From Salinimonas iocasae (GTDB taxonomy: Bacteria > Pseudomonadota > Gammaproteobacteria > Enterobacterales > Alteromonadaceae): DNA of 64,000 bases. Shown piece by piece: positions 1 to 64,000 of this stretch (its first letter is position 1; each line of letters opens with the position of its first letter). The stretch covers positions 682,001 to 746,000 of the forward strand of contig NZ_CP039852.1 in NCBI RefSeq assembly GCF_006228385.1, written 5' to 3'. Both the position numbers and the translations under genes were made by a program. The notes beneath the pieces are model-generated. The model saw only the letters and a program-made list of their open reading frames with translations. It had not been told where the DNA came from and searched no databases.

Positions 1-768
1 CTGGGACATTACGGCGCTGAAAGAGGTGTCACCTATCTGTTGCTCAACCTGTGAAAGTGCTTGCTTAGCTTCTGCCTGTTCGGGATCCAGCGCGACAATT
101 TTCTGCAATGCCTCATACTGCTTTTGCAGATTATTTTCTACCTTGCCCACACGAGCCTGTTCGTACAGGGATTGCACTTCTGCAAAAACATCAATGCGCG
201 CTTTAAGCGCCAGCGCCGGCGCATCGTCAGGTTTTACGTTTAGCGCAGCAGAAACCGCTGAGCGGGCATCATGAATATTGCCGTTTTTATAGGCAGAACG
301 CGCTTCTTCCAGTGCAGAAATATACGCCTGTTCATACGCGGTATTAAACTGCGAAAGCGCCTTATCAATATCGTCCAGCGTATCTTCTGTGCGCTGGAAA
401 TGACTTTGTCCGTAAAGCGCGTAAGCCTTTTGCAAGCGTTCATTTAAGGAACTAACCGTATCAGGCTGCCAGTTACGTTTCGCATCACTGATAGCAGAAA
501 GCACAGCTTTTGTCTGGCTTAAACGCTGCTGTAACGCGCGCTTTTCATCGTCACTAAGGGTTTTGGCCAGCTGCGCAGCCTCATTATCTGCTCCCCTTTG
601 CTGCTTCTCATCGGAAGCAGCGCTGTCGGGCTCGCCTGATAACAACGGCACTATCAGGTAAAGCGCCAACGCCAGAAGTGCTGCCAGAGCTATCGCTACA
701 GTCAGCTTTAGCAGCACCGATTTGTGATGTTTTTTGCCCTGATCGATGTCCCTGTCTATACTGCTCAC
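1..768 (-). CDS. Membrane-anchored helical/TPR-like protein, 3' part cut by the window edge
   Basis: The frame is open from a GTG at 768-766 to the window edge, about 256 residues, and the C-terminus lies outside. An in-frame TAA lies a few codons upstream and an AGG-type ribosome site precedes the GTG, so this start is well placed. The protein begins with a short charged cytoplasmic segment (SSIDRDIDQGKKHHKS), then one transmembrane helix at about residues 20-42. A long Ala/Gln/Glu-rich helical region follows that looks like TPR or coiled-coil repeats (for example EARSAYKNGNIHDARSAV). It starts 15 bases after the upstream lipoprotein gene stops, so it is the third gene of an envelope operon. 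I do not recognise a named family. A periplasmic scaffold role is an inference from topology. Confidence 0.72.
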   Translation of the reverse strand, partial: MSSIDRDIDQGKKHHKSVLLKLTVAIALAALLALALYLIVPLLSGEPDSAASDEKQQRGADNEAAQLAKTLSDDEKRALQQRLSQTKAVLSAISDAKRNWQPDTVSSLNERLQKAYALYGQSHFQRTEDTLDDIDKALSQFNTAYEQAYISALEEARSAYKNGNIHDARSAVSAALNVKPDDAPALALKARIDVFAEVQSLYEQARVGKVENNLQKQYEALQKIVALDPEQAEAKQALSQVEQQIGDTSFSAVMSQ

Positions 769-783
769 GCTAGGTACCTGTGG

Positions 784-2082
784 TTATAATTGCTGATCAG
801 GGGTCGCTTCAAGCTGATAAATTTCGTACAGACGCTGACGAAGCTGTGTATGCTGCTCTGCAGCTGTACCGGTTAACTCAATGCTCTGATCTTTGAACTC
901 AACCACTTGCGGAGTGACTTTGATATCCAGGTTTTCACCTTTCTCCTCAAGAATATCCCGGACTCCCTGAATTTCCTTATTGGTTTTGACCGCATCAGCC
1001 AGCGAGACCGCTGCAGCCACACCAGCCACAGCAGCGCCGACCTGACCTGCGGTAGACCCTGAGTTTTTACCCAGCAAAACAGCAGCAACCAGTCCGATGC
1101 CCGCTATTGCCTGCGCCTGAGTCCGTTCTTCTTTTTTACGGCGGATATCCGCTGCAATAGGCAGGGTTTCTTTTTGATAAGTACGGTACACATCATGCGT
1201 TTCGGCATAGAACGTTTCGTAGCTATCCTGCAGGGAATCAACAAACTGGTTGTCTTTTGCCTGAATACGCTGAATGCGCTGATACATCGGATCCTGGGCT
1301 GATGGCGCACCTTTTAACTCAAAATGTGCCTGAGAGGCGCCCCAGCTTTTCTCTTTTTCCAGATACGGGCTGAATGCTTCTGGTGAGTACATCGCCGCGT
1401 AACGTAAGTCTGCAATTTGCTCAATCTCACGTTTGTCGCTTTCTGACTTTTTCATCAGCACGTCATAGATATGGGCCGCGATTTGATTAAATATGGGTTC
1501 GTAAGGGTTGCCGCCTTTACGAAATGCATCGCGGTAGAAGCCTTCACTGACCCGGTATTCAAATTCTTCTTCATCCCATACCCGGTTGGCGGCGTCCATA
1601 ATTCGAATACCGATTTCGACGGTTTCAGTATCGGAGTAATTGATTTTACCCAACACATACACGTCGGCACTGGCATTGGCATCAGGGGTAACGTTAATCG
1701 CGCCAAAGGCATTTGTTTCCTGCAGGGCTTTCTTGGTATTGATGGCAAAGCGGTTGGCCTCGAGCCGTCTGACCTGCGGCCAGATATCCTGCTCAACAAC
1801 CTCTTCATCATCAATATTGCCATATTTATCGGTGGGGATACCCGGATCGAAAACAGGAATGGCAACATCTAAGAATATATTCGAAGAATAGTTGTATTTT
1901 CGTTTTGCATTGCCCAACTCACCGCCGGATTGCGGGCCGCCCAGTGTCGGGCCTACGCTGGTCACATTGGTCTGTGTACTCTGGCACCCGGCCAGTGCAA
2001 TTGTTGCTGCGGCCAATGCCACGCCTAGTTTACGTGTCATTCCTTTGAATTTATTGTTCAGTGTCACGTGAGTATCTCCCAT
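784..2082 (-). CDS. Putative outer-membrane-associated lipoprotein, family not recognised
   Basis: A 432-residue protein whose N-terminus carries a lipoprotein signal: a basic n-region (KFKGMTRK), a hydrophobic stretch and the lipobox LAGC. ATG at 2082 is possible, but GTG at 2067 has a better spaced GGGAG site and still keeps the signal. The mature part has a mixed alpha/beta domain with motifs such as ADVYVLGKINYSDTETVEIG, loosely like secretion- or curli-type lipoproteins that sense or assemble envelope structures. A glycine/alanine-rich hydrophobic segment follows at about residues 320-365 (GIGLVAAVLLG, GAAVAGVAAAVSL), which could insert in a membrane. It lies 5 bases after the preceding gene and 15 before the next, so the three are probably cotranscribed. 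No function is assigned. Confidence 0.8.
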   Translation of the reverse strand: MGDTHVTLNNKFKGMTRKLGVALAAATIALAGCQSTQTNVTSVGPTLGGPQSGGELGNAKRKYNYSSNIFLDVAIPVFDPGIPTDKYGNIDDEEVVEQDIWPQVRRLEANRFAINTKKALQETNAFGAINVTPDANASADVYVLGKINYSDTETVEIGIRIMDAANRVWDEEEFEYRVSEGFYRDAFRKGGNPYEPIFNQIAAHIYDVLMKKSESDKREIEQIADLRYAAMYSPEAFSPYLEKEKSWGASQAHFELKGAPSAQDPMYQRIQRIQAKDNQFVDSLQDSYETFYAETHDVYRTYQKETLPIAADIRRKKEERTQAQAIAGIGLVAAVLLGKNSGSTAGQVGAAVAGVAAAVSLADAVKTNKEIQGVRDILEEKGENLDIKVTPQVVEFKDQSIELTGTAAEQHTQLRQRLYEIYQLEATPDQQL

Positions 2083-2087
2083 AACTG

Positions 2088-2612
2088 TTAACTACATCCG
2101 TATTCGTTCATTAAAGACTGAAAGTGTGCTTTTTCGTTTTCTGTGGTAGCAGACTCCAGGCCTTGTTTTACCGCATCACACACAGCAGAGCTGCCTTGCT
2201 GTCCCTGGCCCCCCGAGTGCGCGCGAGTCTGGTCGGTGGTGCTGTGCTGTTGCTGTGATTGTGTTGTTTGGTATTCATTGGATGAGGATGTCCGTGCAGC
2301 GGCACTGTTGTCAGCAGATTCGCTATCCTGTTCACCGCTATCCCCACCGGCCTCAGCTAGCTTTTGAGCGCCACTATCAAGTGCCTCAGACATACATTCT
2401 TCGCTGGTATTCAGACTTTCTTCAAAATCGGCGTCCATTGCCGCCAACTGCTCTTCACGCGTCATCTGTGAGTTATCAATGTCCTCGAACTCAATGTAAG
2501 CGCAGTCGCTGTAATAAATGGGTTCAGCATCAGTTGAAAAAGCGGGAAGGGAGGCGGAACCTGCACCCAGGGTTAGGAGTAAAACGAGATGTCGGGAAAA
2601 CACTTGCATCAT
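2088..2612 (-). CDS. Small exported acidic protein, first gene of the envelope operon
   Basis: The reading frame extends further upstream, but the likely start is the ATG at 2612 (or 2609). An AGGA site sits a few bases before it, and translation then begins with a clean signal peptide (MMQVFSRHLVLLLTLGAG...SLPAFS). The mature protein of about 150 residues is acidic and low in complexity. It has a Ser/Gln/Thr-rich middle (for example QTTQSQQQHSTTDQ) and four cysteines (SDCAYIEF, EECMSEAL, SAVCDAV, YGCS), which suggests periplasmic disulfides. It is followed at 5 bases by the lipoprotein gene. No family is recognised. The low-complexity linker and cysteine pairs suggest a secreted or periplasmic partner of the lipoprotein. 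Confidence 0.65.
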   Translation of the reverse strand: MMQVFSRHLVLLLTLGAGSASLPAFSTDAEPIYYSDCAYIEFEDIDNSQMTREEQLAAMDADFEESLNTSEECMSEALDSGAQKLAEAGGDSGEQDSESADNSAAARTSSSNEYQTTQSQQQHSTTDQTRAHSGGQGQQGSSAVCDAVKQGLESATTENEKAHFQSLMNEYGCS

Positions 2613-3007
2613 TTTTTTCCTGTTTCTGTCATATTTCGCCATAAGCACGAACGAACACATTAACAATAAACCGGGTTGGCCAGCTGACCAACGGGCGATT
2701 AATGAATAGCGTGCATGTAAATGGCTTAACCAAACCTGAACAAGTGTATACAAAGGCTTCATCCATAAAGCGGTACGGGCATTGTTTTTTATTTTTGCGT
2801 TCCCTTAACTGCGTAATTTATACACGAGCTACAGGTAGAATAAAAGTTATAAATCAATGGGCTTCTTCATTAGTGAAGGTAGTTTTTTGACTGCAAAGCA
2901 CGGACAATCGTTCACAATGTTCTAACAATTTATAGGTTGAGTACTTGAATAGCGCGGGGAATTCTGGCTCAATTAATTATAATACAATACTATGTTTGTG
3001 AGGGTTC
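2613..3007. other. Divergent intergenic region between envelope operon and transketolase
   Basis: A 395-base AT-rich region with no credible gene. Its right end holds a perfect -10 hexamer (TATAAT, 2978-2983) that overlaps a TGTA-N-TACA-type operator, so the transketolase promoter is most likely there. A TTGACT hexamer lies at 2887-2892 without a convincing partner. Nothing else was recognised. Confidence 0.5.
2978..2986. promoter_or_regulatory. Candidate GntR/FadR-type operator before transketolase
   Basis: The site TATAATACA differs from the palindrome TGTAATACA by one base. It overlaps a perfect -10 hexamer about 22-30 bases before the transketolase ATG, a position suited to repression. 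Perfect copies of the palindrome lie before several arabinan genes of this window, which is why I read it as part of the same regulon. Confidence 0.5.
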
Positions 3008-4999
3008 ATGAAATATACCGGTTCTAAGTCTGCTGCGGCAATTCGCGTTCTGGCGGCTGACGCAGTGGAAAAAGCGAAGTCAGGGCACCCTGGCGCACCG
3101 ATGGGAATGGCTGATATTGCCACTGTATTGTGGCAGCAACACCTTAGCCATAATCCGGCCAACCCTTTATGGCCAAACCGGGACCGCTTCGTGCTGTCTA
3201 ACGGTCATGGGTCAATGCTGCAATATGCGCTATTACATTTATCAGGATACGATTTGCCCATTGAAGAATTAAGCAATTTTCGTCAGCTTCATTCAAAGAC
3301 ACCGGGCCACCCTGAATACGGCTATACGCCCGGCGTAGAAACCACCACAGGCCCGCTCGGAGCAGGTATTGCTAATGCTGTGGGAATGGCAATAGCAGAA
3401 AAAACACTCGCTGCTCAGTTTAATAAGCCGGACTACGCGCTGGTGGACCACTTCACCTACTGCTTTTTAGGTGACGGTTGCCTGATGGAAGGTATTTCTC
3501 ATGAGTCCTGCTCTTTAGCGGGAACCCTGGGGCTAGGTAAGTTAATTGCTTTTTATGACGATAATGGCATCTCAATTGACGGTGAGGTTGAAGGGTGGTT
3601 TACCGACGATACGACCAAACGCTTTGAGTCATACGGCTGGCACGTTATTGCCAACGTTGACGGACATGACAGCGAGGCCATTGCAGCCGCGATTGAGCAG
3701 GCGAAAAGCCAGTCGGATAAACCTACACTGATTAGCTGTAAAACCGTTATTGGCTTCGGGTCACCCAATAAGGGTGGCAGTCACTCAAGCCATGGCGCGC
3801 CATTAGGCGCTGACGAAGTCACCCTGATGCGTGAATTTCTAAACTGGAAAGATGAAGCATTCAGCATTCCGGACGATGTTTATCAGCAGTGGGATGCGAA
3901 AAAAGCTGGCGGTGAGCGTGAAAGCGCCTGGAACTCGCTCTTCGCAGATTACGAAGACGCCTACCCGGCTGAGGCCAAAGAATTTAAGCGCCGGGTTATC
4001 GACCGGACACTACCAGAGAACTTTGCAGAAACATCTGCTGAATTTGTTCATACCTGCCAGCAGGAAATGTCGGACATGGCGACGCGCAAAGCCTCGCAAA
4101 ATACTATCGGACATTTTGCCTCACAGTTGCCTGAATTGCTGGGTGGCTCAGCAGACCTAGCAGGGTCAAATTTAACCCTTTGGCCAGAAGTAAAAGGTTT
4201 ACAGGATGACCCTGCTGGCAACTACATCTATTACGGTGTACGTGAGTTTGGCATGAGTGCCATCATGAATGGTATAGCGCTACACGGTGGCTTTGTGCCA
4301 TTTGGTGCAACCTTCCTGATGTTTATGGAATACGCTCGAAACGCAGTGCGGATGGCTTCTTTGATGAAAGCCAAAGACATTTTTGTGTATACCCATGATT
4401 CTATCGGACAAGGTGAAGATGGTCCCACCCATCAACCCGTAGAACAACTTGCTAACCTGCGGATGACGCCGAATTTATCCACATGGCGACCTTGTGATGC
4501 AACGGAAACTGCGCAGGCATGGCGTCAGGCGCTACTTAAAGACGGGCCAAGCGCACTGGTCTTCACGCGTCAAGGCACTCACGCTTTACCCCGTGATGCG
4601 TCTCAGGTCGATAATATCGCCAAAGGTGGGTACACCTTAAAAGATGCGGATGATGCAAAACTAATTCTTATAGCAACCGGCTCGGAAGTGAACCTGGCGA
4701 TGAATGCGGCTCAGCAACTGGAAGATGAGGGAATTTCTGTGCGCGTCGTATCTATGCCATCTACTTCTTATTTTGATCAGCAGGATAAGACGTACCGCGA
4801 CAGTGTGCTGCCCGCCGATATTCCTAAGCTTGCCATTGAAGCTGCACACAGCGACTTCTGGTACAAGTATATTGGTAGTAACGGGGATATTCTTGGCATG
4901 ACCACATTCGGAGAGTCGGCGCCGGGTGGGGTACTGATGGAACACTTCGGTTTTACAACTGGAAATGTTGTCAAAAAAGCGAAAGCGTTACTTAACTGA
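3008..4999 (+). CDS. tktA: Transketolase
   Basis: A 663-residue ThDP-dependent transketolase that transfers two-carbon ketol units between pentose and hexose phosphates in the cytosol. The length matches the bacterial enzyme. The N-terminal motif [13 protein letters not shown] and the ThDP/Mg motif GDGCLMEG...DDNGISIDG are intact, as are the central pyrimidine-domain segments ([39 protein letters not shown]). It faces the envelope operon and converges on transaldolase across a shared terminator. The setting beside araBDA fits a supply role: D-xylulose 5-phosphate from arabinose breakdown is its substrate. An operator-like site over the promoter suggests co-regulation with arabinose genes, so this may be a locus-specific paralogue and not the only transketolase of the cell. 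Confidence 0.96.
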
Positions 5000-5012
5000 T
5001 TTACTAAGAAAT

Positions 5013-5040
5013 AAAAAACCCGGCTCACGCCGGGTTTTTT
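5013..5040. terminator. Bidirectional rho-independent terminator between tktA and transaldolase
   Basis: A perfect hairpin with arms AAACCCGGC / GCCGGGTTT around TCAC, with A and T tracts on the two sides. It serves both convergent genes. Confidence 0.92.
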
Positions 5041-5055
5041 GTGTGTACAGGATGA

Positions 5056-6009
5056 TTACTCAACGAGTCCGATAAGCAGATCTTCCAGCTTTTCCTGGTC
5101 AACGGCAAACTGACGGATCCCTTCACCCAGTTTGTCACTGGCCATTTTGTCCTGGTTCATCTGCCAGCGGAAGGTCTGCTCACTGAGTACCGGATCGCGC
5201 GGTGAAACATGCTTTGCTGTAAATAATTTCTGTTCAAGCGGCGCGTCAGACTGTGCCAGTTCTTCCAGCAGCGCCGGCCCTATCGTCAGCCGGTCGCATC
5301 CTGCCAGTTGCTGTATTTCGCTGGTATTTCTAAAGCTGGCGCCCATCACAATTGTTGAAAAGTCATGTTCCTTAAAGTAGTTATAAATAGCCTTAACCGA
5401 AACCACGCCCGGATCGTTTGCGCCGCTGTAATCCTGATCGGGAACATTTGCCTTGTACCAGTCAAGAATACGACCTACGAAAGGTGAAATAAGGTAAACA
5501 CCCGCCTCAGCGCTCGCCCGCGCCTGGGCAAAAGAGAACACTAATGTAACATTACAGCGTATACCTTTGGATTCGAGAATATGCGCAGCCTGAATGCCTT
5601 CCCAGGTCGCAGCAATTTTTATCAGAACCCGTGATGTATCAACGCCCGCTTCCTCGTACAGCGAGATTAGTGTCAGCGCCTTCTCCACTGTCGCCATGGT
5701 GTCAAAGGACAAGCGCGCATCCACTTCGGTGGACACCAGCCCCGGTACCTGCTCTAACAACTTGCATCCAATCATCACTGCCAGTTTATCTGTTGCCAGC
5801 GCAACAACGTCATCGGCAGAATTCTGCTGACGCGCCCAGTTCATCGCCTCTACACCTAAAGGCCTGAAAGCATCTGACTGCATTGCTTTTAGTAATAGCG
5901 AGGGGTTGGTCGTAGCATCCTGCGGCTGGTAATGCTCGATCGCATTAAAGTCACCGGTATCCGCAACCACGGTAGTCATGGTTTTTAACTGTTCTAACTG
6001 TGTCGGCAT
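5056..6009 (-). CDS. talB: Transaldolase
   Basis: A class I transaldolase of about 317 residues that moves a dihydroxyacetone unit from sedoheptulose 7-phosphate to glyceraldehyde 3-phosphate. The Schiff-base lysine is in [12 protein letters not shown] (about residue 131). Family blocks are intact: [55 protein letters not shown] and MGASFRN. Two ATGs lie close together at 6015 and 6009. The second is preceded by GGA at proper spacing and gives MPTQLEQL, so I chose it. The gene is divergent from araB across a promoter region and convergent with transketolase, forming a pentose-phosphate module around the arabinose operon. Confidence 0.96.
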
Positions 6010-6138
6010 ATGCATTCCATAAAACGTGTCAGGGTTAAATGACGGGGTACTTCGTAAAGCTATCCCAAATCACGAACTGCAGGCAGGCTAGCCGGATACT
6101 GTCTCGCGCAGCGAGCGCATCCTGTTAATAATCTTTTT

Positions 6139-6179
6139 ATATTACCTTTACAATTCGGTATTGTTGATATTATCATACA
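6139..6179. promoter_or_regulatory. Degenerate operator-like sites before araBDA
   Basis: Two 9-base sites, TATATTACC (6139-6147) and TATCATACA (6171-6179), each match TGTA-N-TACA at seven of nine positions in the araB-transaldolase divergent promoter region. The matches are weak and are reported only because stronger copies precede many neighbouring arabinose genes. Confidence 0.3.
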
Positions 6180-6228
6180 AATAAATGTTGTGACTAATTT
6201 TGTTAACAGTTCATCGAAAAGGGTCTCT

Positions 6229-7887
6229 ATGTCTCGCTATTCGCTGGGATTGGATTATGGTTCGGACTCAGTACGTGCACTTCTGGTGGACGTGAGCACC
6301 GGCGCCGAACTTGCCAGTCATCAAATAAACTATCCGCGCTGGTCGCAGGGACGTTACTGTGTACCTGCTGAAGATCAATATCGCCAGCATCCTCAGGACT
6401 ACATTGATAGCCTTATCGCCGTGGTGCGTGGGTTATGGGAAAAAGTGCCAGCTGGCACCGCCGATAATGTCATCGGCATGAGTTTCGATACCACCGGTTC
6501 TACACCTGTTGCCGTTAATGAAGAAGGCACGCCTCTGGCGCTGACCGATGCGTTTGCTGAAAACCCGAATGCCATGTTTGTGTTGTGGAAGGACCATACC
6601 GCCTTACAGGAAGCTAAAGAAATCACCGCGGCCGCCAACAATAACGATATCAATTATCTGGCTTACATGGGCGGCATTTACTCTTCAGAATGGTATTGGG
6701 CGAAAGCGCTGCACATTTTCAGAAACGATGCCGACGTGAAGGCTGCCACCTACGCCTGGGTTGAACATTGTGACTGGATGACTGCGCTGATGTGTGGAAA
6801 AACCCATCCTTCGCAAATGACGTTCGGACGCTGCGCCACCGGCCACAAAATGATGTGGAACGAACACTGGGACGGCTTCCCGCCAAATGAATTCTTCACG
6901 GGGATAGACCCGTTACTTGATGGGTTGGTGGATAACATCAATGCCGATACCAGACCCAGCCATGAAAAAGCCGGCGCGCTAACTAATGAGTGGGCAGAAA
7001 AGCTCGGTTTACCTGAAGGTATTGCGATTGGTTATGGCGCCTTTGATTGTCATATGGGTGCCGTGGCGGCAAATGTACGTCAGGGCGTACTGACCAAAGT
7101 AATGGGGACGTCTACCTGCGATATCACTGTGACCTCTAAATCTCATCTTGGTGACACCTGCGTTAAAGGGATTTGCGGTCAGGTGGATGGCTCTGTGGTA
7201 CCAGAGATGATTGGGCTTGAAGCCGGACAATCTGCATTTGGCGATCTGTACGCATGGTTCAAAGACGTGGTCTTATGGCCTACACGCCAGTTGATGAGTG
7301 AACTAACAGAGACTGGCCAGCGTGAGCTGGTGGAAAAAATTGAAGAATCTGCCCTGGTTCGTTTATCGGATGCGGCCTCGCTGTTGCCGGTTAAAGAAAG
7401 CGACATTGTTGCGCTGGATTGGGTAAACGGGCGTCGTACGCCAGACGCTGATCAAAGTGTTGCTATGGCGATGGCCGGTATAAAAATGGGCGCTGATGCA
7501 CCTCAGTTGTTTAAGGCGCTGGTGGAAGCCACCGCATTTGGCGCGCGCGCTATCACCGAGCGGTTTGAGCAACAGGGTGTGCCCATCGAATCTGTTGTAA
7601 CCATTGGTGGTATTTCCAAAAAATCAGACTATGTCATGCAAGTGTGTGCAGATGTCTGGAATTGTCCCATCGATGTGCTTGAAAGCGAGCAAAGCTGTGC
7701 ACTGGGCGCAGCCATTATGGCTGCCGTGGCCGCGGGGGCATTTGACTCTGTTGAGGCTGCGCAGGCGGTGATGGCATCGCCGGTATGTAAGCAATATACA
7801 CCGAATGAGCAGCGCGCACAGATTTACGATGTGCTTTATCACAAGTACACGCAACTGGGACAATTTGTAGATGGAGGTAATCCATGA
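6229..7887 (+). CDS. araB: L-ribulokinase
   Basis: An FGGY-family kinase of 552 residues that phosphorylates L-ribulose to L-ribulose 5-phosphate. The frame also opens at a GTG 39 bases earlier, but the ATG at 6229 follows a GGG site and starts at the conserved N-terminal strand (SRYSLGLDYGSDSVRALLVD, the phosphate-1 loop). Other family segments are GMSFDTTGSTPVAV, the ATP-site motif VMGTSTCDI and the C-terminal GGISKKSDYVMQVCADV. Its length fits AraB, and the downstream genes are araD and araA, so the ribulokinase assignment is secure among FGGY kinases. Its stop overlaps the araD start (ATGA), which implies translational coupling. Confidence 0.96.
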   Translation: MSRYSLGLDYGSDSVRALLVDVSTGAELASHQINYPRWSQGRYCVPAEDQYRQHPQDYIDSLIAVVRGLWEKVPAGTADNVIGMSFDTTGSTPVAVNEEGTPLALTDAFAENPNAMFVLWKDHTALQEAKEITAAANNNDINYLAYMGGIYSSEWYWAKALHIFRNDADVKAATYAWVEHCDWMTALMCGKTHPSQMTFGRCATGHKMMWNEHWDGFPPNEFFTGIDPLLDGLVDNINADTRPSHEKAGALTNEWAEKLGLPEGIAIGYGAFDCHMGAVAANVRQGVLTKVMGTSTCDITVTSKSHLGDTCVKGICGQVDGSVVPEMIGLEAGQSAFGDLYAWFKDVVLWPTRQLMSELTETGQRELVEKIEESALVRLSDAASLLPVKESDIVALDWVNGRRTPDADQSVAMAMAGIKMGADAPQLFKALVEATAFGARAITERFEQQGVPIESVVTIGGISKKSDYVMQVCADVWNCPIDVLESEQSCALGAAIMAAVAAGAFDSVEAAQAVMASPVCKQYTPNEQRAQIYDVLYHKYTQLGQFVDGGNP

Positions 7888-8576
7888 GTTACAAAGAATT
7901 AAAGCGTGAAGTATTTGAAGCCAATATGGAGCTTCAGCGCAGAAATCTAGTGATTTATACCTTTGGCAATGTATCGCAGATAGACCGCGACAAGGGTGTG
8001 GTCGCGATAAAGCCCAGTGGCGTTGCTTATGAAGATATGAAGCCTGAAGACATTGTGGTCGTCGACCTGGAAAACACGGTAGTGGAAGGCTCTATGCGCC
8101 CCTCGTCTGATACCAAAACCCATACGCATTTGTATCGGGCCTTTGACAGCATTGGTGGTGTGACCCATACCCACAGCACTTATGCTACCGCATGGGCTCA
8201 GGCTCGCCAGAGCATTCCGTGTCTGGGCACAACCCATGCTGATTATGTGCATGGTGATATCACCTGTACACGCGACCTCACCGATGATCAGGTGAACGGC
8301 GACTATGAGGAAGAAACCGGCGTGCAGATTACCGACGCCTATGCAGAGCGTGATCCTAACGCTGCGCCTATGGTGATTGTGGCCGGTCATGCGCCTTTTA
8401 CCTGGGGTAAAGATGCAGCGCAGTCGGTTTATCACGCTGCATTACTGGAAGAAATTGCCCGGATGGCCTACCTGACAAGAACGTTGGATCCGCACGCAGC
8501 CGTGCTCAAGCAGGCTGTGATGGACAAACACTATTTACGTAAACACGGTAAAAATGCCTATTACGGGCAAAGCTAA
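7884..8576 (+). CDS. araD: L-ribulose-5-phosphate 4-epimerase
   Basis: A 230-residue class II aldolase/adducin-fold epimerase converting L-ribulose 5-phosphate to D-xylulose 5-phosphate, the entry point to the pentose phosphate pathway. The zinc ligands are visible as THTHST (His at about 95 and 97) and GHAPFTWG (His at about 168). The phosphate-binding segments TFGNVSQID and KPSGVAYEDM are present. The start overlaps the araB stop by four bases. The order araB-araD-araA differs from the araBAD order of Escherichia coli. Confidence 0.96.
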   Translation: MSYKELKREVFEANMELQRRNLVIYTFGNVSQIDRDKGVVAIKPSGVAYEDMKPEDIVVVDLENTVVEGSMRPSSDTKTHTHLYRAFDSIGGVTHTHSTYATAWAQARQSIPCLGTTHADYVHGDITCTRDLTDDQVNGDYEEETGVQITDAYAERDPNAAPMVIVAGHAPFTWGKDAAQSVYHAALLEEIARMAYLTRTLDPHAAVLKQAVMDKHYLRKHGKNAYYGQS

Positions 8577-8606
8577 GCACCGTGCAGAATTGAAGAGGAT
8601 TTACTT

Positions 8607-10106
8607 ATGACGACGATGACGAAAGAAGTTTGGTTTGTCACAGGCTCACAGCACCTGTACGGCCCGAAGGTATTGGAAAATGTTGCCAGTGACAGTGAAG
8701 GCATTGTTAAAGGTCTGAACGGTACCAGCAAGCTGCCGGTGAACCTTGTTTTTAAGCCTGTCGTTAAATCGCCCGAAGAGATTCATGCTGTCTGCCAGCA
8801 GGCAAATACTGACAAAAATTGTGTCGGTCTGATTCTTTGGATGCACACGTTTTCTCCTGCCAAAATGTGGATAGCCGGGCTTAATGAGCTCAGAAAGCCG
8901 TGGATGCACCTGCATACGCAATTCAACGCTGCGTTGCCATGGGATTCAATTAACATGAATTACATGAACACGCACCAAAGTGCCCACGGCGACCGCGAAT
9001 TTGGCTTTATCGGTACGCGTATGCGTAAAGAACGCAAGGTAGTTGTTGGTCACTGGGAGCGCTCTGAAGTGCTGGCGCAAATTGATGACTGGTGCCGCGC
9101 TGCGATTGGCTGGCATGAAAGCCAGACGCTGAAAGTTGCACGCTTTGGCGACAATATGCGTCAGGTTGCGGTTACCGAGGGTGACAAAGTGGCAGCACAG
9201 ATCCAGTTCGGCTACGAAGTGCATGCCTTTGGTACGGCTGAACTTGCTGAACGCGTTGATGCGGTTTCCGAGGCAGATGTATCTGCGCAGTTAGATGAAT
9301 ATCACAATGATTACATCATCAGTAATGACACCTGGAAAGATAGTCATCACAAAGCGATGATTGAAAACGAAGCACGTCTGGAACTGGGCATGCAGCGCTT
9401 TTTAGATGACGGCAATTTCAAGGCGTTTACTAACTGCTTTGAAAACCTGGCGGGACTGTCAGGTCTGCCAGGACTTGCGACACAGCGTCTGATGTCAAAA
9501 GGCTATGGGTATGGCGGCGAAGGTGACTGGAAAACCGCTGCGATGGTTCGCATCATGAAGGCAATGGGCGAAGGACGTAAAGGTGGTTGTTCATTCATGG
9601 AAGACTACACCTATAACCTGGGCGACCCTGATCAGGTACTGGGTGCTCACATGTTGGAAATTTGTCCCAGTATTTCGTCAGCCAAACCCAGATTGGAAGT
9701 CCATCATCATACAATCGGTGTAAAGTGTGACGTTGGCCGACTGCTATTCACTGCAACACCAGGACCTGCTATTAACGTTTCTCCCATTGATATGGGGAAT
9801 CGTTTCCGCATCCTGATTAATGAGGTGGATACGGTTGCACCTCCTGCAGAACTGCCGCACTTGCCGGTGGCGTCTGCATTATGGGAGCCTAAGCCTAACC
9901 TGTCTGTTGCAGCAGCCGCGTGGATTCACGCTGGTGGCGCGCACCATACAGCGTACAGCCAGGCCGTTACCACTGACATGATTGTCGATTATGCAGAAAT
10001 GGCTGGCGTTGAAACCGTCATCATAGACCAGGATACGACGATTCGTGGGCTAAAATCTGAACTGCGCAACAATGCGGCATACTACATGCTCAGACAAGGG
10101 GTGTAA
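8607..10106 (+). CDS. araA: L-arabinose isomerase
   Basis: A 499-residue isomerase, the usual length, converting L-arabinose to L-ribulose with a divalent metal in the cytosol. It opens with the family motif [13 protein letters not shown]. It keeps [25 protein letters not shown], the substrate/metal region [18 protein letters not shown] with [25 protein letters not shown] and the C-terminal [11 protein letters not shown]. It follows araD after 30 bases with a GAGGA site, so araBDA form one operon, ended by the hairpin at 10161-10192. Confidence 0.97.
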
Positions 10107-10160
10107 GTCACCGACAGTCACCAAAAACTGGTGATGGTCCTGACTTGTCATAGTTAACAG

Positions 10161-10192
10161 AACTGGCCCTGGTGGTCAGTTTTGTTGTTTTT
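10161..10192 (+). terminator. Rho-independent terminator after araA
   Basis: Stem AACTGGCC / GGTCAGTT (one G-T pair) with loop CTGGT, followed by the T-rich run TTGTTGTTTTT. It separates araBDA from the HAD gene. Confidence 0.7.
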
Positions 10193-10238
10193 AATTCAAT
10201 ACAATTTTCAGGCAATAATAGCCTGATGGTGGGAAACG

Positions 10239-10835
10239 ATGACAACAAATCTGATTGACCTGAGCGCATACAAAGCCATTATTTTTGATATGGACGGCAC
10301 CCTGATTGATTCGATGGGAGCGCATATGGAAGCATGGAAGCAGACCTGTGAAAGCTTTGGTATACCGTTCGACCGCGATTACATGTACGGCTTAGGTGGC
10401 GTGCCTACCCGTAAAACCGTAGAAATCCTCAATGAAAAACATGGTAGTGATCACAGCCCCGAAGATGTCGCACTGCGCAAGCGGGAGGTGTGGGAGACCA
10501 TGGATTTAATCCCCTCCCTGATCGCCGAGACTACTGAAATTTTTCACCACTACCGCCCTAAGATGCAGGTGGCGATTGGTACCGGTTCGGAGCGTCCACA
10601 CGCAGAGCATTTGCTGAATCATCACGATTTGCTTAATAAACTTGATGCCATGGTTACCGCCTCTGATGTAACTCACGGTAAACCGCATCCTGAAACCTTT
10701 CTGACAGCAGCCCGACTCATGAATGTTAAACCCGAAGAGTGTGTGGTATTTGAGGATACCGACATAGGTCGACAGGCTGCAGAGCGTGCCGGGATGGCGT
10801 GCTTTCTGGTAGTTGACGGAAAAGTTAAACGATAA
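10239..10835 (+). CDS. HAD-superfamily sugar-phosphate phosphatase (YqaB / beta-PGM-like)
   Basis: A 198-residue HAD hydrolase of subfamily I with the nucleophile motif DMDGTLIDS near residue 17, a helical cap (HMEAWKQTCESFGI), motif II in GTGSERP, the motif III lysine in HGKPHPE and the metal-binding EDTDIG. The size and cap resemble E. coli YqaB and beta-phosphoglucomutase-type proteins, which act on small sugar phosphates. Placed between araA and the aldose epimerase, it may clear toxic phosphorylated by-products of arabinose metabolism, which is inference. It has its own upstream region with a weak operator-like site (TTCAATACA, 10195-10203). Confidence 0.85.
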   Translation: MTTNLIDLSAYKAIIFDMDGTLIDSMGAHMEAWKQTCESFGIPFDRDYMYGLGGVPTRKTVEILNEKHGSDHSPEDVALRKREVWETMDLIPSLIAETTEIFHHYRPKMQVAIGTGSERPHAEHLLNHHDLLNKLDAMVTASDVTHGKPHPETFLTAARLMNVKPEECVVFEDTDIGRQAAERAGMACFLVVDGKVKR

Positions 10836-10866
10836 ATCTGACTAGGCTTGCAATATACCTTCATTT

Positions 10867-10875
10867 TGTAATATA
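10867..10875. promoter_or_regulatory. Candidate GntR/FadR-type operator before the aldose epimerase
   Basis: TGTAATATA, one mismatch from TGTAATACA, lies 33 bases before the epimerase start codon. Confidence 0.45.
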
Positions 10876-10907
10876 AAAGTATAAATTTTATTAGGGAATT
10901 GTAAGTC

Positions 10908-12104
10908 ATGGTGTTATCTGCCCTCGCGCCCCAGCGGCCTCAGTTTTTAACCTCTCATCGTATAGTCGGCGGCATCATTGCTGCCACATTGACACTGACC
11001 TTCTATTCCAGCCAGAGTTATGCTCACGGAGCCGATACAATGAATAACCAGCCTTCAGCACAAATGACCCATTACGGTGATATGCCAGACAGCACACCGG
11101 TTTATAAAGTAACGTTAAAAAACGGGCAGGGTATTGAAGCCGATGTCATCAGCTATGGCGGTATTATTACCCGTCTGGAAACACCGGATGCAAACGGAAA
11201 GTCCGGAAATATTGTGCTGGGAATGGACAATCTGCAGGATTATGTCGACGCGAATCCTTATTTCGGCGCCATTATTGGCCGTTATGGAAACCGCATCGCA
11301 AACGGTAAGTTTACCCTGAATGGCACTGAGTATCAGCTTGCTACAAACGACGGAGATAACCATTTGCACGGTGGTGTACAGGGGTTTGACAAAAAAGTCT
11401 GGCAAATGGAGCCTTTCGTTACCAAAACGTCTGCAGGCGTGACGCTTACTCTTATCAGTCCGGATGGCGATCAGGGGTACCCGGGCACTCTGAATACACA
11501 GGTGACTTATACACTGACCAGCGACAATAAGCTGGACATGGCGTTTATGGCTACCACAGATAAGCCGACGATAGTGAACCTGACACAACATACCTACTTT
11601 AACCTGCAGGGCAAGGGAAGCATCCTTGACCATGTTCTGCAAATCAACGGTGATACTTACACGCCGGTTGATAAAGGGTTAATACCTACGGGCGAGGTCA
11701 AATCCGTGAAAGGTACGCCGTTTGACTTTACCCAGCCAAAGACAATGGGCAAAGATATTGAAACAGACAACACGCAACTTTCACGTGGACAGGGCTATGA
11801 CCATAACTTTGTCATTAAAGATTCGCCGGATAGCGAGTTGGTGGAAGCTGCGAATGTTTACGAGCCGGATACAGGTCGCACACTGACCGTGCTGACAGAA
11901 GAGCCGGCAGTACAGTTTTATTCCGGCAACTTTCTGGACGGCAACACTAAACAAAGCGGCATGGTTCACAACAAACGTAGTGCCTTTTGTCTGGAGCCTC
12001 AGCACAACCCTGACTCACCTAACCAGCCGAATTTTGCCAGCACAACATTAAATCCGGGCGAGGTGTATTCTACCCGTATCGTTTACGCTTTCGGCACCCG
12101 CTAG
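10908..12104 (+). CDS. galM: Exported aldose 1-epimerase (mutarotase)
   Basis: A 398-residue GalM-family protein that interconverts alpha and beta anomers of free aldoses. Unlike the cytosolic E. coli enzyme, it has a long N-terminal export signal (hydrophobic stretch at about residues 20-40, ending near SQSYAHG), so it should act in the periplasm. Family motifs are intact: GRYGNRIANGKF, the histidine of NHLHGG, LTQHTYFNLQG and the base region FCLEPQHNPDSPNQ. Together with the next gene, a GH43 lipoprotein, it would convert freshly released arabinose to the anomer used by transporters. An operator-like site lies in its promoter. Confidence 0.93.
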   Translation: MVLSALAPQRPQFLTSHRIVGGIIAATLTLTFYSSQSYAHGADTMNNQPSAQMTHYGDMPDSTPVYKVTLKNGQGIEADVISYGGIITRLETPDANGKSGNIVLGMDNLQDYVDANPYFGAIIGRYGNRIANGKFTLNGTEYQLATNDGDNHLHGGVQGFDKKVWQMEPFVTKTSAGVTLTLISPDGDQGYPGTLNTQVTYTLTSDNKLDMAFMATTDKPTIVNLTQHTYFNLQGKGSILDHVLQINGDTYTPVDKGLIPTGEVKSVKGTPFDFTQPKTMGKDIETDNTQLSRGQGYDHNFVIKDSPDSELVEAANVYEPDTGRTLTVLTEEPAVQFYSGNFLDGNTKQSGMVHNKRSAFCLEPQHNPDSPNQPNFASTTLNPGEVYSTRIVYAFGTR

Positions 12105-12175
12105 TCAGCATCACTCATGCCTTGTCTGCCGATATCGAAATCGACAGACAAGGTTGTTAAGACAGAGAAATACTC

Positions 12176-14092
12176 ATGAAAACAAACTTTGTTCAGGCTA
12201 TCTCAGTTCTGTTGTTACTATCTGGCCTGAGTGCGTGCCAGTCAGCTTCAAACGGAAAAACAACAGAAAACGACACAGCTCAAAGCACCGCACAGTCGGA
12301 TATCCGTAAAAGCGGGACGTTTACAAACCCGTTATTTCCCAATGGGGCCGATCCATGGCTGGAGTATTGGGACGGTAATTATTATCTGACCACCACCACC
12401 TGGACTTCAGAACTGGTGATGCGCAAAGCGCCTACCCTGGCAGGGTTGGCTGATGCAACGCCGGTCAATGTATGGTCTTCTACCGACCCTGAGCGCTGTT
12501 GTAACTTCTGGGCGTTTGAGTTTCACCGCCTGAAAGGGCCAGACGGCTATCGCTGGTATATGATGTATACCGCCGGTAAGGACGGTACGCTGGACAACCA
12601 GCATCTTAATGTACTGGAAAGTGCCGGCGATGACCCTATGGGGCCTTATCAGTACAAAGGCGCGTTGATGCCTGATGTGTGGAATATTGACGGTAATTAC
12701 CTTGAGCATGACGGTAAATTATATGTCATCTACTCACAGTGGCAGGGCGATCAACAGCTTAATATTATCGCTGAGATGGAGAACCCGTGGACACTGAAAA
12801 AAGATCAGGACCATACCATCATTACCCGTCCCGAACTGGACTGGGAGATCAGTGGCCGTAAGGTCACAGAAGGTGCTGAAATTCTGCAGCATAATGGTCG
12901 CACCTTTATGACATATTCGGCGAGTTTCTGTAATACGCCGGATTACAAACTGGGATTGCTGGAGCTGGTGGGGGATGACCCTATGAAAGCCAGCGCCTGG
13001 AAAAAGTTTGATGAACCCGTATTCGAGCGCACAGAAGAGGTTTTCGGGCCCGGTCACAACGGCTTCTTCACCTCACCGGACGGCAGTGAAGACTGGTTGG
13101 TCTACCATGGTAATGATTCCGTTGAGCACGGCTGCTCCGCAACCCGCTCGCTACGCGCTCAAAAATTTGAGTGGAACGATGATGGCACGCCAGATTTTGG
13201 CAAGCCATTGACGCCGGGTGTTGTAGTACCACCACCATCAGGTGAAAACGGCCCGTTGGTGACACGTGTACAAGGGCAGCGCTATCACCTGGTTAATGCT
13301 ACCAGTGAGCTGTGCCTTGATATTTCCCCCGATCCGCAGGACAACCGCGCAATACAGCGCCAGTGTTCAGCGACCAATGGCCAGTGGGTGCTGGATCCTA
13401 CTACCGATGGCTTTGTCAGACTGGCAAATCGCGAAGACAGTAAATTCCTGGGTGTCGCCGATTGTGCCACCGCCGATAACGCGCGTGTACAGACTGCCGC
13501 ATGGCGCAATAACTTTTGCCAGCAATGGAAGCTGCAAAGTGGCACTGACGGCAATATTACTATTACCAACCGTTACTCTGAAAAACCGCTTGCAATTGCC
13601 GGGTGCTCGGCCGCGGCTAATCAGGCGGTGTTGCAACAAAACAGTGACAGCGCCTGTACACAATGGCAACTTCGTCCCGTAGGAAACGTGGTCATTCTTA
13701 GCCAGCAAAGTGGTAAAGCGGTAAGCGTGGCGCAAGACAATAACAATATTGAGCAGCAGGCTTTCGACTATAAAGACAACCAGCAATGGAACGTAGTCCC
13801 CACAGATACTGGCTACGTCAGTTTAAAAACGGACGCGCAGGGTAACCTCTGTGTAGGCGCCGATGATAATGCGGTAGTACCCGGTGCCAACCTGTCTATG
13901 GTTCAGTGTGATGCCGCGACAGCGCAATGGAAAATCCGACCTGCTGAGGGCGGGGGAGTGATGTTACTCAACCGCTATAACAATCAGGTAATGGGTGTGT
14001 CGGACTGTGGTCTGGCTGAAGGTACAAACATTGCCCAACAACCTGATATGAAAACAAAATGTCAGGTGTTTCACTTCAGGTCTCCACAGTAA
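12176..14092 (+). CDS. Lipoprotein GH43 arabinosidase with ricin-type lectin (CBM13) tail
   Basis: A 638-residue secreted lipoprotein with lipobox LSAC (Cys21), followed by a Thr/Ser/Gln linker. A five-bladed GH43 propeller spans about residues 45-350, with candidate catalytic residues Asp59 (NGADPW), a pKa-modulating Asp in NIDGNYLEHD and the acid in VTEGAEIL. The sequence resembles the exo-alpha-1,5-L-arabinofuranosidase branch of GH43. The C-terminal 270 residues form ricin B-like beta-trefoils, shown by repeated Q-x-W signatures (NGQWVLDP, CQQWKLQS, CTQWQLRP, NQQWNVVP, TAQWKIRP). These presumably bind arabinose- or galactose-containing polymer at the cell surface. It lies 71 bases after the exported epimerase and ends at a strong terminator. 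Confidence 0.9.
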   Translation: MKTNFVQAISVLLLLSGLSACQSASNGKTTENDTAQSTAQSDIRKSGTFTNPLFPNGADPWLEYWDGNYYLTTTTWTSELVMRKAPTLAGLADATPVNVWSSTDPERCCNFWAFEFHRLKGPDGYRWYMMYTAGKDGTLDNQHLNVLESAGDDPMGPYQYKGALMPDVWNIDGNYLEHDGKLYVIYSQWQGDQQLNIIAEMENPWTLKKDQDHTIITRPELDWEISGRKVTEGAEILQHNGRTFMTYSASFCNTPDYKLGLLELVGDDPMKASAWKKFDEPVFERTEEVFGPGHNGFFTSPDGSEDWLVYHGNDSVEHGCSATRSLRAQKFEWNDDGTPDFGKPLTPGVVVPPPSGENGPLVTRVQGQRYHLVNATSELCLDISPDPQDNRAIQRQCSATNGQWVLDPTTDGFVRLANREDSKFLGVADCATADNARVQTAAWRNNFCQQWKLQSGTDGNITITNRYSEKPLAIAGCSAAANQAVLQQNSDSACTQWQLRPVGNVVILSQQSGKAVSVAQDNNNIEQQAFDYKDNQQWNVVPTDTGYVSLKTDAQGNLCVGADDNAVVPGANLSMVQCDAATAQWKIRPAEGGGVMLLNRYNNQVMGVSDCGLAEGTNIAQQPDMKTKCQVFHFRSPQ

Positions 14093-14106
14093 TAGCTGAT
14101 AGAACG

Positions 14107-14134
14107 GAAAAAACCGCCTTAGGGCGGTTTTTTT
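14107..14134 (+). terminator. Rho-independent terminator after the GH43-lectin gene
   Basis: Hairpin AAACCGCC-TTAG-GGCGGTTT followed by a run of eight T, 15 bases past the stop codon. Confidence 0.92.
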
Positions 14135-14271
14135 ATGTTGACCTCTTACTGGCAGCAGTAAGTATTAACGATGTCTCTGGTATCAAGGAAAAATTTCTGT
14201 GGAGTACGACTCTATCCGGATGTGATGTATCTCCAGCCTGCCGGAGCAGACTGGAGTGCATGTCCAAAAGA

Positions 14272-16386
14272 TCAGAACTGATATTTTACACTGGCTGTGT
14301 AGTTAAGTGGCGAGCCTGGCATAGTCCACAACTTGTGATAAGAATTCTCAAAATATTCTTCATCTAATACATTGTTGATGTCAACTTTCACACTCAGATT
14401 TTGTGTAAGCACCATAGAGGCTGATACATTGACCAGCGTATATGAAGGAAGAATATAGTCGGGGTCCGTGGTCTCACCCAGACGGTCGCCCACATAACGT
14501 GCCGTGGCACCCAGATATACTTCTTTAGACATAATGTTCGCGTAATGTTGCAAAGATATATAGCCCGCGTTTTTGGCAACATTAATGAGTCGCGCACCCT
14601 TTGGAATTGTGACGCCCCAGTCTGAGTTTATTGATTCATTAGCCGTTTTCGCATCGGTATACGCATAGCCAAGCTCAAGCCGGGTGTTATCGGTTAAATC
14701 GGTAGTAAGTTGCAGCTCAATCCCCTGGCTTTCAACTTCACCTAAGGTGGCTGAAAAGCCGGTATTTGGCTCGGCGGTAAGCATATTTTCTTTTTCTGCA
14801 CTAAACAAAGCAATGCTGCCAGAGAAACGCCCGCCGACATTCTGCCACTTTGCACCCAGCTCGTAGGAAACTGTCTCTTCAGGATCAAAGGCATTTCTGT
14901 CAGCGTCTAACCCTGGATTAGGTCTGAATCCTTGTGCATAGCTGGTATAGATATTAACGCTATCGTTGATATCGTAAACAAGACCTAACCGTGGAGAGAA
15001 CTGAGTTTGATCCTGCTCTTGCGATAATCCGGTCAATTTATTGAGAATTTCCTGATCGAACTTATCTACACGAAAGCCAATCAGAAATTTTGTATTGTTA
15101 GTTAGCTCTGCCAGATTCTGGGCGTAAAAACCCTGACCGGTTTGCTTTTCTGCGGTCAACGTTGTTGGCGATACGTCAGGTCTTGGAATCGTGTAATCTG
15201 GGTTTTGAGGGTCAATGCTGTACGTCGTGTCCTGCGAGCCCCAGTCTGTACGCCACCGTCTGTAATCGGTATCCAGATGATAATTGTAATAATCTATTCC
15301 CATCAGCACATTATTGACAATGGAGCCTAGAGCAACTTCGCCGCTTAGTTCAAAACGCGTAGACAAATCGCGCGCCTGATAGTCACGGGTTCGTCTTTGA
15401 CGGGAAAGAATGGTCGGATCGGTGTATAATAACTGGCGACCATCAGAAAGCTCAGTGTCTGAGGATTGTCCCTCAAATGATGAATCTCGGTAGTAGAGGC
15501 CTGCTAACAGGTGCCAGTCACGATTAAGCGCATGATTCGCAACTAACTGATGGCCCCAGGCTTTGACCTCGTGCGCGCCATCGCGAACATCGCCATAAAA
15601 ACTTTCTGGCTCAACATTATCCAAGTCGTCATTAAGAACAAATACGCCCCGATCTAAGGGCTTTTCCTGGTCCAGAATTTCCATTTCGTAGGACACATTC
15701 GTCGAGTCCGAGATATTCCACAAAAAAGAAGGGTTCAGTGTCAGGTTTTTGAAATAAACCTGATCTCGATAGGTATCAGAATCTTCATAGGAGCCGGTAA
15801 GGCGATAAGCGCTCTGCCTGTTCAATCCGTTGGTATAGTCAAACTCAAGCAGCTTTTTATCAAAATTCCCAGCAGTTGCCTGAATATATCCCTGCTCATC
15901 AAAGCGTGGTTTCTTAGTGATAATGTTAATAGTCCCGCCTGGCTCACCCTGGCCATAAAGCGCTGAACCCGGGCCTTTCATGACTTCCACTGTTTCAATG
16001 TTTACCGTACCTCGGTTACCACTATAACCGCGCACGTTAAAGCCATTAATCAGGTAGCCGGTAGGGTTATTTTCATCGCCTGAAAAGCCACGAATTGCAA
16101 AACTATCGAACATCCCGCCGGAATTATTTTGTCTGACGATACTGGGCGAAAAGTCCAGCGCATCAATAAACCGCGTAATTCCTTCATTATCCAGCGTTTC
16201 TGCATTAATACGGTCTACTGCTTGCGGCGTTTCAAATAACGGTACATTTCCTCTGAAAGGCTGCCAGTGCTGCCGGACCTCGATATGCTCGATGTCTTCA
16301 ACAGCATCATTACTGGCCGCATTTTGATTTTGTGCGCTGGCGAACGCGGAGACAAACATAAGAGAGTAAAGAACAGGTGGTTTCAT
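14272..16386 (-). CDS. TonB-dependent metallophore receptor, Zur-box associated
   Basis: A 704-residue outer-membrane receptor of the siderophore-receptor type. A short signal (LMFVSAFASAQ) is followed by a TonB box-like region (EDIEHIEVRQ). The plug domain carries typical motifs (TPQAVDRINAETLDN, FAIRGFSGDENNPTGYLINGF, VEVMKGPGSALYGQGEPGGTIN). A beta-barrel follows, ending in a phenylalanine (TASVKYQF). A 23-base site very close to the gammaproteobacterial Zur box covers its promoter (16417-16439), which points to zinc limitation rather than iron as the signal. The same element stands before the ABC operon upstream. The ligand is therefore probably a zinc complex or zincophore. This is inference, since the protein by itself resembles ferric-siderophore receptors. 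Confidence 0.88.
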   Translation of the reverse strand: MKPPVLYSLMFVSAFASAQNQNAASNDAVEDIEHIEVRQHWQPFRGNVPLFETPQAVDRINAETLDNEGITRFIDALDFSPSIVRQNNSGGMFDSFAIRGFSGDENNPTGYLINGFNVRGYSGNRGTVNIETVEVMKGPGSALYGQGEPGGTINIITKKPRFDEQGYIQATAGNFDKKLLEFDYTNGLNRQSAYRLTGSYEDSDTYRDQVYFKNLTLNPSFLWNISDSTNVSYEMEILDQEKPLDRGVFVLNDDLDNVEPESFYGDVRDGAHEVKAWGHQLVANHALNRDWHLLAGLYYRDSSFEGQSSDTELSDGRQLLYTDPTILSRQRRTRDYQARDLSTRFELSGEVALGSIVNNVLMGIDYYNYHLDTDYRRWRTDWGSQDTTYSIDPQNPDYTIPRPDVSPTTLTAEKQTGQGFYAQNLAELTNNTKFLIGFRVDKFDQEILNKLTGLSQEQDQTQFSPRLGLVYDINDSVNIYTSYAQGFRPNPGLDADRNAFDPEETVSYELGAKWQNVGGRFSGSIALFSAEKENMLTAEPNTGFSATLGEVESQGIELQLTTDLTDNTRLELGYAYTDAKTANESINSDWGVTIPKGARLINVAKNAGYISLQHYANIMSKEVYLGATARYVGDRLGETTDPDYILPSYTLVNVSASMVLTQNLSVKVDINNVLDEEYFENSYHKLWTMPGSPLNYTASVKYQF

Positions 16387-16416
16387 AACTGCTTAATAAA
16401 TAATTAAAATAGTAGT

Positions 16417-16439
16417 TAAATGATATAATATAACATTTC
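16417..16439. promoter_or_regulatory. Candidate Zur box before the TonB receptor
   Basis: A 23-base imperfect palindrome, arms AAATGATATA and TATAACATTT around a central A, with a flanking C. It differs from the published gammaproteobacterial Zur consensus at only two positions and lies 31 bases before the receptor start codon. Confidence 0.75.
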
Positions 16440-16598
16440 ATTCGGCAATTGCGGCAACCCATAATCAACTTCTGATTTGTTGATTTCATCTCAAGATAGC
16501 TAGTTATCAGCGCAGGGATTAGCACAGGTTTTGTCCGTGCCGATAGATGCGAGAATAGCCGGGTACCAATTGAACAAAATACCCGGCGAGGGAACCTA

Positions 16599-17648
16599 CT
16601 ATTTTTGAACGATGCCTATGGCCACAGGCGACTCACCGTTTTTGACTGGTGGCGTTTCATTAATCATCAAAATAGTGCCATGGGTGGGGGCAGTTATTGT
16701 TTGCTGAATGTTGCCAAAATAATCTGTGACGGTACCCAGCCTGGTCCCGGGCTTCACCTTGTCACCGATTGTCTTTAGGGGGGTGAAAAAACCATCGTGC
16801 TCACTTTTTATATACTTTACGTCCTTATAAATGACCGGTTTCGGATGAACAGCACGTTCTCCGGGAAGCATACTCAGAAATATCATTGTGTTTTTAGTAA
16901 CGTCAAAAGCAAATTCAATGGACTTTTCATCGCGCTGGGCAAGATGGCCTATCTCGGTGGTCAGCCCGGGAATACCGCGCGTCATCGCAGTGTTGGGAAA
17001 TGACACAGAATTAGCTGGATCCCGTGGTCTGTCTCCGTACATAACGATATGTTGCATACCTGTGGCTTTAGCAAAATCAAAGGTTAGTGCATCAAGTTTT
17101 TTGTCGCCGACAAACGGTGAATAAACATGATTGAGTAATTTCTGATTTGAGCTTCCTGAATGCATATCCACAAAAAAATCGATTTTACTGATAAATTCGC
17201 GGGTCAGCAGGTCAGCAATCTGTTCCGTCGCTGTGCCCGTTGGGCTGCCGGGAAACTCACGATTAAGGTTCTTTTCATCCTTTGGGTTGAGTGCCAGGCG
17301 TCGACCGTGAAAACCGTCCAGATTAGCAAGATGTAAAACGATAACCGTGCCATTTATTGTTGATGCATCAAGTGCTTTTGCCAGCCTTTGTAGCGCAAAC
17401 ATCGAGGGGAATTCATCGCCATGAGTCCCTGCTGCCAATAGTAAAGTGGGGCCTGATTTTGCGCCATTAACAACCGTCACCGGCAATTTTATATCATTGT
17501 GTGAAGCGATGTAGGCTCGCTTTTCGCCCGGTTCTGTTGTCTCTCCCATCAGTTCAAAACTATCTTTGGCTTCTGCCTGGGAATAAAAAGCGCAGAGCAG
17601 AATGAACATGTATTTCTTTAATATGCGCAGTGGCGGTACGTTTCGCAT
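16599..17648 (-). CDS. Exported M14-family (AstE/ASPA-like) zinc hydrolase
   Basis: A 349-residue succinylglutamate desuccinylase/aspartoacylase-family protein with an N-terminal export signal (YMFILLCAFYSQAEA). Zinc ligands are visible as GTHGDE (His76, Glu79) and DMHSGS (His163). The carboxylate-binding LNREFPGS and the general-base glutamate in TTEIGH (about 232) are present. A C-terminal beta domain like a biotinyl/lipoyl fold follows (DGFFTPLKTIGDKVKPG). Such enzymes remove acyl groups from amino acids or cleave C-terminal residues. Cytosolic AstE acts in arginine breakdown, but an exported copy between a TonB receptor and an ABC system does not fit that role. It may hydrolyse the imported ligand in the periplasm to free the metal, which is inference. 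Confidence 0.85.
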   Translation of the reverse strand: MRNVPPLRILKKYMFILLCAFYSQAEAKDSFELMGETTEPGEKRAYIASHNDIKLPVTVVNGAKSGPTLLLAAGTHGDEFPSMFALQRLAKALDASTINGTVIVLHLANLDGFHGRRLALNPKDEKNLNREFPGSPTGTATEQIADLLTREFISKIDFFVDMHSGSSNQKLLNHVYSPFVGDKKLDALTFDFAKATGMQHIVMYGDRPRDPANSVSFPNTAMTRGIPGLTTEIGHLAQRDEKSIEFAFDVTKNTMIFLSMLPGERAVHPKPVIYKDVKYIKSEHDGFFTPLKTIGDKVKPGTRLGTVTDYFGNIQQTITAPTHGTILMINETPPVKNGESPVAIGIVQK

Positions 17649-17805
17649 GTAGAATAAACCTTGTTTGTGATGATGAAGTCCTAAGCGGCCAGTGCCGCCA
17701 GGATCGTGAGAATGAAATAAACCAATAATGAGCGACGGTGATTTTTATTAACGCCCGGACTGCTATTAAGCCCGCGGCGACTTATTTGCTATTGCTGCAT
17801 CGTAA

Positions 17806-19071
17806 TTATCGATCTGCTTTTTTATCGAGGTCGAATTCAGGGCGTTTTTTTAATGCAGCCTCATCGTAGTCAGCATTACCAAACAACAACGGGTAATAAA
17901 AGTGACGTAATTCAGCGTGAAAAGCTCGAACGCGATCGTTGTATTGCCAGGCAGCAGTAGCGTCAGTTTCGGCCCAACGAGTAAGCTGACGCTGAAGCAA
18001 GGTCGCGGGCGACAATAATGCTACCCATCCTGCTGCCTGATATCTGTCTTGCGCTGTCTGCTGATAGGCCTGTGCCAGGGGCAAAGCTTTCTCATCGCCA
18101 ACCTGCTGAAACGCGTAATACCATTTCCATTCAAACAGGCTGCTGGTTTCTGTTTTCCCTGTCCATTCCGGATGATTTTTCAAAAATGCAGTCATAGTGG
18201 TTTCGTGGGGCAAATCCCATGCGGCGTTTACTGCTTCACGCTGAGTCATCAGCACAGCGCCGCCCTGCGGTCCGTGGTAATAATCTTTAATAAACACATT
18301 ACCTGCAGAAGGAATAATGAAAGAGGTCAGAAGCCACACACCCAATATACAGGATGCTAATACCGGGGCGGTGGCGTTTACGCGCGAGATCCAATAACAA
18401 AGTGCTGCCCATCCCAACAGGTATGCTGCAACGACTACGGCTACCAATAGTGTCAGGCCGGCGGAGACTCCATTAACAACTGCGCCTACAATAAAAGGCA
18501 AAACAAGCGCCAGCCATAACAGAGCTACCATAATACCAGTGCGCAGCGGCCATAAATTGTAACGATGTTTTCGGGTCACCATTAAAAAGGCATAGCGACC
18601 CGCTGCCCGTTCGCTGGCCCGCAAATCGTGGAGCAATAGAAGCAGCAGTAGTGGTGCAAAAACTGCCACAACAAACGTAAAGTCAATTTTGCCTGCCAGT
18701 GCCAATTCCGGGTTTTGCGTATCAGACTCGTGAATCTGCCCTTCCAGCGCCAGCATTCGGATCCGATGCTTCCATGGATATACGTCTCTGACGCCCAACG
18801 CTGCAAAAGCAAGCGGGGAGGGCGGCGCATAAGTCAGATGGAACGTATAATAAGCAATATAGCCGTAATCATTGTATTGCTTTGAAACGGCACTTCTGTC
18901 CAGTTTGTCAGCCTCAATTAGTCGTTCGATGGTCGCTCGTTGTTGTGCCACCTCAACACTACCTGTCCATACTGCAAACACCGACAGTAAGGTAGCGATA
19001 ACCAATAACGCGACAACACTCTTTCTGCGAATCAAAAATAATACTTCGCGGCGAATATCTGCCCAGCTCAT
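17806..19071 (-). CDS. ABC-2 type permease, DUF3526 family, subunit 2
   Basis: A 421-residue membrane protein. One helix lies near the N-terminus (SVVALLVIATLLSVFAVW) and is followed by a large periplasmic loop. Four or five helices then occupy about residues 130-255 (for example VVAVFAPLLLLLLLHDL, LLWLALVLPFIVGAV), and a long hydrophilic C-terminal segment ends the protein. The loop motif PPSPLAFAALGVRDVYPW and the LRASERAAGRYAFLM element, where ABC-2 permeases contact their ATPase, are typical of DUF3526 permeases. It overlaps the preceding permease gene by four bases, so the two probably form a heterodimer. ABC-2 systems usually export, so direction and substrate are open. Confidence 0.82.
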   Translation of the reverse strand: MSWADIRREVLFLIRRKSVVALLVIATLLSVFAVWTGSVEVAQQRATIERLIEADKLDRSAVSKQYNDYGYIAYYTFHLTYAPPSPLAFAALGVRDVYPWKHRIRMLALEGQIHESDTQNPELALAGKIDFTFVVAVFAPLLLLLLLHDLRASERAAGRYAFLMVTRKHRYNLWPLRTGIMVALLWLALVLPFIVGAVVNGVSAGLTLLVAVVVAAYLLGWAALCYWISRVNATAPVLASCILGVWLLTSFIIPSAGNVFIKDYYHGPQGGAVLMTQREAVNAAWDLPHETTMTAFLKNHPEWTGKTETSSLFEWKWYYAFQQVGDEKALPLAQAYQQTAQDRYQAAGWVALLSPATLLQRQLTRWAETDATAAWQYNDRVRAFHAELRHFYYPLLFGNADYDEAALKKRPEFDLDKKADR

Positions 19072-20501
19072 AATCGTTTACCTAAAAATAGAAGGGTGCT
19101 TATCAACGCGCCGAACAACATAATTAATTGCGCTAATGCCATCATGCTGTTGTGAAGTCGCGCACCGGATTCCAAAGGAGTGAATGAAAACTGAGATAGC
19201 ATTTGCCAGTTATCAGCGCTCACTGTTGCGGCCTTCTTAGCAGCGTTACTGCGGTACTTGTTCGAGTCCTGTTCCAGCGTCATTCCCTCAGCGTGAAGTT
19301 TGTTTAACGCCTGAACAAAGTCGAACCGTGCCTTCTCAGCCTGACGAAGGAATAAGTGATAATTTGTAAGGTCAGTCGCCGCCAGAGTCATAGACGCATT
19401 CTGAATAGCAATCATGGGCGACAGCCATCCGAAATGACGATAAATGTCAGCCTGATCTGTTTGCTGCTGCATTTGCTTTTGGGCAAATTGGTTTAACACC
19501 TTCGTCAGGTTTGCCTCTGATTGTTGGGCAACAATGCCTTTAAAATTAACGGGCAGTTCGTCAACAGATTCCACATTGTATTTAGCCAGTAAGCTTGCTT
19601 TTAAGGCGCTGTTTGCCGGGCCGCTGGTATTATGACCATCACCGATCTCGCGCAATTGTTGCAGCACTGCAAAATCCGTTTCTAACTTACCCGGCGAGTG
19701 AATAACAACGCTGGCGGTATTGCTGGCAATCCTTGGTATGATTAAACATAGCAGCATCCAAAGTGTGAGTGAGCCACTGAAGCTCAGCGTATTGGAACGT
19801 GTAAAGGCTGATATCGGAAGCACGATTGCAGACCAGATAAGCAGATAGATCCAGTAGCTGGCGATAAAGGTAATTGCAGGTAGTATGGCAGCGCCATCCG
19901 TCATGCTGATCAATACACCAACCAATAATGGTGTGCTGATAACCAACGCTGCAGAGAAAAGTGCCAGACCTTTTCCGGCAAGTAGCGTGAGTGGAGATAC
20001 GCCCTGAACATTGAGAAATTCCAAGGTACCAGCTTCCCGTTCCCGGGTTACTGTGCTAAAACCCAGAATGATGAGCAACATCGGCGCTATGACTTGCATA
20101 ACAAAAGCCGGTGTTAGCGCGCTTATCCAGGTCAGCCCGCTGCTTTGTTTTTTGTCCGCCAGTGTTGCAGAATTTTGACGATGCCCCTCCAAAAACACAG
20201 TGTTACCGGTCAAAGCATCGATACCAGGGTCGAGTGTGCCCAATGGTGGTAACCCCCGAAATACATAGTGACCATAATGAATCATTCGGTGTGGATGTCG
20301 GTCTGGCTGATCCCTGAAGTTGTGCTCGGCCTCAGACTGCATATGCTCACGCTGATGGGCAGTATCGCTATTGGATGTTCTGGTAATCCAGACTGAGGCT
20401 GCTACCAGTGAAAGCGCAATAACAATTACGGCTAAAGATAAGCGCGAGCGTTGCCAATACCGCCACTCGTCGCGCGCAATAATCAGAATTCTGTTGCTCA
20501 T
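19068..20501 (-). CDS. ABC-2 type permease, DUF3526 family, subunit 1
   Basis: A 477-residue membrane protein. It has an N-terminal helix (LSLAVIVIALSLVAASVWI) and a periplasmic region with the family signature HPHRMIHYGHYVFRGLPPLG and LEGHRQNS. A core of five helices includes the TREREAGTLEFL element expected to contact the ATPase. A second long periplasmic domain of about 150 residues and a last helix (MALAQLIMLFGALISTLLFL) complete it. It overlaps both the ATPase gene before it and the second permease after it by four bases, so the three are translationally coupled. Large paired periplasmic domains suggest that the system handles a periplasmic or outer-membrane ligand. Confidence 0.83.
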   Translation of the reverse strand: MSNRILIIARDEWRYWQRSRLSLAVIVIALSLVAASVWITRTSNSDTAHQREHMQSEAEHNFRDQPDRHPHRMIHYGHYVFRGLPPLGTLDPGIDALTGNTVFLEGHRQNSATLADKKQSSGLTWISALTPAFVMQVIAPMLLIILGFSTVTREREAGTLEFLNVQGVSPLTLLAGKGLALFSAALVISTPLLVGVLISMTDGAAILPAITFIASYWIYLLIWSAIVLPISAFTRSNTLSFSGSLTLWMLLCLIIPRIASNTASVVIHSPGKLETDFAVLQQLREIGDGHNTSGPANSALKASLLAKYNVESVDELPVNFKGIVAQQSEANLTKVLNQFAQKQMQQQTDQADIYRHFGWLSPMIAIQNASMTLAATDLTNYHLFLRQAEKARFDFVQALNKLHAEGMTLEQDSNKYRSNAAKKAATVSADNWQMLSQFSFTPLESGARLHNSMMALAQLIMLFGALISTLLFLGKRL

Positions 20502-21220
20502 AGCCTGGCATCCCGAATAAATGCCTCATGAACAACTTCCGAATCGATATAGCCTTCCTCCGGGGCTTCAAACATGCCGACAATCTGTCCATCCCGCAGC
20601 AATCCGATGTTATTAGCGACATGACACGCGCCGTAAACATCATGGGTAACCATAAGGATTGTGGAGCCTTGTGCAGAAAGCTGAGATATCAGGCGATTGA
20701 ATTCATCAATCGCCACCGGATCCAGGCCCGATGTAGGTTCGTCCAGAAATAAAATTGGTGCATCACGTAACAGCGCCAGTGCAATGGCTGTTTTCTGACG
20801 CATCCCTTTGGAATATCTGTCAAACTTCGTGTGCCAGGCAGACTCTTGTAAAGCAACCCGCTTAAGCGATGAAGCTATGGCGTCATCGCTTTTGGGCCTT
20901 CCGGAAAGAGAAAGAAAATACCGGATGTTTTCAAAAGCCGTCAGGTGACCATAGAGCATAACTGACTCAGGCAGATAAGCGACCTTCTCACGAACTAATT
21001 CAGATGAGGTATGTATATTCTGGCCAATCAGCTTTGCCTCACCGGAGGAGGGCTTCATCAACCCCAAAAAGGTTTTCACGGTGGTTGATTTACCTGCACC
21101 ATTCCCCCCCAGAAGCGCAATTACCTCGCCTTCTTTAGCTGAAAATGAAACGTTATTAAGTATTTTTCTGGAGCGAACCTTCACACACAGATTCGAAGCT
21201 TCGATAACCACATCGGACAT
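20498..21220 (-). CDS. ABC transporter ATP-binding protein
   Basis: An ATPase of about 240 residues with Walker A GGNGAGKST, a Q-loop region, signature YSKGMRQK, Walker B ILFLDEP and the H-loop histidine in VTHDVYG. The frame is open to an ATG at 21241, but the ATG at 21220 follows a GGG site and starts at the domain's first strand (MSDVVIEASNLCVKV), so I chose it. It is the first gene of the block 21220-17806 and lies directly behind the best Zur-like box of the window. It energises the DUF3526 permease pair that follows. Confidence 0.9.
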   Translation of the reverse strand: MSDVVIEASNLCVKVRSRKILNNVSFSAKEGEVIALLGGNGAGKSTTVKTFLGLMKPSSGEAKLIGQNIHTSSELVREKVAYLPESVMLYGHLTAFENIRYFLSLSGRPKSDDAIASSLKRVALQESAWHTKFDRYSKGMRQKTAIALALLRDAPILFLDEPTSGLDPVAIDEFNRLISQLSAQGSTILMVTHDVYGACHVANNIGLLRDGQIVGMFEAPEEGYIDSEVVHEAFIRDARL

Positions 21221-21253
21221 GTTGTAAACCCAAAGACACATTTTATTTGATAT

Positions 21254-21276
21254 GAAATGTTATATTATAACATTTA
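21254..21276. promoter_or_regulatory. Candidate Zur box before the ABC operon
   Basis: A near-perfect 23-base palindrome: 10-base arms AAATGTTATA and TATAACATTT around a central T, with a flanking G at the left. It matches the gammaproteobacterial Zur consensus at all but the last position. It lies 33 bases before the chosen ATPase start. Confidence 0.85.
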
Positions 21277-21464
21277 ATTGTATGAACAAAGAGGTGCTGG
21301 AGAGGAATTAAAGTAAAAATGTTGAGTTACCAATCACATAAGATGAACAGCAGGTAGAATTATTAATAAGAGACTAGGGGCCGGGGACTGTAGCTCGGCA
21401 GTAAAATATCGTGGAATATAATTATTAACCGATCGAACAAAAAAGAAATAAAGCTAACTGGCTT

Positions 21465-21502
21465 TAAAAAGAGAAGAAAACGGCAGAGAGGGGCTCTGCC
21501 GT
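21465..21502 (-). terminator. Rho-independent terminator after the PEP-CTERM gene
   Basis: Perfect 9-base arms ACGGCAGAG / CTCTGCCGT around five bases. On the minus strand the hairpin is followed by a T-rich run, nine bases after the stop codon. Confidence 0.85.
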
Positions 21503-21510
21503 CAGTTTTG

Positions 21511-22176
21511 CTATTTTGACTTACGCTTCGATAAGCCTAATGCCAGCATGACCAGACTGAAAATGCCCAGCGTTGCCGGAGCAGGTACTTCATTAATCTG
21601 CGCTGTTAACTCGGCATAAGAATGACCGATGACGATATCGCCATTTAATAAGCCATCCAGGTTACCAATATTGAGGCCCAGACCTGTTAGATCTACAGCA
21701 TTAAAGCTTAACCGTAACGCATTTACCCCCATGGAGCAGAACATATCTGTACATTCGCCATATTGTTCATTCAGAATAAGGTTTAAACCAGCAATACCAC
21801 TCACATTCAATACTTCGAAGTTCGGTGACGTCTGAATCAGGCAGTCAGCGTCAACCTGTAATCCTAACGATGCTAAATCCAGTTCACCCAGCCCGAAAAG
21901 GTTTATTGATAAATCCTCAACATAGGATGTACCCATTGCATTCAGGCTGCCGTAATCTCCGCTAACCGAAGCTTCCGAATAGATTGTCGAAGATGAAACG
22001 TTCACAGCGGTTTCAGTGACAAGCGAAAGAAAGTTAGTATTAAGCACATCCAAATCGAGATCATTGGTAGTCGTGCTGGCAGACGCTATACGAGTACATG
22101 CATTACCATCAACATTAGAACTTGCCGATGTACTCAATAGCGTTTCCTCAGCCACTGCAGCGGCCTGTACCTGCAA
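21511..22176 (-). CDS. PEP-CTERM-anchored protein, N-terminus without a clear signal peptide
   Basis: A 221-residue protein with a textbook PEP-CTERM tail: PAPATLGIFSLVMLALGL followed by basic SKRKSK. This tail directs exosortase processing and surface sorting. The body is Ser/Asn/Leu-rich with paired cysteines (ECTDMFCSM). The only start I can find is a TTG at 22176, seven bases after AGGA. It gives MQVQAAAVAEETLL, which looks like the end of a signal peptide and not its beginning. An in-frame stop lies about 36 bases further up, with no ATG or GTG between. PEP-CTERM proteins need an N-terminal signal, so the gene may be 5'-truncated or frameshifted. No exosortase gene is in the window. Confidence 0.6.
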   Translation of the reverse strand: MQVQAAAVAEETLLSTSASSNVDGNACTRIASASTTTNDLDLDVLNTNFLSLVTETAVNVSSSTIYSEASVSGDYGSLNAMGTSYVEDLSINLFGLGELDLASLGLQVDADCLIQTSPNFEVLNVSGIAGLNLILNEQYGECTDMFCSMGVNALRLSFNAVDLTGLGLNIGNLDGLLNGDIVIGHSYAELTAQINEVPAPATLGIFSLVMLALGLSKRKSK

Positions 22177-22289
22177 TAATTTCCTATAGAGATACCAACT
22201 GTATTGTTAAGTGGTGTTCGGGGAATAGTAATGGTTAAAGCAAAAAGGCGAGTTTCTATCTCGGAGTAATATTTTCGCGAGACGAATAA

Positions 22290-22326
22290 AAGGCTGAAAT
22301 GGCCACATGAAAACCATTTCAGCCTT
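22290..22326 (-). terminator. Hairpin terminator after the GH51 gene
   Basis: Perfect 13-base arms AAGGCTGAAATGG / CCATTTCAGCCTT. On the minus strand the hairpin is followed by TTTATT, 12 bases beyond the GH51 stop. Confidence 0.75.
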
Positions 22327-22338
22327 GGCGGGAAATTA

Positions 22339-23874
22339 TTAAAGCGCTACCACTACGATTGATTTTGCTGGTAGTGTGAAGTCATCTGCAGTAGCTTCAA
22401 ATGCCTTTGGTGTTACAGCATCCTTATTATCGAAGGTATTCTTAGCCGTCATCTCTGCGGCAGTCAGAATTTCACCTTTGAGTGTTTCATCTAACCCACC
22501 TGAAACATCCAGCTTGATACTCGCACTATTGTTCGGATCGAGGTTGACCAGAGCCAGGTAGGTGCGGCCGTCTTTACCTTTCGCCAGCGAGCCTGTGACA
22601 GCTGGAACGGCCTTACCACCCATGGTGTAGTCAGGAGCATCCAGCGTTAAGGGAATGGAAGTGGCATCCTGAAACACGCTATACATATCGTATATATGAT
22701 AGGTCGGTGTTTTAAGCATATCCGGGCCGTCGGTCAGAATCATCGCCTGAAGAACGTTAACCATCTGCGCAATATTGGTCATATGCACGCGCTTGGCATA
22801 CGCATGAAATAAATTCAGATTAACTGCTGCAACGACCGCATCACGAAGGGTATTCTGCTGATATAAAAAGCCGGGTTCACGGCCTTCTTCAGCATCATAC
22901 CAGGTACCCCATTCATCAACATAAAACCCGAGCTCACCTTCAGGGTCATTTTTATCCAGAATAGCAATATTGTTTTTCAGATACTCGTCCATGCGGTACG
23001 TGCGTTCCAGAGTGGCGAACCACATCTTTTCATCAAACTCAGTAGCGTGACCCTTGGTTTCCCATTCATCGTTAGGCAGGGTGTAAAAATGGTAACTGAT
23101 ACCATCCATATCACGCTCAATGTTTTTACTCAAAACATCGGTCCACTGGGTATCTTCAGTATGCCCGCCGCTACCTACTAACAATGGTTTTTTTCCCGGT
23201 GGTGTTTTTAGAAACGTCGCGTATTGACGATATAGATCCGTATAGTAATCAGGCTCCATGTGACCACCACAGCCCCAAGATTCATTGCCGATACCAAAAT
23301 ACTTTATGTCCCAGGGTTTATCGCGTCCGTTAGCGCGTCTTTGATTGGCCAGTGTGGAGTTTTTGTCGGAGGTCATATACTCCATCCACTCAGCCATTTC
23401 TCTGACAGTGCCACTACCCAGATTACCGTTAATGTAAACCTCGGCACCAAGTAGCTCGGCTAAATCAAAAAATTCATGGGTGCCTACTGCATTGGTTTCC
23501 TCAACGCCGCCCCAGTGCGTATTCACTTTGACAGGTCTTTCATCTTTGGGACCAATGCCATCACGCCAATGGTATTCGTCGGCAAAGCAGCCTCCGGGCC
23601 AGCGTACCAGAGGCACCTCCATCTCTTTCAACGCATTAATGACATCGTTACGAAAGCCCTTTGTATTGGGTATAGAAGAGTCCGGGCCGACCCATAATCC
23701 TTCATAAATACCTCTGCCCAAGTGCTCAGCAAACTGGCCATAAATATCTTTGTTTATGACCGGTCCCTGCTTACTTAAGTCAGCTGAAACGGTGACCTGA
23801 TGGGTAGCTGCAGTCGCTACACCCGTCGACAACGCCACGCTCAGTAACGAGGCTTTTAAGACTGAAAAGCGCAT
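22339..23874 (-). CDS. abfA: Exported alpha-L-arabinofuranosidase, GH51
   Basis: A 511-residue GH51 enzyme that removes terminal alpha-L-arabinofuranosyl units from arabinan, arabinoxylan or oligosaccharides. A signal peptide (SVALSTGVATA) shows export, which is not universal in GH51. The acid/base Glu198 is in FGIGNESWG and the nucleophile Glu321 in FYVDEWGTWYD. Other family blocks include YGQFAEHLGRGIYEG and RWPGGCFADEYHWRDGIGP. A C-terminal beta-sandwich ends the protein. It starts one base after the GH43 gene stops, so the two form a tight operon read towards lower coordinates. Confidence 0.95.
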   Translation of the reverse strand: MRFSVLKASLLSVALSTGVATAATHQVTVSADLSKQGPVINKDIYGQFAEHLGRGIYEGLWVGPDSSIPNTKGFRNDVINALKEMEVPLVRWPGGCFADEYHWRDGIGPKDERPVKVNTHWGGVEETNAVGTHEFFDLAELLGAEVYINGNLGSGTVREMAEWMEYMTSDKNSTLANQRRANGRDKPWDIKYFGIGNESWGCGGHMEPDYYTDLYRQYATFLKTPPGKKPLLVGSGGHTEDTQWTDVLSKNIERDMDGISYHFYTLPNDEWETKGHATEFDEKMWFATLERTYRMDEYLKNNIAILDKNDPEGELGFYVDEWGTWYDAEEGREPGFLYQQNTLRDAVVAAVNLNLFHAYAKRVHMTNIAQMVNVLQAMILTDGPDMLKTPTYHIYDMYSVFQDATSIPLTLDAPDYTMGGKAVPAVTGSLAKGKDGRTYLALVNLDPNNSASIKLDVSGGLDETLKGEILTAAEMTAKNTFDNKDAVTPKAFEATADDFTLPAKSIVVVAL

Positions 23875-23875
23875 G

Positions 23876-24841
23876 TTATTTCTCCTGTGCGGGTTCTGTA
23901 ATACCTTCGGTACTCATGACAACACGCTTAAGCGTGCCATCATCATTGTAAATAAGCGGGTCTATTGCGACTGAGCGACGAAAGCGACCACCACTTGGTT
24001 GATCGCCCTTAGGGGGCAGGGCACCGGTATGGTAAATAAAGTAGTCATTACCTTTATATTCAATGATTGATTGATGGTTGGTTTCTGTATTGCCTGCTAC
24101 TTCATTCAGAATACCTTTGTATTCCCATGGACCATGAATGCTTTTGCTCATTGCGTAACAAATTTTTTCCGGAAACTCACAGGCATAAGATAAGTAATAG
24201 TTTTCGCCTTTTTTATGTACCCACGCAGCTTCAGTAAAATTCGGAACATCAATGACTTTGATCTCACCATCCAGCGCGGTGAGGTTGTCTGTCAGCTTGA
24301 CGTATTTGGGCACCAGGTTGCCGAAAAACATATAAGTATCGCCGTTATCTTCGGTAAAGATAGCCGGATCAATATCATCCCAGTCGTTGGGTGTTTGGGT
24401 AGTCATGTCGTTAGTGACAAGCGCATGGCCGATAGCATCTCTGAACGGTCCCGTAGGCGAGTCTGATACAGCTACGCCAATAGCGAAACCCGGTTTTTCT
24501 TCGTTATGCCTTACCGTGGTAAAAAAATAAAACTTCCCGCCTTTTTCAATCATATGTGATGCCCAGGCATCACCTATGGCCCATTTAAAATCGGTGGCCT
24601 TCATGATTGGTCCATGTGCTTTCCAGTTAACCATGTCTGTCGAGGAAAATGCGAGCCAGTCGTGCATCTCAAAAAAGACATCGTTATTCGGCGCTTCATC
24701 ATGACCGGTATACAGATAAACCGTATCATCATGGACTAATGCCGCAGGATCCGCGGTGAAAACCTCTTTAATAACAGGGTTATCTGCCATTACGTGGCTG
24801 CTAAACATAATTCCTGCGGCGCATAACCAATGCTTTTTCAT
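23876..24841 (-). CDS. Exported GH43 glycosidase (arabinofuranosidase / xylosidase type)
   Basis: A 321-residue single-domain GH43 enzyme with signal peptide (WLCAAGIMFSSHVMA). The catalytic triad is visible: Asp31 in FTADPAALV (base), Asp158 in DDIDPAIF (pKa modulator) and Glu204 in NFTEAAWV (acid). There is no accessory carbohydrate-binding domain. Given the GH51 partner and the surrounding locus it probably trims arabinofuranosyl side chains, though GH43 members of this form also include xylosidases. Its promoter lies in the 548-base divergent region shared with the TonB receptor. Confidence 0.88.
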   Translation of the reverse strand: MKKHWLCAAGIMFSSHVMADNPVIKEVFTADPAALVHDDTVYLYTGHDEAPNNDVFFEMHDWLAFSSTDMVNWKAHGPIMKATDFKWAIGDAWASHMIEKGGKFYFFTTVRHNEEKPGFAIGVAVSDSPTGPFRDAIGHALVTNDMTTQTPNDWDDIDPAIFTEDNGDTYMFFGNLVPKYVKLTDNLTALDGEIKVIDVPNFTEAAWVHKKGENYYLSYACEFPEKICYAMSKSIHGPWEYKGILNEVAGNTETNHQSIIEYKGNDYFIYHTGALPPKGDQPSGGRFRRSVAIDPLIYNDDGTLKRVVMSTEGITEPAQEK

Positions 24842-25389
24842 CTCTCATTCCTCGCTGCGTTACGATAGAGCCAACAGCGACCACGCGCTACTGTCATCTG
24901 AAATGTAAAATACTTTTTAATAGTATTGTACTATCAAGTAAGATGTAAACCGTTTTTATATAATATTGTATTAACAATAGGGCGATGAGCAATATGTTTG
25001 GGGACAGGCAATCGCTTGTGCACTTTCTTATCATGCTTTCGCCGTTCTTTCAGTTTCAGACAAAGGGCCGTAGACCTTGTAGTGCAGGCGCTATCTGCTG
25101 CGTCTATAAGATTTCGAAGTAGAGAATGCTCAGCCCAGTGCAAACTCTGTAGGTAACACTGCTCTTTCTACTTTCAACTAACGCGACAATCTCAGGTTAT
25201 GAAATCCGTAAATTCGTTAACGTTTTATTATTGACAGCTCAAATGTAATACAATAATATCAACTCAGAATAACAAATAATTAACAGTAGGGCCCCTGGCC
25301 TTAAACACATAAAGTCAGTTCAAACTCAAGCCTTGTACAGAAGTTCAGAACGTTGTTGACTAGGACCATAAGAACCGGAGTAGAAACGT
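24842..25389. other. Long divergent control region between GH43-GH51 and the TonB receptor
   Basis: A 548-base region without a supported gene. Near the GH43 side are the dyad TAGTA-TTG-TACTA (24921-24933) and TGTATTAAC (24967-24975), degenerate relatives of TGTA-N-TACA. Near the receptor side is a perfect TGTAATACA (25244-25252). The middle, about 25000-25180, is less AT-rich and unexplained. A 69-codon minus-strand frame there shows no recognisable motif. The last 100 bases before the receptor may form a leader. Confidence 0.5.
25244..25252. promoter_or_regulatory. Candidate GntR/FadR-type operator before the TonB receptor
   Basis: Perfect TGTAATACA, flanked by AT-rich sequence, downstream of TTGACA (25231-25236). 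It lies about eight bases beyond that -35-like hexamer, inside the presumed promoter spacer, which suits repression. Confidence 0.6.
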
Positions 25390-28206
25390 ATGTTTAAACG
25401 AACACACCTTGCCAGTGCTGTCCTCGTTGCTATGTCCTGCCAATTTGCCTTCGCGCAGGATGATCAGGATGCTCAGACAACCCCGACCCAGGACGGCTCG
25501 GACGTTGAAGTTATTGAAGTTTCTGGTGTTCGCGCCAGTCTCAGTAAAGCAATAAACATTAAACGTCAGAACGTTCAAATTGTTGACTCTATTGTTGCAG
25601 AAGATATCGGTGAATTTCCCGACAACAATGTTGTAGAGGCGCTTCAGCGTGTTACTGGTATTCAGGTAACTGACCGTGCTTCTGGTGAAGTAAATACAGT
25701 CACTGTTCGCGGGCTAACAGACGTGACAACCACAATAAATGGAAGAAACGTATTTACTGCTTCTGGCCGTGCTGTGGCTCTGGCAGATATCCCGGCTGCT
25801 TTGCTAAAAACTGTCAATGTATATAAAACACGTTCTGCGTCGCAGATTGGTAGCGGTATTGCCGGTCAGATTGATGTGAAAACACAGCGTCCTTTTGACT
25901 TTGATGATCGTACGTTTGTACTTGCCGGCCGCGCTATACATCAGGAACAGGCAGATAAAACGGATCCGCAGTTAAGCTTCCTTGCAACGGATACCTGGGA
26001 AGTTGATGGCGGTGATTTCGGCGCGCTGCTTAACGTGTCATATACGCGCACTAATTTCCGTGACCAAAGCATCACTGCAGGCGCTATGTTGCCATTTGCG
26101 ACAGAAAACCCTTCTGCGCAAAAACTGGATGGTTCTGGCTATGGGCCGTTAGAACGTATTTTCCCAGACCAATGTTCTCCACAATGCTGGTCGCCTGGTA
26201 TGGAAAACGGCTTGCCATTTGCAGCGGGCTCTACGCTAAACATCAATGGTACAGATGAACCTTATTACCTAAGTCGTGATGCAATATTCGGTTCAGATTT
26301 TCAAGGGGAGCGTGAACGTCCCGCGGTCAATTTGTCACTGCAATGGGCGCCTAACGACTATTCGACTTATACCTTCGAAGGCTTTTATAACGGCTATGAA
26401 CAAGAGTCTTTCAACTCACTGTTTTTTCAGTTCGTAGATTGGTGGGGGGATGTCGATCCTAATGATCCAGTCGGTCTAATCGACGGCACTAATATTATTG
26501 AATCGCGTTACGTAAATAATGCGTTTAACTTTACCTCTGGTGATGTAACGCAAAGTGAAACTGACAGCTATTTGTTATCGTTAGGCGGTGACTGGCAGAT
26601 CAATGACTTTTTAAATGTGAAGTCTGAGGTTTATTATCAAAAGTCTGAGTTTACTACTGAGTTCTTCGCTGTTCGGGGAACAACATCGCAGCCGCGTCTT
26701 TATGTTGAAACTAATGATGGTAACGACATCCCTTCGTTAGTGTACGAGAATTCTGATCCAACAAACGCGTCACTTTATAACGTTGGTGAAACATTTGAGA
26801 ATGGCTCATCGTCGGAAGGTGACTCAATAACATGGACGGTCGATGCCGAGTATTTTGTTGATAACGCGTTTTTCACTAAAGTACAATTTGGTAGTTTCGT
26901 AGACCGTAGAACCGCAGAACAGGGTAATTACGACTTTACCGGCGGTGTAATCGGTGGTCTGTTAAGCGACTATGATGAAAACCTGCAGTATCGAAATGAA
27001 AACTTTTTCGATGGTAATGCCACATTCCCAGAATCCTGGGTAGCAGCTGATGGTTACTATGCTTTTGCTAACCGTGACAGATATCGTGAACTATCTGGGT
27101 TAACGGGTATATATCAGGATCAGTTTGGCCAAGACGCACCTAGAATCAGAACTAATTTTGATATCGAAGAAACCACCATCGCTTTGTATGCCGAAGCAGA
27201 ATATAACACTGAGCTATTTGGCAAAGTATTAGATGGTGAGATTGGCTTACGTTATGAAATGAACGAAGCTGACATGACCTTCTTTACTCTTGACCCTACG
27301 TTGCCGCCGCAAAGCACTGCAGAGCGTGATGATAATACATTGTTACCGAGTCTGGTTGCTCGTTATCATCTTACCGACGACCTGATGGCGCGAGTGGCTT
27401 ACACAGAAACGATTCGTCGTCCTGCATTTGAGCAGCTAAATGCCTACACCAGCTATCAGCCCGACTTGACAGACGTTGGCTACGGTACTGGTACGGGCGG
27501 AAACCCGAACCTTGAACCTGTCGAGTCACAGAATTGGGACTTTGCCCTGGAATGGTATTTCGCGCCGGAAAGCTCGGTATACGCAACATACTTCACCCGC
27601 GATATTGAAGGTATCGTATTTGACTCAATCGTGGCTGAGCAATATCAGGGGCCAACTGACGATGCCCCAGGCACTTACATCGTTTCAAAACCGGCCAATA
27701 CCTCTAACGGCAAGTTAGATGGGTGGGAACTGGGTACTGTGTACTTCCCGGAAAACCTGCCGGGTATGCTGGATGGTCTAGGTGTGCAGGCCAGCTATAC
27801 TATTCTTGATTCTGAACAAGATATTCCATTGTTCAACGAAGATGGTGGAATTGATGGCTATGACACTCGCCCAATTTTCGGTGTGTCAGATACGTCGTAC
27901 TCAGCGATACTTATCTACGATAATGAAGAACTGAGCATGCGCCTATCCTATGTATGGCGTGACGACTTCCTCAATAACTATGAAGATCGTTTGTTCGCAA
28001 ACCCATTGGGCGTATACAGAGAACCTGAAAAATCTATGGACTTCCAGTTGAGTTATGATGCAACAGAAGACCTGACGGTGACCTTTGATGCGACGAATCT
28101 GACAGAGGAAATCTATCAGAGTTATTATGAGTACCCAAGTACGCATAATTTTGGAAGCGCATTGTACAGCAGAACTTTTGCACTGGGTTTCCGCTACCGT
28201 ATGTAG
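25390..28206 (+). CDS. TonB-dependent receptor for (arabino-)oligosaccharides
   Basis: A 938-residue outer-membrane receptor of the large carbohydrate-associated type common in Alteromonadales and Xanthomonadales. A signal peptide (VLVAMSCQFAFAQ) is followed by a TonB-box-like VEVIEVSGVRASL. The plug has DIGEFPDNNVVEALQRVTGIQ, VTVRGL and TTINGRNVF. The barrel closes with the C-terminal phenylalanine-rich end SRTFALGFRYRM. There is no SusD partner, as expected outside Bacteroidetes. Placed between GH43/GH51 and the GPH symporter-GH127 operon and preceded by the regulon operator, it most likely imports arabinan fragments. The substrate is inferred from context. Confidence 0.92.
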   Translation: MFKRTHLASAVLVAMSCQFAFAQDDQDAQTTPTQDGSDVEVIEVSGVRASLSKAINIKRQNVQIVDSIVAEDIGEFPDNNVVEALQRVTGIQVTDRASGEVNTVTVRGLTDVTTTINGRNVFTASGRAVALADIPAALLKTVNVYKTRSASQIGSGIAGQIDVKTQRPFDFDDRTFVLAGRAIHQEQADKTDPQLSFLATDTWEVDGGDFGALLNVSYTRTNFRDQSITAGAMLPFATENPSAQKLDGSGYGPLERIFPDQCSPQCWSPGMENGLPFAAGSTLNINGTDEPYYLSRDAIFGSDFQGERERPAVNLSLQWAPNDYSTYTFEGFYNGYEQESFNSLFFQFVDWWGDVDPNDPVGLIDGTNIIESRYVNNAFNFTSGDVTQSETDSYLLSLGGDWQINDFLNVKSEVYYQKSEFTTEFFAVRGTTSQPRLYVETNDGNDIPSLVYENSDPTNASLYNVGETFENGSSSEGDSITWTVDAEYFVDNAFFTKVQFGSFVDRRTAEQGNYDFTGGVIGGLLSDYDENLQYRNENFFDGNATFPESWVAADGYYAFANRDRYRELSGLTGIYQDQFGQDAPRIRTNFDIEETTIALYAEAEYNTELFGKVLDGEIGLRYEMNEADMTFFTLDPTLPPQSTAERDDNTLLPSLVARYHLTDDLMARVAYTETIRRPAFEQLNAYTSYQPDLTDVGYGTGTGGNPNLEPVESQNWDFALEWYFAPESSVYATYFTRDIEGIVFDSIVAEQYQGPTDDAPGTYIVSKPANTSNGKLDGWELGTVYFPENLPGMLDGLGVQASYTILDSEQDIPLFNEDGGIDGYDTRPIFGVSDTSYSAILIYDNEELSMRLSYVWRDDFLNNYEDRLFANPLGVYREPEKSMDFQLSYDATEDLTVTFDATNLTEEIYQSYYEYPSTHNFGSALYSRTFALGFRYRM

Positions 28207-28220
28207 TAAACCTGTTATCG

Positions 28221-28248
28221 AAAACCCGGCCTTGCGCCGGGTTTTTTT
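28221..28248 (+). terminator. Rho-independent terminator after the TonB receptor
   Basis: Hairpin AACCCGGC / GCCGGGTT around CTTGC followed by a T run, 15 bases after the stop codon. Confidence 0.92.
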
Positions 28249-28465
28249 ATTAGTATTGGCAGTTAAAGGTAAAACGTTAGCGCTAGGGTAAAAAGAAACA
28301 GCGACAATCATTGCGTTTACATTGGTATGATAATAGTATATTTAAAATTAACATTTGGTTTGCAATTTGTTGTAATCCGCCGTTACTCCAGTTAACGGGT
28401 AACATCATCATTTCAAATGAACCAGGGATGCGATAGCAGATGGTTCACTAATCGGAACAGGCTGT

Positions 28466-29872
28466 ATGACCACACAAAAACTATCAAAATTAGAAAAGAT
28501 CGGATTCGGTGCCGGCGATATGGCGGTCAATGTAGTGATCTCATCGATGATGCTGATTATTACGTTCTTCTATACCGATATTTTCGGGTTAAAGCCATCC
28601 GATTTGGCCATCATGTTCTTATTGGTGCGATTCATTGATGCTGTCAGCGACCCGCTAATGGGCACCATTACAGATAAGTTTACTACACGATGGGGGCGCT
28701 ACCGTCCTTACTTTTTATTTTTGTGCGTGCCGTTTGGTATTTCCGTATTCCTTACCTTCAGTACGCCTGATGTTGATTACAACGCCAAGCTGGTCTGGGC
28801 TTATTCGACCTATATCTTCGTAACCCTGATGTTTACAGCAGTGACAATCCCCTACATTTCACTGATTGGCGTTATGACCGCAGACCCAAAAGAAAAACTG
28901 TCTGCCAACGGATATCGTCTGTTTTTTGCCAAGGTAGCCGCCTTTCTTGTCACTATCATCGTGCCCAAATTGGCAGGTGCCGATTACTGGGACGGTAATA
29001 TGGCAGAAGGCTACCGTGCAGCGATGGGATTAATGGCGATACTTGCGGTGTTCATGCTGCTGTTTTGCTTTTTTACCACCACTGAGCGACTTGAGCACAA
29101 GGTTGATGAAAAACCCTTTAAAGAGCAACTGAAGCTTCTGTTAAAGAATGACCAGTGGATGACACTTTGTGGAGTTTGTGTATTAGGCACTATTGGTTAT
29201 GTAGTGCGTGGTTCCGTCGCTATCTATTACGCTAAGTATTATCTGGGCGGCGGGCCTGATATGCAGGCTAACTTTATGGCGACTGGTGTAGTAGCAGCTA
29301 TTCTGGCGATGGTCGCTTCAACCTGGATTACTAAACGCTGGTGTAAGGTCAAACTGTTTCGCTTCAGTCAGATGGCAGTGGGTATTTTAAGTGCCATTAT
29401 GTTTTTCAGCGTAGGTCAACAGGATGTGCTACTGGCCTTTGTTCTGTATTTCCTCATCTCGTTTGTTGTGGATTTACATGCGCCCATTTTCTGGTCTGCC
29501 ATTGCCGAGGCGGTTGACTACGGCCAAAGCAAAACCGGCAAGCGTGTAGCTGGCTTATCATTCGGTGGTATTTCTTTTTGCCAGAAAGCCGGAATGGGTC
29601 TGGCAGGGGCGATGGTCGGCTGGTTGCTAACCTATTTCAATTACGAAGCAGAGCAGGTTCAAAGCGAATTTACATTAACCGGCATTGCGTTAATGCTCAC
29701 CATCATTCCAGGCTTATTCCACTTTTTAGTGGGTTTGCTGATGAATCGCTACCGGATTACCGACCAGGAATATCAACGGCTTGCCCTGACCTTGGATGCT
29801 GTAAACGAGCACCCTGAAGTAGTCGATGATTTACAAAATTCCGCTGCCGTGGCAAAGGGTCATCAGTCATGA
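28466..29872 (+). CDS. GPH-family sugar:cation symporter (MFS)
   Basis: A 468-residue transporter with twelve predicted helices, of the glycoside-pentoside-hexuronide family (MelB, XynP, YicJ relatives). Family motifs are DMAVNVVISSMM in helix 1, FIDAVSDPLMGTITDKFTTRWGRYRPYFL in loop 2-3 and the later SAIAEAVDYGQSKTGKR. It would carry arabinosides or short oligosaccharides from periplasm to cytoplasm with Na+ or H+. Its last codons overlap the GH127/146 gene by four bases (ATGA), which ties transport to that enzyme. The promoter region (28207-28465) has only a weak operator-like match, TGTAATCCG at 28371-28379. Confidence 0.92.
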   Translation: MTTQKLSKLEKIGFGAGDMAVNVVISSMMLIITFFYTDIFGLKPSDLAIMFLLVRFIDAVSDPLMGTITDKFTTRWGRYRPYFLFLCVPFGISVFLTFSTPDVDYNAKLVWAYSTYIFVTLMFTAVTIPYISLIGVMTADPKEKLSANGYRLFFAKVAAFLVTIIVPKLAGADYWDGNMAEGYRAAMGLMAILAVFMLLFCFFTTTERLEHKVDEKPFKEQLKLLLKNDQWMTLCGVCVLGTIGYVVRGSVAIYYAKYYLGGGPDMQANFMATGVVAAILAMVASTWITKRWCKVKLFRFSQMAVGILSAIMFFSVGQQDVLLAFVLYFLISFVVDLHAPIFWSAIAEAVDYGQSKTGKRVAGLSFGGISFCQKAGMGLAGAMVGWLLTYFNYEAEQVQSEFTLTGIALMLTIIPGLFHFLVGLLMNRYRITDQEYQRLALTLDAVNEHPEVVDDLQNSAAVAKGHQS

Positions 29873-32346
29873 ATAAGTCTATTTTGGGCCTGGTTATGAA
29901 GCGTCGCTTACTATCCGTCGCGATAGGTAGTGCCATGATAATGGGCTGCCAGCAATCCGCGACGCAGGAACCTCTCACCAGCAATAGCCACAATTCGGCA
30001 ACGCATCAGCAGGCAGCGATTAACCCCGTATCGAACGCACAACAGGCGTTTGCGTTAAGTCAGGTGTCACTTACCGGGGGGCCCTTCTGGCATGCACAGC
30101 AGACCAATATCGATTACTTACTGGCGATGAAGCCAGACCGTCTGTTAGCGCCATATTTACGCGAAGCTGGCCTTGAAACTCAGGCGGATAGCTATGGGAA
30201 TTGGGAAAATTCCGGACTGGACGGGCACATCGGCGGGCATTACCTGTCTGCGTTATCATTGGCATGGGCGGCAAGTGGGCAGCAGGCACTTAAAGATCGA
30301 CTTGATTATATGCTTGATGAGCTTGTCCGAGCGCAGGAAGCCAATGGTGGCTATTTAGGTGGAATACCAAATGGTCAGGCTATGTGGCGTGAAATCCGCC
30401 AGGGCAATATTAACGCTGATTTGTTTTCATTAAATGACCGGTGGGTGCCGTTATATAACATCGATAAGCTATTCCACGGCCTGCGTGATGCTTACCAAAT
30501 CGCTGGTAGTGATAAAGCTAAAACTATGTTGCTCGACTTAGGGCAGTGGATGCTTTCTGTTACTGAAAATCTAAGCGATGAACAAATTCAACAAATGCTT
30601 TATTCGGAGCACGGCGGGCTTAATGAAGTATTTGCCGATATGGCACTGATTAGTCAGGACCGGCGATATTTGCATCTGGCTCGTCAATTTTCCCACCAAA
30701 CGATACTGAAGCCGTTAACGCAAAATAAAGACAGATTAACCGGACTTCACGCGAATACGCAGATCCCCAAAGTAATTGGCTTTTTAAAGGTTGCGGAAAC
30801 AGCGGATGATGCAGCCTGGGAGGCTGCCGCTGAATTTTTCTGGCAGACGGTCACACAGGAACGAAGCGTATCGATTGGCGGCAATAGCGTTAAAGAACAC
30901 TTCCACGAAAAAGATGATTTCACCCCGATGGTGGAAGATGTAGAGGGACCGGAAACCTGTAATACCTATAACATGATGAAGCTGAGTAAAATGCTATATC
31001 TGCGTAGCGGGGAACCGCGCTATCTGGCGTTTTACGAGCGCGCAATGTACAACCATATTCTGTCTTCACAGCACCCCGAGCACGGAGGTCTGGTATATTT
31101 CACCTCAATGCGCCCGGGTCATTACCGAATGTATTCGTCGGTCCAGGACTCAATGTGGTGTTGTGTAGGCTCTGGTATTGAAAATCACAGTAAGTATGGC
31201 GAGTTGGCGTATACCCATAGCGATAGTGCGTTATGGGTGAATTTATTTATGCCGGCAGCCCTGAACTGGCAGCAAAAAGGCTGGCGGATTGAGACACAAA
31301 CGCATTTCCCTGATAGCAGTGATGTCACCATCAACCTGCAAAAGACAGATCCTGGCGCTTCATCATTCACCATGCATCTGAGAAAGCCTGAATGGTTGTC
31401 TGATGATATGCAACTTACTGTAAACGGCAAGCCTGCCCAAACCACAACGACCGAAGCCGGCTTTATTACTGTGCAGCGACAGTGGCGGGATAACGATACT
31501 ATCAGCTTCCAGCTTCCTGCTGAACCTGAGGTAGAGCAGCTGCCTGACGGACAGGATTATTATTCTGTGCTTTACGGGCCGGTCGTTCTGGCGACAAAGG
31601 TTCAGGCTTTTGAAAATGAAAACCTGAACTTTGTGGCTGATGATAGCCGAATGGGGCATATTGCTGCAGGGCCGGTATGTCCGCCAGAAGCATTGCCGGT
31701 GATGCTGGGCGAGCCTGCATCCTTTCTTGAGGGGCTTAAACGCGCTCCCGGAGACAAGCTGGCCTTTCAGGCATCCACTAACGTGGCGGTGGCCAATCAG
31801 CCAGAGCGTAAAAGTACCACGCTGATCCCATTTTTCCGCTTGCACGATAGTCGCTATGAGGTGTACTGGCCGCAATTAAGTGAAAGTGACTTTTCATCAT
31901 TTGTTGAGAATGCTCAAGCCGAAGCGGCGACAGCCAAAGCGCTGCGCAGTATTACTGTCGATGCAGTCAGTCCGGGTCAGCAGCAACCGGAAGTTGAGCA
32001 TAACTTTAAGGGGCAGCAAACCCGTGCAGGCGTTAATGACGGGCATCACTGGCGCGACGCTACAGGCTGGTTCAGCTATGCGCTCAATAATGAGGAAGGT
32101 CGTGCTAAAACGCTGAGACTGACCTATTTCAAAGGCGACACAGACCGGCAGTTTTCGGTGCTGATAAATGGTCAGAAACTGGCTTCGGTTACCTTGCCAG
32201 CCAGCTCAGCCACAGATGCGTTCTATACTGTTGATTACGCGCTTACGGATGCCATGCAAAAAGCCCCGACACTCACTGTCCGGTTTGAAGCGCATGATGG
32301 CTCAGTGGCAGGCGGTATATATGGCATTCGCCTACTGTCAGAATAG
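29869..32346 (+). CDS. Lipoprotein beta-L-arabinofuranosidase, GH127/GH146 (DUF1680)
   Basis: An 825-residue (alpha/alpha)6-barrel enzyme with a lipoprotein signal (lipobox MGCQ). The cysteine-nucleophile and zinc site of this group are visible. GPETCNTYN supplies Glu362 and Cys364, and MWCCVGSGIEN supplies Cys431 and Cys432. GGNSVKEHFH carries the probable acid/base glutamate. A beta-sandwich of about 170 residues at the C-terminus makes the protein longer than basic GH127 and closer to GH146-type architecture. It releases beta-L-arabinofuranose, a linkage found on arabinan side chains, extensins and arabinogalactan proteins. It is coupled to the symporter gene by overlap. A second ATG at 29896 would also keep the signal peptide. 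Confidence 0.92.
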   Translation: MNKSILGLVMKRRLLSVAIGSAMIMGCQQSATQEPLTSNSHNSATHQQAAINPVSNAQQAFALSQVSLTGGPFWHAQQTNIDYLLAMKPDRLLAPYLREAGLETQADSYGNWENSGLDGHIGGHYLSALSLAWAASGQQALKDRLDYMLDELVRAQEANGGYLGGIPNGQAMWREIRQGNINADLFSLNDRWVPLYNIDKLFHGLRDAYQIAGSDKAKTMLLDLGQWMLSVTENLSDEQIQQMLYSEHGGLNEVFADMALISQDRRYLHLARQFSHQTILKPLTQNKDRLTGLHANTQIPKVIGFLKVAETADDAAWEAAAEFFWQTVTQERSVSIGGNSVKEHFHEKDDFTPMVEDVEGPETCNTYNMMKLSKMLYLRSGEPRYLAFYERAMYNHILSSQHPEHGGLVYFTSMRPGHYRMYSSVQDSMWCCVGSGIENHSKYGELAYTHSDSALWVNLFMPAALNWQQKGWRIETQTHFPDSSDVTINLQKTDPGASSFTMHLRKPEWLSDDMQLTVNGKPAQTTTTEAGFITVQRQWRDNDTISFQLPAEPEVEQLPDGQDYYSVLYGPVVLATKVQAFENENLNFVADDSRMGHIAAGPVCPPEALPVMLGEPASFLEGLKRAPGDKLAFQASTNVAVANQPERKSTTLIPFFRLHDSRYEVYWPQLSESDFSSFVENAQAEAATAKALRSITVDAVSPGQQQPEVEHNFKGQQTRAGVNDGHHWRDATGWFSYALNNEEGRAKTLRLTYFKGDTDRQFSVLINGQKLASVTLPASSATDAFYTVDYALTDAMQKAPTLTVRFEAHDGSVAGGIYGIRLLSE

Positions 32347-32380
32347 TCTGATTCAAATAATATTGATGTAATTCAGTAAT

Positions 32381-32818
32381 ATGGCAAGAAATAAACAACG
32401 TACAAAAGCGAAAGGATCAGCCGGTCAGAATCGCAATATGACCGCGGATTTTATAGCGCGGTATCTCAAACAGGATGATGTCAGGATTACATCGTCCGGG
32501 TTGATGTATCGGGTGATAGATGACGCGCAGGGAGAGCAGCCTGAAAGTCATCATATTGTGAAAGTTCATCAGCGAATATTGCTCGCCGACGGCAGTGTCG
32601 TTGACGATACCTATAAAAAGGGGCCGCCGGAAAGTTTTATGCTCAGCGAGGCGATAGAAGGACTGCGCGAAGCATTACTTTTGATGCCGGTGGGGGCGCG
32701 TTATGAATTCGTTATCCCCCCGGAGCTGGCCTGGGGTAAAAAAGGTAACGGTAGTAAAATTGGTCCGCACGCGGTGATGATAGTCGACGTACGGTTAATT
32801 GAGACAGGCACATCTTAA
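32381..32818 (+). CDS. FKBP-type peptidyl-prolyl isomerase-like protein
   Basis: A 145-residue cytosolic protein with a basic N-terminus (ARNKQRTKAKGS) and a C-terminal FKBP fold: HQRILLADGSVVDDTY, LSEAIEGLREALLLMPVG and YEFVIPPELAWGKKGNG. The family's hydrophobic active-site pattern is largely kept, so cis-trans prolyl isomerase or chaperone activity is plausible. It follows the GH127/146 gene by 34 bases and may be cotranscribed, though a weak operator-like TGTAATTCA (32367-32375) precedes it. Its reason for being in an arabinan locus is unclear. Its stop is two bases from that of the convergent membrane-protein gene. Confidence 0.83.
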   Translation: MARNKQRTKAKGSAGQNRNMTADFIARYLKQDDVRITSSGLMYRVIDDAQGEQPESHHIVKVHQRILLADGSVVDDTYKKGPPESFMLSEAIEGLREALLLMPVGARYEFVIPPELAWGKKGNGSKIGPHAVMIVDVRLIETGTS

Positions 32819-32820
32819 TG

Positions 32821-33492
32821 TCAATCAGACATTCTCGATTTGAGCTGCAATAAATACGCTTTCCTCTGTGTAAGTGTGTGCACACTTCCCTTATAAGTTT
32901 TTATATTTTTAACAGACGGCAGGCTCAACCGTTTATTAAGGAGTGACTGACACATTGTCAGGTTTATATAGTTGTAGCAAAGAATAAGCGTTTGCATAAA
33001 ATCAGTGGGAACCTGCTGCAACCCAAGCTTGTTCGCAGTGCGCTCGTTAAGCACATAGCTGGTAAGTCGCACGGTTTGTTCTGGATTGGCTGATAAAACC
33101 TGCTCGTTACAAAGTGTAATAAGACCCTCAAGAATACCGGTTAAAGCGCGTTTTTTTCGCTCACGGCTGTTCATTTCAGGCGCAAATAAAAAATAGTAAT
33201 CAAATAGTGTCGCGGTATGTAATGTCAATATTGCATGCTTATTGTGCTCAACAAGCAGGTAGTTCGACAGATACGTCAGCTTTTTGTTCTTAACCAGTGA
33301 AGGTATATCGATAAACGGGGCGATGATCGATAAGAGTATAGCAAGCAAAGGAAGCAGTAACGGCAGTACACCGGCAGCGTAAAATAATGTGCCGGATGCG
33401 CCGACAATTATCGCACTCAGTATGAGTAATTTAACGATGAATTTTTGTTGTGCTGCAGGTGACAATGCAAAGAACGGATGAGCTTCTGGCAT
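32821..33492 (-). CDS. Conserved-looking two-helix membrane protein, unknown function
   Basis: A 223-residue protein with two adjacent transmembrane helices near the N-terminus (KLLILSAIIVGASGTLFYAAG and LLPLLAILLSIIAPFIDI). A helical cytosolic domain follows, with no motif I recognise. It is convergent with the FKBP gene and stands apart from the sugar genes in content. It resembles small housekeeping membrane proteins of gammaproteobacteria in layout only. Confidence 0.65.
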   Translation of the reverse strand: MPEAHPFFALSPAAQQKFIVKLLILSAIIVGASGTLFYAAGVLPLLLPLLAILLSIIAPFIDIPSLVKNKKLTYLSNYLLVEHNKHAILTLHTATLFDYYFLFAPEMNSRERKKRALTGILEGLITLCNEQVLSANPEQTVRLTSYVLNERTANKLGLQQVPTDFMQTLILCYNYINLTMCQSLLNKRLSLPSVKNIKTYKGSVHTLTQRKAYLLQLKSRMSD

Positions 33493-33553
33493 CAGAAAAT
33501 TAATTGCAGGAAAAATCAGACATAACAGAAGTTTATGTCGGCGCGCAGCGTTT

Positions 33554-33580
33554 GAAAAGCCCGTCTTTTACAACGGGCTA
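33554..33580 (-). terminator. Rho-independent terminator after the endo-arabinanase gene
   Basis: Arms AGCCCGT / ACGGGCT around an 8-base loop, followed on the minus strand by TTTT, ten bases past the stop codon. Confidence 0.8.
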
Positions 33581-33589
33581 ACCATTCTG

Positions 33590-34612
33590 TTATTTCTGTT
33601 GCAGGTTAGTGGTAAGTTTGTCTAAATCGTCCGGGTCAACCTGCGGCCAGTCATTGTCCCAGCTCATCGGGAGAATGCGAAGCTTCTGCACAGCGTTGTC
33701 CGCCGTTTCATAGGCGTGAAATACCAGATAATCTGTGCCATCAAATGTATAAGCGGCATTGTGGCCAAGTGCGACCCAGTTGTCAGTTCCTTCCAGCACT
33801 AGGGTACCGCCACCTTCATTCATCGGTTTACCATCACGGTCGACATACGGCCCTTCAACATTTTTACTGCGGCCGACGCGAATATTGTACGTACTGTCCA
33901 TTCCCCTGCAGCACTTATCAAACGAAACGAAAAGATAGTAATAGTCATTCTTTTTAAAGATATAAGGGGCTTCTATCGCGCCCTCACCGGGGTCAGCATC
34001 ATCATTAGTCTGCCTACCAGGGCGTTTGGCAATGGTGTGCCACTCCTGCGGCTCTGCCAGGCGTGTCATATCATCATCCAGTTTGACCAGCTTAAGCCCG
34101 CCCCAAAAGGAGCCAAAGCTCATCCAGGGGGTGCCTTCATCGTCTTCTACAATGGCGGGGTCGATGGCATTCCAGAAATCCCGTTCCGGGACAGATTGCA
34201 GGACGATCCCCTGGTCAACCCAGCGATAATTCTCAGCATCCGGGTCCAGCGTTTCATTCACTGTGACGCCAATACCTGACGTGTTTTTGCCAAAGGCAGA
34301 AACCGAATAGTAAAGATAAAACTTTCCTTCTTTTTCGTATACATCCGGTGCCCAGAGGTGGCCGCCGAAACCCGGAGCGATTCGGCGCGCCCAGCTTGGC
34401 TCATCGGGAAATACGCGTCCGGTTAGCGTCCAGTCTTTAAGATTCTTTGATTCGTAATAGGTAATGCCTGGTCCGGTGCTGAATACATAAAATGTATCGC
34501 CTTCCTTTGTCATTACCGGGTCATGCACCTCTACCTGTTTTGCTCCTGCTGAAAATGCGGTAGCAGCCAGAAATAAAGATGTCAGAACATGTTTTTTGAA
34601 ACTCATCAGCAT
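33590..34612 (-). CDS. Endo-alpha-1,5-L-arabinanase, GH43
   Basis: A 340-residue secreted GH43 enzyme with signal peptide (LTSLFLAATAFSAGA). The triad is Asp31 (VHDPVM), Asp151 (NAIDPAIV) and Glu214 (GAIEAPYIF). The segment YYYLFVSFDKCCRG followed by STYNIRVGRS is the hallmark of endo-arabinanases, so the call is more specific than for the other GH43 proteins here. It would cut the arabinan backbone into oligosaccharides for the exo-acting enzymes. It is divergent from another GH43 gene, and the perfect operator at 34672-34680 lies between the two. Confidence 0.92.
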   Translation of the reverse strand: MLMSFKKHVLTSLFLAATAFSAGAKQVEVHDPVMTKEGDTFYVFSTGPGITYYESKNLKDWTLTGRVFPDEPSWARRIAPGFGGHLWAPDVYEKEGKFYLYYSVSAFGKNTSGIGVTVNETLDPDAENYRWVDQGIVLQSVPERDFWNAIDPAIVEDDEGTPWMSFGSFWGGLKLVKLDDDMTRLAEPQEWHTIAKRPGRQTNDDADPGEGAIEAPYIFKKNDYYYLFVSFDKCCRGMDSTYNIRVGRSKNVEGPYVDRDGKPMNEGGGTLVLEGTDNWVALGHNAAYTFDGTDYLVFHAYETADNAVQKLRILPMSWDNDWPQVDPDDLDKLTTNLQQK

Positions 34613-34671
34613 CGTTATCTACTCGTTTTATTCGATTTTCATTCACAGTTTAACAGGGATTGTGTTAAATA

Positions 34672-34680
34672 TGTAATACA
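34672..34680. promoter_or_regulatory. Candidate GntR/FadR-type operator between two GH43 genes
   Basis: Perfect TGTAATACA located 60 bases from each start codon of the divergent endo-arabinanase and exo-arabinosidase genes, so one site could control both. Confidence 0.62.
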
Positions 34681-34740
34681 ATATTAACAATGTGTTGGCA
34701 TTTTCTAAAATCAGTATATGCAGATCGCGGGAGGGCGCAA

Positions 34741-35778
34741 ATGAACAAACATACATTAATTTCGACACTGGCAGCATCCTGGTTTACCACATTAGCGGGA
34801 AGCCAGGCTTTTGCTAATCAGGTAAATGAAACAAGTAACATAAAACCAATAGACAACCCCATCGTGCTGCAACGCGCTGATCCAATGCTTGTGCATCACC
34901 CGCGGACCGGATGTTATACCTTTATCGGAACATCACCGCAGTTTGACAAGATTGAGTTGCGTCAGGCATGCAGTCTCAATGCTCTGAAAATTGCTGAGCC
35001 AAAAGCGATATGGGAAAAACATGAAAGCGGCCCAATGAGTGCAAATATCTGGGCGCCGGAACTGCATCGGGTCGATGATAACTGGTACATCTATTTTGCT
35101 GCCGGCGAGGCGGAAACACCTTTCAGTATTCGGATGTATGCACTGAAAAATACGCATGAAAATCCTATGAAAGGGGAGTGGGAAGAAGCCGGTCAAATTA
35201 AAAGCGGATGGGATTCGTTTGCGCTGGATGGCACCACATTCGAGCATAACGATAAGCGTTACTATGTCTGGGCGCAACAAGATAAAGACAGGTCTTATAA
35301 TTCTGCATTGTGGATTGCACAGATGCGATCACCAACAGAGTTGATGTTACCGGCAACATTGCTCACTGAACCGACCCTGGACTGGGAGGTACAGGGATAC
35401 AAAGTAAACGAAGGCGCCGCGTTCATCAAACACAACGACAAAGTGTTTCTGACCTATTCAGCCAGTGCGACCGACCACCGTTACGCAATGGGATTACTTT
35501 GGGCTGACGCTGATGCAGACCTGCTTGATGCGAGCCAGTGGCATAAAAAGTCTGAACCGGTATTTGAAACCGATGCTTCAGTGGGCCGTTATGGGCCCGG
35601 CCACAACAGCTTTGTCAAAGCGCCGGATGGTAAAACCGACCTGATGGTCTATCACAGTCGTGATTATAAAGCGCTAAAGGGAACGCCACTTACTGATCCT
35701 AACCGCCACGCCCGGGTGCGAGTTTTATACTGGGATGACGAAGGGTTTCCGGTTTTCAAACCATCGCTGGCAGATTAG
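34741..35778 (+). CDS. Exported GH43 exo-alpha-L-arabinofuranosidase
   Basis: A 345-residue GH43 enzyme. The frame opens 51 bases earlier, but the ATG at 34741 has an excellent GGGAGGG site and begins a proper signal peptide (STLAASWFTTLAGSQAFA). Candidate catalytic residues are Asp47 (LQRADPML), Asp163 (FALDGTTFEH) and Glu224 (KVNEGAAFI). It resembles the propeller of the GH43-lectin protein at 12176-14092 (shared ANIWAPELH-like, LTEPTLDWEV and YGPGHNSF-type segments). Both fit the exo-1,5-alpha-L-arabinofuranosidase branch. It would shorten the products of the divergent endo-arabinanase. Confidence 0.9.
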   Translation: MNKHTLISTLAASWFTTLAGSQAFANQVNETSNIKPIDNPIVLQRADPMLVHHPRTGCYTFIGTSPQFDKIELRQACSLNALKIAEPKAIWEKHESGPMSANIWAPELHRVDDNWYIYFAAGEAETPFSIRMYALKNTHENPMKGEWEEAGQIKSGWDSFALDGTTFEHNDKRYYVWAQQDKDRSYNSALWIAQMRSPTELMLPATLLTEPTLDWEVQGYKVNEGAAFIKHNDKVFLTYSASATDHRYAMGLLWADADADLLDASQWHKKSEPVFETDASVGRYGPGHNSFVKAPDGKTDLMVYHSRDYKALKGTPLTDPNRHARVRVLYWDDEGFPVFKPSLAD

Positions 35779-35796
35779 TGAGTCGATGACAGTCAA

Positions 35797-35828
35797 TAAA
35801 AAAGCCGCCTCTATGGCGGCTTTTTTTT
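35797..35828. terminator. Bidirectional rho-independent terminator
   Basis: Hairpin AAGCCGCC-TCTAT-GGCGGCTT with A and T tracts, between the convergent GH43 and SSS transporter genes. Confidence 0.93.
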
Positions 35829-35846
35829 GACATGTTGATTGCTGTG

Positions 35847-37475
35847 TTACCAGAAGCGGATATAGATAAATGCGGTAATACCCAATATACCCACAGTATG
35901 GATGTAATCCCATTTATCCAGCCCTGCAACAACCTCTTTAAATGTATTGTTACCCAGGGTAGAGAATGTCAGCCCGTCCAAACGTTCACGACTATGGGCT
36001 TTGGTTACCATACTGGTACCAATCATAATTATGACCACCAGAACAAACAGCAGGATGCAGTAATACAGCCAGTTCATGGTCACTACCCATTCAAGCGGCG
36101 TACCGGCGACACTGTCTTTAAAGGGCAGAAGCGCCAGGCGGAACATGCCCATAACAAATCCTGAGACCAGCCCGACAAATCCGGCGGTGGGGGTAATGCG
36201 GGTACTGACCAGGCCAAGTAAGAATACCGCAGCGATACCCGGGGCGATGAGTGACTGAACGGATTGCAGATATTCATACAGCACATCGGCAATCAGACTC
36301 ATCACCGGAATCCATAAAATACCCAAAACAACAATCACTATAGTAGCAATACGACCCACCCGTAGCAGATGCTTTTCACTCGATTCAGGTTTGAATTTTT
36401 TATAAAAATCGATAGTAAAAAGTGTCGCCGAAGAGTTAAACAGCGACGCAAGAGAACTCATTAACGCGGCAACAAGGCCACCGATTACAATGCCTTTGAC
36501 ACCTGCTGGCAATAACTCAGAGACCAGCATGGGAAAAGCCTGGTCCGGGCTGTCGTAAGTGACAATACCTTTTGCATTAAGCGCGTAGGCAATCATGCCG
36601 GGCACAAGGAAGATAAAGACAGGCAGCAGTTTCAGATACCCGGCGAACATGGTACCGCGGCGTGCTTCTTTGATACCTTTTGCCGATAAAACCCGCTGCA
36701 CTATGTACTGATCGGTACACCAGTACCAGAAGCCAATAATAAATGAGCCGAAGATAATACCCGGCCATGGGAACTCAGAATCAGAGGCAGAGCGTATCAG
36801 GTGCATCTGTTCTGCATTGAGGCGCTCAACTTCGGACCAGCCGCCGACCTTATCCAGGCCCACTACCAGTATCACCAGCGAACCAATTATAAGTACAGGC
36901 GTTTGCAATACCGAGGTCCACATGATGGCTTTCATTCCACCCAGAACAGTATAAATACCGGTGATAATGACCAGCCCCAGGGCAGATATCCAGAAGAAGT
37001 CGATACCCCAGATACTTTCGATGCCAAGAATGGTTTTAAAGGCTACACCACCTGCATAAACAGTGACTGCAACCTTGGTGAGTATATAGCTTACCAGGGA
37101 GATAACAGACAGGAAGGTGCGGGAAGAAGAGTTATATCTGCGCTCCAGAAACTCAGGCATCGTATATACCTTACTGCTCCAGTAGAAGGGCACAAATACC
37201 CAGCCTAAAAGCAGTATAATCCATGACTGCAATTCCCAGTGCGCCAGCGCCATCCCGGACTGTGCGCCCGAGCCAGATAGACCCACAAGGTGTTCAGAGC
37301 CAATGTTTGAGGCGAATATTGAAGCGCCGATAACGACCCAACTGGCATTACGACCAGCCAGGAAATAATCGGCAGTGTCCTCTTCTTTCTGGCGCATGGA
37401 CATAACCACAACACCCAGTAACAGAAGGAAAAAACCGGCCAGAACGAGCCAGTCCAGTGTGCTTAAATCAACCAT
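35847..37475 (-). CDS. Sodium/sugar symporter, SSS family (SGLT-like)
   Basis: A 542-residue transporter with about fourteen helices of the sodium:solute symporter family, close in pattern to bacterial SGLT proteins. Characteristic segments include DYFLAGRNASWVVIGASIFASNIGSEHLVGLSG, the helix 4-5 region EFLERRYNSSSRTFLS, YTVLGGMKAIMWTSVLQ and the substrate region FWYWCTDQYIVQRVLSAKG. Its context suggests L-arabinose or another monosaccharide as cargo, taken up with Na+, which suits a marine host. The promoter contains a one-mismatch operator, and the gene is divergent from the FadR-type regulator. Confidence 0.92.
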   Translation of the reverse strand: MVDLSTLDWLVLAGFFLLLLGVVVMSMRQKEEDTADYFLAGRNASWVVIGASIFASNIGSEHLVGLSGSGAQSGMALAHWELQSWIILLLGWVFVPFYWSSKVYTMPEFLERRYNSSSRTFLSVISLVSYILTKVAVTVYAGGVAFKTILGIESIWGIDFFWISALGLVIITGIYTVLGGMKAIMWTSVLQTPVLIIGSLVILVVGLDKVGGWSEVERLNAEQMHLIRSASDSEFPWPGIIFGSFIIGFWYWCTDQYIVQRVLSAKGIKEARRGTMFAGYLKLLPVFIFLVPGMIAYALNAKGIVTYDSPDQAFPMLVSELLPAGVKGIVIGGLVAALMSSLASLFNSSATLFTIDFYKKFKPESSEKHLLRVGRIATIVIVVLGILWIPVMSLIADVLYEYLQSVQSLIAPGIAAVFLLGLVSTRITPTAGFVGLVSGFVMGMFRLALLPFKDSVAGTPLEWVVTMNWLYYCILLFVLVVIIMIGTSMVTKAHSRERLDGLTFSTLGNNTFKEVVAGLDKWDYIHTVGILGITAFIYIRFW

Positions 37476-37527
37476 TTCTTTTCAACTATTAGTTTGGCTT
37501 AGCAGCGGTGAATTGTTATTGAAATAT

Positions 37528-37536
37528 TATATTACA
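37528..37536. promoter_or_regulatory. Candidate GntR/FadR-type operator between SSS transporter and regulator
   Basis: TATATTACA, one mismatch from TGTATTACA (the same palindrome read on the other strand), 53 bases before the transporter start. Confidence 0.48.
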
Positions 37537-37693
37537 AAAGTGGTAAAGAAAAGGGGGTGTTAACAGATAGTTAACCTGCAATGGAAAAGTAGTGTAAAAT
37601 CATGCGCTTTAGGCTTAAGTGGACCATTCACTGAATCAATGACGCGGTACTGTTATCGGTGTATAGTGAGCACAGAGGCGTTAGGGGAAAAAT

Positions 37694-38404
37694 ATGGCTC
37701 GAATTGAAAATCTGAACCTTTCACAGCGAATGACCAATGAATTGGGCAAAGCGATTGTGAAGGGTGTCTACAGTCCGGAAACCGGATTTCCAACAGAAGC
37801 AAAATTATGTGATGAATATGGCATTAGCCGCACGGCAGTGCGTGAGGCGGTTAAAATGCTTGCCGCTAAAGGTCTGATATCGTCTCGTCCAAGACAGGGC
37901 ATTCGCGTGGAAGCGGCTGATCGGTGGAACCTTTACGATACCAACGTATTGAGCTGGATGCTGGAAAGCAGCCCGTCTTTGTTGGTCTTAAAAGAATTTC
38001 TTCAAATGCGACTGGCTATTGAACCGCAGGCAGCGGCGCTGGCTGCCAACGCGCAGAACAGCGAAGCAATTGAGAACATTAGCATTGCGCTTGAAAAAAT
38101 GCGCCGAGCGGTTGAGAACGGTGAAGGCAGCATGCACGATGCAGATTTGCAGTTTCATACCGCCATATTACAAGCCTCCGGAAACCGGTTTTTTTATCAG
38201 TTGCGCGAATTCATTACCACCGCCCTGAACGTCAGTATTCAGCATACAACACCTGCCAAAAGTAATAATAGTGCCATCGTTGAAGAGCACGAAAAGGTGT
38301 ATAACGCTATTGCGCAAGGACATGCAGAGCGGGCTAAAAATATGATGACCTATCTGATTGATGAAGCGATGACCGTGATTGAAAGAGAAATCGCCGAAGC
38401 ATAA
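37694..38404 (+). CDS. FadR-subfamily GntR transcriptional regulator of the arabinose/arabinan locus
   Basis: A 236-residue regulator. The N-terminal winged helix-turn-helix is at about residues 12-72 (FPTEAKLCDEYGISRTAVREAV, then wing SSRPRQGIRV). The FCD ligand domain has the usual metal-binding pattern: Asp151 and His155 in DADLQFHTAI, with later histidines in EEHEKVYNAI and QGHAERAK. FadR-type regulators bind palindromes of the form tnGTnnnACna. The recurring TGTA-N-TACA sites of this window fit that rule, so this protein is the prime candidate for their ligand-responsive repressor. The effector is probably arabinose or a metabolite, which is inference. It is followed at 51 bases by a sugar dehydrogenase gene. 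Confidence 0.92.
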   Translation: MARIENLNLSQRMTNELGKAIVKGVYSPETGFPTEAKLCDEYGISRTAVREAVKMLAAKGLISSRPRQGIRVEAADRWNLYDTNVLSWMLESSPSLLVLKEFLQMRLAIEPQAAALAANAQNSEAIENISIALEKMRRAVENGEGSMHDADLQFHTAILQASGNRFFYQLREFITTALNVSIQHTTPAKSNNSAIVEEHEKVYNAIAQGHAERAKNMMTYLIDEAMTVIEREIAEA

Positions 38405-38455
38405 TCGACAAGCACATCAAAAGTAACAATCGTTAAGTCAGGCGTGAGGTAAGTA

Positions 38456-39226
38456 ATGACTGAGCATTGTCAGCAGACTACACATTATCCCAGTCTAGTT
38501 GGTAAACGGGTTTTTATCACTGGTGGTGGAACAGGCATTGGCGCTGAAATGGTGCGCAGATTTGCCTTACAAGGTGCACTGGTAACCTTTGTAGATATGG
38601 CTGAAACGCCCAGCGTTGAACTTGCCCGCGAGCTATCACAGTACAATGTTCGCTTTGAGCAATGTGATTTGCGTGACATTGCGCATTTACAAAGCATTAT
38701 CCAGCAGACCGGCCGTGAGCAGGGCCCGATTGGTGTGTTAATAAATAACGCTGCTGATGATACGCGACACAATATTGATGAGGTAACCGTTGAATACTGG
38801 GATGATCGGCTCGCAGTAAATTTACGCCCGAGTTTTTTTGCCGCCCAGGCGGTGAGCGAGCAGATGAAGCAAATTAACGGTGGCTCTATTATTAATATGG
38901 GATCAGCCAGCTGGCGGATTAAGCAAAGCTGCATGCCGGCCTATACCTCTGCTAAAGCCGCCATTGAAGGTATGTCACGTTCACTGGCCAGTGCATACGG
39001 TCAACACAACATACGGGTAAACACACTCGTGCCCGGCTGGGTGATGACAAAACGACAAATGAGTCACTGGCTTGATCCGGAAGTGGTTGAGACTGTGAAG
39101 CAGCAACAGTGTATACATCAGACGCTCAAACCGGCGCATATTGTTAATGCTGCGCTATTCTTAGCCGCCGATGACAGCAGTATGATGACAGCGCAAACAC
39201 TCACTATTGATGCAGGCTGGACTTAA
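38456..39226 (+). CDS. SDR sugar 1-dehydrogenase (L-arabinose / D-xylose dehydrogenase-like)
   Basis: A 256-residue classical short-chain dehydrogenase with the cofactor motif TGGGTGIG (residues 22-29) and catalytic Ser150, Tyr163 and Lys167 (PAYTSAKAAIEG). Asp47 (FVDM) at the end of strand 2 indicates NAD preference. The segments YPSLVGKRVFITGGG and INNAADDTRHNIDEVTVEYWDDRLAVNLR closely resemble the Caulobacter-type xylose dehydrogenase, which oxidises pentoses to lactones. With the SMP-30 lactonase nearby this would give an oxidative, non-phosphorylating start to arabinose use. It lies 51 bases behind the regulator and is probably cotranscribed with it. Confidence 0.85.
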   Translation: MTEHCQQTTHYPSLVGKRVFITGGGTGIGAEMVRRFALQGALVTFVDMAETPSVELARELSQYNVRFEQCDLRDIAHLQSIIQQTGREQGPIGVLINNAADDTRHNIDEVTVEYWDDRLAVNLRPSFFAAQAVSEQMKQINGGSIINMGSASWRIKQSCMPAYTSAKAAIEGMSRSLASAYGQHNIRVNTLVPGWVMTKRQMSHWLDPEVVETVKQQQCIHQTLKPAHIVNAALFLAADDSSMMTAQTLTIDAGWT

Positions 39227-39277
39227 ACTCCTCTATTGACGTATTGGTAAATTTCGTTAACGATAGATAACTATAAA

Positions 39278-39286
39278 TGTAATATA
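39278..39286. promoter_or_regulatory. Candidate GntR/FadR-type operator before the TauE-type gene
   Basis: TGTAATATA, one mismatch from the palindrome, 54 bases before the start codon. Confidence 0.45.
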
Positions 39287-39339
39287 ATAGTTATATTAAG
39301 GTCGCTAGCGATAAATTTACCGCAGAGGATATAGACTGC

Positions 39340-40062
39340 TTGCTGAGTTTTTTTTGTATTTACCTCATCCTGATCACCGGAGCATGTCTACAGGGGGTGA
39401 TAGGTTTCGGGCTGGGCTTATTATCAGCGCCCCTGGTCTACTTTTTGATGCCGGAACTTGTTCCCGCCCCAATGATTCTCAATGCGCTTCTGCTTACTTC
39501 ATTACTATCGGTCAAATACCGGGCTGAGATTGATGTTCGCCATACCGGATTTTCAGTGTTTGGTGGCACCATCGGCGTCCTGGTCGCCGGCACCGTCATG
39601 TACTATCTCGATGCTGCGCAATACCAACTTTTATTTGGTGTATCTATTCTTATCGCAGTGGGCTTATCAGTACTGGGAATGACCCCACGGGTCTCCGCCT
39701 TGACTAATATCATCGCCTCATCACTTTCGGGCTTTTTAGGTACTACAACATCGGCTGGTGGTGCGCCGATGGGTTTACTTTATCAGTCAGCAGAGCAAAG
39801 CAAAATTAAGGCAAACCTGAGTGTATTTTTTGTTTATATCAATTTGTTCGGCATTTTTGTTCTATGGTGGACCGGACGTGCAACGCAAAGTGATTTCATT
39901 CTTTTTCTTAAATGTATTCCTGCCATTTTAATTGGCTGGGCGCTGTCATATTTTATCAGTAAAAATATAAACGAAGATCGCATCAGGCAATTGATTTTAC
40001 TGGTTGCCAGTGGCTCTGCACTGGTTCTAATTATGGCAGCTGTAAGCAACGCTAACGGATAG
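39340..40062 (+). CDS. TauE/SafE-family membrane transporter
   Basis: A 240-residue protein with seven to eight predicted helices and the two-fold repeated family pattern: GVIGFGLGLLSAPLVYFLMPELVPAPMIL in the first half and ASSLSGFLGTTTSAGGAPMGLL in the second. It starts with TTG, and a GAGGAT site lies nine bases upstream. Family members move sulfonates, sulfite or small organic anions, often outwards. Between a sugar dehydrogenase and a lactonase, an aldonate such as arabinonate is an attractive substrate, but nothing in the sequence proves it. It is followed at 29 bases by the lactonase gene. Confidence 0.85.
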   Translation: MLSFFCIYLILITGACLQGVIGFGLGLLSAPLVYFLMPELVPAPMILNALLLTSLLSVKYRAEIDVRHTGFSVFGGTIGVLVAGTVMYYLDAAQYQLLFGVSILIAVGLSVLGMTPRVSALTNIIASSLSGFLGTTTSAGGAPMGLLYQSAEQSKIKANLSVFFVYINLFGIFVLWWTGRATQSDFILFLKCIPAILIGWALSYFISKNINEDRIRQLILLVASGSALVLIMAAVSNANG

Positions 40063-40091
40063 ATTCACCATAACTGTGCTAGCATAACATC

Positions 40092-40976
40092 ATGGTAAAT
40101 GTAGATTTAATCACAGTATTGAACTGTCAGTGTGAGCTGGGTGAGGGGGCGTATTACAGCCACCGATTGCAGCGCGCGTTCTGGGTGGATATTTACGGCT
40201 GCCGAATTCACTCCATGGACTGGCAATCGCAGCAGACAAAAACTACTTCTGTCCCGGAGCCAGTATGCTGGATAAAGGAAACCGCGGAAGGACAGCTTAT
40301 TGCAGGCTTTGCTTCGGGCATCTATACGCTGGATAAAAATCTGCAACCACAGACATTGGTATGGCAATTACCTGAGAAGGAAAAACACAACCGGCTAAAC
40401 GATGCAAAAGTCGATCGGCAGGGAAATCTATATTTCGGCACGATGGACAAGTCTGAGCAAAGTGAATCCGGACATCTGTATCTTCTTAATAAAGTTAAAG
40501 CTGCGCAAATTATTGATTCCGGATACGTTGTAAGTAACGGGCCCGCCTTTGATCCCGCTGGAAATATCATTTATTCGGTATCTTCCAAAGAGCGTATCAT
40601 CTTTGCGGTCACGCTTGATGAGAATCAAAACGTAAAATCCAAAAGGCCACACATTCATCTTTCACCCTCGCAGGGATACCCTGACGGGGTTACTGTTGAT
40701 GGCGAAGGTAATTTGTGGGTGTGCGCCTGGGATGGCAATGCCATATTAAGGTTTGCGCCGGATGGCACACTGCTTCAAACCCTTCGGTTCCCCGTTCCCC
40801 GCGTGACCAGTATTGCGTTTGCGGGGCCTCACCTTGACCACATTATCGTAACATCTGCTCGAACTGGTCTTGATCAATACTCTTTGGACCTGGCGCCACA
40901 AAGCGGTAATACGTTTTTATTCAAAACGGCACCAATCGGCATTGCTGACAAGCCTGCCAATATCACTGGGGCGTAA
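40092..40976 (+). CDS. SMP-30/gluconolactonase-family sugar lactonase
   Basis: A 294-residue six-bladed propeller that opens aldonolactones to aldonic acids. The metal site is visible: the glutamate in CELGEGAYY, the asparagine region of NRLNDAKVDRQGNLYFGTMD and VSNGPAFDPAGNIIY, and the aspartate in GYPDGVTVDGEGNLWV. XylC and arabinonolactonase enzymes of oxidative pentose pathways belong to this family, and the sugar dehydrogenase sits two genes upstream. There is no signal peptide, so it acts in the cytosol. The dehydratase that would follow in a Weimberg or Dahms route is not in this window. Confidence 0.88.
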   Translation: MVNVDLITVLNCQCELGEGAYYSHRLQRAFWVDIYGCRIHSMDWQSQQTKTTSVPEPVCWIKETAEGQLIAGFASGIYTLDKNLQPQTLVWQLPEKEKHNRLNDAKVDRQGNLYFGTMDKSEQSESGHLYLLNKVKAAQIIDSGYVVSNGPAFDPAGNIIYSVSSKERIIFAVTLDENQNVKSKRPHIHLSPSQGYPDGVTVDGEGNLWVCAWDGNAILRFAPDGTLLQTLRFPVPRVTSIAFAGPHLDHIIVTSARTGLDQYSLDLAPQSGNTFLFKTAPIGIADKPANITGA

Positions 40977-41069
40977 GCGAGCCAGATAATTTGTTCTCAC
41001 ATTCCTAAAAACCCGACCAGTAAATTCGATGTTGTGATGGTGTAAAAAGCGTTGTAAAGTAATCGTTAA

Positions 41070-41082
41070 ATTGTAATACAAT
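41070..41082. promoter_or_regulatory. Candidate GntR/FadR-type operator before the DUF4861-GH105-BNR gene
   Basis: The most extended copy in the window: ATTGTAATACAAT, a perfect 13-base palindrome around the central A, 30 bases before the start codon. Confidence 0.65.
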
Positions 41083-41111
41083 ATGACATCTAGCGTATTT
41101 AAGGATTTACT

Positions 41112-44100
41112 ATGCAGCAAAGAATGGGGTGGCTAACATTCCTGGCCGGATTCGCAATAGCAGGCTGCTCGAGTCAGGAAGCGGCCACACAAGAAAGCTT
41201 TGAGGCCAGACAAATTAAAGAGCGAAAAGACGATTTTGCATTTGAAAATGACAAGGTGGCTTTTCGAGTTTATGGACCAGCTCTCGCTGGGGCAAATGAA
41301 AACAACGGTACCGATTGCTGGTTTAAAAGAACAGATAAACCGATAGTTAATAAGTGGTACGAAGCGCATTTTGAGGGTACTTCTTATCATGAAGATCACG
41401 GTGAGGGATATGACCCATACCATGTGGGAAGCTCTTTAGGGTGCGGGGCTGTCGCGCTCTGGCAACCCGGTCAGGATGATAAACTTGTACAACCTAACGT
41501 TTATCAATCTTTTAAAGTGCTTGAAAAATCTGATGAACAAGTTTCATTTGAGCTGACTTATCGTTGGGAAGAGCAGAACATTGAAGAAGTTAAGCGTGTC
41601 ACGCTTAGCCGCGGCAGCCAATTGTATAAGGCGCAAAGTCGGTTTACCCAAGATGGTAAGCCCGTAAAACTTAAAGTGGCCGTTGGGGTATCCACGCACG
41701 ATGGTAAAGCACTGGTAGATGTAAACGATGAGAGAAGTGCGGTCAGTACCTGGGAGAAAATTGACGATAGCCATGTCGGAACAGCGGTTCTTCTTCCACA
41801 GACATATACGGCTACTTTCCATGAGCAACAAAGCGACCAAAAAGACCGGTCCAATGCGGTGCTGGTCACTTCCACTAATGACAACGGCGAACTGACATAC
41901 TATGCCGGCTTTGCATGGGAAAAAGCGCAGGATATAAAAACGTATTTTCAATGGAAGCAATATCTAGCCAACTACCTTGACGAAGCACCTACCGACATCA
42001 CAATGCAATCGGTCAAGCAATTAACCAAGCAGGTAGCTGACTGGCAGATTGAACATCACGAAGAACAAGGTGAATACAGAGCCATACCGCGCAACCCACC
42101 TGAGTGGTCAAACCGCGAACGCTATCACGATCTTGAGTGGCATCATGGCGCGCTGTATGCGGGCATGAATGAATGGCGTAAAGTTGCTGGTGATGCCAGC
42201 TATACCGCCTGGCTAAAAAATATTGGTGAAGAAAATCAGTGGGAACTTCATCAACGGCCATATCACGCCGATGATCACACCGTTGGGCAGTTTTATCTTT
42301 CTCTTTATAGTGAGTATGAAGACCCAGCCATGCTGAAACCCACAAAAGAGCGTTTTGACTGGATTCTGGAAAATCCAAAAGAAGGTACGCTGGATTGGCT
42401 AGCCGAAGATACACACGCGCATGATCGCTGGGGCTGGAGCGACGCGTTGTTTATGGCACCGCCTGTTTGGGCTCGGTTGGCAAAGTTGACCGGTGAAGAC
42501 AAGTACCTTGAGTTCATGGATCAAGAATACCACGCCACTTATGATTTGCTATGGAGTGAAGAGGACCAGCTGTTCTGGCGTGATTCTAGCTATTTCACGC
42601 AGGAAGAAAAAAACGGCGAAGATATTTTCTGGTCCAGAGGTAATGGTTGGGTGTTTGGCGGCTTAGCGCTTATGATCCCCGACTTACCTAAAGATTGGAA
42701 AGGACGCGAGTTTTATGTTGATTTGTATAAAGAGATGGCGGCCAAGGTAAAAACCATTCAGCGCGAAGATGGCACTTGGTCAATGGGGTTACTAGGTGGC
42801 CGCGAAGGTTATCCTGAAGTAGAAACCAGTGGCACAGCGTTCTTTACGTTTGGTCTGGCGTGGGGCGTTAATAATGGTCTGTTGAATAAAGAAGAGTATC
42901 GCCCGGTAATTGAAAAAGCATGGCGTGCATTAAAACTGGCCGTTAATCATGAAGGGATGCTTGCCTATGTGCAGCCGGTTGGCGCCTCGCCAGGTGACTC
43001 TTTCCCTGATTATACCGAAGTGTATGGCGTAGGCGCATTTTTGGCTGCAGGCAGTGAGCTTTACAAAATGCTTAAGTCAGAAAGGGATAATGCCATTACC
43101 GCCGCGTCGCCGGTGACCATGATGGAAAATACAGGATGGTGCTGGTTTCAGGACCCGCGAGCTATCATTCAAAATGGTAAACTCGTTATAGGCGGTGTAC
43201 AGGGCAATGGAACCGGAGACGCCGTGGTGGGTATCTTCGATCTTGACTCTCAGCAAGTAGATAGCACGTCTGTACTTCATGAGAATTTTGATCACGATGA
43301 TCATAATTCGCCGGTATTCTATGCCAGACCTGATGGCTCACTATTGACAGTGTATGCGCGTCACAGTACAGAAAATCACCACTATTACCGTATCTCTGAG
43401 TCTTCAGATTACTCAGTCTGGGGCGAGGAGCGACAGATCAGTGCTTCTGAACCAGTTACCTACATGAATCTCTTCCACCTGGAAAAGGAAGATAGACTTT
43501 ACAATCTTTATCGGGGCGTTCAGTGGAACCCTACATTTGTATCCTCCACAGACCACGGGAATACCTGGGGCGATGCTACCCACCTTATTCAGGATGAGCT
43601 TGGGGGGACCCAGCGACCATATGCCCGCTACGCTTCGGATAACGAAGATACGATCGGCATTTCTTTTACTGATGCCCATCCGCGAGACTATGGCAATAGT
43701 CTTTATTATGCCGCCTTTCGCGAAGGTAAGTTTTTTACAGCGAATGGCGATTTAATAAAGGAACTGAGCAAAGAAGGTCCACTGAAACCTTCAGAGGCAG
43801 AGCAGATATTTGCCGGAGGCGAGGGGGCATTCCGGGGCATGGAGCTAAGCGCCAATAAAAGTGCCTGGACCAGCTCCATGGTGCTGGATGACAACGGCTA
43901 TCCGCATATTGCCTATTCGCTTTATTTGAAAAACAGTGATCAACGTTACCGTATTGCTTCGTGGGACGGCCAGCAATGGCATGATCGTGAAGTAGCACGC
44001 GCTGGTGAACATCTTTACCCTAAAGAGGCAAGTTATACTGGCCTTATAACCCTTGATCCTTCAGATCCTTCCCATGTTGTCATTGCCAGCAACGTGAACC

Positions 44101-44330
44101 CTCATACCGGAGAAAAACAAAGTGGTAACTTTCAGGTATACCGGGCGAATATAGCTTTAGAGGATGATATCAGTACCGTTGAGTGGGAAAAGCTATCTGA
44201 TAATGAAGAGCACGATAATATACGGCCGCTCATTGTTAACGGAAAAAACAAGAATGCTATTTTATGGCTTTCCGGGACATATAATACCTATACCGATTAT
44301 GATCTGAATGCGACGGGTATTGTTTACTAA
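41112..44330 (+). CDS. Lipoprotein fusion: DUF4861 + GH105 unsaturated uronyl hydrolase + BNR propeller (lyase-like)
   Basis: A 1072-residue surface or periplasmic lipoprotein (lipobox IAGC). Residues about 40-295 form a beta-sandwich of DUF4861 type. Residues about 300-660 are an (alpha/alpha)6 barrel of GH105 (unsaturated rhamnogalacturonyl/glucuronyl hydrolases), with the catalytic Asp444 in WSDALFMAPP and the SRGNGWVFGG motif. Residues about 670-1072 are a BNR-type seven-bladed propeller beginning NTGWCWFQDPRAII and containing FDHDDHNSPVFYARPDG. Such propellers occur in polysaccharide lyases of the PL24/PL25/PL27 kind and in GH145. A lyase that makes unsaturated uronate ends plus a hydrolase that removes them would be a self-contained pair. 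It is preceded by the regulon operator and followed by a strong terminator. Confidence 0.85.
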   Translation: MQQRMGWLTFLAGFAIAGCSSQEAATQESFEARQIKERKDDFAFENDKVAFRVYGPALAGANENNGTDCWFKRTDKPIVNKWYEAHFEGTSYHEDHGEGYDPYHVGSSLGCGAVALWQPGQDDKLVQPNVYQSFKVLEKSDEQVSFELTYRWEEQNIEEVKRVTLSRGSQLYKAQSRFTQDGKPVKLKVAVGVSTHDGKALVDVNDERSAVSTWEKIDDSHVGTAVLLPQTYTATFHEQQSDQKDRSNAVLVTSTNDNGELTYYAGFAWEKAQDIKTYFQWKQYLANYLDEAPTDITMQSVKQLTKQVADWQIEHHEEQGEYRAIPRNPPEWSNRERYHDLEWHHGALYAGMNEWRKVAGDASYTAWLKNIGEENQWELHQRPYHADDHTVGQFYLSLYSEYEDPAMLKPTKERFDWILENPKEGTLDWLAEDTHAHDRWGWSDALFMAPPVWARLAKLTGEDKYLEFMDQEYHATYDLLWSEEDQLFWRDSSYFTQEEKNGEDIFWSRGNGWVFGGLALMIPDLPKDWKGREFYVDLYKEMAAKVKTIQREDGTWSMGLLGGREGYPEVETSGTAFFTFGLAWGVNNGLLNKEEYRPVIEKAWRALKLAVNHEGMLAYVQPVGASPGDSFPDYTEVYGVGAFLAAGSELYKMLKSERDNAITAASPVTMMENTGWCWFQDPRAIIQNGKLVIGGVQGNGTGDAVVGIFDLDSQQVDSTSVLHENFDHDDHNSPVFYARPDGSLLTVYARHSTENHHYYRISESSDYSVWGEERQISASEPVTYMNLFHLEKEDRLYNLYRGVQWNPTFVSSTDHGNTWGDATHLIQDELGGTQRPYARYASDNEDTIGISFTDAHPRDYGNSLYYAAFREGKFFTANGDLIKELSKEGPLKPSEAEQIFAGGEGAFRGMELSANKSAWTSSMVLDDNGYPHIAYSLYLKNSDQRYRIASWDGQQWHDREVARAGEHLYPKEASYTGLITLDPSDPSHVVIASNVNPHTGEKQSGNFQVYRANIALEDDISTVEWEKLSDNEEHDNIRPLIVNGKNKNAILWLSGTYNTYTDYDLNATGIVY

Positions 44331-44347
44331 AGGATGACATGCATTCT

Positions 44348-44385
44348 GGCAGAACAGTTAAACCGAGCAACTGTTCTGCCTTTTT
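44348..44385 (+). terminator. Strong rho-independent terminator before an SDR gene
   Basis: Perfect 12-base arms GGCAGAACAGTT / AACTGTTCTGCC around a 9-base loop, then TTTTT. The SDR start codon is only 16 bases further on. Confidence 0.92.
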
Positions 44386-44400
44386 AACAGGTGACTTGAG

Positions 44401-45150
44401 TTGAAACACGCAGAAAAAATAGTTGTGGTTACAGGGGGAAGTCAGGGCATTGGATTGGCTATCGCTGAGCGTTACGCCGACGAGGGAGCACAAGTTGTCG
44501 TAGGTTCACGACATAAGCCGGAAGATCTGCTCCATAAGAATATCCAATTTAAGACCTTAGATGTGACTTGCGAAGAGTCAGTCCACAATATGTTTAATAG
44601 TGTAAAAGAGCAATATGGTCGGGTAGATGCGTTAATAAATGCTGCTGGCGTGATGAAGCAGGCGAGTTTTCTTACCACTACTTTAAACGACTGGGAAGCA
44701 ACACTGCGTATTAACCTTACCGGCACATTTCTAACTAGTCAGTGCGCAGCACATTTAATGAAAGAGCGTGGTGGCTGCATTATAAATATTGGCTCAATAG
44801 AGGGTGAGGCTGCTAATGCAGCACATACAGCGTACGTGTCTTCCAAAGGTGGCGTACATGCACTCACCAGAGCTATCGCAGTTGATTTGGGGGGCTACAA
44901 TATTCGTTGCAACACTATCTGTCCTGGCTGGATAAATACCTCATTAAACCAGTCGTACTTCGAGGATGATACACATCAGCAGAAACTAAATGCGCTGAAA
45001 AAGCTCCATCCATTAGGCCGTTTGGGCGAACCCGCAGATATCGCTGCATTAGCATGCTGGCTGGGAAGCGATGACGCGCAATGGGTTACCGGTCAGTCAT
45101 TTACAATAGATGGCGGGAGGACCGCTAAATTACCTGGCATAGACTGCTGA
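44401..45150 (+). CDS. Short-chain dehydrogenase/reductase
   Basis: A 249-residue classical SDR with TGGSQGIG (residues 11-18), NAAG-type motif (INAAGVM) and catalytic Ser132, Tyr145 and Lys149 (TAYVSSKGG). The arginine in GSRHK after strand 2 favours NADP(H). It starts with TTG, with AGGTGA six bases upstream. The preceding terminator means it depends on read-through or on an unseen promoter. It follows the GH105 fusion. A keto-uronate product of unsaturated uronyl hydrolysis, or a pentose derivative, is a possible substrate. The sequence alone does not decide this. Confidence 0.85.
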   Translation: MKHAEKIVVVTGGSQGIGLAIAERYADEGAQVVVGSRHKPEDLLHKNIQFKTLDVTCEESVHNMFNSVKEQYGRVDALINAAGVMKQASFLTTTLNDWEATLRINLTGTFLTSQCAAHLMKERGGCIINIGSIEGEAANAAHTAYVSSKGGVHALTRAIAVDLGGYNIRCNTICPGWINTSLNQSYFEDDTHQQKLNALKKLHPLGRLGEPADIAALACWLGSDDAQWVTGQSFTIDGGRTAKLPGIDC

Positions 45151-45301
45151 GCTCCTTACAACCTTCACAACCCTTTAGTCACCCGACCGCATTATATGGT
45201 ATACTTCTCAGCTTCAGCCTGCTAATGCAGGCTAGCAAATCCAGAACTTTTTGCTTAAAAAGATTACCCCGCTAGATCAAGATTGTTAACAGGCACCCGA
45301 T

Positions 45302-46321
45302 ATGATGCAGTCACTTGCTGAACACCGTAAATTCTCAGTCGCCCCAATGCTGGATTGGACAGACCGACATTGCCGGTACTTTTTGCGTTTGTTGTCTGGT
45401 AATGCACTGCTTTATACGGAGATGGTAACTACCGGTGCGCTGATTTATGGCAAAGGTGATTATCTTGCATTCAACGAGCAGGAGCATCCGGTTGCGTTGC
45501 AACTGGGCGGGTCCGATGCCGGTGATATGGCGCGCTGCGCAGTTATGGCGCAGGAACGAGGCTATGATGAGGTTAATATCAATGTCGGGTGTCCCTCAGA
45601 TCGTGTGAAAAACGGCAGTTTTGGTGCCTGCCTGATGGCACAGCCGGAAGTGGTAGCAGCGTCAGTAAAGGCGATGCAGGCAGAGGTTGATATTCCGGTG
45701 ACGGTAAAGTGTCGTATCGGTATTGACGATATGGATGAATACCATGCCTTTGCACAGTTTGTTGAAACGGTGGCGAATGCAGGTTGTGATACCTTTATTG
45801 TGCACGCCAGAAAAGCCTGGTTGCAGGGATTAAGTCCTAAAGAAAATCGCGAGGTTCCCCCGCTCAATTATCCGCGTGTCCATCAGCTCAAGGCTGACTG
45901 GCCGCAGCTTAATATAAGTATAAATGGCGGGGTGAAAACCCTGGATGCGGTAAAGGAGCAGCTCAATCACGTGGATGGCGTGATGATGGGCCGGGAAGTT
46001 TATGCAAACCCTTATCTGATGGCTTCAGTTGATAAGGAAATATTCAAAGAGCATAGCACGCCGTTGACGCGCAGAGAGATTGTGCTGAAGATGCAACAGT
46101 ATATTGAAACTATTGATGAGCCAGGCTTCAAGCCCTGGCATGTTGCCCGACACATGTTAGGACTCTACGCCGGTGAGGCTGGCGGCCGTATCTGGCGACG
46201 TTATCTTAGCCAGAACGGGACAGGTAAATCACCTGATCCTTCTTTATTACTTAACGCATTGGACAGCGTTGAAACGGCGCAGGCTAACGTTGCAGCTTTC
46301 AATGAGAGTAAGGTTGGTTAA
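45302..46321 (+). CDS. dusA: tRNA-dihydrouridine(20/20a) synthase DusA
   Basis: A 339-residue FMN-dependent enzyme that reduces uridine in the tRNA D-loop. Motifs: SVAPMLDWTDRHCRYFLR at the start of the TIM barrel, MVTTGALIYG, NINVGCPSDRVKNGSFGACLM with catalytic Cys110, TVKCRIGIDD, VHARKAWLQGLSPKENR and the FMN-phosphate segment NGGVKT. WHVARHMLGLYAGEAGGRIWRR in the C-terminal helical domain is typical of DusA and not DusB or DusC. It marks the end of the sugar locus and is transcribed alone. A short inverted repeat (AGCCTGC/GCAGGCT, 45218-45235) lies in its leader. Confidence 0.95.
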   Translation: MMQSLAEHRKFSVAPMLDWTDRHCRYFLRLLSGNALLYTEMVTTGALIYGKGDYLAFNEQEHPVALQLGGSDAGDMARCAVMAQERGYDEVNINVGCPSDRVKNGSFGACLMAQPEVVAASVKAMQAEVDIPVTVKCRIGIDDMDEYHAFAQFVETVANAGCDTFIVHARKAWLQGLSPKENREVPPLNYPRVHQLKADWPQLNISINGGVKTLDAVKEQLNHVDGVMMGREVYANPYLMASVDKEIFKEHSTPLTRREIVLKMQQYIETIDEPGFKPWHVARHMLGLYAGEAGGRIWRRYLSQNGTGKSPDPSLLLNALDSVETAQANVAAFNESKVG

Positions 46322-46436
46322 ATAGGCTATTCGTAGTGGTCAAGTTGGCTATTTGGTGACCAGTGCCGTTAACCTGACAGCATGAAGAAATGGTTGGTTT
46401 TAAATAAGTATTTGATTTTAATTTAAAATACTGGTC

Positions 46437-46452
46437 TGGCACAGCTTTCGCT
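46437..46452 (+). promoter_or_regulatory. Candidate sigma-54 promoter before the 96-residue protein gene
   Basis: TGGCAC-N5-TCGCT: a perfect -24 box, and a -12 box with one mismatch from TTGCT. The GG and GC pairs are 12 bases apart as required. It lies about 60 bases before the start codon. Confidence 0.6.
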
Positions 46453-46511
46453 ATCTTTAAAGTGTTCGCACATTTGCACTTAACCTTTAAAGTAATAGCA
46501 AGGAAATCGTT

Positions 46512-46802
46512 ATGAAAGCCCCAGCAATTGTAGTATCAACCCTTATGACCGCAGCACTTGTCAGTACGCCTGCTTCTGCCAACACTATGCCTATCGAGCG
46601 CGCTGTTAGTCAAATGGTAGATAAGCTGGTTGCCAATACCGCATACGAGTTAAAACTGGAAGTAACTGAAGCGGTCGCCAATGCAGTATATATGTTTGAA
46701 CCTGAAAGTTCAGGTACACGCAAAGGTGCGGTTAATGTGACAGAACTTACTGCGTCAAAAAAATCAGACCGCGATGAAGAGCAGGATACACAAGTACAGT
46801 AA
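46512..46802 (+). CDS. Small exported protein, unknown function, beside the Psp cluster
   Basis: A 96-residue protein with signal peptide (IVVSTLMTAALVSTPASA), then an amphipathic helical stretch (AVSQMVDKLVANTAYELKLEVTEAVANAVYMF) and a charged tail. AAGGAA precedes the ATG. No family is recognised. It stands 271 bases before pspA, between a sigma-54-like promoter and a strong terminator, so it forms a single-gene unit. The same promoter type before pspA suggests both answer the same enhancer-binding activator, which would make this an envelope-stress protein. That is inference. Confidence 0.78.
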   Translation: MKAPAIVVSTLMTAALVSTPASANTMPIERAVSQMVDKLVANTAYELKLEVTEAVANAVYMFEPESSGTRKGAVNVTELTASKKSDRDEEQDTQVQ

Positions 46803-46814
46803 TTCTGGGTGGTC

Positions 46815-46844
46815 AAAAAAAAGCAGCGATTCGCTGCTTTTTTT
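46815..46844 (+). terminator. Rho-independent terminator after the small exported protein gene
   Basis: Hairpin AAGCAGCG-ATT-CGCTGCTT with a run of A before it and seven T after. Confidence 0.93.
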
Positions 46845-46981
46845 GTGCCTGTAACACAGAGGTGGTCGAAAATGCCACCACCATGGTCAATTTGACTATT
46901 TATTCTTTCAACGCCCATATGACGCATCCATTATCTACCTAGAAATTCTTAAAATTCCATAAAATACAGTGATTTAAATAA

Positions 46982-46998
46982 TTGGTACGGCAATTGAA
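46982..46998 (+). promoter_or_regulatory. Candidate sigma-54 promoter before pspA
   Basis: TTGGTACG-N4-TTGAA, matching the consensus TTGGCACG-N4-TTGCA at all but two positions. psp operons of other gammaproteobacteria use sigma-54 with PspF, which supports the reading. A pspF gene is not in the window. Confidence 0.55.
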
Positions 46999-47072
46999 GT
47001 GTCTTTGCTGTAATCGCAATTCTTTAGCTGATGCATTGAATCGCATTCCAATTATTTTAAAAGGAGATTGCC

Positions 47073-47735
47073 ATGGGCATGTTTTCAAGAATGACTGATA
47101 TCGTTCACGCCAACATCAACGCTATGTTAGATAAAGCGGAAGATCCTCAAAAGCTTATTCGTCTCATGGTTCAGGAGATGGAAGAAGCACTGGCTCATGC
47201 CCGCTGTGTATCAGCGCAGTACATTGCGCAGAAAAAACAGCTTAATCGGAATGCTGATTCACTTAACCGCAGCGCACAGCGCTGGCAGGAAAAAGCGCAG
47301 CGTGCTGTTGAAAAAGGTAATGACTCTCTGGCCCGCGCAGCACTAAAAGAAAAGCAGTCTCAGACTCGTCAGTTTGAGATCCTGCAAGAGGAAATTGCGC
47401 AGATAGATAGCCAGCTGGATAAGCTCACAGATGACATTGAGCAATTGGGGCACAAGCTTGCCGAAGCGCGTCAAAAAGCACGCATGCTGTCTCAGCGTGA
47501 ACATACCGTGGCAGCACAGCTTAAGCTGCGTAATCAGGCTCAGCAGGAGAGCGTACAGCGTGCCATGGGCAAGTTCGAAGCTTATCAGCAAAAAGTTGAT
47601 CAGTTAGAGGCGCAGGTTGAAGCCTACGACCTGGGTAGCGGGTCCGCTTCCCTTGAAGCCCAGTTCGCAGAGCTTGAACAGGACGAGAGCATCGAGGAAG
47701 AGTTGGCTCGCATGAAGAAATCCAGAGCCGCGTAA
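47073..47735 (+). CDS. pspA: Phage shock protein A, membrane-stress effector
   Basis: A 220-residue PspA/IM30-family coiled-coil protein. The amphipathic N-terminal helix (MFSRMTDIVHANINAMLDKAEDPQKLIRLMVQEM) that binds stressed inner membrane is conserved. Long heptad-rich helices run to about residue 190. The C-terminal part is acidic. PspA oligomerises on damaged membrane to limit proton leakage and, in enterobacteria, inhibits PspF. A strong AAGGAG site precedes the ATG. It is followed by pspC and two further membrane-protein genes with gaps of 30 bases, an overlap and 83 bases. Confidence 0.94.
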   Translation: MGMFSRMTDIVHANINAMLDKAEDPQKLIRLMVQEMEEALAHARCVSAQYIAQKKQLNRNADSLNRSAQRWQEKAQRAVEKGNDSLARAALKEKQSQTRQFEILQEEIAQIDSQLDKLTDDIEQLGHKLAEARQKARMLSQREHTVAAQLKLRNQAQQESVQRAMGKFEAYQQKVDQLEAQVEAYDLGSGSASLEAQFAELEQDESIEEELARMKKSRAA

Positions 47736-47765
47736 TAATTATCCTTAGCAATCAGGAGTCAGATT

Positions 47766-47972
47766 ATGAAGACTGTTAATTCTCAGAAACGAATTTATCG
47801 CATCATGCATGAATCGGTTATCAGTGGTGTATGTGCCGGCCTCGCTCGCTGGTTAAGCATCGACGCTGTATGGGTGCGTGCCGCGGCGGTACTGAGCGTG
47901 TTTATGTTGCCCGGTATTACTGTGCTGGCATATCTGGCGGCGGTTATTCTGTTACCCCGGTGGTCAGTATGA
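47766..47972 (+). CDS. pspC: PspC-domain membrane protein
   Basis: A 68-residue protein that is essentially one PspC domain: KRIYRIMHESVISGVCAGLARWLSID, then a hydrophobic helix (VLSVFMLPGITVLAYLAAVILLP). It is shorter than E. coli PspC and lacks the C-terminal cytosolic leucine-zipper part. Its stop overlaps the next start (ATGA). PspB is absent, as in several marine gammaproteobacterial psp clusters. Confidence 0.9.
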   Translation: MKTVNSQKRIYRIMHESVISGVCAGLARWLSIDAVWVRAAAVLSVFMLPGITVLAYLAAVILLPRWSV

Positions 47973-48331
47973 AAAATTTCTTTCTGGCCGTCGCGATTGC
48001 CATAATACTCGCCAGTGGCCTGGGTGCGGCAATATGGGAATGGATGGATATAAACATCTACTTCAGTGATGAACTACTCTCACCCTTTGATAACCTGATG
48101 TTGTTTTTAGCACTTGCAGTACTCTTTGTTATAGTAGGCTTTATCGTTGCAATTAGTATGTTCGGTGCAATCATCATAGGTTTAGTCGCTGCTGCGGCTG
48201 CGGTATTTACCCTGGGCCTGAGCGTTTTCTGGCCAGTATTGGTGGTAGTGGCTGCAATTGGTATTTGGCGACATCATCAAAAGCGCGCCTCAGTTCGCGC
48301 TTACGGCAGCCCACCGTATATACAGGAGTAA
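47969..48331 (+). CDS. Small membrane protein of the psp cluster
   Basis: A 120-residue protein with three hydrophobic segments (FFLAVAIAIILASGLGAAIWEW, LMLFLALAVLFVIVGFIVAISMF, GAIIIGLVAAAAAVFTLGLSVFWPVLVVVAAIGIW) and a short basic tail. The frame is open further upstream, but the ATG at 47969 overlaps the pspC stop and begins the first helix, so I chose it. No named family is recognised. Coupling to pspC suggests it belongs to the membrane-stress complex. Confidence 0.8.
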   Translation: MKNFFLAVAIAIILASGLGAAIWEWMDINIYFSDELLSPFDNLMLFLALAVLFVIVGFIVAISMFGAIIIGLVAAAAAVFTLGLSVFWPVLVVVAAIGIWRHHQKRASVRAYGSPPYIQE

Positions 48332-48414
48332 TCAATCCAGTCACAATGCCCGTAACAACAACGTTAAATTAGCGTTATTGCTTCGGGCATTACTGATATA
48401 AAAGGAATATAACA

Positions 48415-49413
48415 TTGGCTATCAAACAGTATCTTAGCGCAAAGTGGATTGGGGCAGCGGCTATATTGCTGTTTGTCTTATTTTGGCTGGTGGGGTGGTA
48501 TTGGAGCCTGTCCCCGGACACATTCAATGTTGAAAAGCGGGTAACTGCACAGGCAGAAAAAGCCTCCCATGTTGATGTTCCCGGGTACACAATGACCACA
48601 AGTCTGATTATTGTTACCGAAACACTGCTCGATAAGCCGGGTGGTTACCTTTCTAATGACATGATGCCACCGGGCGTTCTTCTGGATAATATGCCAAGCT
48701 GGGAGTTCGGCGTACTTGAGATGACCCGAGACCTGGCGCTGGCTATGCGAAAAGACTTTTCCCGCTCTCAGTCGCAGTCGATTGAAAACCGCTACATCGC
48801 TAAGGCCGTGCCGCAGTTGAATATGGACAACGAAGCCTGGATGTTCCCTGCGGCTGAATCCAGCTACCAGAAGGGTATCGATTTGCTTTACAAATATCGC
48901 GCTGAATTGGTCGACACATCGCGCGGTGAAAGTCAGTTTTATACACGCGCCGACAACCTGAGAGAGTGGCTGAAGCTGGTAGAAAAACGCCTGGGTAGCT
49001 ATTCGCAGCGGTTGAGTGCCAGTGTTGGCTCTTCAAGAATCAATACCGACCTGGCAGGTCAGCGAAGCGCGCGCCAGTCATCGCCAAATATGCAGGAAAA
49101 GCACATCCGCACCAGCTGGTGGAAACTGGATGATGTGTTCTACGAGTCAAAAGGCGCCACCTGGGCACTGCTTCATTACTTGCGGGCGGTTGAGGTTGAG
49201 TTTGCTGATGTACTGGAGGACAAAAATGCGCTGGTCAGTCTTCGTCAGATCATACGAGAGCTGGAAGCGACCCAGCAAACAGTATGGAGCCCAATGATTT
49301 TAAATGGTGATGGCTTTGGAATGCTGGCTAATCACTCACTGGTCATGGCAAACTATATCTCGCGCGCGAATGCTGCGCTTATCGAACTCACAGAATTAAT
49401 GAACCAAGGATAA
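48415..49413 (+). CDS. DUF2333-family inner-membrane protein
   Basis: A 332-residue protein with one N-terminal transmembrane helix (IGAAAILLFVLFWLVGWYWSL) and a large periplasmic domain. The pattern GYTMTTSLIIVTETLLDKPGGYLSNDMMPPGVLLDNMPSWEFG is characteristic of DUF2333. It starts with TTG, with AAGGAA about nine bases upstream. The family is widespread in marine gammaproteobacteria and of unknown function. It lies between the psp genes and an outer-membrane protein gene only three bases downstream. Confidence 0.87.
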   Translation: MAIKQYLSAKWIGAAAILLFVLFWLVGWYWSLSPDTFNVEKRVTAQAEKASHVDVPGYTMTTSLIIVTETLLDKPGGYLSNDMMPPGVLLDNMPSWEFGVLEMTRDLALAMRKDFSRSQSQSIENRYIAKAVPQLNMDNEAWMFPAAESSYQKGIDLLYKYRAELVDTSRGESQFYTRADNLREWLKLVEKRLGSYSQRLSASVGSSRINTDLAGQRSARQSSPNMQEKHIRTSWWKLDDVFYESKGATWALLHYLRAVEVEFADVLEDKNALVSLRQIIRELEATQQTVWSPMILNGDGFGMLANHSLVMANYISRANAALIELTELMNQG

Positions 49414-49416
49414 TCC

Positions 49417-50172
49417 ATGAAAAAATGCATTTCAGCCTTAGCAGTTTTAGGCGTATTTGCAGTAACGCCGGTGTATGCTGATACGATAGCCGGGGTTTAT
49501 ATCGGTGCGCAGGGATGGCAGGCTGAACCGGAAGGCGGCTTTGCTGACTCTCAGAATACAACGAACTTTAACTTTGACGATGATATGCAGGGTTCGGCTT
49601 ATATTGCAGTTGAGCACCCGGTTCCATTCATTCCCAATGTAAAGATCTCGCACTCAACGCTGGATACTGAAGGTAATACAAGGTTAGACGCGAACTATAC
49701 GTTTGATGGCAACCTTTATACGGCTGAGAGCACGGTATTTACCAGTGTCGATCTGACCACCACCGATTTTATTCTGTACTATGAATTGTTTGACAATGAT
49801 ATTCTCAGCTTTGATTTAGGTGTGAATGGTAAATACGTAGATGGTGCGTTACTGGTCAATGACTCAGCCAGTAACACGCAAGGTACGGCTGATTTTTCAG
49901 GCGTGGTGCCTATGGCATACTCCAGGGTCCAGTTCGGGTTACCTTTTTCCGGGTTAGGCGCTTATGCAGAGGGTAGCTATCTGTCATTTGATGACCATAC
50001 ATTCAGTGACTATCAACTGGCATTGACCTATTCATTTATCGAAAGTCTGGCAGTGGATATGACGCTTCAACTGGGCTATCGCAACGTTGAACTGGATATT
50101 GAAGACCTGGACGATGTGTATGCTGATATGTCTTATGACGGCGCGTTTTTCGGACTAGAATTACACTTCTAG
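49417..50172 (+). CDS. Outer-membrane beta-barrel protein, TIGR04219-like
   Basis: A 251-residue protein with signal peptide (ISALAVLGVFAVTPVYA) and alternating hydrophobic beta strands, ending in the outer-membrane signature of a terminal phenylalanine (FFGLELHF). The N-terminal DTIAGVYIGAQGWQAEPEGG and the strand pattern match the TIGR04219 outer-membrane family. It is predicted to form an eight- to ten-stranded barrel. It starts three bases after the DUF2333 gene, so the two are probably cotranscribed, which gives the psp-linked operon an outer-membrane member. Confidence 0.87.
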   Translation: MKKCISALAVLGVFAVTPVYADTIAGVYIGAQGWQAEPEGGFADSQNTTNFNFDDDMQGSAYIAVEHPVPFIPNVKISHSTLDTEGNTRLDANYTFDGNLYTAESTVFTSVDLTTTDFILYYELFDNDILSFDLGVNGKYVDGALLVNDSASNTQGTADFSGVVPMAYSRVQFGLPFSGLGAYAEGSYLSFDDHTFSDYQLALTYSFIESLAVDMTLQLGYRNVELDIEDLDDVYADMSYDGAFFGLELHF

Positions 50173-50173
50173 A

Positions 50174-50192
50174 TTAAAACGTAACGTTTTAA
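50174..50192. repeat. Perfect AT-rich palindrome after the outer-membrane protein gene
   Basis: Nine-base arms TTAAAACGT / ACGTTTTAA around one base, two bases after the stop codon. It could be a weak transcription stop or a regulator site for the cys operon 90 bases downstream. Confidence 0.5.
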
Positions 50193-50244
50193 GCACATTC
50201 AGTAATAAAAAAGTAAGAATAATTCTTTTCTCTTCTCTGCAAAC

Positions 50245-50281
50245 CTCGTTAGCCTTAGCATATCAAATTAAGGCTAACGAG
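50245..50281 (+). promoter_or_regulatory. Hairpin covering the cysJ ribosome-binding region
   Basis: Perfect 13-base arms CTCGTTAGCCTTA / TAAGGCTAACGAG around an 11-base loop, ending two bases before the cysJ ATG. The right arm contains the only Shine-Dalgarno-like bases, so folding would hide the translation start. No T run follows, so it is not a terminator. Confidence 0.65.
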
Positions 50282-50283
50282 TT

Positions 50284-52101
50284 ATGTCAAACGATTCCAA
50301 TCAAAATTTTGCGCCCCCGGCGGTTTTAAACGAGCAGCAGGTAAATGCGATAACCCAGGCTGTACAAGGGCTTAATCGCGATCAGTTAACCTGGCTAAGC
50401 GGCTATATTGCTGGTATGGCTGGTGCTCCTACAGGCGCTGCACCCATGTCAGCAGCACCGGCGGCTCAGGCAGATGTGCCAACACTCACCATTCTGTTTG
50501 GGTCGCAGACCGGCAATGCGAAAGGGCTGGCTGAAAGCTTTCAGGGTAAAGCAGAAGAAGCAGGCTTCAGCAGCAAACTGGTTAGCATGGCTGATTACAA
50601 GCCCCGGCAGTTAAAAAATGAAACACACGTGGTTGTTTTTGTCAGTACCCACGGCGAAGGTGATGCACCTGACGATGCGATTGAGCTGCACGAGTTCTTG
50701 GCTGGTAAAAAGGCACCGAAGTTACCTAATCTAAAATACGCAGTATTAGGCTTAGGCGATAGCAGCTACGAATTTTTCTGTCAGACAGGTAAAGACTTCG
50801 ACAGTCGTCTGGCTGCATTGGGTGCCAGTGCGATTATTCCCAGAGAAGATTGCGATGTCGATTACGATGCGCAGGCTGATAGTTTTGCGCAAAAACTGGT
50901 TGCCTCGCTAAAAGATGAGCTGGTGGCCAGTGCACCGTCACAAACGGTTGCTGCTCAAACAGGCACGGCCGCGCAGCCAGAGTCCTCCGCATATACGAAG
51001 AAAGCACCATTTGCGGCAACGTTGCTTGAAGCGCAGAAAATTACCGGTCGCGACTCTGTCAAAGATATACAGCATATAGAAATTAGTCTGGAAGACTCTG
51101 GTATAGCCTATCAGCCTGGCGATGCACTGGGCGTATGGTTTGCAAACAGTGAAAGTCTGGTTGATGAGTTGTTGTCTTTGACACAGCTTGAGGGTAGCGC
51201 GGAAGTGACAGTTGCTGACAGCCAGATGACACTTCGTGAAGCGTTAATTAACAAGCTTGAATTAACATTAAGCTACCCGAATTTCATTAAAGCCTATCAG
51301 CAGGCAACAGCGTCAGCATCTTTGGCTGAATTGATGGAAGATAAGGCAACCCTACGTACCTATATGGCGGACCGCCAGATTGTGGATATTGTTCGCGACC
51401 ATCCTGGTCAGATTGACGCGCAGGCGCTTGTCGATGCATTACGTCCGCTGACGCCAAGACTTTACTCTATCGCGTCAAGTCAGAGTGAAGTTGAGGATGA
51501 GGTTCATCTGACGGTCGCTCACGTGGATTATGAAGCATTTGGCGTACGTCATCAGGGCGGCGCGTCAGGATTTTTATGCGACCGACTGGCTGAGGGTGGC
51601 GAAGTAAACGTATTTGTTGAGAAGAACGATAACTTCAGGCTTCCTGAGTCATCAGATACACCGGTTATTATGGTTGGTCCGGGTACAGGTATTGCGCCTT
51701 TCAGAGCGTTTATGCAGGAGCGTGATGCCCAGGAAGCGCAGGGTAAGAACTGGCTGTTTTTCGGCAACCCGCATTTCACTCAGGATTTTCTGTATCAGGT
51801 TGAGTGGCAGGGTTATGTCAAAAGCGGCCTGCTGGATAAAATCACGCTGGCGTTCTCTCGCGATCAAAAAGAAAAAGTGTATGTACAGCATCGCTTACTT
51901 GAGCATGGCGCGCAGGTCTTTGAATGGCTAGAGCAGGGCGCACATTTTTATGTGTGTGGCGATGCAATGCACATGGCTAAAGATGTTGAGGCTGCGCTGA
52001 TAAGTATTATTCAGGAGCATGGCGGTAAGTCGGAACAAGATGCTAAGGCTTACCTTGTAGCTTTACGTAAAGCAAAACGTTATCAGAAGGATGTCTATTA
52101 A
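50284..52101 (+). CDS. cysJ: Sulfite reductase flavoprotein, alpha subunit
   Basis: A 605-residue diflavin reductase that passes electrons from NADPH through FAD and FMN to CysI in assimilatory sulfate reduction. The flavodoxin domain (about 60-210) shows the FMN loop [25 protein letters not shown] and [19 protein letters not shown]. The FAD domain has RLYSIASSQ and [11 protein letters not shown]. The NADPH part has [17 protein letters not shown] and the C-terminal DVY. The start sits directly behind a stable hairpin. Its last base is the first base of the cysI start codon (TAATG). Confidence 0.96.
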
Positions 52102-53819
52102 TGAGCAATGATAAAAAACCATTCATCGTTGAAGGCAAACTGTCTGACAACGAGCGATTAAAAGCAGAAAGCCGTCATCTACGCGGAACCATTGAGCAGG
52201 ATCTGAAAGATGAGCTGACCGGCGGCTTCACTGCCGATAATTTCCAGCTTATTCGTTTTCACGGTATGTATCAGCAGGATGACCGTGATATTCGACCTGA
52301 GCGGGCTAAACAAAAATTAGAGCCTTTGCACAATGTAATGCTACGCGCCCGACTACCCGGCGGCATCATTACCCCTGACCAGTGGCAGGTTATTGATAAG
52401 TTTGCAGCAGATCATACTCTGTACGGCAGCATTCGTCTGACTACCAGACAAACCTTTCAGTTTCACGGTGTGCTTAAGCCTGAAATTAAAAAGATGCACC
52501 AGACACTGAACAAGGCTGGCATTGATTCCATCGCCACAGCAGGCGATGTAAACCGTAATGTGCTGTGTACCTCTAATCCTATTGAGTCTGAGCTTCACCT
52601 GGAAGCTTACGAATGGGCCAAGAAGATAAGCGAACACTTACTTCCTAAAACCCGTGCATATGCGGAAATCTGGCTGGATGGTGAAAAAGTCGAAAGCACC
52701 GAGGACGAAGTAGAGCCGATACTTGGCGATAACTATCTGCCACGTAAATTCAAAACAACAGTTGTTATACCTCCACAAAATGATGTGGATGTACACGCCA
52801 ATGATCTGAATTTTGTGGCGATTGAGGAAAATGGCAAACTGGTTGGCTTCAATGTGCTGGTAGGTGGCGGTCTGGCTATGACCCACGGCGATACTTCGAC
52901 TTATCCGCGCAAAGCTGATGATTTTGGGTTTATTTCTTTAAAAGATACGCTGGCCGTTGCGGAAGCTGTGGTCACTACCCAGCGCGACTGGGGTAACCGG
53001 GTCAATCGTAAGAATGCCAAAACCAAGTATACGCTTGAACGGGTTGGTGTTGAAAACTTCAAAGCTGAAGTTGAGAAACGTGCCGGCATCAGTTTCCAGG
53101 AAAGCCGTCCTTATACCTTTACCAGCCGCGGTGATCGTTTTGGCTGGGTAGAGGGCATTGATGGCAAGTATCACCTGACTGTGTTCATTGAAAATGGCCG
53201 GATTCTTGATTTTCCTGAGCGCACATTGAAAACCGGGTGCCTGGAAATTGCCAAAATCCATCAGGGAGATTTCAGATTAACGGCTAATCAGAACCTTATC
53301 ATTGCCGGCGTGCCTGCTGATCAGAAAGACGTCATCGAAAAACTGGCGCGCGAGCATGGTCTGATTGAGGCTGATACATCGCAGCAGATGCTGGACTCAA
53401 TGGCCTGTGTTTCGTTACCTACTTGCCCGCTGGCAATGGCTGAAGCAGAGCGCTATCTGCCGGAAGCTGTCAGAAGAATGGAAGATATTTTAACAGCTCA
53501 CGATCTTGCTGATGAAAGTATTATCTTCAGAATTACTGGCTGCCCGAATGGCTGTGGCAGGGCAATGCTGGCGGAAATCGGTTTGGTAGGTAAGGGCCCG
53601 GGTAAATACAACCTGCACCTTGGTGGTAATCGTGAAGGAACCCGTATTCCGCGCATGTATCGGGAGAACATTGGCGAAGATGAGATTTTCGCCGAAATCG
53701 ATACGCTGGTCACAAAGTGGTCTGATGAACGCCAGGCAAAAGAATCTTTTGGCGACTTCGTTATACGTGCCGGCATTATTAAACCTGTAGTGGATTCAGC
53801 AAGAGACTTTTATGAGTAG
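52101..53819 (+). CDS. cysI: Sulfite reductase hemoprotein, beta subunit
   Basis: A 572-residue siroheme/4Fe-4S protein that reduces sulfite to sulfide with six electrons from CysJ. Cluster cysteines are visible in [19 protein letters not shown] and [17 protein letters not shown]. The siroheme-contact arginines and lysines lie in [25 protein letters not shown] and [12 protein letters not shown] segments. Length and motif spacing match the enterobacterial enzyme. It overlaps cysH by eight bases. Confidence 0.96.
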
Positions 53820-54558
53820 CGCAGATCCCCTTTTACAACAGCCGCTCACTTTGAATGCTGACAGCGCTCAGTTAGATGCGATTAATGCGCATCTTGAGAC
53901 ACTGACTGCTGCGCAGCGGGTAGAGTGGGCGTTGGACAACTTGCCGGCTAACCCCATAGTGTCTTCCAGCTTTGGTGCACAATCAGCGGTTATGCTGCAT
54001 TTACTGACGCAGCAGCAGCCTGAGATTCCGGTGGTGCTGACGGACACGGGGTATTTATTCCCCGAGACCTATCAGTTTATTGATGATATGACCAAGCGTC
54101 TTAATCTTAATTTGCATGTGTACAGTGCTTCGATGTCTGCAGCATGGCAGGAAGCCCGATTCGGCAGATTATGGGAGCAAGGGATGGAAGGCCTTGAGCA
54201 ATACAACCAGATGAACAAGGTCGAGCCGATGCAGCGCGCGTTAAGTGAGCTGAACGCCGGAACCTGGTTTGCTGGTCTGCGTCGTAGTCAGTCAGATAGT
54301 CGCGAAAAATTGCCGGTACTGCAAAAAGTGGGAGACCAGTTCAAGCTTTACCCAATTATCGACTGGTCTAACAAAGACCTGCATTACTACCTGAAAGAGC
54401 ACGATCTGCCATATCACCCATTGTGGGAGCAAGGCTACGTGTCAATCGGTGACTGGCATACCACTCAATCGCTTCAGGAAGGTATGAGCGAACAGGATAC
54501 CCGCTTCTTCGGACTCAAGCGTGAGTGTGGGTTACATGAATTTGGTGACGGAATCTGA
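53812..54558 (+). CDS. cysH: Phosphoadenylyl-sulfate (PAPS) reductase
   Basis: A 248-residue thioredoxin-dependent reductase that converts PAPS to sulfite. It has [15 protein letters not shown], the [13 protein letters not shown] loop, [11 protein letters not shown] and the C-terminal catalytic Cys239 in [13 protein letters not shown]. The paired-cysteine motifs that bind a 4Fe-4S cluster in APS reductases are absent, so PAPS is the expected substrate. It closes the cysJIH operon and is convergent, with a four-base gap, with the next gene. Confidence 0.95.
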
Positions 54559-54562
54559 TTAC

Positions 54563-55444
54563 CTAATCATCATATTCAACAAAAAACGCCGGCGACATTA
54601 ACTGGTACAACGCGGTTAAATAGTCGTCGGTTTGTTTTTTCTCAAACAACCTGAAGAGTTCCGCACCCACCGAAGTAAATTTATAGTAAACCAGTGCAGA
54701 GCCTGGTTTTTTCGCTTGCAGCGAATATGATTGCCTGCCACAACGCCAGTGGACGGGTATTCCGGGCGCCAGTTCCGAGCTCTCAATTTCACTGGCAAAG
54801 ATAAGCTTTAAATCAATCAGCGCCAACAGGTCGGGATAAGATAATCCAAACGAGGAAAGATTAAGTTGCCCGGGTGGCTGGGGACGAAGAATATCGATAA
54901 CCGCCCGACGCCGGTAATAGCCCACCAGAATGCGCGGGATTGCAGAACGTGCTGGCCAACTGGCTATGCTTACCGCGCGACGAAAAAGCCGGGCGTCTCG
55001 TTCAGTTAATAACCGGATTGTCTCTAAACTTCGCAACGAGAAGCTGCCAGGCGCGCTGAGCTCTACCGCAAGTATTTTACCCCATAGTTCCTGCATTGCC
55101 GCACTATAGATATTTTCTGCAAGCGCCTGGAATGCGAAGAACCAGTCAGGATCCAGCTCCTTTTGTGGTGACGCTTTGATGCTTACATTTCTGGCAATAT
55201 TGCCAATACGCTTGAGGTTATTGATGCGGTTGAGGGTCTGTGCTCTCAGTCGCCTGTCCACAGCATAGTTGTCCCCACTATCATCAGGTGTCTGGTCGTT
55301 GATATTAATACCGGACAATTCAAACCAATTATCTAATTGAGCCGATCCTGCATTCACAAAGTCAGAAGTGTTTGTTTTTTCATCTGGTTTCTTAAGGTTA
55401 CTGGTCTTATCAGATACGTTTGCTGAAAAAGGTTTTGATGACAT
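54563..55444 (-). CDS. TIGR03899-like protein of unknown function
   Basis: A 293-residue soluble protein with a hydrophilic, disordered-looking N-terminus (about 60 residues). A helical domain with the pattern RIGNIARNVSIKASPQKELDPDWFFAFQALAENIYSAAMQELWGKILAVELSAPGSFSLRSLE follows. It resembles the TIGR03899/DUF2806-type family seen in Vibrio and Alteromonadales, where the WGKILAxE segment recurs. Function is unknown. It has no transmembrane segment or signal. It is convergent with cysH and divergent from the response regulator. Confidence 0.72.
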   Translation of the reverse strand: MSSKPFSANVSDKTSNLKKPDEKTNTSDFVNAGSAQLDNWFELSGININDQTPDDSGDNYAVDRRLRAQTLNRINNLKRIGNIARNVSIKASPQKELDPDWFFAFQALAENIYSAAMQELWGKILAVELSAPGSFSLRSLETIRLLTERDARLFRRAVSIASWPARSAIPRILVGYYRRRAVIDILRPQPPGQLNLSSFGLSYPDLLALIDLKLIFASEIESSELAPGIPVHWRCGRQSYSLQAKKPGSALVYYKFTSVGAELFRLFEKKQTDDYLTALYQLMSPAFFVEYDD

Positions 55445-55607
55445 TTGTGTATGCTTTTATCCGGTTTATAAGGGATTTGTCAGGTAATCTTGTTATCTGT
55501 GAGCTGCGTCTCTGCACGGCAAACACTATTGCATTGGTTACAAGGCTTTGCAATTTACTGAGCAAGGAGTAGGATTAAAAAATGCGGTAGTAAGGATTTC
55601 TCCGATA

Positions 55608-57830
55608 ATGACGCAATCTTACGAAAATGATGAATTAGTCTTTCTGGACGAAGATACAAATAATACGCTTCCGGTCAAAAATTATCAGTACTGGAACATA
55701 CTGGTGGTGGATGACGACGAGGAAATCCACACAGTTACACGATTAGCTTTAGCGGATTTGATTGTTAATGATCGCAAGCTGAATTTTTTGCATGCTTACA
55801 CCGCAGAGCAGGCGAAGGATGTGCTGAACGAGTACGGTTCTCAAATTGCTATTATTCTGCTTGATGTCGTGATGGAGACCGATAACGCAGGCCTGAATCT
55901 GGTCAAATTTTTGCGCGAATCACTTTCTTTGCAGGAACCCCGGATTGTACTTCGGACCGGCCAGCCCGGATATGCGCCTGAAGAAACAATTATCAAAGAT
56001 TACGACATTAACGACTATAAAACAAAAACAGAACTCACCCGCAGTAAGCTGGTGACTACGGTTATTGCCTCGCTACGTTCTTACCAGCAAATTCTTACGA
56101 TTAATCAAAGTCGGGTCGGGCTGCAGAAAATCATTGATTCTGCATCTAACTTACTTGAAGAGCATTCCGTAAAATCATTCTGCGAAGGGGTGGTTACGCA
56201 ACTGAGTTCGCTTATTGGTCTTGATGAAGAAGGGCTGGTTTGTGCTAAGGCCGGTTCGATGCTGGACAAGGACAGCGAGGAAATCTTTGTTATCGGGGCA
56301 GCCGGCAATTTTGCCAGGCTGATTAACCAGCCTGTAAGTCAGTTAAACAACCCAGGTATCAGCGAAAATATCGAACGGTGTTTACGCTATAAGCGACATA
56401 TTTTTGAAGATGGCACCTCAGTGCTGTATTTACATCGCGCAGGGTTTGAGGCTGCGGTGTATGTAAATATGGAAAAAGAGTTGAACGAGATAGATCGTCA
56501 GCTACTGGAAGTATTCTTGTCCAGCATTTCGGTGGGCTATGAAAATGTTCACTTATTTCACCAGCTTCGAAATGCCGCGTTTCGCGACTGGCTAACCAGA
56601 CTGCCTAATCGAAATGAGTTGATTAATGTACTGGACCAGCATCGCCCCGAGCATCAGGGAGCCAGTGCTGCATTGATTGATATCAGTCATTTTTCAGATA
56701 TTAACGATGGATTAGGGCAGGAAACCGGAAATTCAGTGCTTCAGGCGGTAGCCAGTCGATTAGAGTCTATGACTACAGACAGAGTCATAAAAGCACGAAT
56801 CGGTGGCGACGTTTTTGCGCTGGTAGGTCCGCCCGATGAAGTCAATCCGGAAAACATCAATCGTATTTTCCAGTCATCTGTTCAGGCGCTGGACCATAGC
56901 ATTCCGCTGAATGTGACTATTGGTATGAGCGAAATTCAGGACGATTGTTTTCATGGTCTGGAAGTTTTAAAGCGAACGAATATCGCATTAAATCGCGCTA
57001 AGCGACACCATACAGAAAACTTTGCTTTTTATGCCCCGGAGATTGAAGAAAGCACCACGACTCAACTTGGTATGATCAGGAAATTGCGCAGCGATTTTGC
57101 TGATACGAAGCTTCAGTTATGGTTTCAGCCCCAAATTGACTTGCGTAGTGGAAGGGTGGCCGGGCTGGAAGGATTGTTACGCTGGCCTGACGGAAAAGGC
57201 GGATATATTCCCCCATCTGAATTCATACCTCTTGCAGAATATTCCGGGCTTATTGTTGATATTGGCAGGTGGGTGCTCGAAGAAGCCTGTCGACGCATTA
57301 GTCAACTGCGTGAAAATGGTTATGAACAGTTAAGGGTTGCGGTAAACATCTCAATTCCACAGTTTCGCGACAGATACTTTGTTGAAAAAGTAAAAACCGC
57401 ACTAGACCGGTATAACTGTCCGTCAGGCAGTCTGGAATTAGAAATTACCGAAAGCGTCGTTATGGATGAACCGCAAATTGTCATAGATGCATTGGCTGCA
57501 CTTAAAGCCCACGGCGTGGCTATTGCAATTGACGATTTCGGAACGGGCTTTTCATCAATGAGTTATTTACAACGTTTGCCGTTAGATCGCTTAAAAGTAG
57601 ACCGTTCGTTTGTCAACGATATCGTACCGGGTAAAAATGCGGTTATTGCTGAGACTATTGTCAGTCTTGGCAACAAATTAGGTTTGGTGACCATCGCTGA
57701 AGGTGTCGAAACCCAGGAGCAGGCTCGCTATATGACCGAGCTGGGGTGTGATGAGGCGCAGGGATATTTATACGCCCGTCCTATGCCTTTTGACGACCTG
57801 ATGCAGTTTTTATCAGGCCGTCAAGGCTAG
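55608..57830 (+). CDS. Response regulator with REC, DUF3369, degenerate GGDEF and EAL domains
   Basis: A protein of about 740 residues. The frame is open 60 bases further up, but the ATG at 55608 follows AAGGA and begins a natural N-terminus. The REC domain (about 28-155) has the acidic pocket DDDEE and phosphoacceptor Asp86 (ILLDVVM). A DUF3369 sensor-like domain follows to about residue 330. The GGDEF domain reads IGGDVFALV, with the glutamate replaced, so diguanylate cyclase activity is probably lost. The EAL domain has EGLLRWP, EITESVVMD, DDFGTGFSSMSYL and VDRSFV, so c-di-GMP phosphodiesterase activity is likely. A paralogue with the same layout lies at the right edge. It ends in a four-base convergent overlap. 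Confidence 0.92.
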   Translation: MTQSYENDELVFLDEDTNNTLPVKNYQYWNILVVDDDEEIHTVTRLALADLIVNDRKLNFLHAYTAEQAKDVLNEYGSQIAIILLDVVMETDNAGLNLVKFLRESLSLQEPRIVLRTGQPGYAPEETIIKDYDINDYKTKTELTRSKLVTTVIASLRSYQQILTINQSRVGLQKIIDSASNLLEEHSVKSFCEGVVTQLSSLIGLDEEGLVCAKAGSMLDKDSEEIFVIGAAGNFARLINQPVSQLNNPGISENIERCLRYKRHIFEDGTSVLYLHRAGFEAAVYVNMEKELNEIDRQLLEVFLSSISVGYENVHLFHQLRNAAFRDWLTRLPNRNELINVLDQHRPEHQGASAALIDISHFSDINDGLGQETGNSVLQAVASRLESMTTDRVIKARIGGDVFALVGPPDEVNPENINRIFQSSVQALDHSIPLNVTIGMSEIQDDCFHGLEVLKRTNIALNRAKRHHTENFAFYAPEIEESTTTQLGMIRKLRSDFADTKLQLWFQPQIDLRSGRVAGLEGLLRWPDGKGGYIPPSEFIPLAEYSGLIVDIGRWVLEEACRRISQLRENGYEQLRVAVNISIPQFRDRYFVEKVKTALDRYNCPSGSLELEITESVVMDEPQIVIDALAALKAHGVAIAIDDFGTGFSSMSYLQRLPLDRLKVDRSFVNDIVPGKNAVIAETIVSLGNKLGLVTIAEGVETQEQARYMTELGCDEAQGYLYARPMPFDDLMQFLSGRQG

Positions 57831-58423
57831 TTTTCGAGCAATGCTTGCACCCGCTGTTGCAGCGCTGGAACAAGCGATGACTCGAACCACGGGTTTTTAC
57901 CTAACCAGCGGTTGTTCCTTCCGGAAGGGTGGGGCGTAATAATGATGCTTTGCGAGGCATGTGCTTCGCTTTGCACCGCCTCCGTAAGCGTTTTATATTT
58001 GGGGCAATAAAATTGCTGGGCGTATCGACCCACAAGTACCGTAAGGGAAGGGTTGATGCGGCTAAGTAGCTGATGATGCCACGCCGGTGCACATTCCTTC
58101 CGGGGAGGCGCATCAGCACCATTTTTATAGCCGGGAAAGCAAAAGCCCATAGGGATAAGTGAGATAAGCTTTTCATTATAAAACGTATTTGTGTCGATAC
58201 CCATCCAGCGGCGTAATCGGTCGCCACTGCGATCATTCCATGGTGTCGCGCTGTCATGGGCGAGAATACCAGGCGCCTGGCCGATAATTACGATTCGGCT
58301 GTGTTCTGATGCCGCTAACACCGGGCGGGGAGCCTGAGGAAGTGCCGCTTCGCAAAGGGTGCAGGCACGAACCCGGTTCATCAGCGCATCGAAACTTTCT
58401 TTTTCATATTTCAAATATTTCAC
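57827..58423 (-). CDS. Uracil-DNA glycosylase-superfamily protein
   Basis: A 198-residue protein of the COG1573-like branch. Motif A is IIGQAPGILAHDSATPWNDRSG and motif B is ITPHPSGRNNRW. A CTLCEAAL segment near the N-terminus has two cysteines, but the complete four-cysteine iron-sulfur set of family 4 enzymes is not seen. DNA-repair activity on uracil is possible. Members of this branch in gammaproteobacteria are poorly studied. Its stop shares the bases CTAG with the convergent EAL gene, and it is divergent from the small exported protein gene. Confidence 0.82.
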   Translation of the reverse strand: MKYLKYEKESFDALMNRVRACTLCEAALPQAPRPVLAASEHSRIVIIGQAPGILAHDSATPWNDRSGDRLRRWMGIDTNTFYNEKLISLIPMGFCFPGYKNGADAPPRKECAPAWHHQLLSRINPSLTVLVGRYAQQFYCPKYKTLTEAVQSEAHASQSIIITPHPSGRNNRWLGKNPWFESSLVPALQQRVQALLEN

Positions 58424-58426
58424 CTG

Positions 58427-58455
58427 CTGTCACAAAGTTGTCATAAAACTATGAT
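58427..58455 (+). promoter_or_regulatory. Candidate Pho box (PhoB site) before the 103-residue protein gene
   Basis: Three 7-base direct repeats spaced 11 bases apart: CTGTCAC, AAAG, TTGTCAT, AAAA, CTATGAT. The period and the CTGTCAT-like units are those of PhoB sites. It is about 80 bases before the ATG and could also act on the divergent gene. Confidence 0.55.
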
Positions 58456-58535
58456 CTTGATTTGATCTCTGGTCGTTTACAGAGTATGCTGTTTCATACA
58501 GTAATAAATAGTTATTACGAAGTCAGGAGATAAAC

Positions 58536-58847
58536 ATGCGTAAATCATTATTAGGTCTAGCACTGCTTACAACAACAGGCATTGCGCATGCGGAATCCAA
58601 CGAAAATCAGCTTTTTGATTGCATGGACCGTACGACGTTTGAAGTAAATAGCGAGTGTATGTCCAATCAGATCACCAGCAACATTCGCTTCAAAGAAGCC
58701 GAGCAAAAAGTTGTGAACATGGCGAGCGAGTCTCGTGGTGATTACGCTATTGCTACGATGACATTCGATCCGCGTAAAATGCAGATCGATATTGTTGCAC
58801 ATCGCGACGCACTTCAGGCAATGAATCGCGTTTCGACAAAAAACTAA
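58536..58847 (+). CDS. Small exported protein, unknown function
   Basis: A 103-residue protein with signal peptide (SLLGLALLTTTGIAHA) and two cysteines (FDCMDRTTFEVNSECMSN) that may pair in the periplasm. A mixed helix/strand segment (YAIATMTFDPRKMQIDIVAHRDAL) follows. AGGAGA precedes the ATG. It is a single-gene unit with its own terminator. No family is recognised. The Pho-box-like repeat upstream would make it phosphate-starvation responsive, if real. Confidence 0.8.
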   Translation: MRKSLLGLALLTTTGIAHAESNENQLFDCMDRTTFEVNSECMSNQITSNIRFKEAEQKVVNMASESRGDYAIATMTFDPRKMQIDIVAHRDALQAMNRVSTKN

Positions 58848-58861
58848 TTTTTCCGCATTAC

Positions 58862-58891
58862 GAAAAAACCGGTCAGTTGACCGGTTTTTTT
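58862..58891. terminator. Rho-independent terminator shared with sthA
   Basis: Hairpin AAACCGGTCA / TGACCGGTTT around GT, with A and T tracts on both sides, between the convergent small-protein and sthA genes. Confidence 0.92.
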
Positions 58892-58907
58892 GTGTCTGAA
58901 TTCCGGA

Positions 58908-60338
58908 TTAAAAAATCCGGTTAAGCCCGTTCAGTGCAGCCACCCGATAAGCTTCTGCCATAGTTGGGTAGTTAAACGTGGTGTTCACAAAGTAATCCAG
59001 GGTGTTGCCATCACCTTTCTGCTGCATGATAGCCTGACCGATGTGCACAATTTCTGATGCACGCTCACCAAAACAGTGTATACCGAGAATCTTTTTCGTT
59101 TCCCGATGGAATAGAATTTTCAGGCTTCCTACTGTAGTCGATGCAATTTGCGCTCGGGCCAGATGTTTAAATTGTGCGCGGCCTACTTCGTAAGGTACTT
59201 TCTGCTCAGTCAGCTCCTGCTCAGTTTTCCCTACTGAACTTATCTCAGGGATTGTGTAGATTCCGGTGGGGATATCTTCTACCAACCCGGTATTCGCCTT
59301 ACCTTCAAGCATTGCTTCTGCCGCAAAGCGACCCTGGTTATAAGCTGCTGATGCGAGACTTGGATAACCGATAACGTCACCTACGGCAAAAATGTTGTCT
59401 ACATCAGTCTGATAGTTTTCATTAACATTCAGCTGCCCGCGACTGTTCGCTTTTATACCTACGGCATCCAGGTTCAGCAAATCAGTATTGCCGGTGCGCC
59501 CGTTGGCAAATAACAGGCAGTCGGCACGCATACGTTTGCCTGATTCAAGATTCAGTATAACGCTGTCTTCTTTGCCTTCGACGGACTTGTAGGTTTCGTT
59601 GTTACGAATGACCACGCCGTTGTTCCATAAGTGATAACTCAGTGCATCAGAGATTTCGGCATCAAGGAAAGATAACAGTCGGTCCCGCATATTAACTAAA
59701 TCAACTTTCACACCCATACCCCGAAAGATACTGGCATACTCTGAGCCAACAACACCCGCACCATAGATAATGATAGAGCGTGGCTGATGCTTAAGTGAAA
59801 GGATACTGTCAGAATTGTAGATTCGTGGATGGTCAAAATCGATATCACTGGGGCAATAAGGTCGTGAGCCTGTGGCGAGTAACACCTGCGCTGTGGTTAA
59901 GCGCTCCTCAGAACCATCGTTGTTAGCAATCTTCAAGGTATTTTTATCCTCGAAGCTGGCTACCCCATAAAACAAGTCAACGCGATTCCGGTCATAGAAT
60001 GAAGAGCGCAATTTGGTCTGGCTTTGAATCACCCCGCTGGCATGCCGCATAATATCTTCAAACTTAACCTGTTGATTAAGATTATTCTCTGAAAATAATG
60101 GCGTGTTGTTGTATTCAATAAGCCGGCTGACGGAGTGACGCAGCGCCTTAGATGGAATGGTTCCCCAGTGTGTACAGCCACCGCCTACAGATTTATAGCG
60201 TTCTACTACGGCGACGCGTTTGCCAGCCTTGGCAAGCTGCATCGCGGCACCCTCACCACCGGGGCCTGTGCCAATAACGACCGCATCGTAATTAAAGCTG
60301 GTTGGCTTCTTTTTGGTACTGGCTGCTTTTTTTGTCAT
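58908..60338 (-). CDS. sthA: Soluble pyridine nucleotide transhydrogenase
   Basis: A flavoprotein of about 476 residues that reoxidises NADPH with NAD+ in the cytosol. The FAD motif is [27 protein letters not shown]. The segment [21 protein letters not shown] shows the SthA hallmark: the second cysteine of the disulfide reductase pair is replaced by threonine. The NAD(P) motif [29 protein letters not shown] and the C-terminal dimer domain ([22 protein letters not shown]) are present. A GTG three codons earlier is possible, but the ATG at 60338 has the better ribosome site. Confidence 0.95.
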
Positions 60339-60395
60339 ACCACTCACTCTTTTATTAACGTTACTGCTTGATTTACGCGCTACAGTATCGCCAGA

Positions 60396-62264
60396 TCAAC
60401 TATTTACCGAGCGCTGCGAGCCATCTTTTGCTTCTTTGACTCTGGTGGCCAGGTTCAGCGTAAAGACGGTGCCACCCCCGTCGGCGGCCGCAACATGAAT
60501 TTGCCCCTCCAGCACCTGCGTGACCCATTGATGTATCAGGTGAAGACCGAGACCTGAGTTTCCTTTATGCCGACCTGATGTAACAAAGGGGTCAAACAAC
60601 GTATCTGCAACGGAGGGATCTATGCCATTTCCATCATCTTTAATACTGATTATTACGCGGTCGTCCTGCCTGTTCGCACTGATAGTAATAATGCCGTGTT
60701 GTCCCGGTGAAAATGCATGGGTCAGACTATTGTTTATCAGATTTTGCAAAACCTGCGACACGATACCCGGGTAACTGGTCAGATAAATGCTTTTGGGTAT
60801 GTCCAGTTTTAACTCAACAGGGGAGTTCTTCAACTGTGGGCCCATCGCATTGATGATATCGCTGGCATTCTGAAGTAAGTTAAAATGCGTAATATGTTCA
60901 CTGCTTCTGTCTACAGATAATCTTTTAAAACGCTTAATTAGCTGGCTGGCGCGCTGTAGGTTACTCAATGCCAGTTGTATCGATGTATCACTTTGCTGAA
61001 GAAAATCATCCAGTGCAGATTTACGTAAACCTGACTCAATTTGTTTCTTTAAATCATGCAATCTGCTTTGCTGACTGCTTACTGACATAATAACAGCGCC
61101 CAGTGGCGTGTTGAGTTCATGTGCCACACCGGAAACCAACATACCCAGCGAGGCCATTTTTTCTATCTCTACTAACTCTTCGCGAAGCTGCTCTTGGAGT
61201 GCCAGCGCTTGCTGCAATTCGGCCTTTTCATGCTTTAGCCTGGTTCCTAACATTTTGATTCGGTAAGACGTAATCAGTTCACGGTACAGTGCAATGGCCC
61301 CTATGAGCAAGATAATCGCAGCGGTGATAGAAGCGGGAATCAGCGCCTGTCGGCGAAGTTCGAGATAAAAAGATGCTGGGGTTTCCGCGATAAAGAATAA
61401 AGTCTGCGTGCGTTGGGCATCTTCACTTAAGTGAATCGCAAGCTTGCTAATACTAAAAATACGCAAATCCTTCGCAACAAACATTGAGACCGCATTATTT
61501 GACGCAAGACGTGCCCATGCGTCTTCTATATCAACGCCAGGTCCGCCGACCTTGCCCGACCAGAGTTTTTGCAATTCAGGATGAAGCACCCATTGTGGGG
61601 TATCATCAGCCATAAGTAAGATGGAATTCGGCGACGACAAGCTTTTAAGGAAAATCATCAGTTCGGTTTGCCGGAAATTTACTATCAGAAAACCCTCACC
61701 CATTGGATGAGTAGGCGCCGTATGAAGCATCGCCCGAATTGTCGGTTCGTACGGTATTACAACCTGACCATTTTCTTTGTTCAGCGTCATCCTGGACAAT
61801 AACAGTGTGCCAGGCAAACTTTGCTGGATTGCTTTTACATAGGGGCGGTGTGACTTGTTCTGTAGTTTTTCCTTATCGACCAGGTCAAACGAAAATCCTG
61901 AAAAGTTTATGCGTATTTGTTCCTGGCCATCCAGATCTAACCAACGTAATTGCGATACATTCTCGAGTGTTGAGCCCACGCGGCGAAAAACACTAGAAGC
62001 AGCCCGGGATGGCTTTTCGTTAAGCAAATCCTGAATGTGAGTATCAAGTAATCGCGTACTGTTCCTAATATCACCTAATTGGCGATTGAATTCGCTGTTG
62101 CCCAACGACAGTAAATTAAGGTGTTCGTTATTAAGAGATGTAATGGCGGAACTTATTCTTCTTTCAAACTGAAAAAGACCCGCCAGTAGTGCTAACAACA
62201 AGATGGTAGCTACCCACCACCAAATCTGTGGATGAGAGGCCAGTAGTCGCTTAACGCTATGCAT
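60396..62264 (-). CDS. Membrane sensor histidine kinase
   Basis: A 622-residue kinase. A transmembrane helix at about residues 14-33 and a second at about 308-328 (PASITAAIILLIGAIALY) enclose a periplasmic sensor domain of about 270 residues, probably of the CACHE type. A cytosolic coiled coil leads to the HisKA domain with phospho-acceptor His382 (SGVAHELNTPLGAVI). The HATPase domain has LQNLINNSLTHAF (N box), IKDDGNGIDP (G1) and HKGNSGLGLHL (G2). It starts nine bases after the EAL gene upstream, so kinase and c-di-GMP regulator form a two-component pair. Confidence 0.93.
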   Translation of the reverse strand: MHSVKRLLASHPQIWWWVATILLLALLAGLFQFERRISSAITSLNNEHLNLLSLGNSEFNRQLGDIRNSTRLLDTHIQDLLNEKPSRAASSVFRRVGSTLENVSQLRWLDLDGQEQIRINFSGFSFDLVDKEKLQNKSHRPYVKAIQQSLPGTLLLSRMTLNKENGQVVIPYEPTIRAMLHTAPTHPMGEGFLIVNFRQTELMIFLKSLSSPNSILLMADDTPQWVLHPELQKLWSGKVGGPGVDIEDAWARLASNNAVSMFVAKDLRIFSISKLAIHLSEDAQRTQTLFFIAETPASFYLELRRQALIPASITAAIILLIGAIALYRELITSYRIKMLGTRLKHEKAELQQALALQEQLREELVEIEKMASLGMLVSGVAHELNTPLGAVIMSVSSQQSRLHDLKKQIESGLRKSALDDFLQQSDTSIQLALSNLQRASQLIKRFKRLSVDRSSEHITHFNLLQNASDIINAMGPQLKNSPVELKLDIPKSIYLTSYPGIVSQVLQNLINNSLTHAFSPGQHGIITISANRQDDRVIISIKDDGNGIDPSVADTLFDPFVTSGRHKGNSGLGLHLIHQWVTQVLEGQIHVAAADGGGTVFTLNLATRVKEAKDGSQRSVNS

Positions 62265-62273
62265 TCGTATTGG

Positions 62274-64000
62274 CTAGTGATGTCGTTGGTTTTGCAGATT
62301 TGAAATTAGCTCTGTCAAAGGCATAGGTTCGGAAAACAAATATCCCTGTGCGCAGTGATAACCATTTTCTAACAGTACATCACGCTGCTGCTCATTCTCT
62401 ACGCCTTCTGCGATAATGTCAGTGTTAAATTCATCACTTAGCTTTTTAATCATTCGGATAACCGCTAACGCATTTTCAGGTTCATCACCAGTTAGCTGTT
62501 TTACGAATGTTTGGTCAACTTTCAGCGTATGGGCAGAAAGCTTGGAAATATGTGCAAGAGAGGAATATCCGGTACCAAAATCATCAATACTCACCTTCAC
62601 ACCGCTGTCTGCAATAACTTTTAATACATCCATCACAATCGTGTAATTTTCCATCGCCTGCGTTTCTGTAATTTCTATCTCCAGCAGGCCCGGGTCGATG
62701 GTTTTTTCACTCAGTAAAACTTTAAACGCTTCCATAAATAACGGGGTATCGAAATCACGACTGGATACATTGAATGAAACAGGGATACCGATATCACTGG
62801 CGACCAGCGTTTTTATGTCTTTAAACACTTGTTGCATGACAAACAAATCAATTTTATTTACCAGGCCTGACGTCTCCGCTACGGGAATGAAAATAGCTGG
62901 TGACAGGTCTCCTCTAAATGGGTGCTGCCAGCGCAATAAGGCCTCGGCGCCGACGATTTTACCTGTTCTTAAATCATGTTTCGGTTGATATTTAAGTTTC
63001 AGGCCTGACTTTTCGTTCAACGCGCAGTGAAGTTCCTTTAATAAAAGATAGCGTGCACTCAATTCTTCCCGCAGGGTAGGCGAATAGTACTGAAGCGCTG
63101 AACCGGCATGGTGACCCGCATGTAGTGTTGCCTCTGCCAGACGTATCGCTCTGTCGGGCTCTTCGTCATCCAGGTCAGCCACATCCAGCACCGCAATAAA
63201 ACATTCAGATTTGTGTGTTATTCCCTCTAGCTCCAGCGATAATTCGGTGGCATGTTCAAGTTGCACCGTATCGGGCAAGTTAGAACGATGCATAAGAAAG
63301 GCAAATGTATCGTCCTCCAGGCGGGCTACAGCAAAGTGGGGAGATAACCTCTGCCGTAGCTGCTCTAATGCCTGCCTTAACATGCCAAGGGCATAGTCAG
63401 CGCCCAGTAGAATTTCGCAAGTGTAAAAGTCATCGACTTTTACCAGAACCATTATAGTTTCGTTACGATCAAACGTAGAAGAGTTCTGGAATTGTCTTTG
63501 CAGCCAATTACGGTTTGCAACATTTAGATCTGAATCGAAAAAGGCCAGCGACGATAGCTTGTCCATTAGCGCTATGTTCATAAAGCCGTTACTGACATTT
63601 TCGCTAAAAACCATCAACAGCGAAATGTGGCTGGATAATAACTTTTGAGGGGATTTAACTAAAAACAGATAATGGTTGTCGTTAACATCCTGCGTAGTGA
63701 AGTACAGTGCCGACCAGCTACCATCAAACTTGTGTTCATTCGCGGTGACGGCCTCACTGAATAACGAATGAATTGCACTTTTCTCACTGGGGTAATGTTC
63801 CAGCAAGTCTTTAACAGAGCGTTGCTGATGACGCGCGAAGTCACCGGTGGCCGCTACAATCGTGCTGTCTTCAGGTAATTGTTGCGCGTTGCGATAAGCG
63901 CACGCTACGCCACCGCTGTCCGGCACGCCGATGATACGCGAAATTTCAGCCAGTACCGTTTTCGTAAATCCATCAATATTGTGGCGGGAGGTAATTGCCT
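62274..64000 (-). CDS. DUF3369-GGDEF-EAL regulator, 5' part outside the window
   Basis: The frame is open to the window edge, so the true start lies outside. The visible 575 residues begin inside a DUF3369-like domain (RHNIDGFTKTVLAEISRIIG, comparable to the SVKSFCEGVVTQLSSLIG segment of the protein at 55608-57830). This predicts a REC domain beyond the edge. The GGDEF region is degenerate (LEDDTFAFL), so it is not a cyclase. The EAL domain looks complete: GAEALLRWQHP, EITETQAMEN, IDDFGTGYSSLAH, KVDQTFVKQL and IAEGVENEQQ, which indicates c-di-GMP hydrolysis. It is followed at nine bases by the histidine kinase gene, its probable partner. Confidence 0.9.
   Translation of the reverse strand, partial: AITSRHNIDGFTKTVLAEISRIIGVPDSGGVACAYRNAQQLPEDSTIVAATGDFARHQQRSVKDLLEHYPSEKSAIHSLFSEAVTANEHKFDGSWSALYFTTQDVNDNHYLFLVKSPQKLLSSHISLLMVFSENVSNGFMNIALMDKLSSLAFFDSDLNVANRNWLQRQFQNSSTFDRNETIMVLVKVDDFYTCEILLGADYALGMLRQALEQLRQRLSPHFAVARLEDDTFAFLMHRSNLPDTVQLEHATELSLELEGITHKSECFIAVLDVADLDDEEPDRAIRLAEATLHAGHHAGSALQYYSPTLREELSARYLLLKELHCALNEKSGLKLKYQPKHDLRTGKIVGAEALLRWQHPFRGDLSPAIFIPVAETSGLVNKIDLFVMQQVFKDIKTLVASDIGIPVSFNVSSRDFDTPLFMEAFKVLLSEKTIDPGLLEIEITETQAMENYTIVMDVLKVIADSGVKVSIDDFGTGYSSLAHISKLSAHTLKVDQTFVKQLTGDEPENALAVIRMIKKLSDEFNTDIIAEGVENEQQRDVLLENGYHCAQGYLFSEPMPLTELISNLQNQRHH

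Follow-up and report, generated by a model that had tools for sequence, protein, structure and literature searches.

The closest described counterpart of the locus analyzed here is found in Caulobacter crescentus (Mazzon et al. 2014, PMC4176598), in which znuK (CC1517) encodes a TonB receptor and the znuGHI genes (CC1518–CC1520) encode an ATPase together with a pair of ABC-2 permeases. When zur is mutated, expression of znuK and znuGHI is 11.6- to 41.3-fold higher; lacZ fusions of both are responsive to EDTA and to zinc, and Zur binds in vitro (PMC4176598). Mutants in znuK and znuL form no colonies at 850 µM EDTA unless zinc is added, and the accessible part of the paper reports no znuGHI mutant (PMC4176598). 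A 2018 review counts znuGHI as an uptake system (PMC6103462). ZrgABCDE of Vibrio is another Zur-controlled, non-ZnuABC system for zinc acquisition with an ABC permease and an ATPase; in the accessible portions of its descriptions, however, ZrgA is a periplasmic DUF2796 protein, the operon has no receptor, and the table of parts lists no DUF3526 (PMC9817125, PMC6103462).

We analyzed a stretch of 64,000 nucleotides from the Salinimonas iocasae genome (hereafter the window; contig NZ_CP039852.1, positions 682,001–746,000), in which a locus at 14272–21276 holds five genes, all on the minus strand (Table 1). Family scans agree with the first-pass annotation, which had been made from the sequence alone, on the families of these genes, and all five lie where it had placed them. 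Overlaps of 4 bases join the ATPase gene to the PermA gene and the PermA gene to the PermB gene; 157 bases separate the PermB gene from the hydrolase gene, and 212 bases lie between the hydrolase gene and the receptor gene, which has a box of its own. The ATPase start at 21220 is more likely than that at 21241, because many relatives are approximately 236–243 amino acids long (judged by eye). None of the five genes encodes a substrate-binding protein. The best PDB matches of the receptor are labeled 'Metal-pseudopaline receptor CntO' and share a row with FoxA, which we take them to be; the label is not used here as evidence for pseudopaline. Shuffled sequence yields promoter-like matches at least as often as this region does (11 found vs. 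12.0 expected). As a separate observation, one of six DUF2946-like small proteins scores above the Pfam cut-off, and there are two further weak matches.

Table 1. Features of the five-gene locus, in coordinates of the window.
Feature	Position	Strand	Assignment and remarks
TonB-dependent siderophore-type receptor	14272-16386	-	TIGR01783, 295 bits (cut-off 223.5)
Zur-type box 5' of receptor gene	16417-16439		2 mismatches to GAAATGTTATANTATAACATTTC
AstE/AspA-type hydrolase	16599-17648	-	AstE_AspA_cat, 101.2 bits (cut-off 25)
Permease B (PermB)	17806-19071	-	DUF3526; NosY-like; without C-terminal membrane helix
Permease A (PermA)	19068-20501	-	DUF3526; NosY-like; H69/H71/H75/H78, E105, and H107 outside membrane stretches
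ABC ATPase	20498-21241 (likely start 21220)	-	ABC_tran
Zur-type box 5' of ATPase gene	21254-21276		GAAATGTTATATTATAACATTTA, 1 mismatch

A receptor gene beside genes for an ATPase and two ABC-2 permeases is also the core layout of znuK/znuGHI (PMC4176598), so the system is not wholly undescribed, contrary to what the first-pass annotation had proposed; the likeness is one of layout. The Zur palindrome of Caulobacter given there, GATGTTATATCATAACAAT, contains the same GTTATNNNATAAC core as the boxes of our locus. Additionally, the genome of Caulobacter vibrioides, included as a control, resembles the host: PF12040 is present, and neither ZnuA nor ABC-3 gave a match. Two differences set the loci apart: the receptor gene appears to be divergent in Caulobacter (judging from a shared operator and the gene numbers), whereas here it is in line with the ABC genes, and a hydrolase gene belongs to the locus described here. 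New here are the survey of loci, the three further boxed genes of the host, the host without ZnuA or a ZnuB-type permease, the likeness to NosY, the histidine/glutamate set of PermA, and the helix loss of PermB; the last four had been missed in the first-pass annotation.

As the Zur-box consensus we used GAAATGTTATANTATAACATTTC. At up to 3 mismatches, it occurs at two sites only in the window and in none of 100 shuffles, and a scan of the whole genome returned only the same two boxes, with no match for a reversed control pattern. The earlier reading of Zur-like boxes at both transcription units is thus upheld. With no more than 1 mismatch allowed, the host genome contains the 15-base core TGTTATANTATAACA at five places, two of which are at the locus. 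The other three lie 30–70 bases 5' of ribA, whose product is GTP cyclohydrolase II, of a gene for a ZnuD-like receptor (best NCBIfam model ZnuD, 446 bits, below the cut-off of 950), and of a gene for a MerC protein; no chelator-synthesis genes are found among the five sites. For a 17-base pattern, the host genome has 4 matches at no more than 1 mismatch, vs. 0 for the control. At 2 mismatches, matches to the 15-base core are at noise level (14 places vs. 21 for the reversed control), and hence only sites with at most 1 mismatch were used. In Vibrio, ribA belongs to the Zur regulon as well (PMC6103462, PMC9817125). The host also encodes a Fur-family protein (G000:C1:378940-379296) whose best-scoring NCBIfam model is Zur, at 161.7 bits and thus slightly below that model's cut-off of 167. 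Among relatives, boxes lie at most 160 bases 5' of ZnuA matches in two genomes (G027 and G032) and 1.2–1.7 kb 5' of them in three (G024, G034, and G039), and further boxes lie 5' of COG0523, MerC, ZrgA, and zur genes; the neighbors were assigned by Pfam at L114, L115, L123, L130, L164, and L173, and the rest by eye.

For a wider comparison, we took the best 80 of 486 PermA relatives from a single scan of contigs, which together with the window give 81 loci. By record names, the 80 are mostly from Alteromonadales, with Shewanella, Vibrio comitans, Rheinheimera, and Pseudomonadales, and also include Hyphomonas, Kordiimonas, Maricaulis, Hellea, Caulobacterales, and one Acidobacteria MAG. The set partly overlaps our set of relative genomes (same places), and the two were not added together. 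The ATPase and permease families are present at all 81 loci. A receptor gene is in the operon at 62 loci and nearby at 2 more, and a hydrolase gene is in the operon at 8; these counts are lower bounds, since some contigs end early. The GTTATNNNATAAC box precedes the lead gene without mismatch at 37 of the 81 loci and with at most 1 mismatch at 59. The corresponding rates in 1580 shuffled stretches were 0.06 and approximately 3.0 per cent, in a rough control that permuted two-base blocks, and a second control found boxes with at most 1 mismatch at 29 of 497 other ORFs, some of whose genes have a box in common with the system or may be Zur targets in their own right. At 22 loci, including seven of the eight with alphaproteobacterial names, no such box was found 5' of the lead gene; L180, L193, and L214 have a 1-mismatch box farther upstream.

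Gene order varies among the loci (ATPase-PermA-PermB-receptor, receptor-ATPase-PermA-PermB, and, in L066, ATPase-receptor-PermA-PermB), and the link between receptor and ABC therefore survives rearrangement. In L135, a MerC-like gene (by eye) is within the operon. Clusters with boxes bring the ABC genes together with zur, a COG0523-like gene (by eye), and an AstE/AspA gene in L164, and with genes for ZnuA, an ABC-3 permease, COG0523, ExbB, and ExbD in L173. A role in zinc acquisition, Zur-type control, and coupling of receptor and ABC, all of which the first-pass annotation had proposed, are supported.

DUF3526 is found in nine of 369 genomes sampled across the class, and five of these, including that of the window, bear the histidine motif. 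Among the other four motif-bearing loci, boxes were found at L135 (1 mismatch) and L139 (2 mismatches), and none at L133 and L138. The remaining DUF3526 pairs (L132, L134, L136, and L137) are divergent (approximately 30 per cent identity). Three of them (L132, L134, and L137) have a receptor gene nearby by BLAST and no box that we could find, and L136 has two boxes with 2 mismatches. Homologous loci without boxes, which in combination with a different consistent regulator had been named in advance as evidence against the first-pass proposal, thus exist, but at this level of identity they fall outside the boxed group. Among plasmid records, 13 matched PermA, and eight of the 13 were examined. 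A receptor is annotated beside the ABC genes in Eleftheria, Hymenobacter, Comamonas, and Blastomonas and one gene away in Aureibacter, and a divergent receptor (38 per cent identity, by BLAST) is found in Novosphingobium. No receptor is annotated nearby on the Methylocystis plasmid, and the Variovorax record is unannotated, with only PermA labeled.

The first-pass annotation had suggested counting how often homologs of the permeases co-occur with boxes, a receptor, and a hydrolase. Boxes and receptors recur at the frequencies given above, and an AstE/AspA hydrolase gene is nearby at 12 of the 81 loci. Seven of these encode close relatives (62–100 per cent identity; the window, L141, L142, L144, L146, L150, and L206), L210 has a distant AstE/AspA hydrolase gene in the operon, the hydrolase gene is divergent from the ABC genes with a box in between in L164, L174, and L201, and it is convergent with them in L180. 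By a rough chance estimate (6 genes per 4.3 Mb, 17 kb examined), approximately 2 such loci would be expected among the 81. As the 12 represent only approximately four or five independent arrangements, we regard the link between hydrolase and ABC as suggestive. Orthologs with 61–66 per cent identity stand alone in four relatives (G001, G007, G016, and G023; loci L223–L226), one of which (G001) has no DUF3526 match. The hydrolase was for this reason rejected as a core part of the system, contrary to the first-pass annotation, and on gene content it is an optional member. A tie to one type of receptor was also considered, and no such pattern was seen.

The hydrolase is most similar, among NCBIfam models and PDB entries, to DoeB and to AstE/AspA enzymes, and its relatives with a named function are N-acetyl-diaminobutyrate deacetylases. 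Its DoeB score is far under the cut-off (115 vs. 402.7 bits), and, unlike these enzymes, it is probably exported, judging by eye from the N-terminus. The GTHGDE, VDMHSG, and TTEIGH segments align with the PDB relatives, and we take the HxxE...H...E pattern to comprise the zinc ligands and the catalytic glutamate. It is a serious possibility, if somewhat short of an even chance, that the hydrolase is a passenger, i.e., a housekeeping exported AstE/AspA enzyme caught in a Zur operon without a role in zinc uptake, for instance if zinc scarcity makes additional copies of a zinc enzyme necessary; this would be compatible with the other explanations considered here. Such a passenger would fit the lone orthologs, as the examined stretch of three of them (all but that of G001) contains no box at up to 1 mismatch, as well as the four to eight AstE/AspA genes found in each genus member, set against the few operons that include one. 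The match upstream of the G001 gene (1 mismatch, approximately 120 bases away) lacks the usual TG/CA flanks. A passenger is harder to reconcile with the recurrence of different AstE/AspA subfamilies beside the ABC in several arrangements, and with the three loci in which hydrolase and ABC genes diverge around a box.

Both permeases are most similar to NosY of the NosDFY copper ABC transporter (PDB 7o0y, 7qba, and others), which is the sole PDB sequence relative of PermA, the best one of PermB, and the best match to the predicted fold of each. The fold relatives are exporter-class or mechanical ABC machines and include no importers. Features that set the system apart from NosDFY are its use of two unlike permeases, their large additional periplasmic parts, a TonB receptor as partner, and zinc-type regulation, and there is no NosD or nitrous oxide reductase gene among the locus genes. 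The last membrane helix is absent from PermB at all 78 scored loci and is kept by PermA at all 80 scored. Four PermA residues (H71, H75, E105, and H107) are nearly invariant, whereas H78 and H69 vary in distant members (present in 21 and 24 of 31, respectively). Because the scan for the 80 loci used the histidine motif itself, conservation there is partly built in, and we based these statements on 31 homologs that were not selected by the motif but found by the DUF3526 domain (residues approximately 280–440) or by tblastn; for H290, E389, H403, and D412, which are inside that domain, the 31 are not an independent set. We infer that the histidine/glutamate set of PermA is a metal-binding site.

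NosDFY is thought to work mechanically, and the ABC of our locus could likewise reshape periplasmic partners, such as the TonB partner of the receptor or a zinc chaperone, with no flux of zinc or ligand across the membrane. NosY as the closest relative by sequence and fold, the unusual transmembrane part, and the ExbB and ExbD genes that follow the ABC genes in L173 would all suit such a role. We nevertheless consider it improbable, as the window locus encodes no NosD-like partner and the histidine/glutamate set sits in the permease itself.

The locus resembles ZnuABC in being a Zur-controlled ABC system for zinc, but its permeases are of the DUF3526 type, and the host genome encodes neither ZnuA (PF01297) nor an ABC-3 (ZnuB-type) permease (PF00950). 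Together with the missing binding protein in the locus, this agrees with the earlier judgment that the system is not ZnuABC. Besides this ABC, the host's candidates for moving zinc across the inner membrane are one ZIP protein and the Zur-boxed MerC. ZnuA is absent from 23 of 24 genus members sampled, nine of which are also without DUF3526. Among 40 relatives, DUF3526 is present in 15 and ZnuA in 12, never together (hypergeometric probability 0.005). In the class-wide sample, ZnuA occurs in four of the nine genomes with DUF3526 (one of five motif-bearing and three of four divergent), vs. 238 of 369 overall. The idea that the system generally replaces ZnuABC was rejected, since genus membership explains most of the non-overlap and the two co-occur in these four genomes. 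Cluster L173, with ZnuA, ABC-3, and the DUF3526 ABC in one boxed cluster, likewise argues against the ABC being a mere stand-in for ZnuABC.

An exported ligand has a parallel in the recycling of pyoverdine by PvdRT-OpmQ. The receptor could import a zinc-ligand complex, zinc could be freed in the periplasm, in some species with the help of the hydrolase, and the ABC-2 pump could then expel the spent ligand, as the first-pass annotation had proposed. The ABC-2/NosY/ABCA-type fold, the AstE/AspA hydrolases at 12 loci, and L173, where zinc import could rest with ZnuA and the ABC-3 permease and not with this ABC, all speak for this explanation, which we still hold to be unlikely. Handling of the metal itself is preferred because the nearly invariant residues of PermA resemble metal ligands, because receptors have been swapped while the ABC was kept (PermA in L142, L144, and L146 is 65–66 per cent identical to that of the window, and the receptors 73, 45, and 48 per cent), as would be expected of a generic role with the metal more than of a role tied to one particular ligand, and because no boxed chelator-synthesis gene was seen in the host genome, a result that covers only the sites with a box. 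Given L173 and the exporter-type fold, recycling and mechanical roles each keep some probability.

On balance, we favor, by a little over an even chance, a module that acquires zinc, is repressed by Zur, belongs with ZnuK/ZnuGHI, and has a NosY-type ABC that acts on zinc on the periplasmic side. The 22 loci without a box, cluster L173, the exporter-class or mechanical fold relatives, and the variation of H69 and H78 weigh against it. Gene content, boxes, linkage, residue conservation, and the predicted fold were established here, and for the Caulobacter counterpart Zur binding, repression by zinc, and the phenotype of the receptor mutant are published (PMC4176598); metal binding by PermA, the direction of transport, the hand-over partner, and the part played by the hydrolase are conjecture. 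When zinc is scarce, Zur would leave both operators and the genes would be expressed. The TonB receptor would carry zinc, in all likelihood chelated, to the periplasm. The ATPase, PermA, and PermB would form a heterodimeric NosY-like machine in which a histidine/glutamate site built into the periplasmic part of PermA would do the work of a soluble binding protein. Energy from ATP hydrolysis would drive capture of zinc at PermA and its passage into an inner-membrane uptake route, which might be the ABC itself or a hand-over to a carrier, such as the Zur-boxed MerC protein or the ZIP protein of the host. As an optional add-on, the hydrolase may act on an imported ligand.

At stake is how scarce zinc is taken up without ZnuA in the host and in the 23 genus members that lack it. 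The histidine/glutamate residues of PermA and the shortened PermB provide exact targets for a test. The name DUF3526 was found in no paper of the literature searched; if the ABC works in uptake, DUF3526 would gain a function, and metals would be imported by an exporter-class machine of the NosY type that needs no soluble binding protein. More tentatively, a TonB receptor combined with a NosY-type heterodimeric ABC that has its own histidine/glutamate metal site may be a machine with which Gram-negative bacteria in general acquire metals, separate in kind from importers with binding proteins. Its zinc form would be under Zur control and widespread among marine Gammaproteobacteria, and related forms in Burkholderiales, Bacteroidota, and sphingomonads may serve the same or other metals.

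The zinc locus is embedded in what, by eye, appears to be an arabinan-use region (window 12176-14092 and 22339-34612), which encodes enzymes judged in the same way to be GH43-, GH51- and GH127-like, along with a second TonB receptor and a sugar carrier (see table). Directly upstream of the locus lies a gene for a PEP-CTERM-like protein (window 21511-22176; weak family match of 18.8 bits versus a cut-off of 85), which is separated from it by a stem-loop terminator at 21479-21503.

Among the loci from related genomes and plasmids (L numbers), four carry divergent DUF3526 pairs (L132, L134, L136 and L137), and their receptors differ. These pairs keep H71, H75, E105 and H107 of the candidate metal site in the permease PermA, have D at position 69 and Q or R at position 78, and lack a good Zur box. 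They possibly represent a sister system for another metal. The same four residues are retained in a DUF3526 pair on Methylocystis bryophila plasmid p1 (L234), which is flanked by transposase genes and has no annotated receptor nearby.

In receptor-first operons, where the TonB receptor gene stands ahead of the DUF3526 ABC genes, the receptor gene is directly preceded by a gene for a small, apparently exported His/Cys-containing protein, frequently with a C-terminal APP or GPP motif. One of the six such proteins tested (that of L212) reached the DUF2946 cut-off. Orthologues of the hydrolase occur alone in four genomes (G001, G007, G016 and G023; loci L223-L226), remote from any DUF3526 locus and in similar gene neighbourhoods. 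A Zur-boxed cluster in a Pseudomonadales genome (L173:1589-13876) combines ZnuA, an ABC-3 permease, COG0523, a DUF3526 ABC system and ExbB/ExbD, and perhaps has its own TonB energiser.

Features of the window and of related loci
Feature	Location	Basis or annotation
Second TonB receptor, arabinan-use-like region	window 25390-28206	by eye
Sugar carrier, arabinan-use-like region	window 28466-29872	by eye
Small His/Cys protein	L176, L180, L193, L210, L212, L214, L216, L138, L135	
Small His/Cys protein	Eleftheria L232:2561-2905	DUF2946
MerC-type protein	host genome, G000:C1:3442183 = L114:2522-2953	Pfam check
MerC-type protein	L130	Pfam check
MerC-type proteins	L116, L118, L119, L120, L122, L123, L125	by eye
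MerC-type protein	L135:10899-11357	by eye

In the genus of Salinimonas iocasae, Zur-type boxes repeatedly precede genes for small MerC-type membrane proteins, and these box-linked proteins may act as an unrecognised inner-membrane zinc carrier.
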